64,000 nucleotides of DNA from Loxodes magnus (taxonomy: Eukaryota; Ciliophora; Karyorelictea; Loxodida; Loxodidae): assembly GCA_946699065.1 (NCBI GenBank), contig CAMPDV010002100.1:1-64000 (forward strand). The letters are read 5' to 3'. The position numbers were made by a program, and so were the translations under genes. The notes beneath the pieces were generated by a model. It was not told where the DNA came from. It did no database searches and saw nothing but the letters and a program-made list of their open reading frames with translations. Below are positions 1-64,000 of the stretch, in pieces; position 1 is the first letter of the stretch; each line of letters begins with the position of its first letter.

Positions 1-119
1 TAACTACTATTTTTAATCTACGTAAAATCAAATTCAAATCTAACTATTTTTAATTGTCGTAAAATCAAATTCAAATCTAACTATTTTTAATTGTCGTAAA
101 AATAAATTCAAATCTAACT

Positions 120-1842
120 ATTTTTAATTAACGTAAAATTAAATTCAAATCTAACTATTTTTAATTGTCGTAAAATTAAATTCAAATCTAACTATTTTTA
201 ATTGACGTAAAATTAAATTCAAATCTAACTATTTTTAATCTACGTCAAATGAAATTCAAATCTAACTATTTTTAATTTACGTAAAATTAAATTCAAATCT
301 AACTATTTTTAATTGTCGTAAAATTAAATTCAAATCTAACTATTTTTAATTGTCGTAAAAATAAATTCAAATCTAACTATTTTTAATTGTCGTAAAATAA
401 ATTCAAATCTAACTATTTTTAATTTTCGTAAAAATAAATTCAAATCTAACTATTTTTAATTGTCGTAAAATTAAATTCAAATCTAACTATTTTTAATTGT
501 CGTAAAATAAATTCAAATCTAACTATTTTTAATTGTCGTAAAATTAAATTCAAATCTAACTATTTTTAATTGTCGTAAATTAAATTCAAATCTAACTATT
601 TTTAATTGTCGTAAAATTAAATTCAAATCTAACTATTTTTAATTGTCGTAAAATTAAATTCAAATCTAACTATTTTTAATTGTCGTAAAAATAAATTCAA
701 ATCTAACTATTTTTAATTGACGTAAAATTAAATTCAAATCTAACTATTTTTAATCTACGTCAAATGAAATTCAAATCTAACTATTTTTAATTTACGTAAA
801 ATTAAATTCAAATCTAACTATTTTTAATTGTCGTAAAATTAAATTCAAATCTAACTATTTTTAATTGTCGTAAAAATAAATTCAAATCTAACTATTTTTA
901 ATCTACGTAAAATTAAATTCAAATCTAACTATTTTTAATCTACGTAAAATTAAATTCAAATCTAACTATTTTTAATTGTCGTAAAATTAAATTCAAATCT
1001 AACTATTTTTAATTAACGTAAAATTAAATTCAAATCTAACTATTTTTAATTGTCGTAAAATAAATTCAAATCTAACTATTTTTAATTGTCGTAAAATTAA
1101 ATTCAAATCTAACTATTTTTAATTGTCGTAAAATTAAATTCAAATCTAACTATTTTTAATTGTCGTAAAAATAATTCAAATCTAACTATTTTTAATTAAT
1201 GTAAAATCAAATTCAAATCTAACTATTTTTAATTGTCGTAAAATTAAATTCAAATCTAACTATTTTTAATTAACGTAAAATTAAATTCAAATCTAACTAT
1301 TTTTAATTGTCGTAAAATTAAATTCAAATCTAACTATTTTTAATTGACGTAAAATTAAATTCAAATCTAACTATTTTTAATCTACGTCAAATGAAATTCA
1401 AATCTAACTATTTTTAATTTACGTAAAATTAAATTCAAATCTAACTATTTTTAATTGTCGTAAAATTAAATTCAAATCTAACTATTTTTAATTGTCGTAA
1501 AAATAAATTCAAATCTAACTATTTTTAATTGTCGTAAAATAAATTCAAATCTAACTATTTTTAATTTTCGTAAAAATAAATTCAAATCTAACTATTTTTA
1601 ATTGTCGTAAAATTAAATTCAAATCTAACTATTTTTAATTGTCGTAAAATAAATTCAAATCTAACTATTTTTAATTGTCGTAAAATTAAATTCAAATCTA
1701 ACTATTTTTAATTGTCGTAAAATAAATTCAAATCTAACTATTTTTAATTGTCGTAAAATTAAATTCAAATCTAACTATTTTTAATTGTCGTAAAATTAAA
1801 TTCAAATCTAACTATTTTTAATTGTCGTAAAAATAAATTCAA
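120..1842 (+). repeat. Higher-order repeat, 1,142-bp period
   Basis: Variant order at about 120-700 repeats at about 1,262-1,842. The CTACGTCAAATG markers at 244 and 1,386 and the TTTCG linkers at 427 and 1,569 both give an offset of 1,142 bp, about 31 monomers. Beyond 700 the two copies fall out of step by one monomer (a TAAAATT monomer near 1,861 is absent from the first copy). Confidence 0.8.
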
Positions 1843-2860
1843 ATCTAACTATTTTTAATTGTCGTAAAATTAAATTCAAATCTAACTATTTTTAATTGAC
1901 GTAAAATTAAATTCAAATCTAACTATTTTTAATCTACGTCAAATGAAATTCAAATCTAACTATTTTTAATTTACGTAAAATTAAATTCAAATCTAACTAT
2001 TTTTAATTGTCGTAAAATTAAATTCAAATCTAACTATTTTTAATCTACGTAAAATGAAATTCAAATCTAACTATTTTTAATCTACGTAAAATTAAATTCA
2101 AATCTAACTATTTTTTATCTACGTAAAATTAAATTCAAATCTAACTATTTTTAATCTACGTAAAATTAAATTCAAATCTAACTATTTTTAATTAACGTAA
2201 AATTAAATTCAAATCTAACTATTTTTAATTGTCGTAAAATAAATTCAAATCTAACTATTTTTAATTGTCGTAAATCAAATTCAAATCTAACTATTTTTAA
2301 TCTACGTAAAATCAAATTCAAATCTAACTATTTTTAATTGTCGTAAAATCAAATTCAAATCTAACTATTTTTAATTGTCGTAAATTAAATTCAAATCTAA
2401 CTATTTTTAATTGTCGTAAAAATAATTCAAATCTAACTATTTTTAATTAACGTAAAATCAAATTCAAATCTAACTATTTTTAATTGTCGTAAAATTAAAT
2501 TCAAATCTAACTATTTTTAATTAACGTAAAATTAAATTCAAATCTAACTATTTTTAATTGTCGTAAAATTAAATTCAAATCTAACTATTTTTAATTGACG
2601 TAAAATTAAATTCAAATCTAACTATTTTTAATCTACGTCAAATGAAATTCAAATCTAACTATTTTTAATTTACGTAAAATTAAATTCAAATCTAACTATT
2701 TTTAATTGTCGTAAAATTAAATTCAAATCTAACTATTTTTAATTGTCGTAAAATTAAATTCAAATCTAACTATTTTTAATTGTCGTAAAAATAAATTCAA
2801 ATCTAACTATTTTTAATCTACGTCAAATTAAATTCAAATCTAACTATTTTTAATTGTCGT
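1015..2860 (+). repeat. 1.9 kb block shared with 18.75-20.6 kb and 30.3-32.2 kb
   Basis: The variant order from the TAACG monomer at 1,017 to the CTACGTCAAATT monomer at 2,822 repeats at 18,752-20,634, and so again in the second 9.1 kb copy at 30,319-32,201. Markers: the TAATG linker (1,201 and 18,938, offset 17,737) and the six-T core (2,117 and 19,891, offset 17,774). The offset changes by 37, one monomer, because the later copy has an extra TAAAAAT monomer near 19,601. A few single-base differences are visible, such as TAAAATG at about 2,050 against TCAAATG at 19,815. Confidence 0.85.
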
Positions 2861-2959
2861 AAAATTAAATTCAAATCTAACTATTTTTAATTGTCGTAAA
2901 ATTAAATTCAAATCTAACTATTTTTAATCTACGTCAAATAAAATTCAAATCTAACTATT

Positions 2960-3420
2960 TTTAATCACGTAAAATTAAATTCAAATCTAACTATTTTTAA
3001 TTTACGTAAAATTAAATTCAAATCTAACTATTTTTAATTGTCGTAAAAATAAATTCAAATCTAACTATTTTTAATTGTCGTAAAATTAAATTCAAATCTA
3101 ACTATTTTTAATTGTCGTAAAATAAATTCAAATCTAACTATTTTTAATCACGTAAAATTAAATTCAAATCTAACTATTTTTAATTGTCGTAAAATCAAAT
3201 TCAAATCTAACTATTTTTAATCACGTAAAATTAAATTCAAATCTAACTATTTTTAATTGTCGTAAAATCAAATTCAAATCTAACTATTTTTAATTGTCGT
3301 AAAATCAAATTCAAATCTAACTATTTTTAATTGTCGTAAAATTAAATTCAAATCTAACTATTTTTAATCACGTAAAATCAAATTCAAATCTAACTATTTT
3401 TAATCACGTAAAATTAAATT
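2960..3420 (+). repeat. Cluster of short-linker (CACG) monomers
   Basis: The one-base-short linker TCACG occurs about five times here (about 2,963, 3,148, 3,220, 3,368 and 3,404), but only at 5,871, 6,904 and 26,151 elsewhere. Local clustering of a rare variant points to short-range amplification by slippage or unequal exchange. Confidence 0.75.
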
Positions 3421-5029
3421 CAAATCTAACTATTTTTAATTGTCGTAAAATCAAATTCAAATCTAACTATTTTTAATTGTCGTAAAATCAAATTCAAATC
3501 TAACTATTTTTAATTGTCGTAAAAATAAATTCAAATCTAACTATTTTTAATTGTCGTAAAAATAAATTCAAATCTAACTATTTTTAATTGTCGTAAAAAT
3601 AAATTCAAATCTAACTATTTTTAATTGTCGTAAATTAAATTCAAATCTAACTATTTTTAATTGTCGTAAAAATAAATTCAAATCTAACTATTTTTAATCT
3701 ACGTAAAATCAAATTCAAATCTAACTATTTTTAATTGTCGTAAAATTAAATTCAAATCTAACTATTTTTAATCTACGTAAAATCAAATTCAAATCTAACT
3801 ATTTTTAATCTACGTAAAATTAAATTCAAATCTAACTATTTTTAATCTACGTAAAATCAAATTCAAATCTAACTATTTTTAATCTACGTAAAATTAAATT
3901 CAAATCTAACTATTTTTAATCTACGTAAAATCAAATTCAAATCTAACTATTTTTAATCTACGTAAAATTAAATTCAAATCTAACTATTTTTAATCTACGT
4001 AAAATCAAATTCAAATCTAACTATTTTTAATCTACGTAAAATCAAATTCAAATCTAACTATTTTTAATTGTCGTAAAAATAAATTCAAATCTAACTATTT
4101 TTAATTGTCGTAAAATTAAATTCAAATCTAACTATTTTTAATTGTCGTAAAAATAAATTCAAATCTAACTATTTTTAATTGTCGTAAAAATAAATTCAAA
4201 TCTAACTATTTTTAATTGTCGTAAAATAAATTCAAATCTAACTATTTTTAATTGTCGTAAAATAAATTCAAATCTAACTATTTTTAATTTACGTAAAATT
4301 AAATTCAAATCTAACTATTTTTAATTGTCGTAAATTAAATTCAAATCTAACTATTTTTAATTGTCGTAAAAATAAATTCAAATCTAACTATTTTTAATTG
4401 TCGTAAATTAAATTCAAATCTAACTATTTTTAATCTACGTAAAATTAAATTCAAATCTAACTATTTTTAATTGTCGTAAAAATAAATTCAAATCTAACTA
4501 TTTTTAATTGTCGTAAAAATAAATTCAAATCTAACTATTTTTAATCTACGTAAAATTAAATTCAAATCTAACTATTTTTAATTAACGTAAAATTAAATTC
4601 AAATCTAACTATTTTTAATTGTCGTAAAATTAAATTCAAATCTAACTATTTTTAATCTACGTAAAATTAAATTCAAATCTAACTATTTTTAATCTACGTA
4701 AAATTAAATTCAAATCTAACTATTTTTAATTGTCGTAAAATTAAATTCAAATCTAACTATTTTTAATTGACGTAAAATTAAATTCAAATCTAACTATTTT
4801 TAATTTACGTAAAATTAAATTCAAATCTAACTATTTTTAATTTACGTAAAATTAAATTCAAATCTAACTATTTTTAATTGTCGTAAATTAAATTCAAATC
4901 TAACTATTTTTAATCTACGTAAAATTAAATTCAAATCTAACTATTTTTAATTGTCGTAAATTAAATTCAAATCTAACTATTTTTAATCTACGTAAAATTA
5001 AATTCAAATCTAACTATTTTTAATTGTCG
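3421..5029 (+). repeat. Plain satellite
   Basis: Ordinary monomers. At 3,680-4,020 a run of CTACG linkers alternates TAAAATC and TAAAATT, a two-monomer micro-period of about 74 bp. Nothing but satellite is visible. Confidence 0.85.
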
Positions 5030-7060
5030 TAAAAATAAATTCAAATCTAACTATTTTTAATTGTCGTAAAAATAAATTCAAATCTAACTATTTTTAATCT
5101 ACGTCAAATTAAATTCAAATCTAACTATTTTTAATTGTCGTAAAATTAAATTCAAATCTAACTATTTTTAATTTACGTAAAATTAAATTCAAATCTAACT
5201 ATTTTTAATTAACGTAAAATTAAATTCAAATCTAACTATTTTTAATTTACGTAAAATTAAATTCAAATCTAACTATTTTTAATTGTCGTAAAAATAAATT
5301 CAAATCTAACTATTTTTAATTGTCGTAAATTAAATTCAAATCTAACTATTTTTAATTGTCGTAAAATCAAATTCAAATCTAACTATTTTTAATTGTCGTA
5401 AAAATAAATTCAAATCTAACTATTTTTAATCTACGTAAAATCAAATTCAAATCTAACTATTTTTAATTGTCGTAAAATTAAATTCAAATCTAACTATTTT
5501 TAATTGTCGTAAAAATAAATTCAAATCTAACTATTTTTAATCTACGTAAAATCAAATTCAAATCTAACTATTTTTAATCTACGTAAAATCAAATTCAAAT
5601 CTAACTATTTTTAATTTACGTAAAATTAAATTCAAATCTAACTATTTTTAATCTACGTAAAATTAAATTCAAATCTAACTATTTTTAATCTACGTAAAAT
5701 CAAATTCAAATCTAACTATTTTTAATCTACGTAAAATTAAATTCAAATCTAACTATTTTTAATCTACGTAAAATCAAATTCAAATCTAACTATTTTTAAT
5801 CTACGTAAAATCAAATTCAAATCTAACTATTTTTAATTGTCGTAAAATAAATTCAAATCTAACTATTTTTAATCACGTAAAATTAAATTCAAATCTAACT
5901 ATTTTTAATTGTCGTAAAATCAAATTCAAATCTAACTATTTTTAATCTACGTAAAATTAAATTCAAATCTAACTATTTTTAATTTACGTAAAATTAAATT
6001 CAAATCTAACTATTTTTAATCTACGTAAAATTAAATTCAAATCTAACTATTTTTAATTGTCGTAAAATTAAATTCAAATCTAACTATTTTTAATTGTCGT
6101 AAAAATAAATTCAAATCTAACTATTTTTAATTGTCGTAAAAATAAATTCAAATCTAACTATTTTTAATTGTCGTAAAAATAAATTCAAATCTAACTATTT
6201 TTAATCTACGTCAAATTAAATTCAAATCTAACTATTTTTAATTGTCGTAAAATTAAATTCAAATCTAACTATTTTTAATTTACGTAAAATTAAATTCAAT
6301 TCTAACTATTTTTAATTAACGTAAAATTAAATTCAAATCTAACTATTTTTAATTGTCGTAAAAATAAATTCAAATCTAACTATTTTTAATTGTCGTAAAT
6401 TAAATTCAAATCTAACTATTTTTAATTGTCGTAAAATCAAATTCAAATCTAACTATTTTTAATTGTCGTAAAAATAAATTCAAATCTAACTATTTTTAAT
6501 CTACGTAAAATCAAATTCAAATCTAACTATTTTTAATTGTCGTAAAATTAAATTCAAATCTAACTATTTTTAATTGTCGTAAAAATAAATTCAAATCTAA
6601 CTATTTTTAATCTACGTAAAATCAAATTCAAATCTAACTATTTTTAATTTACGTAAAATTAAATTCAAATCTAACTATTTTTAATTGTCGTAAAATTAAA
6701 TTCAAATCTAACTATTTTTAATTTACGTAAAATTAAATTCAAATCTAACTATTTTTAATCTACGTAAAATTAAATTCAAATCTAACTATTTTTAATTGTC
6801 GTAAAAATAAATTCAAATCTAACTATTTTTAATCTACGTAAAATTAAATTCAAATCTAACTATTTTTAATTGTCGTAAAATAAATTCAAATCTAACTATT
6901 TTTAATCACGTAAAATTAAATTCAAATCTAACTATTTTTAATTGTCGTAAAATCAAATTCAAATCTAACTATTTTTAATCTACGTAAAATTAAATTCAAA
7001 TCTAACTATTTTTAATTTACGTAAAATTAAATTCAAATCTAACTATTTTTAATCTACGTA
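5030..7060 (+). repeat. Higher-order repeat, 1.03-1.11 kb period
   Basis: Variant order at about 5,030-6,030 repeats at about 6,137-7,060. The offset falls in exact one-monomer steps: 1,107 bp at the CTACGTCAAATT markers (5,103 and 6,210), 1,070 at CTACGTAAAATC (5,431 and 6,501), and 1,033 at the rare TCACG linkers (5,871 and 6,904). Whole 37-bp monomers were therefore lost from the second copy or gained by the first. One private core variant, TTCAATTCTAAC, lies at about 6,297. Confidence 0.8.
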
Positions 7061-10000
7061 AAATTAAATTCAAATCTAACTATTTTTAATTGTCGTAAAA
7101 ATAAATTCAAATCTAACTATTTTTAATCTACGTAAAATCAAATTCAAATCTAACTATTTTTAATTGTCGTAAAATCAAATTCAAATCTAACTATTTTTAA
7201 TTGTCGTAAAAATAAATTCAAATCTAACTATTTTTAATCTACGTAAAATTAAATTCAAATCTAACTATTTTTAATTGTCGTAAAAATAAATTCAAATCTA
7301 ACTATTTTTAATTGTCGTAAAAATAAATTCAAATCTAACTATTTTTAATTGTCGTAAAATTAAATTCAAATCTAACTATTTTTAATTGTCGTAAAATTAA
7401 ATTCAAATCTAACTATTTTTAATTTACGTAAAATTAAATTCAAATCTAACTATTTTTAATTGTCGTAAAAATAAATTCAAATCTAACTATTTTTAATCTA
7501 CGTAAAATCAAATTCAAATCTAACTATTTTTAATTGTCGTAAAATTAAATTCAAATCTAACTATTTTTAATTGTCGTAAAATCAAATTCAAATCTAACTA
7601 TTTTTAATTGTCGTAAAAATAAATTCAAATCTAACTATTTTTAATTGTCGTAAAATTAAATTCAAATCTAACTATTTTTAATCTACGTAAAATCAAATTC
7701 AAATCTAACTATTTTTAATTGTCGTAAAAATAAATTCAAATCTAACTATTTTTAATCTACGTAAAATTAAATTCAAATCTAACTATTTTTAATTGTCGTA
7801 AAAATAAATTCAAATCTAACTATTTTTAATTGTCGTAAAAATAAATTCAAATCTAACTATTTTTAATCTACGTAAAATCAAATTCAAATCTAACTATTTT
7901 TAATTGTCGTAAAAATAAATTCAAATCTAACTATTTTTAATTGTCGTAAATTAAATTCAAATCTAACTATTTTTAATTGTCGTAAAATCAAATTCAAATC
8001 TAACTATTTTTAATTGTCGTAAAAATAAATTCAAATCTAACTATTTTTAATCTACGTAAAATCAAATTCAAATCTAACTATTTTTAATTGTCGTAAAATA
8101 AATTCAAATCTAACTATTTTTAATTGTCGTAAAATTAAATTCAAATCTAACTATTTTTAATCTACGTAAAATTAAATTCAAATCTAACTATTTTTAATCT
8201 ACGTAAAATTAAATTCAAATCTAACTATTTTTAATTGTCGTAAAATTAAATTCAAATCTAACTATTTTTAATTGTCGTAAAATCAAATTCAAATCTAACT
8301 ATTTTTAATTGTCGTAAAAATAAATTCAAATCTAACTATTTTTAATCTACGTAAAATTAAATTCAAATCTAACTATTTTTAATTGTCGTAAAAATAAATT
8401 CAAATCTAACTATTTTTAATTGTCGTAAAATTAAATTCAAATCTAACTATTTTTAATTGTCGTAAAATTAAATTCAAATCTAACTATTTTTAATTGTCGT
8501 AAAAATAAATTCAAATCTAACTATTTTTAATCTACGTAAAATCAAATTCAAATCTAACTATTTTTAATCTACGTAAAATTAAATTCAAATCTAACTATTT
8601 TTAATCTACGTAAAATCAAATTCAAATCTAACTATTTTTAATCTACGTAAAATTAAATTCAAATCTAACTATTTTTAATCTACGTAAAAATAAATTCAAA
8701 TCTTACTATTTTTAATCTACGTCAAATTAAATTCAAATCTAACTATTTTTAATTGTCGTAAAATTAAATTCAAATCTAACTATTTTTAATTGTCGTAAAA
8801 TTAAATTCAAATCTAACTATTTTTAATTGTCGTAAAATTAAATTCAAATCTAACTATTTTTAATTGACGTAAAATTAAATTCAAATCTAACTATTTTTAA
8901 TCTACGTCAAATGAAATTCAAATCTAACTATTTTTAATTTTCGTAAAATTAAATTCAAATCTAACTATTTTTAATTGTCGTAAAATCAAATTCAAATCTA
9001 ACTATTTTTAATTGTCGTCGTAAAATCAAATTCAAATCTAACTATTTTTAATTGTCGTAAAATTAAATTCAAATCTAACTATTTTTAATTAACGTAAAAT
9101 TAAATTCAAATCTAACTATTTTTAATTGTCGTAAAATTAAATTCAAATCTAACTATTTTTAATCTACGTACGTAAAATTAAATTCAAATCTAACTATTTT
9201 TAATCTACGTAAAATTAAATTCAAATCTAACTATTTTTAATTGTCGTAAAAATAAATTCAAATCTAACTATTTTTAATTGTCGTAAAATTAAATTCAAAT
9301 CTAACTATTTTTAATTTACGTAAAATTAAATTCAAATCTAACTATTTTTAATTGTCGTAAAATTAAATTCAAATCTAACTATTTTTAATCTACGTAAAAT
9401 CAAATTCAAATCTAACTATTTTTAATTGTCGTAAAAATAAATTCAAATCTAACTATTTTTAATCTACGTAAAATTAAATTCAAATCTAACTATTTTTAAT
9501 TAACGTAAAATTAAATTCAAATCTAACTATTTTTAATTGTCGTAAAATTAAATTCAAATCTAACTATTTTTAATTGTCGTAAAATTAAATTCAAATCTAA
9601 CTATTTTTAATCTACGTCAAATGAAATTCAAATCTAACTATTTTTAATTTACGTAAAATTAAATTCAAATCTAACTATTTTTAATCTACGTAAAATCAAA
9701 TTCAAATCTAACTATTTTTAATTGTCGTAAAAATAAATTCAAATCTAACTATTTTTAATCTACGTAAAATCAAATTCAAATCTAACTATTTTTAATTGTC
9801 GTAAAATCAAATTCAAATCTAACTATTTTTAATTGTCGTAAAAATAAATTCAAATCTAACTATTTTTAATCTACGTAAAATTAAATTCAAATCTAACTAT
9901 TTTTAATCTACGTAAAATCAAATTCAAATCTAACTATTTTTAATTGTCGTAAAATCAAATTCAAATCTAACTATTTTTAATTGTCGTAAAAATAAATTCA

Positions 10001-12419
10001 AATCTAACTATTTTTAATTGTCGTAAAAATAAATTCAAATCTAACTATTTTTAATCTACGTAAAATCAAATTCAAATCTAACTATTTTTAATTGTCGTAA
10101 AATTAAATTCAAATCTAACTATTTTTAATCTACGTAAAATCAAATTCAAATCTAACTATTTTTAATTGTCGTAAAATTAAATTCAAATCTAACTATTTTT
10201 AATTGTCGTAAAATTAAATTCAAATCTAACTATTTTTAATTGACGTAAAATTAAATTCAAATCTAACTATTTTTAATCTACGTAAAAATAAATTCAAATC
10301 TAACTATTTTTAACTTTCGTAAAATTAAATTCAAATCTAACTATTTTTAATTGTCGTAAATTAAATTCAAATCTAACTATTTTTAATCTACGTAAAATCA
10401 AATTCAAATCTAACTATTTTTAATTGTCGTAAAAATAAATTCAAATCTAACTATTTTTAATTGTCGTAAAAATAAATTCAAATCTAACTATTTTTAATCT
10501 ACGTAAAATTAAATTCAAATCTAACTATTTTTAATTAACGTAAAATTAAATTCAAATCTAACTATTTTTAATTGTCGTAAAATTAAATTCAAATCTAACT
10601 ATTTTTAATCTACGTAAAATTAAATTCAAATCTAACTATTTTTAATCTACGTAAAATTAAATTCAAATCTAACTATTTTTAATCTACGTAAAATTAAATT
10701 CAAATCTAACTATTTTTAATTGTCGTAAAATTAAATTCAAATCTAACTATTTTTAATTGTCGTAAAAATAAATTCAAATCTAACTATTTTTAATCTACGT
10801 CAAATGAAATTCAAATCTAACTATTTTTAATTTACGTAAAATTAAATTCAAATCTAACTATTTTTAATCTACGTAAAATCAAATTCAAATCTAACTATTT
10901 TTAATTGTCGTAAAAATAAATTCAAATCTAACTATTTTTAATCTACGTAAAATCAAATTCAAATCTAACTATTTTTAATTGTCGTAAAATCAAATTCAAA
11001 TCTAACTATTTTTAATTGTCGTAAAAATAAATTCAAATCTAACTATTTTTAATCTACGTAAAATTAAATTCAAATCTAACTATTTTTAATTGTCGTAAAT
11101 TAAATTCAAATCTAACTATTTTTAATCTACGTCAAATTAAATTCAAATCTAACTATTTTTAATTGTCGTAAAATTAAATTCAAATCTAACTATTTTTAAT
11201 TTACGTAAAATTAAATTCAAATCTAACTATTTTTAATTGTCGTAAAATTAAATTCAAATCTAACTATTTTTAATTGTCGTAAAATCAAATTCAAATCTAA
11301 CTATTTTTAATTGTCGTAAAAATAAATTCAAATCTAACTATTTTTAATCTACGTAAAATCAAATTCAAATCTAACTATTTTTAATTGTCGTAAAATTAAA
11401 TTCAAATCTAACTATTTTTAATTGTCGTAAAAATAAATTCAAATCTAACTATTTTTAATCTACGTCAAATTAAATTCAAATCTAACTATTTTTAATTGTC
11501 GTAAAATTAAATTCAAATCTAACTATTTTTAATTTACGTAAAAATAAATTCAAATCTTACTATTTTTAATCTACGTCAAATTAAATTCAAATCTAACTAT
11601 TTTTAATTGTCGTAAAATTAAATTCAAATCTAACTATTTTTAATTGTCGTAAAATTAAATTCAAATCTAACTATTTTTAATTTACGTAAAATTAAATTCA
11701 AATCTAACTATTTTTAATTGTCGTAAAAATAAATTCAAATCTAACTATTTTTAATTGTCGTAAAATTAAATTCAAATCTAACTATTTTTAATTGTCGTAA
11801 AATTAAATTCAAATCTAACTATTTTTAATTTACGTAAAATTAAATTCAAATCTAACTATTTTTAATTGTCGTAAAAATAAATTCAAATCTAACTATTTTT
11901 AATCTACGTAAAATCAAATTCAAATCTAACTATTTTTAATTGTCGTAAAATCAAATTCAAATCTAACTATTTTTAATTGTCGTAAAATCAAATTCAAATC
12001 TAACTATTTTTAATTGTCGTAAAAATAAATTCAAATCTAACTATTTTTAATTGTCGTAAAATTAAATTCAAATCTAACTATTTTTAATCTACGTAAAATT
12101 AAATTCAAATCTAACTATTTTTAATCTACGTAAAATTAAATTCAAATCTAACTATTTTTAATCTACGTAAAATTAAATTCAAATCTAACTATTTTTAATT
12201 GTCGTAAAAATAAATTCAAATCTAACTATTTTTAATCTACGTAAAATCAAATTCAAATCTAACTATTTTTAATTGTCGTAAAATCAAATTCAAATCTAAC
12301 TATTTTTAATTGTCGTAAATTAAATTCAAATCTAACTATTTTTAATTGTCGTAAAAATAATTCAAATCTAACTATTTTTAATTGTCGTAAAATCAAATTC
12401 AAATCTAACTATTTTTAAT
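7061..12419 (+). repeat. Plain satellite with two linker expansions
   Basis: Only satellite monomers. Two linkers are lengthened by short internal duplications: TGTCGTCG at about 9,014 (plus 3 bases) and CTACGTACG at about 9,163 (plus 4 bases). Cores reading AATCTTACTA at about 8,701 and 11,555 are each followed by a CTACGTCAAATT monomer, a linked pair also seen at 14,605, 17,370 and 28,937, so they descend from one ancestral pair. Confidence 0.8.
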
Positions 12420-13940
12420 TGTCGTAATAATCTACGTAAAATTAAATTCAAATCTAACTATTTTTAATTGTCGTAAAATTAAATTCAAATCTAACTATTT
12501 TTAATTTACGTAAAATTAAATTCAAATCTAACTATTTTTAATTGTCGTAAAAATAAATTCAATCTTACTATTTTTAATCTACGTTAAATTCAAATCTAAC
12601 TATTTTTAATTGTCGTAAAATAAATTCAAATCTAACTATTTTTAATTGTCGTAAAATAAATTCAAATCTAACTATTTTTAATTGTCGTTAAATTCAAATC
12701 TAACTATTTTTAATTGTCGTAAAAATAAATTCAAATCTAACTATTTTTAATTGTCGTAAATTAAATTCAAATCTAACTATTTTTAATCTACGTAAAATTA
12801 AATTCAAATCTAACTATTTTTAATTGTCGTAAAATAAATTCAAATCTAACTATTTTTAATTGTCGTAAAATAAATTCAAATCTAACTATTTTTAATTGTC
12901 GTAAAAATAAATTCAAATCTAACTATTTTTAATTGTCGTAAAAATAAATTCAAATCTAACTATTTTTAATTGTCGTAAATTAAATTCAAATCTAACTATT
13001 TTTAATTGTCGTAAAATCAAATTCAAATCTAACTATTTTTAATTGTCGTAAAAATAAATTCAAATCTAACTATTTTTAATTGTCGTAAAAATAAATTCAA
13101 ATCTAACTATTTTTAATCTACGTAAAATCAAATTCAAATCTAACTATTTTTAATTGTCGTAAAATCAAATTCAAATCTAACTATTTTTAATTGTCGTAAA
13201 AATAAATTCAAATCTAACTATTTTTAATCTACGTAAAATCAAATTCAAATCTAACTATTTTTAATCTACGTAAAATCAAATTCAAATCTAACTATTTTTA
13301 ATTGTCGTAAAATTAAATTCAAATCTAACTATTTTTAATTGTCGTAAAATCAAATTCAAATCTAACTATTTTTAATTGTCGTAAAAATAAATTCAAATCT
13401 AACTATTTTTAATTGTCGTAAAATCAAATTCAAATCTAACTATTTTTAATCTACGTAAAATCAAATTCAAATCTAACTATTTTTAATTGTCGTAAAATAA
13501 ATTCAAATCTAACTATTTTTAATTGTCGTAAATTAAATTCAAATCTAACTATTTTTAATTGTCGTAAAAATAAATTCAAATCTAACTATTTTTAATTGTC
13601 GTAAAAATAAATTCAAATCTAACTATTTTTAATCTACGTAAAATTAAATTCAAATCTAACTATTTTTAATTGTCGTAAAAATAAATTCAAATCTAACTAT
13701 TTTTAATTGTCGTAAATTAAATTCAAATCTAACTATTTTTAATTGTCGTAAAATTAAATTCAAATCTAACTATTTTTAATTGTCGTAAAATAAATTCAAA
13801 TCTAACTATTTTTAATTGTCGTAAAATAAATTCAAATCTAACTATTTTTAATTGTCGTAAAAATAAATTCAAATCTAACTATTTTTAATTGTAAAAATAA
13901 ATTCAAATCTAACTATTTTTCGTAAAAATAAATTCAAATC
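12420..13940 (+). repeat. Satellite with several shortened or fused monomers
   Basis: Irregular monomers cluster here: a partial linker GTCGTAATAATCTACG at about 12,421, shortened linkers CTACGTTAAATTC at about 12,583 and TGTCGTTAAATTC at about 12,686, a linker lacking the CpG (AATTGTAAAAAT) at about 13,887, and a core joined straight to CGTAAAAAT at about 13,915. Part of the region (12,800-13,730) is also one half of a 2.79 kb-spaced duplication. Confidence 0.8.
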
Positions 13941-16900
13941 TAACTATTTTTAATTGTCGTAAAATTAAATTCAAATCTAACTATTTTTAATTGTCGTAAA
14001 ATAAATTCAAATCTAACTATTTTTAATTGTCGTAAAATTAAATTCAAATCTAACTATTTTTAATTGTCGTAAAATTAAATTCAAATCTAACTATTTTTAA
14101 TCTACGTCAAATGAAATTCAAATCTAACTATTTTTAATTGTCGTAAAATTAAATTCAAATCTAACTATTTTTAATTGTCGTAAAAATAAATTCAAATCTA
14201 ACTATTTTTAATTGTCGTAAAAATAAATTCAAATCTAACTATTTTTAATCTACGTAAAATCAAATTCAAATCTAACTATTTTTAATTGTCGTAAAATCAA
14301 ATTCAAATCTAACTATTTTTAATTGTCGTAAAATTAAATTCAAATCTAACTATTTTTAATTGTCGTAAAATTAAATTCAAATCTAACTATTTTTAATTGT
14401 CGTAAAATTAAATTCAAATCTAACTATTTTTAATTGTCGTAAAAATAAATTCAAATCTAACTATTTTTAATCTACGTAAAATTAAATTCAAATCTAACTA
14501 TTTTTAATTAACGTAAAATTAAATTCAAATCTAACTATTTTTAATTGTCGTAAAATTAAATTCAAATCTAACTATTTTTAATTGTCGTAAAAATAAATTC
14601 AAATCTTACTATTTTTAATCTACGTCAAATTAAATTCAAATCTAACTATTTTTAATTGTCGTAAAATTAAATTCAAATCTAACTATTTTTAATTGTCGTA
14701 AAATTAAATTCAAATCTAACTATTTTTAATTTACGTAAAATTAAATTCAAATCTAACTATTTTTAATCTACGTCAAATGAAATTCAAATCTAACTATTTT
14801 TAATTTACGTAAAATTAAATTCAAATCTAACTATTTTTAATCTACGTAAAATCAAATTCAAATCTAACTATTTTTAATCTACGTAAAATTAAATTCAAAT
14901 CTAACTATTTTTAATTTTCGTAAAATTAAATTCAAATCTAACTATTTTTAATTGTCGTAAAATTAAATTCAAATCTAACTATTTTTAATTGTCGTAAAAT
15001 AAATTCAAATCTAACTATTTTTAATTGTCGTAAAATCAAATTCAAATCTAACTATTTTTAATTGTCGTAAAATTAAATTCAAATCTAACTATTTTTAATT
15101 TACGTAAAATTAAATTCAAATCTAACTATTTTTAATTGTCGTAAAAATAAATTCAATCTAACTATTTTTAATCTACGTAAAATTAAATTCAAATCTAACT
15201 ATTTTTAATTGTCGTAAAATAAATTCAAATCTAACTATTTTTAATTGTCGTAAAATTAAATTCAAATCTAACTATTTTTAATTGTCGTAAAAATAAATTC
15301 AAATCTAACTATTTTTAATTGTCGTAAAAATAAATTCAAATCTAACTATTTTTAATTGTCGTAAAATTAAATTCAAATCTAACTATTTTTAATTGTCGTA
15401 AAAATAAATTCAAATCTAACTATTTTTAATCTACGTAAAATCAAATTCAAATCTAACTATTTTTAATTGTCGTAAAAATAAATTCAAATCTAACTATTTT
15501 TAATTGTCGTAAAATTAAATTCAAATCTAACTATTTTTAATTGTCGTAAAAATAAATTCAAATCTAACTATTTTTAATTGTCGTAAAATTAAATTCAAAT
15601 CTAACTATTTTTAATTGTCGTAAAATAAATTCAAATCTAACTATTTTTAATTGTCGTAAAATAAATTCAAATCTAACTATTTTTAATTGTCGTAAAAATA
15701 AATTCAAATCTAACTATTTTTAATTGTCGTAAAAATAAATTCAAATCTAACTATTTTTAATTGTCGTAAATTAAATTCAAATCTAACTATTTTTAATTGT
15801 CGTAAAATCAAATTCAAATCTAACTATTTTTAATTGTCGTAAAAATAAATTCAAATCTAACTATTTTTAATTGTCGTAAAAATAAATTCAAATCTAACTA
15901 TTTTTAATCTACGTAAAATCAAATTCAAATCTAACTATTTTTAATTGTCGTAAAATCAAATTCAAATCTAACTATTTTTAATTGTCGTAAAAATAAATTC
16001 AAATCTAACTATTTTTAATCTACGTAAAATCAAATTCAAATCTAACTATTTTTAATCTACGTAAAATCAAATTCAAATCTAACTATTTTTAATTGTCGTA
16101 AAATTAAATTCAAATCTAACTATTTTTAATTGTCGTAAAATCAAATTCAAATCTAACTATTTTTAATTGTCGTAAAAATAAATTCAAATCTAACTATTTT
16201 TAATTGTCGTAAAATTAAATTCAAATCTAACTATTTTTAATCTACGTAAAATCAAATTCAAATCTAACTATTTTTAATTGTCGTAAAATAAATTCAAATC
16301 TAACTATTTTTAATTGTCGTAAATTAAATTCAAATCTAACTATTTTTAATTGTCGTAAAAATAAATTCAAATCTAACTATTTTTAATTGTCGTAAAAATA
16401 AATTCAAATCTAACTATTTTTAATCTACGTAAAATTAAATTCAAATCTAACTATTTTTAATTGTCGTAAAAATAAATTCAAATCTAACTATTTTTAATTG
16501 TCGTAAATTAAATTCAAATCTAACTATTTTTAATTGTCGTAAAAATAAATTCAAATCTAACTATTTTTAATTTACGTAAAATCAAATTCAAATCTAACTA
16601 TTTTTAATTGTCGTAAATTAAATTCAAATCTAACTATTTTAAATTGTCGTAAAATTAAATTCAAATCTAACTATTTTTAATTGTCGTAAAATTAAATTCA
16701 AATCTAACTATTTTTAATTGTCGTAAAAATAAATTCAAATCTAACTATTTTTAATTGTCGTAAAAATAAATTCAAATCTAACTATTTTTAATTGTCGTAA
16801 AATTAAATTCAAATCTAACTATTTTTAATTGACGTAAAATTAAATTCAAATCTAACTATTTTTAATCTACGTCAAATGAAATTCAAATCTAACTATTTTT

Positions 16901-17465
16901 AATTGTCGTAAAATTAAATTCAAATCTAACTATTTTTAATTGTCGTAAAAATAAATTCAAATCTAACTATTTTTAATTGTCGTAAAAATAAATTCAAATC
17001 TAACTATTTTTAATCTACGTAAAATCAAATTCAAATCTAACTATTTTTAATTGTCGTAAAATCAAATTCAAATCTAACTATTTTTAATTGTCGTAAAATT
17101 AAATTCAAATCTAACTATTTTTAATTGTCGTAAAATTAAATTCAAATCTAACTATTTTTAATTGTCGTAAAATTAAATTCAAATCTAACTATTTTTAATT
17201 GTCGTAAAAATAAATTCAAATCTAACTATTTTTAATCTACGTAAAATTAAATTCAAATCTAACTATTTTTAATTAACGTAAAATTAAATTCAAATCTAAC
17301 TATTTTTAATTGTCGTAAAATTAAATTCAAATCTAACTATTTTTAATTGTCGTAAAAATAAATTCAAATCTTACTATTTTTAATCTACGTCAAATTAAAT
17401 TCAAATCTAACTATTTTTAATTGTCGTAAAATTAAATTCAAATCTAACTATTTTTAATTTACGTA
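12800..17465 (+). repeat. Duplication with 2.77-2.79 kb spacing
   Basis: About 12,800-13,730 repeats at 15,591-16,521 (offset 2,791 at the CTACGTAAAATC monomers at 13,115 and 15,906), and about 14,060-14,700 repeats at 16,825-17,465 (offset 2,765 at the CTACGTCAAATG markers at 14,106 and 16,871, and again at AATCTTACTA at 14,605 and 17,370). Between the two matched parts the copies differ. The right half runs into copy 1 of the 9.1 kb block, so this event predates the larger duplication. Confidence 0.75.
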
Positions 17466-20400
17466 AAATTAAATTCAAATCTAACTATTTTTAATTGTCG
17501 TAAAAATAAATTCAATCTTACTATTTTTAATCTACGTAAAATTAAATTCAAATCTAACTATTTTTAATTTACGTAAAATTAAATTCAAATCTAACTATTT
17601 TTAATCTACGTAAAATCAAATTCAAATCTAACTATTTTTAATCTACGTAAAATTAAATTCAAATCTAACTATTTTTAATTTTCGTAAAATTAAATTCAAA
17701 TCTAACTATTTTTAATTGTCGTAAAATTAAATTCAAATCTAACTATTTTTAATTGTCGTAAATTAAATTCAAATCTAACTATTTTTAATTGTCGTAAAAT
17801 TAAATTCAAATCTAACTATTTTTAATTGTCGTAAAATTAAATTCAAATCTAACTATTTTTAATTCTCGTAAAATTAAATTCAAATCTAACTATTTTTAAT
17901 TGTCGTAAAATTAAATTCAAATCTAACTATTTTTAATTGTCGTAAAATTAAATTCAAATCTAACTATTTTTAATCTACGTAAAATTAAATTCAAATCTAA
18001 CTATTTTTAATTTTCGTAAAAATAAATTCAAATCTAACTATTTTTAATCTACGTAAAATTAAATTCAAATCTAACTATTTTTAATTGTCGTAAAATTAAA
18101 TTCAAATCTAACTATTTTTAATTGTCGTAAAAATAAATTCAAATCTAACTATTTTTAATCTACGTCAAATTAAATTCAAATCTAACTATTTTTAATTGTC
18201 GTAAAATTAAATTCAAATCTAACTATTTTTAATTGTCGTAAAATTAAATTCAAATCTAACTATTTTTAATCTACGTAAAATCAAATTCAAATCTAACTAT
18301 TTTTAATTTACGTAAAATTAAATTCAAATCTAACTATTTTTAATTGTCGTAAAATTAAATTCAAATCTAACTATTTTTAATTGTCGTAAAAATAAATTCA
18401 AATTTAACTATTTTTAATTGTCGTAAAATAAATTCAAATCTAACTATTTTTAATTGTCGTAAAAATAAATTCAAATCTAACTATTTTTAATTGTCGTAAA
18501 AATAAATTCAAATCTAACTATTTTTAATTGTCGTAAAAATAAATTCAAATCTAACTATTTTTAATTGTCGTAAAATTAAATTCAAATCTAACTATTTTTA
18601 ATTGTCGTAAAAATAAATTCAAATCTAACTATTTTTAATCTACGTAAAATTAAATTCAAATCTAACTATTTTTAATCTACGTAAAATTAAATTCAAATCT
18701 AACTATTTTTAATTGTCGTAAAATTAAATTCAAATCTAACTATTTTTAATTAACGTAAAATTAAATTCAAATCTAACTATTTTTAATTGTCGTAAAATAA
18801 ATTCAAATCTAACTATTTTTAATTGTCGTAAAATCAAATTCAAATCTAACTATTTTTAATTGTCGTAAAATTAAATTCAAATCTAACTATTTTTAATTGT
18901 CGTAAAAATAATTCAAATCTAACTATTTTTAATTAATGTAAAATCAAATTCAAATCTAACTATTTTTAATTGTCGTAAAATTAAATTCAAATCTAACTAT
19001 TTTTAATTAACGTAAAATTAAATTCAAATCTAACTATTTTTAATTGTCGTAAAATTAAATTCAAATCTAACTATTTTTAATTGACGTAAAATTAAATTCA
19101 AATCTAACTATTTTTAATCTACGTCAAATGAAATTCAAATCTAACTATTTTTAATTTACGTAAAATTAAATTCAAATCTAACTATTTTTAATTGTCGTAA
19201 AATTAAATTCAAATCTAACTATTTTTAATTGTCGTAAAAATAAATTCAAATCTAACTATTTTTAATTGTCGTAAAATAAATTCAAATCTAACTATTTTTA
19301 ATTTTCGTAAAAATAAATTCAAATCTAACTATTTTTAATTGTCGTAAAATTAAATTCAAATCTAACTATTTTTAATTGTCGTAAAATAAATTCAAATCTA
19401 ACTATTTTTAATTGTCGTAAAATTAAATTCAAATCTAACTATTTTTAATTGTCGTAAAATAAATTCAAATCTAACTATTTTTAATTGTCGTAAAATTAAA
19501 TTCAAATCTAACTATTTTTAATTGTCGTAAAATTAAATTCAAATCTAACTATTTTTAATTGTCGTAAAAATAAATTCAAATCTAACTATTTTTAATTGTC
19601 GTAAAAATAAATTCAAATCTAACTATTTTTAATTGTCGTAAAATTAAATTCAAATCTAACTATTTTTAATTGACGTAAAATTAAATTCAAATCTAACTAT
19701 TTTTAATCTACGTCAAATGAAATTCAAATCTAACTATTTTTAATTTACGTAAAATTAAATTCAAATCTAACTATTTTTAATTGTCGTAAAATTAAATTCA
19801 AATCTAACTATTTTTAATCTACGTCAAATGAAATTCAAATCTAACTATTTTTAATCTACGTAAAATTAAATTCAAATCTAACTATTTTTTATCTACGTAA
19901 AATTAAATTCAAATCTAACTATTTTTAATCTACGTAAAATTAAATTCAAATCTAACTATTTTTAATTAACGTAAAATTAAATTCAAATCTAACTATTTTT
20001 AATTGTCGTAAAATAAATTCAAATCTAACTATTTTTAATTGTCGTAAAATCAAATTCAAATCTAACTATTTTTAATCTACGTAAAATCAAATTCAAATCT
20101 AACTATTTTTAATTGTCGTAAAATCAAATTCAAATCTAACTATTTTTAATTGTCGTAAATTAAATTCAAATCTAACTATTTTTAATTGTCGTAAAAATAA
20201 TTCAAATCTAACTATTTTTAATTAACGTAAAATCAAATTCAAATCTAACTATTTTTAATTGTCGTAAAATTAAATTCAAATCTAACTATTTTTAATTAAC
20301 GTAAAATTAAATTCAAATCTAACTATTTTTAATTGTCGTAAAATTAAATTCAAATCTAACTATTTTTAATTGACGTAAAATTAAATTCAAATCTAACTAT

Positions 20401-23400
20401 TTTTAATCTACGTCAAATGAAATTCAAATCTAACTATTTTTAATTTACGTAAAATTAAATTCAAATCTAACTATTTTTAATTGTCGTAAAATTAAATTCA
20501 AATCTAACTATTTTTAATTGTCGTAAAATTAAATTCAAATCTAACTATTTTTAATTGTCGTAAAAATAAATTCAAATCTAACTATTTTTAATCTACGTCA
20601 AATTAAATTCAAATCTAACTATTTTTAATTGTCGTAAAATTAAATTCAAATCTAACTATTTTTAATTGTCGTAAAAATAAATTCAAATCTAACTATTTTT
20701 AATCTACGTAAAATCAAATTCAAATCTAACTATTTTTAATTGTCGTAAAAATAAATTCAAATCTAACTATTTTTAATTGTCGTAAAATAAATTCAAATCT
20801 AACTATTTTTAATTTTCGTAAATTAAATTCAAATCTAACTATTTTTAATCTACGTCAAATAAAATTCAAATCTAACTATTTTTAATCTACGTAAAATCAA
20901 ATTCAAATCTAACTATTTTTAATTTACGTAAAATTAAATTCAAATCTAACTATTTTTAATCTACGTCAAATAAAATTCAAATCTAACTATTTTTAATCTA
21001 CGTAAAATCAAATTCAAATCTAACTATTTTTAATTTACGTAAAATTAAATTCAAATCTAACTATTTTTAATTGTCGTAAAATTAAATTCAAATCTAACTA
21101 TTTTTAATTGTCGTAAAAATAAATTCAAATTTAACTATTTTTAATTGTCGTAAAATAAATTCAAATCTAACTATTTTTAATTGTCGTAAAAATAAATTCA
21201 AATCTAACTATTTTTAATTGTCGTAAAAATAAATTCAAATCTAACTATTTTTAATTGTCGTAAAATAAATTCAAATCTAACTATTTTTAATTGTCGTAAA
21301 ATAAATTCAAATCTAACTATTTTTAATTTTCGTAAATTAAATTCAAATCTAACTATTTTTAATCTACGTCAAATTAAATTCAAATCTAACTATTTTTAAT
21401 TGTCGTAAAATTAAATTCAAATCTAACTATTTTTAATTGTCGTAAAATTAAATTCAAATCTAACTATTTTTAATTGTCGTAAAATTAAATTCAAATCTAA
21501 CTATTTTTAATTGTCGTAAAATTAAATTCAAATCTAACTATTTTTAATTGTCGTAAAATTAAATTCAAATCTAACTATTTTTAATTGTCGTAAATTAAAT
21601 TCAAATCTAACTATTTTTAATCTACGTAAAATTAAATTCAAATCTAACTATTTTTAATTGTCGTAAAAATAAATTCAAATCTAACTATTTTTAATTGTCG
21701 TAAATTAAATTCAAATCTAACTATTTTTAATTGTCGTAAAAATAAATTCAAATCTAACTATTTTTAATTAACGTAAAATTAAATTCAAATCTAACTATTT
21801 TTAATTGTCGTAAAATTAAATTCAAATCTAACTATTTTTAATTGTCGTAAAAATAAATTCAAATCTAACTATTTTTAATCTACGTCAAATTAAATTCAAA
21901 TCTAACTATTTTTAATTGTCGTAAAATTAAATTCAAATCTAACTATTTTTAATTGTCGTAAAATTAAATTCAAATCTAACTATTTTTAATTTACGTAAAA
22001 TTAAATTCAAATCTAACTATTTTTAATTGTCGTAAAAATAAATTCAAATCTAACTATTTTTAATTGTCGTAAATTAAATTCAAATCTAACTATTTTTAAT
22101 TGTCGTAAAATTAAATTCAAATCTAACTATTTTTAATTGTCGTAAATTAAATTCAAATCTAACTATTTTTAATTGTCGTAAAAATAAATTCAAATCTAAC
22201 TATTTTTAATTGTCGTAAAATTAAATTCAAATCTAACTATTTTTAATTGTCGTAAAATTAAATTCAAATCTAACTATTTTTAATTGTCGTAAAATTAAAT
22301 TCAAATCTAACTATTTTTAATTGTCGTAAAAATAAATTCAAATCTAACTATTTTTAATTGTCGTCAAATTAAATTCAAATCTAACTATTTTTAATTGTCG
22401 TAAAATTAAATTCAAATCTAACTATTTTTAATTGTCGTAAAATTAAATTCAAATCTAACTATTTTTAATTGTCGTAAAAATAAATTCAAATCTAACTATT
22501 TTTAATTGTCGTAAAATCAAATTCAAATCTAACTATTTTTAATTGTCGTAAAATAAATTCAAATCTAACTATTTTTAATTGTCGTAAAATTAAATTCAAA
22601 TCTAACTATTTTTAATTGTCGTAAAAATAAATTCAAATCTAACTATTTTTAATTGTCGTAAAATAAATTCAAATCTAACTATTTTTAATTTTCGTAAATT
22701 AAATTCAAATCTAACTATTTTTAATTGTCGTAAAAATAAATTCAAATCTAACTATTTTTAATTGTCGTAAAAATAAATTCAAATCTAACTATTTTTAATT
22801 TTCGTAAAATTAAATTCAAATCTAACTATTTTTAATTGTCGTAAAAATAAATTCAAATCTAACTATTTTTAATCTACGTCAAATTAAATTCAAATCTAAC
22901 TATTTTTAATTGTCGTAAAATTAAATTCAAATCTAACTATTTTTAATTTACGTAAAATTAAATTCAAATCTAACTATTTTTAATTGTCGTAAAAATAAAT
23001 TCAAATCTAACTATTTTTTATCTACGTAAAATTAAATTCAAATCTAACTATTTTTAATCTACGTAAAATTAAATTCAAATCTAACTATTTTTAATTGTCG
23101 TAAAATCAAATTCAAATCTAACTATTTTTAATTGTCGTAAAATTAAATTCAAATCTAACTATTTTTAATTGTCGTAAAATTAAATTCAAATCTAACTATT
23201 TTTAATTGTCGTAAAATTAAATTCAAATCTAACTATTTTTAATTTACGTAAAATTAAATTCAAATCTAACTATTTTTAATTGTCGTAAAAATAAATTCAA
23301 ATCTAACTATTTTTAATTGTCGTAAATTAAATTCAAATCTAACTATTTTTAATTGTCGTAAAATTAAATTCAAATCTAACTATTTTTAATTTACGTAAAA

Positions 23401-25228
23401 TTAAATTCAAATCTAACTATTTTTAATTGTCGTAAAAATAAATTCAAATCTAACTATTTTTAATTGTCGTAAATTAAATTCAAATCTAACTATTTTTAAT
23501 TGTCGTAAAATTAAATTCAAATCTAACTATTTTTAATTGTCGTAAATTAAATTCAAATCTAACTATTTTTAATTGTCGTAAAATTAAATTCAAATCTAAC
23601 TATTTTTAATTGTCGTAAAATTAAATTCAAATCTAACTATTTTTAATTCTCGTAAAATTAAATTCAAATCTAACTATTTTTAATTGTCGTAAAAATTAAA
23701 TTCAAATCTAACTATTTTTAATTGTCGTAAAAATAAATTCAAATCTAACTATTTTTAATTGTCGTAAAATTAAATTCAAATCTAACTATTTTTAATTGTC
23801 GTAAAATTAAATTCAAATCTAACTATTTTTAATTGACGTAAAATTAAATTCAAATCTAACTATTTTTAATCTACGTCAAATTAAATTCAAATCTAACTAT
23901 TTTTAATTGTCGTAAAATTAAATTCAAATCTAACTATTTTTAATTGTCGTAAAATTAAATTCAAATCTAACTATTTTTAATTGTCGTAAAATTAAATTCA
24001 AATCTAACTATTTTTAATTAACGTAAAAATAAATTCAAATCTAACTATTTTTAATTGTCGTAAAAATAAATTCAAATCTAACTATTTTTAATTGTCGTAA
24101 AATTAAATTCAAATCTAACTATTTTTAATTGTCGTAAAATTAAATTCAAATCTAACTATTTTTAATTGTCGTAAAAATAAATTCAAATCTAACTATTTTT
24201 AATTAACGTAAAAATAAATTCAAATCTAACTATTTTTAATTGTCGTAAAAATAAATTCAAATCTAACTATTTTTAATTGTCGTAAAATTAAATTCAAATC
24301 TAACTATTTTTAATTGTCGTAAATTAAATTCAAATCTAACTATTTTTAATTGTCGTAAAAATAAATTCAAATCTAACTATTTTTAATTGTCGTAAAAATA
24401 AATTCAAATCTAACTATTTTTAATCTACGTAAAATTAAATTCAAATCTAACTATTTTTAATTGTGTAAAAATAAATTCAAATCTAACTATTTTTAATCTA
24501 CGTAAATTAAATTCAAATCTAACTATTTTTAATTGTCGTAAAAATAAATTCAAATCTAACTATTTTTAATTGTCATAAAATTAAATTCAAATCTAACTAT
24601 TTTTAATTGTCGTAAAAATAAATTCAAATCTAACTATTTTTAATCTACGTAAAATTAAATTCAAATCTAACTATTTTTAATTGTCGTAAAATTAAATTCA
24701 AATCTAACTATTTTTAATTGTCGTAAATTAAATTCAAATCTAACTATTTTTAATTGTCGTAAAAATAAATTCAAATCTAACTATTTTTAATTGTCGTAAA
24801 ATCAAATTCAAATCTAACTATTTTTAATTGTCGTAAAATAAATTCAAATCTAACTATTTTTAATTAACGTAAAATTAAATTCAAATCTAACTATTTTTAA
24901 TTTACGTAAAATTAAATTCAAATCTAACTATTTTTAATTGTCGTAAAATTAAATTCAAATCTAACTATTTTTAATTGTCGTAAAATTAAATTCAAATCTA
25001 ACTATTTTTAATTGTCGTAAAATAAATTCAAATCTAACTATTTTTAATTGTCGTAAATTAAATTCAAATCTAACTATTTTTAATTTACGTAAAATTAAAT
25101 TCAAATCTAACTATTTTTAATTGTCGTAAAATAAATTCAAATCTAACTATTTTTAATCTACGTAAAATCAAATTCAAATCTAACTATTTTTAATTGTCGT
25201 AAAATAAATTCAAATCTAACTATTTTTA
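16143..25228 (+). repeat. 9.1 kb segmental duplication, copy 1
   Basis: Every rare marker in this stretch recurs exactly 11,567 bp downstream: the core with four Ts at 16,634, the TAATG linker at 18,938, six-T cores at 19,891 and 23,020, the TGTGTAAAA linker at 24,461 and the TGTCAT linker at 24,571. An unchanged offset across 8 kb means no net insertion or deletion there. The first length difference I see is near 24,995, where TAAAATT here is TAAATT in the other copy. Similarity stops at a one-base-short linker TTACG (about 25,229), where copy 2 continues with TGTCG. The block contains only satellite. Confidence 0.92.
18752..20634 (+). repeat. Copy of the 1.0-2.9 kb block
   Basis: Lies inside copy 1 of the 9.1 kb duplication and matches 1,015-2,860 in variant order with one extra monomer. 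It includes three groups of the linked triplet TGACG-TAAAATT, CTACG-TCAAATG, TTACG-TAAAATT that also mark the first 3 kb of the window. Confidence 0.85.
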
Positions 25229-27709
25229 ATTACGTAAAATTAAATTCAAATCTAACTATTTTTAATTGTCGTAAAATTAAATTCAAATCTAACTATTTTT
25301 AATCTACGTAAAATAAATTCAAATCTAACTATTTTTAATTGTCGTAAAATTAAATTCAAATCTAACTATTTTTAATTTACGTAAAATTAAATTCAAATCT
25401 AACTATTTTTAATCTACGTAAAATTAAATTCAAATCTAACTATTTTTAATTGTCGTAAAATAAATTCAAATCTAACTATTTTTAATTGTCGTAAAAATAA
25501 ATTCAAATCTAACTATTTTTAATTGTCGTAAAATTAAATTCAAATCTAACTATTTTTAATTGTCGTAAAAATAAATTCAAATCTAACTATTTTTAATTGT
25601 CGTAAAATTAAATTCAAATCTAACTATTTTTAATTGTCGTAAAAATAAATTCAAATCTAACTATTTTTAATTACGTAAAATTAAATTCAAATCTAACTAT
25701 TTTTAATTGTCGTAAAAATAAATTCAAATCTAACTATTTTTAATTGTCGTAAAAATAAATTCAAATCTAACTATTTTTAATCTGTCGTAAAATAAATTCA
25801 AATCTAACTATTTTTAATTGTCGTAAAATTAAATTCAAATCTAACTATTTTTAATTGTCGTAAAAATAAATTCAAATCTAACTATTTTTAATCTACGTAA
25901 AATTAAATTCAAATCTAACTATTTTTAATTGTCGTAAAATCAAATTCAAATCTAACTATTTTTAATCTACGTAAAATTAAATTCAAATCTAACTATTTTT
26001 AATTGTCGTAAAAATAAATTCAAATCTAACTATTTTTAATTGTCGTAAAATTAAATTCAAATCTAACTATTTTTAATTGTCGTAAAATTAAATTCAAATC
26101 TAACTATTTTTAATCTACGTAAAATTAAATTCAAATCTAACTATTTTTAATCACGTAAAATTAAATTCAAATCTAACTATTTTTAATTGTCGTAAAAATA
26201 AATTCAAATCTAACTATTTTTAATCTACGTAAAATCAAATTCAAATCTAACTATTTTTAATTGTCGTAAAAATAAATTCAAATCTAACTATTTTTAATTG
26301 TCGTAAAAATAAATTCAAATCTAACTATTTTTAATTGTCGTAAAAATAAATTCAAATCTAACTATTTTTAATCTACGTAAATCAAATTCAAATCTAACTA
26401 TTTTTAATTGTACGTAAAATTAAATTCAAATCTAACTATTTTTAATTGTCGTAAAATTAAATTCAAATCTAACTATTTTTAATTGTCGTAAAATTAAATT
26501 CAAATCTAACTATTTTTAATTGTCGTAAAAATAAATTCAAATCTAACTATTTTTAATTGTCGTAAAATTAAATTCAAATCTAACTATTTTTAATTGTCGT
26601 AAAATTAAATTCAAATCTAACTATTTTTAATTGTCGTAAAATTAAATTCAAATCTAACTATTTTTAATTGTCGTAAAAATAAATTCAAATCTAACTATTT
26701 TTAATCTACGTCAAATTAAATTCAAATCTAACTATTTTTAATTGTCGTAAAATAAATTCAAATCTAACTATTTTTAATTGTCGTAAAATTAAATTCAAAT
26801 CTAACTATTTTTAATTGTCGTAAAAATAAATTCAAATCTAACTATTTTTAATTGTCGTAAAATAAATTCAAATCTAACTATTTTTAATTGTCGTAAAATT
26901 AAATTCAAATCTAACTATTTTTAATTGTCGTAAAAATAAATTCAAATCTAACTATTTTTAATCTACGTAAAAATAAATTCAAATCTAACTATTTTTAATT
27001 GTCGTAAAATTAAATTCAAATCTAACTATTTTTAATTGTCGTAAAATTAAATTCAAATCTAACTATTTTTAATTGTCGTAAAAATAAATTCAAATCTAAC
27101 TATTTTTAATTGTCGTAAAATTAAATTCAAATCTAACTATTTTTAATTGTCGTAAAATAAATTCAAATCTAACTATTTTTAATTGTCGTAAAATAAATTC
27201 AAATCTAACTATTTTTAATTGTCGTAAAATCAAATTCAAATCTAACTATTTTTAATCTACGTAAAAATCAAATTCAAATCTAACTATTTTTAATTGTCGT
27301 AAAATTAAATTCAAATCTAACTATTTTTAATTGTCGTAAAATAAATTCAAATCTAACTATTTTTAATTGTCGTAAAAATAAATTCAAATCTAACTATTTT
27401 TAATTGTCGTAAAAAAAATAAATTCAAATCTAACTATTTTTAATCTACGTAAAATCAAATTCAAATCTAACTATTTTTAATTGTCGTAAAATCAAATTCA
27501 AATCTAACTATTTTTAATTGTCGTAAAATAAATTCAAATCTAACTATTTTTAATCTACGTAAAATTAAATTCAAATCTAACTATTTTTAATCTACGTAAA
27601 ATCAAATTCAAATCTAACTATTTTTAATTGTCGTAAAATTAAATTCAAATCTAACTATTTTTAATTGTCGTAAAATTAAATTCAAATCTAACTAAATCTA
27701 CGTAAAATT
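25229..27709 (+). repeat. Spacer segment between the 9.1 kb copies, rich in aberrant monomers
   Basis: Satellite only, but not part of the duplicated block, and with an unusual density of odd linkers: one-base-short TTACG at about 25,229 and 25,668, TCTGTCG at 25,781, CACG at 26,151, TGTACG at about 26,407, TAAAAATC at about 27,262, an eight-A run at about 27,410, and the truncated core at 27,690. Such forms are rare elsewhere in the forward array. It may be an older part of the array that escaped recent homogenisation, or a poorly resolved join. Confidence 0.75.
27690..27702 (+). other. Truncated monomer at duplication breakpoint
   Basis: The core reads CTAACTAAATCTACG where CTAACTATTTTTAATCTACG is expected, so five bases of the T-run segment are missing. 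It lies immediately left of the point where the 11,567-bp-offset match begins (about 27,710), which makes it a plausible breakpoint scar of the 9.1 kb duplication. Confidence 0.7.
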
Positions 27710-30700
27710 AAATTCAAATCTAACTATTTTTAATTGTCGTAAAAATAAATTCAAATCTAACTATTTTTAATTGTCGTAAAATTAAATTCAAATCTAACTA
27801 TTTTTAATCTACGTAAAATCAAATTCAAATCTAACTATTTTTAATTGTCGTAAAATAAATTCAAATCTAACTATTTTTAATTGTCGTAAATTAAATTCAA
27901 ATCTAACTATTTTTAATTGTCGTAAAAATAAATTCAAATCTAACTATTTTTAATTGTCGTAAAAATAAATTCAAATCTAACTATTTTTAATCTACGTAAA
28001 ATTAAATTCAAATCTAACTATTTTTAATTGTCGTAAAAATAAATTCAAATCTAACTATTTTTAATTGTCGTAAATTAAATTCAAATCTAACTATTTTTAA
28101 TTGTCGTAAAAATAAATTCAAATCTAACTATTTTTAATTTACGTAAAATCAAATTCAAATCTAACTATTTTTAATTGTCGTAAATTAAATTCAAATCTAA
28201 CTATTTTAAATTGTCGTAAAATTAAATTCAAATCTAACTATTTTTAATTGTCGTAAAATTAAATTCAAATCTAACTATTTTTAATTGTCGTAAAAATAAA
28301 TTCAAATCTAACTATTTTTAATTGTCGTAAAAATAAATTCAAATCTAACTATTTTTAATTGTCGTAAAATTAAATTCAAATCTAACTATTTTTAATTGAC
28401 GTAAAATTAAATTCAAATCTAACTATTTTTAATCTACGTCAAATGAAATTCAAATCTAACTATTTTTAATTGTCGTAAAATTAAATTCAAATCTAACTAT
28501 TTTTAATTGTCGTAAAAATAAATTCAAATCTAACTATTTTTAATTGTCGTAAAAATAAATTCAAATCTAACTATTTTTAATCTACGTAAAATCAAATTCA
28601 AATCTAACTATTTTTAATTGTCGTAAAATCAAATTCAAATCTAACTATTTTTAATTGTCGTAAAATTAAATTCAAATCTAACTATTTTTAATTGTCGTAA
28701 AATTAAATTCAAATCTAACTATTTTTAATTGTCGTAAAATTAAATTCAAATCTAACTATTTTTAATTGTCGTAAAAATAAATTCAAATCTAACTATTTTT
28801 AATCTACGTAAAATTAAATTCAAATCTAACTATTTTTAATTAACGTAAAATTAAATTCAAATCTAACTATTTTTAATTGTCGTAAAATTAAATTCAAATC
28901 TAACTATTTTTAATTGTCGTAAAAATAAATTCAAATCTTACTATTTTTAATCTACGTCAAATTAAATTCAAATCTAACTATTTTTAATTGTCGTAAAATT
29001 AAATTCAAATCTAACTATTTTTAATTTACGTAAAATTAAATTCAAATCTAACTATTTTTAATTGTCGTAAAAATAAATTCAATCTTACTATTTTTAATCT
29101 ACGTAAAATTAAATTCAAATCTAACTATTTTTAATTTACGTAAAATTAAATTCAAATCTAACTATTTTTAATCTACGTAAAATCAAATTCAAATCTAACT
29201 ATTTTTAATCTACGTAAAATTAAATTCAAATCTAACTATTTTTAATTTTCGTAAAATTAAATTCAAATCTAACTATTTTTAATTGTCGTAAAATTAAATT
29301 CAAATCTAACTATTTTTAATTGTCGTAAATTAAATTCAAATCTAACTATTTTTAATTGTCGTAAAATTAAATTCAAATCTAACTATTTTTAATTGTCGTA
29401 AAATTAAATTCAAATCTAACTATTTTTAATTCTCGTAAAATTAAATTCAAATCTAACTATTTTTAATTGTCGTAAAATTAAATTCAAATCTAACTATTTT
29501 TAATTGTCGTAAAATTAAATTCAAATCTAACTATTTTTAATCTACGTAAAATTAAATTCAAATCTAACTATTTTTAATTTTCGTAAAAATAAATTCAAAT
29601 CTAACTATTTTTAATCTACGTAAAATTAAATTCAAATCTAACTATTTTTAATTGTCGTAAAATTAAATTCAAATCTAACTATTTTTAATTGTCGTAAAAA
29701 TAAATTCAAATCTAACTATTTTTAATCTACGTCAAATTAAATTCAAATCTAACTATTTTTAATTGTCGTAAAATTAAATTCAAATCTAACTATTTTTAAT
29801 TGTCGTAAAATTAAATTCAAATCTAACTATTTTTAATCTACGTAAAATCAAATTCAAATCTAACTATTTTTAATTTACGTAAAATTAAATTCAAATCTAA
29901 CTATTTTTAATTGTCGTAAAATTAAATTCAAATCTAACTATTTTTAATTGTCGTAAAAATAAATTCAAATTTAACTATTTTTAATTGTCGTAAAATAAAT
30001 TCAAATCTAACTATTTTTAATTGTCGTAAAAATAAATTCAAATCTAACTATTTTTAATTGTCGTAAAAATAAATTCAAATCTAACTATTTTTAATTGTCG
30101 TAAAAATAAATTCAAATCTAACTATTTTTAATTGTCGTAAAATTAAATTCAAATCTAACTATTTTTAATTGTCGTAAAAATAAATTCAAATCTAACTATT
30201 TTTAATCTACGTAAAATTAAATTCAAATCTAACTATTTTTAATCTACGTAAAATTAAATTCAAATCTAACTATTTTTAATTGTCGTAAAATTAAATTCAA
30301 ATCTAACTATTTTTAATTAACGTAAAATTAAATTCAAATCTAACTATTTTTAATTGTCGTAAAATAAATTCAAATCTAACTATTTTTAATTGTCGTAAAA
30401 TCAAATTCAAATCTAACTATTTTTAATTGTCGTAAAATTAAATTCAAATCTAACTATTTTTAATTGTCGTAAAAATAATTCAAATCTAACTATTTTTAAT
30501 TAATGTAAAATCAAATTCAAATCTAACTATTTTTAATTGTCGTAAAATTAAATTCAAATCTAACTATTTTTAATTAACGTAAAATTAAATTCAAATCTAA
30601 CTATTTTTAATTGTCGTAAAATTAAATTCAAATCTAACTATTTTTAATTGACGTAAAATTAAATTCAAATCTAACTATTTTTAATCTACGTCAAATGAAA

Positions 30701-33700
30701 TTCAAATCTAACTATTTTTAATTTACGTAAAATTAAATTCAAATCTAACTATTTTTAATTGTCGTAAAATTAAATTCAAATCTAACTATTTTTAATTGTC
30801 GTAAAAATAAATTCAAATCTAACTATTTTTAATTGTCGTAAAATAAATTCAAATCTAACTATTTTTAATTTTCGTAAAAATAAATTCAAATCTAACTATT
30901 TTTAATTGTCGTAAAATTAAATTCAAATCTAACTATTTTTAATTGTCGTAAAATAAATTCAAATCTAACTATTTTTAATTGTCGTAAAATTAAATTCAAA
31001 TCTAACTATTTTTAATTGTCGTAAAATAAATTCAAATCTAACTATTTTTAATTGTCGTAAAATTAAATTCAAATCTAACTATTTTTAATTGTCGTAAAAT
31101 TAAATTCAAATCTAACTATTTTTAATTGTCGTAAAAATAAATTCAAATCTAACTATTTTTAATTGTCGTAAAAATAAATTCAAATCTAACTATTTTTAAT
31201 TGTCGTAAAATTAAATTCAAATCTAACTATTTTTAATTGACGTAAAATTAAATTCAAATCTAACTATTTTTAATCTACGTCAAATGAAATTCAAATCTAA
31301 CTATTTTTAATTTACGTAAAATTAAATTCAAATCTAACTATTTTTAATTGTCGTAAAATTAAATTCAAATCTAACTATTTTTAATCTACGTCAAATGAAA
31401 TTCAAATCTAACTATTTTTAATCTACGTAAAATTAAATTCAAATCTAACTATTTTTTATCTACGTAAAATTAAATTCAAATCTAACTATTTTTAATCTAC
31501 GTAAAATTAAATTCAAATCTAACTATTTTTAATTAACGTAAAATTAAATTCAAATCTAACTATTTTTAATTGTCGTAAAATAAATTCAAATCTAACTATT
31601 TTTAATTGTCGTAAAATCAAATTCAAATCTAACTATTTTTAATCTACGTAAAATCAAATTCAAATCTAACTATTTTTAATTGTCGTAAAATCAAATTCAA
31701 ATCTAACTATTTTTAATTGTCGTAAATTAAATTCAAATCTAACTATTTTTAATTGTCGTAAAAATAATTCAAATCTAACTATTTTTAATTAACGTAAAAT
31801 CAAATTCAAATCTAACTATTTTTAATTGTCGTAAAATTAAATTCAAATCTAACTATTTTTAATTAACGTAAAATTAAATTCAAATCTAACTATTTTTAAT
31901 TGTCGTAAAATTAAATTCAAATCTAACTATTTTTAATTGACGTAAAATTAAATTCAAATCTAACTATTTTTAATCTACGTCAAATGAAATTCAAATCTAA
32001 CTATTTTTAATTTACGTAAAATTAAATTCAAATCTAACTATTTTTAATTGTCGTAAAATTAAATTCAAATCTAACTATTTTTAATTGTCGTAAAATTAAA
32101 TTCAAATCTAACTATTTTTAATTGTCGTAAAAATAAATTCAAATCTAACTATTTTTAATCTACGTCAAATTAAATTCAAATCTAACTATTTTTAATTGTC
32201 GTAAAATTAAATTCAAATCTAACTATTTTTAATTGTCGTAAAAATAAATTCAAATCTAACTATTTTTAATCTACGTAAAATCAAATTCAAATCTAACTAT
32301 TTTTAATTGTCGTAAAAATAAATTCAAATCTAACTATTTTTAATTGTCGTAAAATAAATTCAAATCTAACTATTTTTAATTTTCGTAAATTAAATTCAAA
32401 TCTAACTATTTTTAATCTACGTCAAATAAAATTCAAATCTAACTATTTTTAATCTACGTAAAATCAAATTCAAATCTAACTATTTTTAATTTACGTAAAA
32501 TTAAATTCAAATCTAACTATTTTTAATCTACGTCAAATAAAATTCAAATCTAACTATTTTTAATCTACGTAAAATCAAATTCAAATCTAACTATTTTTAA
32601 TTTACGTAAAATTAAATTCAAATCTAACTATTTTTAATTGTCGTAAAATTAAATTCAAATCTAACTATTTTTAATTGTCGTAAAAATAAATTCAAATTTA
32701 ACTATTTTTAATTGTCGTAAAATAAATTCAAATCTAACTATTTTTAATTGTCGTAAAAATAAATTCAAATCTAACTATTTTTAATTGTCGTAAAAATAAA
32801 TTCAAATCTAACTATTTTTAATTGTCGTAAAATAAATTCAAATCTAACTATTTTTAATTGTCGTAAAATAAATTCAAATCTAACTATTTTTAATTTTCGT
32901 AAATTAAATTCAAATCTAACTATTTTTAATCTACGTCAAATTAAATTCAAATCTAACTATTTTTAATTGTCGTAAAATTAAATTCAAATCTAACTATTTT
33001 TAATTGTCGTAAAATTAAATTCAAATCTAACTATTTTTAATTGTCGTAAAATTAAATTCAAATCTAACTATTTTTAATTGTCGTAAAATTAAATTCAAAT
33101 CTAACTATTTTTAATTGTCGTAAAATTAAATTCAAATCTAACTATTTTTAATTGTCGTAAATTAAATTCAAATCTAACTATTTTTAATCTACGTAAAATT
33201 AAATTCAAATCTAACTATTTTTAATTGTCGTAAAAATAAATTCAAATCTAACTATTTTTAATTGTCGTAAATTAAATTCAAATCTAACTATTTTTAATTG
33301 TCGTAAAAATAAATTCAAATCTAACTATTTTTAATTAACGTAAAATTAAATTCAAATCTAACTATTTTTAATTGTCGTAAAATTAAATTCAAATCTAACT
33401 ATTTTTAATTGTCGTAAAAATAAATTCAAATCTAACTATTTTTAATCTACGTCAAATTAAATTCAAATCTAACTATTTTTAATTGTCGTAAAATTAAATT
33501 CAAATCTAACTATTTTTAATTGTCGTAAAATTAAATTCAAATCTAACTATTTTTAATTTACGTAAAATTAAATTCAAATCTAACTATTTTTAATTGTCGT
33601 AAAAATAAATTCAAATCTAACTATTTTTAATTGTCGTAAATTAAATTCAAATCTAACTATTTTTAATTGTCGTAAAATTAAATTCAAATCTAACTATTTT

Positions 33701-36700
33701 TAATTGTCGTAAATTAAATTCAAATCTAACTATTTTTAATTGTCGTAAAAATAAATTCAAATCTAACTATTTTTAATTGTCGTAAAATTAAATTCAAATC
33801 TAACTATTTTTAATTGTCGTAAAATTAAATTCAAATCTAACTATTTTTAATTGTCGTAAAATTAAATTCAAATCTAACTATTTTTAATTGTCGTAAAAAT
33901 AAATTCAAATCTAACTATTTTTAATTGTCGTCAAATTAAATTCAAATCTAACTATTTTTAATTGTCGTAAAATTAAATTCAAATCTAACTATTTTTAATT
34001 GTCGTAAAATTAAATTCAAATCTAACTATTTTTAATTGTCGTAAAAATAAATTCAAATCTAACTATTTTTAATTGTCGTAAAATCAAATTCAAATCTAAC
34101 TATTTTTAATTGTCGTAAAATAAATTCAAATCTAACTATTTTTAATTGTCGTAAAATTAAATTCAAATCTAACTATTTTTAATTGTCGTAAAAATAAATT
34201 CAAATCTAACTATTTTTAATTGTCGTAAAATAAATTCAAATCTAACTATTTTTAATTTTCGTAAATTAAATTCAAATCTAACTATTTTTAATTGTCGTAA
34301 AAATAAATTCAAATCTAACTATTTTTAATTGTCGTAAAAATAAATTCAAATCTAACTATTTTTAATTTTCGTAAAATTAAATTCAAATCTAACTATTTTT
34401 AATTGTCGTAAAAATAAATTCAAATCTAACTATTTTTAATCTACGTCAAATTAAATTCAAATCTAACTATTTTTAATTGTCGTAAAATTAAATTCAAATC
34501 TAACTATTTTTAATTTACGTAAAATTAAATTCAAATCTAACTATTTTTAATTGTCGTAAAAATAAATTCAAATCTAACTATTTTTTATCTACGTAAAATT
34601 AAATTCAAATCTAACTATTTTTAATCTACGTAAAATTAAATTCAAATCTAACTATTTTTAATTGTCGTAAAATCAAATTCAAATCTAACTATTTTTAATT
34701 GTCGTAAAATTAAATTCAAATCTAACTATTTTTAATTGTCGTAAAATTAAATTCAAATCTAACTATTTTTAATTGTCGTAAAATTAAATTCAAATCTAAC
34801 TATTTTTAATTTACGTAAAATTAAATTCAAATCTAACTATTTTTAATTGTCGTAAAAATAAATTCAAATCTAACTATTTTTAATTGTCGTAAATTAAATT
34901 CAAATCTAACTATTTTTAATTGTCGTAAAATTAAATTCAAATCTAACTATTTTTAATTTACGTAAAATTAAATTCAAATCTAACTATTTTTAATTGTCGT
35001 AAAAATAAATTCAAATCTAACTATTTTTAATTGTCGTAAATTAAATTCAAATCTAACTATTTTTAATTGTCGTAAAATTAAATTCAAATCTAACTATTTT
35101 TAATTGTCGTAAATTAAATTCAAATCTAACTATTTTTAATTGTCGTAAAATTAAATTCAAATCTAACTATTTTTAATTGTCGTAAAATTAAATTCAAATC
35201 TAACTATTTTTAATTCTCGTAAAATTAAATTCAAATCTAACTATTTTTAATTGTCGTAAAAATTAAATTCAAATCTAACTATTTTTAATTGTCGTAAAAA
35301 TAAATTCAAATCTAACTATTTTTAATTGTCGTAAAATTAAATTCAAATCTAACTATTTTTAATTGTCGTAAAATTAAATTCAAATCTAACTATTTTTAAT
35401 TGACGTAAAATTAAATTCAAATCTAACTATTTTTAATCTACGTCAAATTAAATTCAAATCTAACTATTTTTAATTGTCGTAAAATTAAATTCAAATCTAA
35501 CTATTTTTAATTGTCGTAAAATTAAATTCAAATCTAACTATTTTTAATTGTCGTAAAATTAAATTCAAATCTAACTATTTTTAATTAACGTAAAAATAAA
35601 TTCAAATCTAACTATTTTTAATTGTCGTAAAAATAAATTCAAATCTAACTATTTTTAATTGTCGTAAAATTAAATTCAAATCTAACTATTTTTAATTGTC
35701 GTAAAATTAAATTCAAATCTAACTATTTTTAATTGTCGTAAAAATAAATTCAAATCTAACTATTTTTAATTAACGTAAAAATAAATTCAAATCTAACTAT
35801 TTTTAATTGTCGTAAAAATAAATTCAAATCTAACTATTTTTAATTGTCGTAAAATTAAATTCAAATCTAACTATTTTTAATTGTCGTAAATTAAATTCAA
35901 ATCTAACTATTTTTAATTGTCGTAAAAATAAATTCAAATCTAACTATTTTTAATTGTCGTAAAAATAAATTCAAATCTAACTATTTTTAATCTACGTAAA
36001 ATTAAATTCAAATCTAACTATTTTTAATTGTGTAAAAATAAATTCAAATCTAACTATTTTTAATCTACGTAAATTAAATTCAAATCTAACTATTTTTAAT
36101 TGTCGTAAAAATAAATTCAAATCTAACTATTTTTAATTGTCATAAAATTAAATTCAAATCTAACTATTTTTAATTGTCGTAAAAATAAATTCAAATCTAA
36201 CTATTTTTAATCTACGTAAAATTAAATTCAAATCTAACTATTTTTAATTGTCGTAAAATTAAATTCAAATCTAACTATTTTTAATTGTCGTAAATTAAAT
36301 TCAAATCTAACTATTTTTAATTGTCGTAAAAATAAATTCAAATCTAACTATTTTTAATTGTCGTAAAATCAAATTCAAATCTAACTATTTTTAATTGTCG
36401 TAAAATAAATTCAAATCTAACTATTTTTAATTAACGTAAAATTAAATTCAAATCTAACTATTTTTAATTTACGTAAAATTAAATTCAAATCTAACTATTT
36501 TTAATTGTCGTAAAATTAAATTCAAATCTAACTATTTTTAATTGTCGTAAATTAAATTCAAATCTAACTATTTTTAATTGTCGTAAAATAAATTCAAATC
36601 TAACTATTTTTAATTGTCGTAAATTAAATTCAAATCTAACTATTTTTAATTTACGTAAAATTAAATTCAAATCTAACTATTTTTAATTGTCGTAAAATAA

Positions 36701-36794
36701 ATTCAAATCTAACCATTTTTAATCTACGTAAAATCAAATTCAAATCTAACTATTTTTAATTGTCGTAAAATAAATTCAAATCTAACTATTTTTA
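27710..36794 (+). repeat. 9.1 kb segmental duplication, copy 2
   Basis: Second copy of the 16,143-25,228 block, with markers at 28,201, 30,505, 31,458, 34,587, 36,028 and 36,138. Differences I noticed are one missing A near 36,549 and a T-to-C change in the core at 36,714 (AACCATTTTT). Its left edge lies within a dozen bases of a malformed monomer at 27,690-27,702. Because the sequence after copy 2 does not match what follows copy 1, this is either a tandem duplication since partly rearranged, or a block copied to a spaced position. The near-identity implies a recent event, or an assembler placing the same reads twice. Confidence 0.92.
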
Positions 36795-37199
36795 ATTGTC
36801 GTAAAATAAATTCAAATCTAACTATTTTTAATTGTCGTAAATTAAATTCAAATCTAACTATTTTTAATTGTCGTAAAATAAATTCAAATCTAACTATTTT
36901 TAATTGTCGTAAATTAAATTCAAATCTAACTATTTTTAATTTACGTAAAATTAAATTCAAATCTAACTATTTTTAATTGTCGTAAAATTAAATTCAAATC
37001 TAACTATTTTTAATTGTCGTAAAATAAATTCAAATCTAACTATTTTTAATTGTCGTAAAATAAATTCAAATCTAACTATTTTTAATTGTCGTAAAATTAA
37101 ATTCAAATCTAACTATTTTTAATTGTCGTAAAAATAAATTCAAATCTAACTATTTTTAATTGTCGTAAAATTAAATTCAAATCTAACTATTTTTAATTG

Positions 37200-38380
37200 T
37201 CGTAAAAATAAATTCAAATCTAACTATTTTTAATCTACGTAAAATCAAATTCAAATCTAACTATTTTTAATTGTCGTAAAAATAAATTCAAATCTAACTA
37301 TTTTTAATTGTCGTAAAAATAAATTCAAATCTAACTATTTTTAATCTACGTAAAATCAAATTCAAATCTAACTATTTTTAATTGTCGTAAAATCAAATTC
37401 AAATCTAACTATTTTTAATTGTCGTAAAAATAAATTCAAATCTAACTATTTTTAATCTACGTAAAATTAAATTCAAATCTAACTATTTTTAATTGTGTAA
37501 AAATAAATTCAAATCTAACTATTTTTAATCTACGTAAATTAAATTCAAATCTAACTATTTTTAATTGTCGTAAAAATAAATTCAAATCTAACTATTTTTA
37601 ATTGTCGTAAAATTAAATTCAAATCTAACTATTTTTAATTGTCGTAAAAATAAATTCAAATCTAACTATTTTTAATCTACGTCAAATTAAATTCAAATCT
37701 AACTATTTTTAATTGTCGTAAAATTAAATTCAAATCTAACTATTTTTAATTGTCGTAAAAATAAATTCAAATCTAACTATTTTTAATCTACGTAAAATCA
37801 AATTCAAATCTAACTATTTTTAATTGTCGTAAAAATAAATTCAAATCTAACTATTTTTAATTGTCGTAAAATCAAATTCAAATCTAACTATTTTTAATTG
37901 TCGTAAAAATAAATTCAAATCTAACTATTTTTAATCTACGTAAAATCAAATTCAAATCTAACTATTTTTAATTGTCGTAAAATCAAATTCAAATCTAACT
38001 ATTTTTAATTGTCGTAAAAATAAATTCAAATCTAACTATTTTTAATCTACGTAAAATTAAATTCAAATCTAACTATTTTTAATTGTGTAAAAATAAATTC
38101 AAATCTAACTATTTTTAATTGTCGTAAATTAAATTCAAATCTAACTATTTTTAATTGTCGTAAAAATAAATTCAAATCTAACTATTTTTAATTGTCGTAA
38201 AATTAAATTCAAATCTAACTATTTTTAATTGTCGTAAAAATAAATTCAAATCTAACTATTTTTAATCTACGTCAAATTAAATTCAAATCTAACTATTTTT
38301 AATTGTCGTAAAATAAATTCAAATCTAACTATTTTTAATTGTCGTAAAATAAATTCAAATCTAACTATTTTTAATTGTCG
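37200..38380 (+). repeat. Higher-order repeat, 590-bp period
   Basis: The rare TGTGTAAAA linker recurs at 37,491 and 38,081, and the CTACGTCAAATT linkers at 37,681 and 38,271, all 590 bp apart (16 monomers), with agreeing order between. The same linker at 24,461 and 36,028 links this unit to the end of the 9.1 kb blocks, so a short piece of that block was probably amplified here. Confidence 0.8.
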
Positions 38381-39584
38381 TAAAATTAAATTCAAATCTA
38401 ACTATTTTTAATTGTCGTAAAATAAATTCAAATCTAACTATTTTTAATTGTCGTAAAATTAAATTCAAATCTAACTATTTTTAATTGTCGTAAAATTAAA
38501 TTCAAATCTAACTATTTTTAATTGTCGTAAAAATAAATTCAAATCTAACTATTTTTAATTGTCGTAAAATTAAATTCAAATCTAACTATTTTTAATTGTC
38601 GTAAAATTAAATTCAAATCTAACTATTTTTAATTGTCGTAAAAATAAATTCAAATCTAACTATTTTTAATTTTCGTAAAAATAAATTCAAATCTAACTAT
38701 TTTTAATTGTCGTAAAATAAATTCAAATCTAACTATTTTTAATTGTCGTAAAATTAAATTCAAATCTAACTATTTTTAATCTACGTAAAATCAAATTCAA
38801 ATCTAACTATTTTTAATCTACGTAAAATCAAATTCAAATCTAACTATTTTTAATTGTCGTAAAAATAAATTCAAATCTAACTATTTTTAATTGTCGTAAA
38901 AATAAATTCAAATCTAACTATTTTTAATTTTCGTAAAATAAATTCAAATCTAACTATTTTTAATTGTCGTAAAATTAAATTCAAATCTAACTATTTTTAA
39001 TCTACGTAAAATTAAATTCAAATCTAACTATTTTTAATCTACGTAAAATCAAATTCAAATCTAACTATTTTTAATTGTCGTAAAAATAAATTCAAATCTA
39101 ACTATTTTTAATTGTCGTAAAATAAATTCAAATCTAACTATTTTTAATTGTCGTAAAATTAAATTCAAATCTAACTATTTTTAATCTACGTAAAATCAAA
39201 TTCAAATCTAACTATTTTTAATCTACGTAAAATCAAATTCAAATCTAACTATTTTTAATTGACGTAAAATTAAATTCAAATCTAACTATTTTTAATCTAC
39301 GTAAAATTAAATTCAAATCTAACTATTTTTAATTTACGTAAAATTAAATTCAAATCTAACTATTTTTAATTGTCGTAAAAATAAATTCAAATCTAGCTAT
39401 TTTTAATTCTCGTAAAATTAAATTCAAATCTAACTATTTTTAATTGTCGTAAAAATAAATTCAAATCTAACTATTTTTAATTGTCGTAAATTAAATTCAA
39501 ATCTAACTATTTTTAATTGTCGTAAATTAAATTCAAATCTAACTATTTTTAATTGTCGTAAAATTAAATTCAAATCTAACTATT
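38381..39584 (+). repeat. Plain satellite
   Basis: Ordinary monomers, with one private core change, CTAGCTATTTTT, at about 39,395. No longer-range copy of this stretch was noticed. Confidence 0.75.
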
Positions 39585-40735
39585 TTTAATTGTCGTAAAA
39601 TTAAATTCAAATCTAACTATTTTTAATTGTCGTAAAATTAAATTCAAATCTAACTATTTTTAATTGTCGTAAAAATAAATTCAAATCTAACTATTTTTAA
39701 TCTACGTCAAATTAAATTCAAATCTAACTATTTTTAATTGTCGTAAAATTAAATTCAAATCTAACTATTTTTAATCTACGTAAAATCAAATTCAAATCTA
39801 ACTATTTTTAATTGTCATAAAATTAAATTCAAATCTAACTATTTTTAATTGTCGTAAAAATAAATTCAAATCTAACTATTTTTAATCTACGTAAAATTAA
39901 ATTCAAATCTAACTATTTTTAATTGTCGTAAAAATAAATTCAAATCTAACTATTTTTAATTGTCGTAAAAATAAATTCAAATCTAACTATTTTTAATTGT
40001 CGTAAAAATAAATTCAAATCTAACTATTTTTAATCTACGTAAAATCAAATTCAAATCTAACTATTTTTAATTGTCGTAAAATTAAATTCAAATCTAACTA
40101 TTTTTAATTGTCGTAAAATTAAATTCAAATCTAACTATTTTTAATTGTCGTAAAATTAAATTCAAATCTAACTATTTTTAATTGTCGTAAAATTAAATTC
40201 AAATCTAACTATTTTTAATCTACGTAAAAATAAATTCTAATCTAACTATTTTTAATTGTCGTAAAAATAAATTCAAATCTAACTATTTTTAATTTTCGTA
40301 AAAATAAATTTAAATCTAACTATTTTTAATCTACGTAAAATCAAATTCAAATCTAACTATTTTTAATTGTCGTAAAATTAAATTCAAATCTAACTTTTTT
40401 TAATTGTCGTAAAATTAAATTCAAATCTAACTATTTTTAATTGTCGTAAAATTAAATTCAAATCTAACTATTTTTAATTGTCGTAAAAATAAATTCAAAT
40501 TTAACTATTTTTAATTTACGTAAAAATAAATTCAAATCTAACTATTTTTAATCTACGTCAAATTAAATTCAAATCTAACTATTTTTAATTGTCGTAAAAT
40601 TAAATTCAAATCTAACTATTTTTAATTGTCGTAAAAATAAATTCAAATTTAATTATTTTTAATTTACGTAAAAATAAATTCAAATCTAACTATTTTTAAT
40701 CTACGTCAAATTAAATTCAAATCTAACTATTTTTA
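39585..40735 (+). repeat. Block repeated at 46,015-47,165 (offset 6,430)
   Basis: Markers TGTCAT (39,811 and 46,241) and ATTCTAATC (40,234 and 46,664) are 6,430 bp apart, and variant order agrees between them and for about 500 bp beyond. Small differences show the copies are not identical: TAAAAAT near 40,265 against TAAAATT near 46,695, and the core AACTTTTTTT near 40,393 against the normal core near 46,823. Confidence 0.82.
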
Positions 40736-41064
40736 ATTTACGTAAAAATAAATTCAAATCTAACTATTTTTAATTGTCGTAAAATTAAATTCAAATCTAA
40801 CTATTTTTAATTGTCGTAAAATTAAATTCAAATCTAACTATTTTTAATTGTCGTAAAATTAAATTCAAATCTAACTATTTTTAATTGTCGTAAAATTAAA
40901 TTCAAATCTAACTATTTTTAATTGTCGTAAAAATAAATTCAAATCTAACTATTTTTAATTGTCGTAAAAATAAATTCAAATCTAACTATTTTTAATTGTC
41001 GTAAAATTAAATTCAAATCTAACTATTTTTAATTGTCGTAAAATAAATTCAAATCTAACTATTT

Positions 41065-44000
41065 TTAATTGTCGTAAAAATAAATTCAAATCTAACTATT
41101 TTTAATTGTCGTAAAAATAAATTCAAATCTAACTATTTTTAATCTACGTAAAATCAAATTCAAATCTAACTATTTTTAATTGTCGTAAAATTAAATTCAA
41201 ATCTAACTATTTTTAATTGTCGTAAAATTAAATTCAAATCTAACTATTTTTAATTGTCGTAAAATTAAATTCAAATCTAACTATTTTTAATTGTCGTAAA
41301 ATTAAATTCAAATCTAACTATTTTTAATCTACGTAAAAATAAATTCTAATCTAACTATTTTTAATTGTCGTAAAATTAAATTCAAATCTAACTATTTTTA
41401 ATTTTCGTAAAAATAAATTTAAATCTAACTATTTTTAATCTACGTAAAATCAAATTCAAATCTAACTATTTTTAATTGTCGTAAAATTAAATTCAAATCT
41501 AACTTTTTTTAATTGTCGTAAAATTAAATTCAAATCTAACTATTTTTAATTGTCGTAAAATTAAATTCAAATCTAACTATTTTTAATTGTCGTAAAAATA
41601 AATTCAAATTTAACTATTTTTAATTTACGTAAAAATAAATTCAAATCTAACTATTTTTAATCTACGTCAAATTAAATTCAAATCTAACTATTTTTAATTG
41701 TCGTAAAATTAAATTCAAATCTAACTATTTTTAATTGTCGTAAAAATAAATTCAAATTTAACTATTTTTAATTTACGTAAAAATAAATTCAAATCTAACT
41801 ATTTTTAATCTACGTCAAATTAAATTCAAATCTAACTATTTTTAATTGTCGTAAAATTAAATTCAAATCTAACTATTTTTAATTGTCGTAAAATCAAATT
41901 CAAATCTAACTATTTTTAATTGTCGTAAAATTAAATTCAAATCTAACTATTTTTAATTGTCGTAAAAATAAATTCAAATCTAACTATTTTTAATTAACGA
42001 AAATTAAATTCAAATCTAACTATTTTTAATTTTCGTAAATTAAATTCAAATCTAACTATTTTTAATTGTCGTAAAAATAAATTCAAATCTAACTATTTTT
42101 AATTGTCGTAAAAATAAATTCAAATCTAACTATTTTTAATTTTCGTAAAATTAAATTCAAATCTAACTATTTTTAATTGTCGTAAAATTAAATTCAAATC
42201 TAACTATTTTTAATTGTCGTAAAATTAAATTCAAATCTAACTATTTTTAATTTACGTAAAATTAAATTCAAATCTAACTATTTTTAATTGTCGTAAAATT
42301 AAATTCAAATCTAACTATTTTTAATTGTCGTAAAATTAAATTCAAATCTAACTATTTTTAATTGTCGTAAAATTAAATTCAAATCTAACTATTTTTAATC
42401 TACGTAAAAATAAATTCTAATCTAACTATTTTTAATTGTCGTAAAAATAAATTCAAATCTAACTATTTTTAATTTTCGTAAAAATAAATTTAAATCTAAC
42501 TATTTTTAATCTACGTAAAATCAAATTCAAATCTAACTATTTTTAATTGTCGTAAAATTAAATTCAAATCTAACTTTTTTTAATTGTCGTAAAATTAAAT
42601 TCAAATCTAACTATTTTTAATTGTCGTAAAATTAAATTCAAATCTAACTATTTTTAATTGTCGTAAAAATAAATTCAAATTTAACTATTTTTAATTTACG
42701 TAAAAATAAATTCAAATCTAACTATTTTTAATCTACGTCAAATTAAATTCAAATCTAACTATTTTTAATTGTCGTAAAATTAAATTCAAATCTAACTATT
42801 TTTAATTGTCGTAAAAATAAATTCAAATTTAACTATTTTTAATTTACGTAAAAATAAATTCAAATCTAACTATTTTTAATCTACGTCAAATTAAATTCAA
42901 ATCTAACTATTTTTAATTGTCGTAAAATTAAATTCAAATCTAACTATTTTTAATTGTCGTAAAATCAAATTCAAATCTAACTATTTTTAATTGTCGTAAA
43001 ATTAAATTCAAATCTAACTATTTTTAATTGTCGTAAAAATAAATTCAAATCTAACTATTTTTAATTAACGAAAATTAAATTCAAATCTAACTATTTTTAA
43101 TTTTCGTAAATTAAATTCAAATCTAACTATTTTTAATTGTCGTAAAAATAAATTCAAATCTAACTATTTTTAATTGTCGTAAAAATAAATTCAAATCTAA
43201 CTATTTTTAATTTTCGTAAAATTAAATTCAAATCTAACTATTTTTAATTGTCGTAAAATTAAATTCAAATCTAACTATTTTTAATTGTCGTAAAATTAAA
43301 TTCAAATCTAACTATTTTTAATTTACGTAAAATTAAATTCAAATCTAACTATTTTTAATTGTCGTAAAATTAAATTCAAATCTAACTATTTTTAATTGTC
43401 GTAAAATTAAATTCAAATCTAACTATTTTTAATTGTCGTAAAATTAAATTCAAATCTAACTATTTTTAATTGTCGTAAAAATAAATTCAAATCTAACTAT
43501 TTTTTATCTACGTAAAATTAAATTCAAATCTAACTATTTTTAATCTACGTAAAATTAAATTCAAATCTAACTATTTTTAATTGTCGTAAAATCAAATTCA
43601 AATCTAACTATTTTTAATTGTCGTAAAATTAAATTCAAATCTAACTATTTTTAATTGTCGTAAATTAAATTCAAATCTAACTATTTTTAATTGTCGTAAA
43701 ATTAAATTCAAATCTAACTATTTTTAATTGTCGTAAAATTAAATTCAAATCTAACTATTTTTAATTCTCGTAAAATTAAATTCAAATCTAACTATTTTTA
43801 ATTGTCGTAAAAATAAATTCAAATCTAACTATTTTTAATTGTCGTAAAAATAAATTCAAATCTAACTATTTTTAATTGTCGTAAAATTAAATTCAAATCT
43901 AACTATTTTTAATCTACGTAAAATCAAATTCAAATCTAACTATTTTTAATTGTCGTAAAATCAAATTCAAATCTAACTATTTTTAATTGTCGTAAAATCA

Positions 44001-44193
44001 AATTCAAATCTAACTATTTTTAATTGTCGTAAAATAAATTCAAATCTAACTATTTTTAATTAACGTAAAAATAAATTCAAATCTAACTATTTTTAATTGT
44101 CGTAAAATTAAATTCAAATCTAACTATTTTTAATTGTCGTAAAAATAAATTCAAATCTAACTATTTTTAATTGTCGTAAAATTAAATTCAAAT
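41065..44193 (+). repeat. 3.1 kb block, copy 1 (offset 5,321)
   Basis: Recurs at 46,386-49,514. Anchors at the same offset: CTACGTAAAATC (41,141 and 46,462), ATTCTAATC (41,343 and 46,664; 42,414 and 47,735), the TAACGAAAATT linker (41,997 and 47,318; 43,068 and 48,389) and the six-T core (43,506 and 48,827). It contains two 1,071-bp higher-order units. The core variant CAAATTTAAC is common from 40.5 to 49.8 kb and rare elsewhere, which marks this as a local subfamily. Confidence 0.88.
41343..43484 (+). repeat. Higher-order repeat, two 1,071-bp units
   Basis: ATTCTAATC marks the start of units at 41,343 and 42,414, and TAACGAAAATT recurs at 41,997 and 43,068, both 1,071 bp apart (29 monomers). 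A related start at 40,234 lies 1,109 bp upstream of the first unit but diverges after about 500 bp. The unit carries cores with a seven-T run (AACTTTTTTT) and several CAAATTTAAC cores. Confidence 0.85.
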
Positions 44194-46385
44194 CTAACTA
44201 TTTTTAATCTACGTAAAATCAAATTCAAATCTAACTATTTTTAATTGTCGTAAAATAAATTCAAATCTAACTATTTTTAATCTACGTAAAATCAAATTCA
44301 AATCTAACTATTTTTAATTGTCGTAAAATTAAATTCAAATCTAACTATTTTTAATTGTCGTAAAATTAAATTCAAATCTAACTATTTTTAATCTACGTAA
44401 AATCAAATTCAAATCTAACTATTTTTAATTGTCGTAAAATTAAATTCAAATCTAACTATTTTTAATCTACGTAAAATCAAATTCAAATCTAACTATTTTT
44501 AATTGTCGTAAAATCAAATTCAAATCTAACTATTTTTAATTAACGTAAAAATAAATTCAAATCTAACTATTTTTAATTGTCGTAAAATTAAATTCAAATC
44601 TAACTATTTTTAATTGTCGTAAAATTAAATTCAAATCTAACTATTTTTAATCTACGTAAAATCAAATTCAAATCTAACTATTTTTAATTGTCGTAAAATT
44701 AAATTCAAATCTAACTATTTTTAATTGTCGTAAAATTAAATTCAAATCTAACTATTTTTAATTGTCGTAAAATTAAATTCAAATCTAACTATTTTTAATT
44801 GTCGTAAAAATAAATTCAAATTTAACTATTTTTAATTTACGTAAAAATAAATTCAAATCTAACTATTTTTAATCTACGTCAAATTAAATTCAAATCTAAC
44901 TATTTTTAATTGTCGTAAAATTAAATTCAAATCTAACTATTTTTAATTGTCGTAAAAATAAATTCAAATTTAACTATTTTTAATTTACGTAAAAATAAAT
45001 TCAAATCTAACTATTTTTAATCTACGTCAAATTAAATTCAAATCTAACTATTTTTAATTTACGTAAAAATAAATTCAAATCTAACTATTTTTAATTGTCG
45101 TAAAATTAAATTCAAATCTAACTATTTTTAATTGTCGTAAAATTAAATTCAAATCTAACTATTTTTAATTGTCGTAAAATTAAATTCAAATCTAACTATT
45201 TTTAATTGTCGTAAAAATAAATTCAAATTTAACTATTTTTAATTTACGTAAAAATAAATTCAAATCTAACTATTTTTAATCTACGTCAAATTAAATTCAA
45301 ATCTAACTATTTTTAATTGTCGTAAAATTAAATTCAAATCTAACTATTTTTAATTGTCGTAAAAATAAATTCAAATTTAACTATTTTTAATTTACGTAAA
45401 AATAAATTCAAATCTAACTATTTTTAATCTACGTCAAATTAAATTCAAATCTAACTATTTTTAATTTACGTAAAAATAAATTCAAATCTAACTATTTTTA
45501 ATTGTCGTAAAATTAAATTCAAATCTAACTATTTTTAATTGTCGTAAAATTAAATTCAAATCTAACTATTTTTAATTGTCGTAAAATTAAATTCAAATCT
45601 AACTATTTTTAATTGTCGTAAAATTAAATTCAAATCTAACTATTTTTAATTGTCGTAAAAATAAATTCAAATCTAACTATTTTTAATTGTCGTAAAAATA
45701 AATTCAAATCTAACTATTTTTAATTGTCGTAAAATTAAATTCAAATCTAACTATTTTTAATTGTCGTAAAAATAAATTCAAATCTAACTATTTTTAATTG
45801 TCGTAAAAATAAATTCAAATCTAACTATTTTTAATTGTCGTAAAATTAAATTCAAATCTAACTATTTTTAATTGTCGTAAAATTAAATTCAAATCTAACT
45901 ATTTTTAATTGTCGTAAAATTAAATTCAAATCTAACTATTTTTAATTGTCGTAAAATTAAATTCAAATCTAACTATTTTTAATTTACGTAAAATTAAATT
46001 CAAATCTAACTATTTTTAATTGTCGTAAAATTAAATTCAAATCTAACTATTTTTAATTGTCGTAAAATTAAATTCAAATCTAACTATTTTTAATTGTCGT
46101 AAAAATAAATTCAAATCTAACTATTTTTAATCTACGTCAAATTAAATTCAAATCTAACTATTTTTAATTGTCGTAAAATTAAATTCAAATCTAACTATTT
46201 TTAATCTACGTAAAATCAAATTCAAATCTAACTATTTTTAATTGTCATAAAATTAAATTCAAATCTAACTATTTTTAATTGTCGTAAAAATAAATTCAAA
46301 TCTAACTATTTTTAATCTACGTAAAATTAAATTCAAATCTAACTATTTTTAATTGTCGTAAAAATAAATTCAAATCTAACTATTT
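44194..46385 (+). repeat. Satellite with internal sub-duplications
   Basis: The trio CAAATTTAAC core, TTACG-TAAAAAT, CTACG-TCAAATT repeats several times between about 44,810 and 45,480. The CTACGTCAAATT monomer at 45,433 and its follow-on match 40,705 onward (offset 4,728). It belongs to the same subfamily as the flanking 5,321-bp blocks. From 46,015 it enters the second copy of the 39,585-40,735 block. Confidence 0.7.
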
Positions 46386-49300
46386 TTAATTGTCGTAAAA
46401 ATAAATTCAAATCTAACTATTTTTAATTGTCGTAAAAATAAATTCAAATCTAACTATTTTTAATCTACGTAAAATCAAATTCAAATCTAACTATTTTTAA
46501 TTGTCGTAAAATTAAATTCAAATCTAACTATTTTTAATTGTCGTAAAATTAAATTCAAATCTAACTATTTTTAATTGTCGTAAAATTAAATTCAAATCTA
46601 ACTATTTTTAATTGTCGTAAAATTAAATTCAAATCTAACTATTTTTAATCTACGTAAAAATAAATTCTAATCTAACTATTTTTAATTGTCGTAAAATTAA
46701 ATTCAAATCTAACTATTTTTAATTTTCGTAAAAATAAATTTAAATCTAACTATTTTTAATCTACGTAAAATCAAATTCAAATCTAACTATTTTTAATTGT
46801 CGTAAAATTAAATTCAAATCTAACTATTTTTAATTGTCGTAAAATTAAATTCAAATCTAACTATTTTTAATTGTCGTAAAATTAAATTCAAATCTAACTA
46901 TTTTTAATTGTCGTAAAAATAAATTCAAATTTAACTATTTTTAATTTACGTAAAAATAAATTCAAATCTAACTATTTTTAATCTACGTCAAATTAAATTC
47001 AAATCTAACTATTTTTAATTGTCGTAAAATTAAATTCAAATCTAACTATTTTTAATTGTCGTAAAAATAAATTCAAATTTAACTATTTTTAATTTACGTA
47101 AAAATAAATTCAAATCTAACTATTTTTAATCTACGTCAAATTAAATTCAAATCTAACTATTTTTAATTGTCGTAAAATTAAATTCAAATCTAACTATTTT
47201 TAATTGTCGTAAAATCAAATTCAAATCTAACTATTTTTAATTGTCGTAAAATTAAATTCAAATCTAACTATTTTTAATTGTCGTAAAAATAAATTCAAAT
47301 CTAACTATTTTTAATTAACGAAAATTAAATTCAAATCTAACTATTTTTAATTTTCGTAAATTAAATTCAAATCTAACTATTTTTAATTGTCGTAAAAATA
47401 AATTCAAATCTAACTATTTTTAATTGTCGTAAAAATAAATTCAAATCTAACTATTTTTAATTTTCGTAAAATTAAATTCAAATCTAACTATTTTTAATTG
47501 TCGTAAAATTAAATTCAAATCTAACTATTTTTAATTGTCGTAAAATTAAATTCAAATCTAACTATTTTTAATTTACGTAAAATTAAATTCAAATCTAACT
47601 ATTTTTAATTGTCGTAAAATTAAATTCAAATCTAACTATTTTTAATTGTCGTAAAATTAAATTCAAATCTAACTATTTTTAATTGTCGTAAAATTAAATT
47701 CAAATCTAACTATTTTTAATCTACGTAAAAATAAATTCTAATCTAACTATTTTTAATTGTCGTAAAAATAAATTCAAATCTAACTATTTTTAATTTTCGT
47801 AAAAATAAATTTAAATCTAACTATTTTTAATCTACGTAAAATCAAATTCAAATCTAACTATTTTTAATTGTCGTAAAATTAAATTCAAATCTAACTTTTT
47901 TTAATTGTCGTAAAATTAAATTCAAATCTAACTATTTTTAATTGTCGTAAAATTAAATTCAAATCTAACTATTTTTAATTGTCGTAAAAATAAATTCAAA
48001 TTTAACTATTTTTAATTTACGTAAAAATAAATTCAAATCTAACTATTTTTAATCTACGTCAAATTAAATTCAAATCTAACTATTTTTAATTGTCGTAAAA
48101 TTAAATTCAAATCTAACTATTTTTAATTGTCGTAAAAATAAATTCAAATTTAACTATTTTTAATTTACGTAAAAATAAATTCAAATCTAACTATTTTTAA
48201 TCTACGTCAAATTAAATTCAAATCTAACTATTTTTAATTGTCGTAAAATTAAATTCAAATCTAACTATTTTTAATTGTCGTAAAATCAAATTCAAATCTA
48301 ACTATTTTTAATTGTCGTAAAATTAAATTCAAATCTAACTATTTTTAATTGTCGTAAAAATAAATTCAAATCTAACTATTTTTAATTAACGAAAATTAAA
48401 TTCAAATCTAACTATTTTTAATTTTCGTAAATTAAATTCAAATCTAACTATTTTTAATTGTCGTAAAATCAAATTCAAATCTAACTATTTTTAATTGTCG
48501 TAAAAATAAATTCAAATCTAACTATTTTTAATTTTCGTAAAATTAAATTCAAATCTAACTATTTTTAATTGTCGTAAAATTAAATTCAAATCTAACTATT
48601 TTTAATTGTCGTAAAATTAAATTCAAATCTAACTATTTTTAATTTACGTAAAATTAAATTCAAATCTAACTATTTTTAATTGTCGTAAAATTAAATTCAA
48701 ATCTAACTATTTTTAATTGTCGTAAAATTAAATTCAAATCTAACTATTTTTAATTGTCGTAAAATTAAATTCAAATCTAACTATTTTTAATTGTCGTAAA
48801 AATAAATTCAAATCTAACTATTTTTTATCTACGTAAAATTAAATTCAAATCTAACTATTTTTAATCTACGTAAAATTAAATTCAAATCTAACTATTTTTA
48901 ATTGTCGTAAAATCAAATTCAAATCTAACTATTTTTAATTGTCGTAAAATTAAATTCAAATCTAACTATTTTTAATTGTCGTAAATTAAATTCAAATCTA
49001 ACTATTTTTAATTGTCGTAAAATTAAATTCAAATCTAACTATTTTTAATTGTCGTAAAATTAAATTCAAATCTAACTATTTTTAATTCTCGTAAAATTAA
49101 ATTCAAATCTAACTATTTTTAATTGTCGTAAAAATAAATTCAAATCTAACTATTTTTAATTGTCGTAAAAATAAATTCAAATCTAACTATTTTTAATTGT
49201 CGTAAAATTAAATTCAAATCTAACTATTTTTAATCTACGTAAAATCAAATTCAAATCTAACTATTTTTAATTGTCGTAAAATCAAATTCAAATCTAACTA

Positions 49301-49514
49301 TTTTTAATTGTCGTAAAATCAAATTCAAATCTAACTATTTTTAATTGTCGTAAAATAAATTCAAATCTAACTATTTTTAATTAACGTAAAAATAAATTCA
49401 AATCTAACTATTTTTAATTGTCGTAAAATTAAATTCAAATCTAACTATTTTTAATTGTCGTAAAAATAAATTCAAATCTAACTATTTTTAATTGTCGTAA
49501 AATTAAATTCAAAT
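46386..49514 (+). repeat. 3.1 kb block, copy 2 (offset 5,321)
   Basis: Second copy of 41,065-44,193, again with two 1,071-bp units starting at 46,664 and 47,735. It diverges from copy 1 at about 49,510, where a CAAATTTAAC core and TTACG linkers replace CTACG-TAAAATC. Its right part (from about 47,803) is also the distal end of the left palindrome arm. Confidence 0.88.
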
Positions 49515-52500
49515 TTAACTATTTTTAATTTACGTAAAAATAAATTCAAATCTAACTATTTTTAATCTACGTCAAATTAAATTCAAATCTAACTATTTTT
49601 AATTTACGTAAAAATAAATTCAAATCTAACTATTTTTAATTGTCGTAAAATTAAATTCAAATCTAACTATTTTTAATTGTCGTAAAATTAAATTCAAATC
49701 TAACTATTTTTAATTGTCGTAAAATTAAATTCAAATCTAACTATTTTTAATTGTCGTAAAAATAAATTCAAATTTAACTATTTTTAATTTACGTAAAATT
49801 AAATTCAAATCTAACTATTTTTAATTGTCGTAAATTAAATTCAAATCTAACTATTTTTAATTGTCGTAAAATTAAATTCAAATCTAACTATTTTTAATTG
49901 TCGTAAAATCAAATTCAAATCTAACTATTTTTAATTGTCGTAAAATAAATTCAAATCTAACTATTTTTAATTGTCGTAAAAATAAATTCAAATCTAACTA
50001 TTTTTAATCTACGTAAAATTAAATTCAAATCTAACTATTTTTAATTGTCGTAAAATAAATTCAAATCTAACTATTTTTAATTGTCGTAAAATTAAATTCA
50101 AATCTAACTATTTTTAATTGTCGTAAAATTAAATTCAAATCTAACTATTTTTAATTGTCGTAAATTAAATTCAAATCTAACTATTTTTAATTGTCGTAAA
50201 AATAAATTCAAATCTAACTATTTTTAATTGTCGTAAAATCAAATTCAAATCTAACTATTTTTAATTGTCGTAAAATAAATTCAAATCTAACTATTTTTAA
50301 TTGTCGTAAAAATAAATTCAAATCTAACTATTTTTAATTTTCGTAAAAATAAATTCAAATCTAACTATTTTTAATTGTCGTAAAATAAATTCAAATCTAA
50401 CTATTTTTAATTGTCGTAAAATTAAATTCAAATCTAACTATTTTTAATTGTCGTAAAATTAAATTCAAATCTAACTATTTTTAATTGTCGTAAATTAAAT
50501 TCAAATCTAACTATTTTTAATTGTCGTAAAAATAAATTCAAATCTAACTATTTTTAATTGTCGTAAAATCAAATTCAAATCTAACTATTTTTAATTGTCG
50601 TAAAATAAATTCAAATCTAACTATTTTTAATTAACGTAAAATTAAATTCAAATCTAACTATTTTTAATTAACGTAAAATTAAATTCAAATCTAACTATTT
50701 TTAATTGTCGTAAATTAAATTCAAATCTAACTATTTTTAATTTACGTAAAATTAAATTCAAATCTAACTATTTTTAATTGTCGTAAAATAAATTCAAATC
50801 TAACTATTTTTAATCTACGTAAAATCAAATTCAAATCTAACTATTTTTAATTGTCGTAAAAATAAATTCAAATCTAACTATTTTTAATTGTCGTAAAATT
50901 AAATTCAAATCTAACTATTTTTAATTGTCGTAAAATTAAATTCAAATCTAACTATTTTTAATTGTCGTAAAATTAAATTCAAATCTAACTATTTTTAATT
51001 GTCGTAAAATTAAATTCAAATCTAACTATTTTTAATTAACGTAAAATTAAATTCAAATCTAACTATTTTTAATTAACGTAAAAATAAATTCAAATCTAAC
51101 TATTTTTAATTGTCGTAAAAATAAATTCAAATCTAACTATTTTTAATCTACGTAAAATCAAATTCAAATCTAACTATTTTTAATTGTCGTAAAATTAAAT
51201 TCAAATCTAACTATTTTTAATTTACGTAAAAATAAATTCAAATCTAACTATTTTTAATTGTCGTAAAATTAAATTCAAATCTAACTATTTTTAATTGTCG
51301 TAAAATTAAATTCAAATCTAACTATTTTTAATTGTCGTAAAATTAAATTCAAATCTAACTATTTTTAATTGTCGTAAAATTAAATTCAAATCTAACTATT
51401 TTTAATTGTCGTAAAAATAAATTCAAATCTAACTATTTTTAATTGTCGTAAAAATAAATTCAAATCTAACTATTTTTAATTGTCGTAAAATTAAATTCAA
51501 ATCTAACTATTTTTAATTGTCGTAAAATTAAATTCAAATCTAACTATTTTTAATTGTCGTAAAAATAAATTCAAATCTAACTATTTTTAATTGTCGTAAA
51601 AATAAATTCAAATCTAACTATTTTTAATTGTCGTAAAAATAAATTCAAATCTAACTATTTTTAATTGTCGTAAAATTAAATTCAAATCTAACTATTTTTA
51701 ATTGTCGTAAAATTAAATTCAAATCTAACTATTTTTAATTTACGTAAAAATAAATTCAAATCTAACTATTTTTAATTGTCGTAAAATTAAATTCAAATCT
51801 AACTATTTTTAATTGTCGTAAAATAAATTCAAATCTAACTATTTTTAATTGTCGTAAAATTAAATTCAAATCTAACTATTTTTAATTGTCGTAAAAATAA
51901 ATTCAAATCTAACTATTTTTAATTGTCGTAAAATAAATTCAAATCTAACTATTTTTAATTGTCGTAAAATTAAATTCAAATCTAACTATTTTTAATCTAC
52001 GTAAAATCAAATTCAAATCTAACTATTTTTAATTGTCGTAAAAATAAATTCAAATCTAACTATTTTTAATTGTCGTAAAAATAAATTCAAATCTAACTAT
52101 TTTTAATTGTCGTAAAATAAATTCAAATCTAACTATTTTTAATCTACGTAAAATCAAATTCAAATCTAACTATTTTTAATTGTCGTAAAAATAAATTCAA
52201 ATCTAACTATTTTTAATTGTCGTAAAATCAAATTCAAATCTAACTATTTTTAATCTACGTAAAATCAAATTCAAATCTAACTATTTTTAATTTACGTAAA
52301 AATAAATTCAAATCTAACTATTTTTAATTTTCGTAAAATTAAATTCAAATCTAACTATTTTTAATTGTCGTAAAATTAAATTCAAATCTAACTATTTTTA
52401 ATTGTCGTAAAATTAAATTCAAATCTAACTATTTTTAATTGTCGTAAAATTAAATTCAAATCTAACTATTTTTAATTAACGTAAAATTAAATTCAAATCT

Positions 52501-55500
52501 AACTATTTTTAATTGTCGTAAAAATAAATTCAAATCTAACTATTTTTAATTGTCGTAAAAATAAATTCAAATCTAACTATTTTTAATTGTCGTAAAAATA
52601 AATTCAAATCTAACTATTTTTAATTAACGTAAAATCAAATTCAAATCTAACTATTTTTAATTGTCGTAAAAATAAATTCAAATCTAACTATTTTTAATTA
52701 ACGTAAAAATAAATTCAAATCTAACTATTTTTAATTGTCGTAAAAATAAATTCAAGTCTAACTATTTTTAATTTACGTAAAATTAAATTCAAATCTAACT
52801 ATTTTTAATTGTCGTAAAATTAAATTCAAATCTAACTATTTTTAATTAACGTAAAATTAAATTCAAATCTAACTATTTTTAATTGTCGTAAAATTAAATT
52901 CAAATCTAACTATTTTTAATTGTCGTAAAATTAAATTCAAATCTAACTATTTTTAATTGTCGTAAAATTAAATTCAAATCTAACTATTTTTAATTGTCGT
53001 AAATTAAATTCAAATCTAACTATTTTTAATTGTCGTAAAATTAAATTCAAATCTAACTATTTTTAATTGTCGTAAAATTAAATTCAAATCTAACTATTTT
53101 TAATTGTCGTAAAATAAATTCAAATCTAACTATTTTTAATTGTCGTAAAATTAAATTCAAATCTAACTATTTTTAATTCTCGTAAAATTAAATTCAAATC
53201 TAACTATTTTTAATTGTCGTAAAAATAAATTCAAATCTAACTATTTTTAATTGTCGTAAAATTAAATTCAAATCTAACTATTTTTAATTAACGTAAAAAT
53301 AAATTCAAATCTAACTATTTTTAATTGTCGTAAAATTAAATTCAAATCTAACTATTTTTAATTGTCGTAAAAATAAATTCAAATCTAACTATTTTTAATT
53401 GTCGTAAAATAAATTCAAATCTAACTATTTTTAATCTACGTAAAATCAAATTCAAATCTAACTATTTTTAATTGTCGTAAAATTAAATTCAAATCTAACT
53501 ATTTTTAATTGTCGTAAAATAAATTCAAATCTAACTATTTTTAATTGTCGTAAAATAAATTCAAATCTAACTATTTTTAATTGTCGTAAAATTAAATTCA
53601 AATCTAACTATTTTTAATCTACTTAAAATCAAATTCAAATCTAACTATTTTTAATTGTCGTAAAATAAATTCAAATCTAACTATTTTTAATTGTCGTAAA
53701 ATAAATTCAAATCTAACTATTTTTAATCTACGTAAAATCAAATTCAAATCTAACTATTTTTAATTTACGTAAAAATAAATTCAAATCTAACTATTTTTAA
53801 TTGTCGTAAAAATAAATTCAAATCTAACTATTTTTAATTGTCGTAAAATAAATTCAAATCTAACTATTTTTAATCTACGTAAAATCAAATTCAAATCTAA
53901 CTATTTTTAATTGTCGTAAAAATAAATTCAAATCTAACTATTTTTAATTGTCGTAAAATTAAATTCAAATCTAACTATTTTTAATTGTCGTAAAATTAAA
54001 TTCAAATCTAACTATTTTTAATTGTCGTAAAATTAAATTCAAATCTAACTATTTTTAATTGTCGTAAAATAAATTCAAATCTAACTATTTTTAATTGTCG
54101 TAAAATTAAATTCAAATCTAACTATTTTTAATTGTCGTAAAAATAAATTCAAATCTAACTATTTTTAATTGTCGTAAAATTAAATTCAAATCTAACTATT
54201 TTTAATTGTCGTAAAATTAAATTCAAATCTAACTATTTTTAATTGTCGTAAAATTAAATTCAAATCTAACTATTTTTAATTGTCGTAAAATTAAATTCAA
54301 ATCTAACTATTTTTAATTGTCGTAAAATTAAATTCAAATCTAACTATTTTTAATTGTCGTAAAATTAAATTCAAATCTAACTATTTTTAATTGTCGTAAA
54401 ATTAAATTCAAATCTAACTATTTTTAATTGTCGTAAAAATAAATTCAAATCTAACTATTTTTAATCTACGTAAAATCAAATTCAAATCTAACTATTTTTA
54501 ATTGTCGTAAAATCAAATTCAAATCTAACTATTTTTAATTGTCGTAAAATTAAATTCAAATCTAACTATTTTTAATTGTCGTAAAATTAAATTCAAATCT
54601 AACTATTTTTAATTGTCGTAAAATTAAATTCAAATCTAACTATTTTTAATTGTCGTAAAATTAAATTCAAATCTAACTATTTTTAATCTACGTAAAATCA
54701 AATTCAAATCTAACTATTTTTAATTGTCGTAAAATTAAATTCAAATCTAACTATTTTTAATTGTCGTAAAATTAAATTCAAATCTAACTATTTTTAATTG
54801 TCGTAAAAATAAATTCAAATCTAACTATTTTTAATTTTCGTAAAATTAAATTCAAATCTAACTATTTTTAATTGTCGTAAAATTAAATTCAAATCTAACT
54901 ATTTTTAATTGTCGTAAAAATAAATTCAAATCTAACTATTTTTAATTAACGTAAAATCAAATTCAAATCTAACTATTTTTAATTGTCGTAAAATAAATTC
55001 AAATCTAACTATTTTTAATTGTCGTAAAATTAAATTCAAATCTAACTATTTTTAATTGTCGTAAAATAAATTCAAATCTAACTATTTTTAATTGTCGTAA
55101 AATTAAATTCAAATCTAACTATTTTTAATTGTCGTAAAATAAATTCAAATCTAACTATTTTTAATTGTCGTAAAATAAATTCAAATCTAACTATTTTAAT
55201 CTACGTAAAATCAAATTCAAATCTAACTATTTTTAATTGTCGTAAAAATAAATTCAAATCTAACTATTTTTAATCTACGTAAAATCAAATTCAAATCTAA
55301 CTATTTTTAATTGTCGTAAAATTAAATTCAAATCTAACTATTTTTAATTGTCGTAAAAATAAATTCAAATCTAACTATTTTTAATTGTCGTAAAAATAAA
55401 TTCAAATCTAACTATTTTTAATTGTCGTAAAATTAAATTCAAATCTAACTATTTTTAATTGTCGTAAAATAAATTCAAATCTAACTATTTTTAATTGTCG

Positions 55501-56034
55501 TAAAATTAAATTCAAATCTAACTATTTTTAATTTACGTAAAATTAAATTCAAATCTAACTATTTTTAATTGTCGTAAAATTAAATTCAAATCTAACTATT
55601 TTTAATTGTCGTAAAAATAAATTCAAATCTAACTATTTTTAATTGTCGTAAAATTAAATTCAAATCTAACTATTTTTAATTGTCGTAAAATTAAATTCAA
55701 ATCTAACTATTTTTAATTGTCGTAAAATTAAATTCAAATCTAACTATTTTTAATTGTCGTAAAAATAAATTCAAATCTAACTATTTTTAATTGTCGTAAA
55801 ATAAATTCAAATCTAACTATTTTTAATTGTCGTAAAATTAAATTCAAATCTAACTATTTTTAATTGTCGTAAAAATAAATTCAAATCTAACTATTTTTAA
55901 TTGTCGTAAAATTAAATTCAAATCTAACTATTTTTAATTGTCGTAAAAATAAATTCAAATCTAACTATTTTTTAATTGTCGTAAAATAAATTCAAATCTA
56001 ACTATTTTTAATTGTCGTAAAATTAAATTCAAAT
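47803..56034 (+). repeat. Left arm of an ~8 kb satellite palindrome
   Basis: Read backwards from the junction, the linker types of this stretch match those of 56,035-64,000 read forwards. The first 13 monomers agree in order apart from one-base length changes, and the match resumes after a 12-monomer patch. Mirrored markers sum to 112,074-112,075 out to 3.3 kb from the centre (exactly 112,075 for the pairs 53,623/58,452 and 54,839/57,236), to 112,066 at 6.3 kb (49,774/62,292), and to 111,802 at the window end, where the TAAATTTAAATC variant at 47,812 pairs with 63,990. The right arm has therefore lost about 270 bp, nearly all beyond 62.3 kb. Agreement of variant order, not just of monomer sequence, separates a copied arm from a chance inversion inside a satellite. 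Confidence 0.9.
49515..55983 (+). repeat. Satellite forming most of the left palindrome arm
   Basis: Ordinary monomers with a few private marks that serve as mirrored anchors: CAAGTCT at 52,756, a linker with its CpG lost (CTACTTAAAATC) at 53,623, a four-T core at about 55,194 and a six-T core at about 55,970. A seven-monomer motif (TGTCG-TAAAATT twice, TAAATT, TAAAAAT, TAAAATC, TAAAAT, TAAAAAT) recurs in part at about 49,870-50,600, so a short amplification sits here too. Confidence 0.82.
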
Positions 56035-56091
56035 AGTTAGATTTGAATTTAATTTTACGACAATTAAAAATAGTTAGATTTGAATTTATTT
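55984..56091. other. Palindrome centre and orientation switch
   Basis: The forward monomer breaks off in its core after ATTCAAAT (ending 56,034). A 6-nt spacer AGTTAG (56,035-56,040) follows, then ATTTGAAT opens the inverted array at 56,041. The flanking arms are perfect inverted repeats for about 51 bp on each side, and the first difference is a single missing T at 56,092. No foreign sequence, target-site duplication or transposon end lies at the switch. The tiny spacer is what a hairpin-type fold-back would leave, in the cell or during library preparation or sequencing. Confidence 0.95.
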
Positions 56092-56518
56092 ACGACAATT
56101 AAAAATAGTTAGATTTGAATTTATTTTTACGACAATTAAAAATAGTTAGATTTGAATTTAATTTTACGACAATTAAAAATAGTTAGATTTGAATTTATTT
56201 TTACGACAATTAAAAATAGTTAGATTTGAATTTAATTTTACGACAATTAAAAATAGTTAGATTTGAATTTATTTTACGACAATTAAAAATAGTTAGATTT
56301 GAATTTATTTTTACGACAATTAAAAATAGTTAGATTTGAATTTAATTTTACGACAATTAAAAATAGTTAGATTTGAATTTAATTTACGACAATTAAAAAT
56401 AGTTAGATTTGAATTTAATTTTACGACAATTAAAAATAGTTAGATTTGAATTTATTTTTACGACAATTAAAAATAGTTAGATTTGAATTTAATTTTACGA
56501 CAATTAAAAATAGTTAGA

Positions 56519-56930
56519 TTTGAATTTAATTTTACGTTAATTAAAAATAGTTAGATTTGAATTTAATTTTACGACAATTAAAAATAGTTAGATTTGAATT
56601 TAATTTTACGTAAATTAAAAATAGTTAGACTTGAATTTATTTTTACGACAATTAAAAATAGTTAGATTTGAATTTATTTTTACGTTAATTAAAAATAGTT
56701 AGATTTGAATTTATTTTTACGACAATTAAAAATAGTTAGATTTGAATTTGATTTTACGTTAATTAAAAATAGTTAGATTTGAATTTATTTTTACGACAAT
56801 TAAAAATAGTTAGATTTGAATTTATTTTTACGACAATTAAAAATAGTTAGATTTGAATTTATTTTTACGACAATTAAAAATAGTTAGATTTGAATTTAAT
56901 TTTACGTTAATTAAAAATAGTTAGATTTGA
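56519..56930 (-). repeat. Non-mirrored patch of about 12 monomers in the right arm
   Basis: Monomers 14 to about 25 from the centre do not mirror their left-arm partners (about 55,145-55,556), although both arms count the same number of monomers to the next shared marker, so the length is kept. The patch instead reads as a copy of a segment mirrored at 52,456-52,867 and present again in the right arm at about 59,207-59,618. It carries the same rare CAAGTCT variant (complement at 56,630) and the same run of linkers TAACG-T, TGTCG-T, TTACG-T, TGTCG-A, TAACG-A, TGTCG-A, TAACG-C. This looks like a gene-conversion tract, or like a consensus or assembly swap between similar copies. Confidence 0.8.
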
Positions 56931-59900
56931 ATTTAATTTTACGACAATTAAAAATAGTTAGATTTGAATTTAATTTTACGACAATTAAAAATAGTTAGAT
57001 TTGAATTTATTTTACGACAATTAAAAATAGTTAGATTTGAATTTAATTTTACGACAATTAAAATAGTTAGATTTGAATTTATTTTACGACAATTAAAAAT
57101 AGTTAGATTTGAATTTGATTTTACGTTAATTAAAAATAGTTAGATTTGAATTTATTTTTACGACAATTAAAAATAGTTAGATTTGAATTTAATTTTACGA
57201 CAATTAAAAATAGTTAGATTTGAATTTAATTTTACGAAAATTAAAAATAGTTAGATTTGAATTTATTTTTACGACAATTAAAAATAGTTAGATTTGAATT
57301 TAATTTTACGACAATTAAAAATAGTTAGATTTGAATTTAATTTTACGACAATTAAAAATAGTTAGATTTGAATTTGATTTTACGTAGATTAAAAATAGTT
57401 AGATTTGAATTTAATTTTACGACAATTAAAAATAGTTAGATTTGAATTTAATTTTACGACAATTAAAAATAGTTAGATTTGAATTTAATTTTACGACAAT
57501 TAAAAATAGTTAGATTTGAATTTAATTTTACGACAATTAAAAATAGTTAGATTTGAATTTGATTTTACGACAATTAAAAATAGTTAGATTTGAATTTGAT
57601 TTTACGTAGATTAAAAATAGTTAGATTTGAATTTATTTTTACGACAATTAAAAATAGTTAGATTTGAATTTAATTTTACGACAATTAAAAATAGTTAGAT
57701 TTGAATTTAATTTTACGACAATTAAAAATAGTTAGATTTGAATTTAATTTTACGACAATTAAAAATAGTTAGATTTGAATTTAATTTTACGACAATTAAA
57801 AATAGTTAGATTTGAATTTAATTTTACGACAATTAAAAATAGTTAGATTTGAATTTAATTTTACGACAATTAAAAATAGTTAGATTTGAATTTAATTTTA
57901 CGACAATTAAAAATAGTTAGATTTGAATTTATTTTTACGACAATTAAAAATAGTTAGATTTGAATTTAATTTTACGACAATTAAAAAATAGTTAGATTTG
58001 AATTTATTTTACGACAATTAAAAATAGTTAGATTTGAATTTAATTTTACGACAATTAAAAATAGTTAGATTTGAATTTAATTTTACGACAATTAAAAATA
58101 GTTAGATTTGAAATTTAATTTTACGACAATTAAAAATAGTTAGATTTGAATTTATTTTACGACAATTAAAAATAGTTAGATTTGAATTTGATTTTACGTA
58201 GATTAAAAATAGTTAGATTTGAATTATTTTACGACAATTAAAAATAGTTAGATTTGAATTTATTTTTACGACAATTAAAAATAGTTAGATTTGAATTTAT
58301 TTTTACGTAAATTAAAAATAGTTAGATTTGAATTTGATTTTACGTAGATTAAAAATAGTTAGATTTGAATTTATTTTACGACAATTAAAAATAGTTAGAT
58401 TTGAATTTATTTTACGACAATTAAAAATAGTTAGATTTGAATTTGATTTTAAGTAGATTAAAAATAGTTAGATTTGAATTTAATTTTACGACAATTAAAA
58501 ATAGTTAGATTTGAATTTATTTTACGACAATTAAAAATAGTTAGATTGAATTTATTTTACGACAATTAAAAATAGTTAGATTTGAATTTAATTTTACGAC
58601 AATTAAAAATAGTTAGATTTGAATTTGATTTTACGTAGATTAAAAATAGTTAGATTTGAATTTATTTTACGACAATTAAAAATAGTTAGATTTGAATTTA
58701 TTTTTACGACAATTAAAAATAGTTAGATTTGAATTTAATTTTACGACAATTAAAAATAGTTAGATTTGAATTTATTTTTACGTTAATTAAAAATAGTTAG
58801 ATTTGAATTTAATTTACGACAATTAAAAATAGTTAGATTTGAATTTATTTTTACGACAATTAAAAATAGTTAGATTTGAATTTAATTTTACGAGAATTAA
58901 AAATAGTTAGATTTGAATTTAATTTTACGACAATTAAAAATAGTTAGATTTGAATTTATTTTACGACAATTAAAAATAGTTTAGATTTGAATTTAATTTT
59001 ACGACAATTAAAAATAGTTAGATTTGAATTTAATTTTACGACAATTAAAAATAGTTAGATTTGAATTTAATTTACGACAATTAAAAATAGTTTAGATTTG
59101 AATTTAATTTACGACAATTAAAAATAGTTAGATTTGAATTTAATTTTACGACAATTAAAAATAGTTAGATTTGAATTTAATTTTACGACAATTAAAAATA
59201 GTTAGATTTGAATTTAATTTTACGTTAATTAAAAATAGTTAGATTTGAATTTAATTTTACGACAATTAAAAATAGTTAGATTTGAATTTAATTTTACGTA
59301 AATTAAAAATAGTTAGACTTGAATTTATTTTTACGACAATTAAAAATAGTTAGATTTGAATTTATTTTTACGTTAATTAAAAATAGTTAGATTTGAATTT
59401 ATTTTTACGACAATTAAAAATAGTTAGATTTGAATTTGATTTACGTTAATTAAAAATAGTTAGATTTGAATTTATTTTTACGACAATTAAAAATAGTTAG
59501 ATTTGAATTTATTTTTACGACAATTAAAAATAGTTAGATTTGAATTTATTTTTACGACAATTAAAAATAGTTAGATTTGAATTTAATTTTACGTTAATTA
59601 AAAATAGTTAGATTTGAATTTAATTTTACGACAATTAAAAATAGTTAGATTTGAATTTAATTTTACGACAATTAAAAATAGTTAGATTTGAATTTAATTT
59701 TACGACAATTAAAAATAGTTAGATTTGAATTTAATTTTACGAAAATTAAAAATAGTTAGATTTGAATTTATTTTTACGTAAATTAAAAATAGTTAGATTT
59801 GAATTTGATTTTACGTAGATTAAAAATAGTTAGATTTGAATTTGATTTTACGACAATTAAAAATAGTTAGATTTGAATTTATTTTACGACAATTAAAAAT

Positions 59901-62384
59901 AGTTAGATTTGAATTTGATTTTACGTAGATTAAAAATAGTTAGATTTGAATTTATTTTACGACAATTAAAAATAGTTAGATTTGAATTTATTTTACGACA
60001 ATTAAAAATAGTTAGATTTGAATTTATTTTTACGACAATTAAAAATAGTTAGATTTGAATTTGATTTTACGTAGATTAAAAATAGTTAGATTTGAATTTA
60101 ATTTTACGACAATTAAAAATAGTTAGATTTGAATTTATTTTACGACAATTAAAAATAGTTAGATTTGAATTTATTTTTACGACAATTAAAAATAGTTAGA
60201 TTTGAATTTAATTTTACGACAATTAAAAATAGTTAGATTTGAATTTATTTTACGACAATTAAAAATAGTTAGATTTGAATTTAATTTTACGACAATTAAA
60301 AATAGTTAGATTTGAATTTATTTTTACGTAAATTAAAAATAGTTAGATTTGAATTTAATTTTACGACAATTAAAAATAGTTAGATTTGAATTTAATTTTA
60401 CGACAATTAAAAATAGTTAGATTTGAATTTATTTTTACGACAATTAAAAATAGTTAGATTTGAATTTATTTTTACGACAATTAAAAATAGTTAGATTTGA
60501 ATTTATTTTTACGACAATTAAAAATAGTTAGATTTGAATTTAATTTTACGACAATTAAAAATAGTTAGATTTGAATTTAATTTTACGACAATTAAAAATA
60601 GTTAGATTTGAATTTATTTTTACGACAATTAAAAATAGTTAGATTTGAATTTATTTTTACGACAATTAAAAATAGTTAGATTTGAATTTAATTTTACGAC
60701 AATTAAAAATAGTTAGATTTGAATTTAATTTTACGACAATTAAAAATAGTTAGATTTGAATTTAATTTTACGACAATTAAAAATAGTTAGATTTGAATTT
60801 AATTTACGACAATTAAAAATAGTTAGATTGAATTTATTTTACGTAAATTAAAAATAGTTAGATTTGAATTTAATTTTACGACAATTAAAAATAGTTAGAT
60901 TTGAATTTGATTTTACGTAGATTAAAAATAGTTAGATTTGAATTTATTTTTACGACAATTAAAAATAGTTAGATTTGAATTTATTTTTACGTTAATTAAA
61001 AATAGTTAGATTTGAATTTAATTTTACGTTAATTAAAAATAGTTAGATTTGAATTTAATTTTACGACAATTAAAAATAGTTAGATTTGAATTTAATTTTA
61101 CGACAATTAAAAATAGTTAGATTTGAATTTAATTTTACGACAATTAAAAATAGTTAGATTTGAATTTAATTTTACGACAATTAAAAATAGTTAGATTTGA
61201 ATTTATTTTTACGACAATTAAAAATAGTTAGATTTGAATTTGATTTTACGTAGATTAAAAATAGTTAGATTTGAATTTATTTTACGACAATTAAAAATAG
61301 TTAGATTTGAATTTAATTTTACGTAAATTAAAAATAGTTAGATTTGAATTTAATTTACGACAATTAAAAATAGTTAGATTTGAATTTAATTTTACGTTAA
61401 TTAAAAATAGTTAGATTTGAATTTAATTTTACGTTAATTAAAAATAGTTAGATTTGAATTTATTTTACGACAATTAAAAATAGTTAGATTTGAATTGATT
61501 TTACGACAATTAAAAATAGTTAGATTTGAATTTATTTTTACGACAATTAAAAATAGTTAGATTTGAATTAATTTACGACAATTAAAAATAGTTAGATTTG
61601 AATTTAATTTTACGACAATTAAAAATAGTTAGATTTGAATTTAATTTTACGACAATTAAAAATAGTTAGATTTGAATTTATTTTACGACAATTAAAAATA
61701 GTTAGATTTGAATTTATTTTTACGAAAATTAAAAATAGTTAGATTTGAATTTATTTTTACGACAATTAAAAATAGTTAGATTTGAATTTATTTTACGACA
61801 ATTAAAAATAGTTAGATTTGAATTTGATTTTACGACAATTAAAAATAGTTAGATTTGAATTTATTTTTACGACAATTAAAAATAGTTAGATTTGAATTTA
61901 ATTTTTACGACAATTAAAAATAGTTAGATTTGAATTTAATTTTACGTTAATTAAAAATAGTTAGATTTGAATTTATTTTACGACAATTAAAAATAGTTAG
62001 ATTTGAATTTATTTTACGACAATTAAAAATAGTTAGATTTGAATTAATTTTACGACAATTAAAAATAGTTAGATTTGAATTTATTTTTACGACAATTAAA
62101 AATAGTTAGATTTGAATTTATTTTACGACAATTAAAAATAGTTAGATTTGAATTTGATTTTACGACAATTAAAAATAGTTAGATTTGAATTTAATTTTAC
62201 GACAATTAAAAATAGTTAGATTTGAATTTAATTTACGAGATTAAAAATAGTTAGATTTGAATTTAATTTTACGTACAATTAAAAATAGTTAAATTTGAAT
62301 TTAATTTTACGACAATTAAAAATAGTTAGATTTGAATTTAATTTTACGACAATTAAAAATAGTTAGATTTGAATTTAATTTTAC

Positions 62385-62665
62385 GACGACGACAATTAAA
62401 AAATAGAATTTATTTTTAGATTTGTTAGATTTATTTAATTTACGAATTTATTTTTACAATTAAAAATAGTTAGAATTTAATTTTAGATTTGTTAATTTAA
62501 TTTTACAATTAAAAATAGTTAGATTTGTTACGACAATTAAAAATAGAATTTATTTTTACGTTAATTTGTTAATTTGAATTTATTTTACGACAATTAAAAA
62601 TAGTTAGATTTGAATTTGATTTTAGATTTGAATTTATTTTTTTACGATTTTACGTAATTAAAAAT
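62385..62665 (-). repeat. Scrambled satellite stretch in the right arm
   Basis: Regular monomers collapse into fragments: a tripled ACGACGACGAC, then pieces such as TAGAATTTATTTTTAG, TTGTTAGATTTATTTAATT, ATTTGTTACGACAATT and a seven-T run before ACGATTTTACG. Most of the roughly 270 bp by which the right arm is shorter than the left is lost in or beyond this stretch. The composition is still purely satellite words, so it is damaged satellite rather than an insertion. Poor base calling or polishing at low coverage is at least as likely as mutation. Confidence 0.85.
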
Positions 62666-63796
62666 AGTTAGATTTGAATTTGATTTTACGACAATTAAAA
62701 ATAGTTAGATTTGAATTTATTTTTACGACAATTAAAAATAGTTAGATTTGAATTTAATTTTACGAGATTAAAAATAGTTAGATTTGAATTTAATTTTACG
62801 ACAATTAAAAATAGTTAGATTTGAATTTAATTTTACGACAATTAAAAATAGTTAGATTTGAATTTAATTTTACGACAATTAAAAATAGTTAGATTTGAAT
62901 TTAATTTACGACAATTAAAAATAGTTAGATTTGAATTTAATTTTACGACAATTAAAAATAGTTAGATTTGAATTTAATTTTACGACAATTAAAAATAGTT
63001 AGATTTGAATTTAATTTTACGTAAATTAAAAATAGTTAGATTTGAATTTGATTTTACGTAGATTAAAAATAGTTAGATTTGAATTTATTTTTACGACAAT
63101 TAAAAATAGTTAGATTTGAATTTATTTTTACGTAGATTAAAAATAGTTAGATTTGAATTTAATTTTACGTCAATTAAAAATAGTTAGATTTGAATTTAAT
63201 TTTACGACAATTAAAAATAGTTAGATTTGAATTTATTTTACGTAAATTAAAAATAGTTAGATTTGAATTTAATTTTACGACAATTAAAAATAGTTAGATT
63301 TGAATTTATTTTTACGACAATTAAAAATAGTTAGATTTGAATTTATTTTTACGAAAATTAAAAATAGTTAGATTTGAATTTATTTTTACGACAATTAAAA
63401 ATAGTTAGATTTGAATTTAATTTTACGACAATTAAAAATAGTTAGATTTGAATTTAATTTACGAAAATTAAAAATAGTTAGATTTGAATTTGATTTTCGT
63501 AGATTAAAAATAGTTAGATTTGAATTTAATTTTACGACAATTAAAAATAGTTAGATTTGAATTTATTTTTACGAAATTAAAAATAGTTAGATTTGAATTT
63601 AATTTTACGACAATTAAAAATAGTTAGATTTGAATTTAATTTTACGTTAATTAAAAATAGTTAGATTTGAATTTAATTTGACGTAGATTAAAAATAGTTA
63701 GATTTGAATTTATTTTTACGTAAATTAAAAATAGTTAAATTTGAATTTATTTTTACGACAATTAAAAATAGTTAGATTTGAATTTAATTTTACGAC

Positions 63797-63905
63797 AATT
63801 AAAAAATATTTGAATTTATTTTTAGATTTGTTAAATTTGAATTTATTTTTACGACAATTAAAAATAGTTAGATTTGAATTTAATTTACGACAATTATTTT
63901 AAAAT
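63797..63905 (-). repeat. Second scrambled satellite stretch
   Basis: Monomers lose parts of the core (ATTAAAAAATATTTGAATTT, then TTTTTAGATTTGTTAAATTT), and one linker-core join reads ACAATTATTTTAAAATAG. On either side, variant order again fits the mirrored left arm near 47,850-48,060. It is the same kind of damage as at 62,385-62,665. Confidence 0.75.
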
Positions 63906-64000
63906 AGTTAGATTTGAATTTAATTTTACGACAATTAAAAATAGTTAGATTTGAATTTGATTTTACGTAGATTAAAAATAGTTAGATTTAAATTTATTTT

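Follow-up and report, generated by a model that had tools for sequence, protein, structure and literature searches.

Chromosomal palindromes, such as those of the human Y, have arms that are kept alike by arm-to-arm gene conversion. Satellite DNA offers a different kind of symmetry, the macro-dyads of Tribolium, in which one satellite forms two opposed subarrays of several kilobases; in the part of the paper available to us, the authors state that such symmetries are documented only in that genus (PMC13081366). Similar structures are also produced by sequencing. Fold-back reads make up ~0.55 to 0.6% of ONT genomic reads, and typically fewer than half of the putative artefact reads have more than 11 bp between their halves, while HiFi data in that survey contained virtually none, a point that would weigh against an artefact here if the data were HiFi (PMC12870357). 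According to the sections of another report at our disposal, palindromes were found in 45.8% and 11.8% of reads from two sets of amplified DNA, compared with 0.5% in a control that had not been amplified; such reads had introduced inverted duplications into a published assembly, where they were not detected after cleaning (PMC6218980). A study of satellite arrays in nanopore reads held nothing usable on fold-backs in its accessible portion (PMC7004042).

The window that we analysed, a stretch of 64,000 nucleotides of the Loxodes magnus contig CAMPDV010002100.1, carries a 37-bp tandem satellite on the plus strand from base 1 to 56,034 (TRF row 6 to 56,034, the first 5 bases lying outside the row; 1,519.9 copies, 94% matches) and an opposite-strand array of the same satellite at 56,031 to 64,000 (216.7 copies, 92%). 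This reverse subarray is at least 8 kb long and extends off the window end. GC content of the satellite is 16 to 17% across the whole window, and the sign of the GC skew reverses at the flip. Skew and TRF orientation agree that the turn at 56,034/56,035 is a real feature of the sequence, as predicted, and it is the only flip of satellite orientation within the 64 kb. Cutting into monomers yielded 1,518 in forward orientation, belonging to 89 types, and 212 in reverse; variable columns (minor state at 1% or more) numbered 4 of 37 among the 786 37-bp monomers having an exact 16-base anchor, which masks variation in the first 16 monomer columns by construction. Two consensus stretches (51 and 24 bases) had no exact match in genome or viral contig collections, an absence that says little, as these searches took exact patterns only and covered collections that consist chiefly of prokaryotes and their viruses. 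The satellite had no megablast match among plasmids, no paper was found containing any of four monomer words, and none of 14 papers retrieved on 37-bp repeats, judged by titles and the start of abstracts, deals with the present satellite.

The forward array has a substructure of its own. A direct duplication pairs 16,143 to 24,984 with 27,710 to 36,551 at a spacing of 11,567 bp; it is identical over 8,842 bp, and identity stops well short of the full unit. Two origins are possible, a very recent unequal exchange and the double assembly of one stretch. Nested higher-order repeats pair 41,040 to 44,193 with 46,361 to 49,514 (spacing 5,321 bp, 3 differences in 3,154 bp) and 41,377 to 42,399 with 42,448 to 43,470 (spacing 1,071 bp, exact over 1,023 bp). 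Isolated rearranged or shortened monomers, classed as complex, occur at 9015, 9164, 12421, 12578, 12682, 13914, 27409, and 27688, and a ninth event of this class, at base 8, lies at the window edge; single broken monomers are thus not confined to the right half.

A mirror is genuinely present around the turn. Its paired positions sum to 112,075, and the 51 bp to the left of the 6-nt spacer AGTTAG (56,035 to 56,040) pair exactly with the 51 bp to its right. The flanks of the spacer (CAAAT before, ATTTG after) pair with each other and both carry canonical monomer letters; the spacer length and the axis near sum 112,074 to 112,075 given in the original prediction are correct. The left arm of the close mirror, as defined by alignment to the right arm, occupies 50,161 to 56,034 on the plus strand, and the right arm occupies 56,041 to 61,905 on the minus strand, interrupted by a foreign tract at 56,538 to 56,936. 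Bases 56,041 to 56,537 lie 3 edits from their mirror place, the best of 1,502 blocks (next, 8 edits). Bases 57,009 to 61,905 are an inverted copy of 50,161 to 55,067 with 19 edits and 0 substitutions in 4,897 bp, again the best place, of 1,383 blocks (median, 274 edits). With the mirror place best for both stretches, the claim that the order of variants is mirrored, and not merely the monomer, holds. A chance mirror is ruled out by the 19 edits at the mirror place vs the 218 needed at the best place more than 600 bases from it. Of 1,396 right-arm 100-mer positions with a single forward-array match, 942 fall at sums 112,060 to 112,079 and 270 at sums 109,380 to 109,399. The second half maps onto the place of the first half, on the opposite strand, within 200 bp, although this is a property of the assembled sequence and not of a read. 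Private markers, on which the prediction had leaned, were counted where independent and one-to-one: 61-mers gave 6 at mirror sums vs 5 at other sums (with 1 additional 61-mer marker in the tract and 1 in the diverged tail described below), 31-mers gave 1 vs 7, and 41-mers 2 vs 7. Short private markers alone are weak, and it is the long alignment that carries the case for the mirror.

These results also bear on the idea that assembly brought together, in opposing orientations, two stretches of this satellite that are unrelated to each other, which we regard as very improbable. Such a join would suit a right half that mixes variant orders, and an alignment allowed to jump did divide the right half into 7 segments at a jump cost of 8 and 4 at a cost of 14. 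The mirrored order nevertheless begins at the axis itself, with the stretch whose 3-edit match to its mirror place outranks all others among 1,502 blocks. Register is also preserved across the tract, and a chance join would miss the mirror place.

The close mirror stops at 61.9 to 62.2 kb, giving arms of ~5.9 kb and a whole palindrome of ~11.7 kb. In the outer border zone (61,906 to 62,238, minus strand), the mirror place, at 7 edits, is indistinguishable from two others. Beyond it, satellite words are joined with many small losses in a fragmented stretch at 62,380 to 62,660 (minus strand; 20 phrases, 71 per kb) and in a second one at 63,781 to 64,000, the window end (minus strand; 8 phrases, 36 per kb); phrase density was 5.2 per kb in 30 forward-array segments and 3.0 to 6.0 per kb in the mirror stretches of 57,009 to 61,905. 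In the jump-allowing alignment, the last 170 bp were assigned to 24,615 to 24,780 of the left half with 7 edits. Between the two fragmented stretches lies a diverged tail (62,662 to 63,640, minus strand), which has 25 edits to a shifted mirror place at 48,251 to 49,229 (sum 111,891), tied with the direct duplicate of that place at 42,930 to 43,908; the next place needs 34. Judged by this alignment, the tail is homologous to the shifted mirror place and not a copy of it. Over 979 bp there are 22 substitutions, 3 deleted bases, and 3 inserted bases, the last at the extreme edge. Because nearly all of the substitutions, judged by eye, sit at the usual variant sites of the monomer, we consider it likelier that the tail is a further real copy than that it is the mirror with noise added. 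Arms of at least 8 kb were therefore claimed too generously, since near-identity extends over only ~5.9 kb on either side of the axis and is interrupted by a foreign tract. The expected single long diagonal exists for the close mirror; the tract, the tie in the border zone, the fragmentation, and the diverged tail prevent one of 8 kb or more, and the sum of 111,802 reported for the window end arises only when a single diagonal is imposed on the entire half.

The tract itself is a 0-edit inverted copy, on the minus strand, of 52,450 to 52,848 on the plus strand (sum 109,386), and the next-best place needs 12 edits. Its widest limits are 56,456 to 57,008, those of the copied place 52,377 to 52,930. 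Compared with its own mirror place, it needs 26 edits, and 1,025 of 1,504 blocks fit better. Because the tract occupies the corresponding place in the right arm, the left-arm stretch 55,139 to 55,534 has no mirrored counterpart. We considered whether the entire inner right half is foreign, as the jump-allowing alignment puts 56,035 to 57,009 on 52,377 to 53,353 with 10 edits. Only the tract is foreign, because bases 56,041 to 56,537 fit the mirror better, with 3 edits. The tract lacks several indels that are present in the right arm's own copy of the same stretch, ~2.7 kb further out. Its length of 399 to 553 bp resembles the 500-bp window of a polishing program, a resemblance that we did not count as evidence.

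A conversion-like tract with an identifiable donor is what would be expected if a real inverted duplication of ~5.9 kb had formed in the array through template switching or fold-back repair and its right arm had then undergone gene conversion over 400 to 553 bp, the donor lying ~2.7 kb away, and if the sequence beyond were an older copy that has since diverged. We hold this account to be possible and on balance unlikely. The clean donor, the resumption of the mirror in register beyond the tract, and a tail that would be a genuine diverged relative all speak for it, although a consensus filled from mis-mapped reads would look identical to the tract. The junction permits a 4-nt overlap, AAAT, which we rejected as evidence for template switching; overlaps of at least 4 nt occurred in 7.0% of 200,000 random inverted joins and are too common by chance. 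Nearly spacerless palindromes of several kilobases are unstable in cells, and this too was counted against a real duplication.

The differences between the arms fall on one side. In the forced alignment of 57,009 to 61,905, there are 19 indel events (18 of one base and one of two bases, the latter at the outer edge), all of them within A/T runs; the right arm has lost sequence in 14 and gained it in 5. With state counts taken from bases 1 to 47,500, the rarer state is on the right arm in 19 of 19, and for 13 of the 19 the right-arm state occurs 0 to 2 times in those bases. The central 497 bp add three indels (rarer state right in two, left in one), bringing the right arm to 21 of 22, and the first right-arm rarer-state indel lies 55 bases past the axis. 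The exception, in which the left arm has the rarer state, is a six-T run at 55,968; it and a lost T at 55,193 to 55,194 are left-half oddities near the axis that count against a clean break there. Of the 9 novel 15-mer events that precede 62,239 in the right half, 7 are plain indels and the other two are readable as indel or substitution; in the forward array, plain indels account for 3 of 23, with 11 readable as substitution and 9 complex. Direct duplicate pairs served as the main control, as duplicated stretches cannot hold singletons and rare-monomer counts are affected by this. The 8,842-bp duplicate has 0 differences vs 19 in the 4,897 bp of the mirror (Fisher test, 3e-9), a control that is good and not perfect, since the assembly could have produced the second exact copy. 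Had the arms evolved after a duplication, changes should have accumulated in both and should include substitutions; the indels look instead like homopolymer errors left uncorrected in a single arm, starting at the axis. A real duplication would have to treat them as mere consensus errors in a poorly covered contig end, and the 0 substitutions beside one-sided indels, as well as a drop in quality that begins at the axis, argue against it.

The array was also searched for comparable copies. Among 21 forward segments of 4.9 kb compared with the forward array more than 600 bases away, best distances ranged from 0 to 271; 4 of the 21 had 0 to 2 edits, all via the one direct duplication spaced at 11,567 bp. 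Near-identical copies of this length are thus not the rule in the array, yet they occur. That exact duplicates of several kilobases exist is in keeping with a real duplication at the turn, as are the inverted multikilobase satellite subarrays of Tribolium, which were observed in raw HiFi reads according to the part of the source we had (PMC13081366). Every long duplicate detected in the forward array is, however, direct, and 7 forward segments compared with it on the wrong strand needed 2,040 to 2,068 edits, revealing no inverted partner there.

We favor a fold-back read as the origin, patched or lengthened by means of reads that came from other array copies, and the turn at 56,035 is probably not chromosomal. 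A self-complementary long read, representing one strand of a satellite fragment, a 6-nt loop, and then the complement, would have extended the contig. Its first half would have merged into the well-covered forward array, while its second half would have become the right arm, where few correcting reads would have left the homopolymer indels in place. The read may have ended near 62 kb, beyond which the consensus would have been patched or extended from reads of other array copies. We infer the read itself, the low depth, and the patching and extension. Several observations fit this origin: the one-sided indels, the tiny spacer, a length of ~11.7 kb that is of long-read size, and the fragmented outer stretches. 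It is favored by forward duplicates without such indels (0 in 8,842 bp, 3 in 3,154 bp) and supported by the preponderance of plain indels among the novel 15-mer events of the right half. The complement half carries only first-half variants over 497 bp and 4,897 bp, as expected of such a read, and this fails for the tract and for 62,662 to 63,640. The exact tract and the tail with its 22 substitutions count against a plain fold-back, because the variants in such a read can come from a single molecule only; a consensus, unlike a single read, may differ, and the fold-back origin would therefore require patching or extension from other copies. The original prediction had left the choice between an inverted duplication and a fold-back read or assembly error. 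The A/T-run indels, one-sided from 55 bases past the axis, favor error, and the differences of tract and tail at variant sites leave room for biology.

If the palindrome is an artefact, it illustrates how a satellite fold-back read can be mistaken for a multikilobase inverted array, and one-sided homopolymer indels, controlled by direct duplicates of the same array, would flag fold-backs without recourse to reads. If it is real, it would be a young inverted satellite duplication with a nameable donor for its conversion tract, bearing on the origin of arrays with inverted symmetry. We think it doubtful, though conceivable, that the locus is a recent, nearly spacerless inverted duplication of ~5.9 kb with one gene conversion tract and hence an example from nature of the origin and homogenization of inverted subarrays.

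Compared with the known systems, the locus most resembles fold-back read artefacts in its near-perfect forward-plus-complement copy, tiny spacer, and approximately read-sized length, as these artefacts are described by Breakinator (PMC12870357) and, in the part available to us, by Pacasus (PMC6218980). Unlike a plain fold-back artefact, the locus includes both a tract copied exactly from elsewhere and a tail that has diverged, and it is known here from finished sequence alone. With palindromes of the human Y type it shares near-identical inverted arms and a conversion-like tract, but its arms are satellite DNA, its spacer is 6 nt, and its homopolymer indels are one-sided. As in the macro-dyad symmetries of Tribolium, one satellite forms two opposed subarrays of several kilobases; the inversion sites of the Tribolium dyads, however, are diverged, conserved, and recurrent, whereas here canonical monomers meet once in 64 kb, and in the portion of that paper to which we had access the arms are not described as copies with the same order of variants (PMC13081366). 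Were the junction real, the opposed subarrays of Tribolium would be its nearest parallel.
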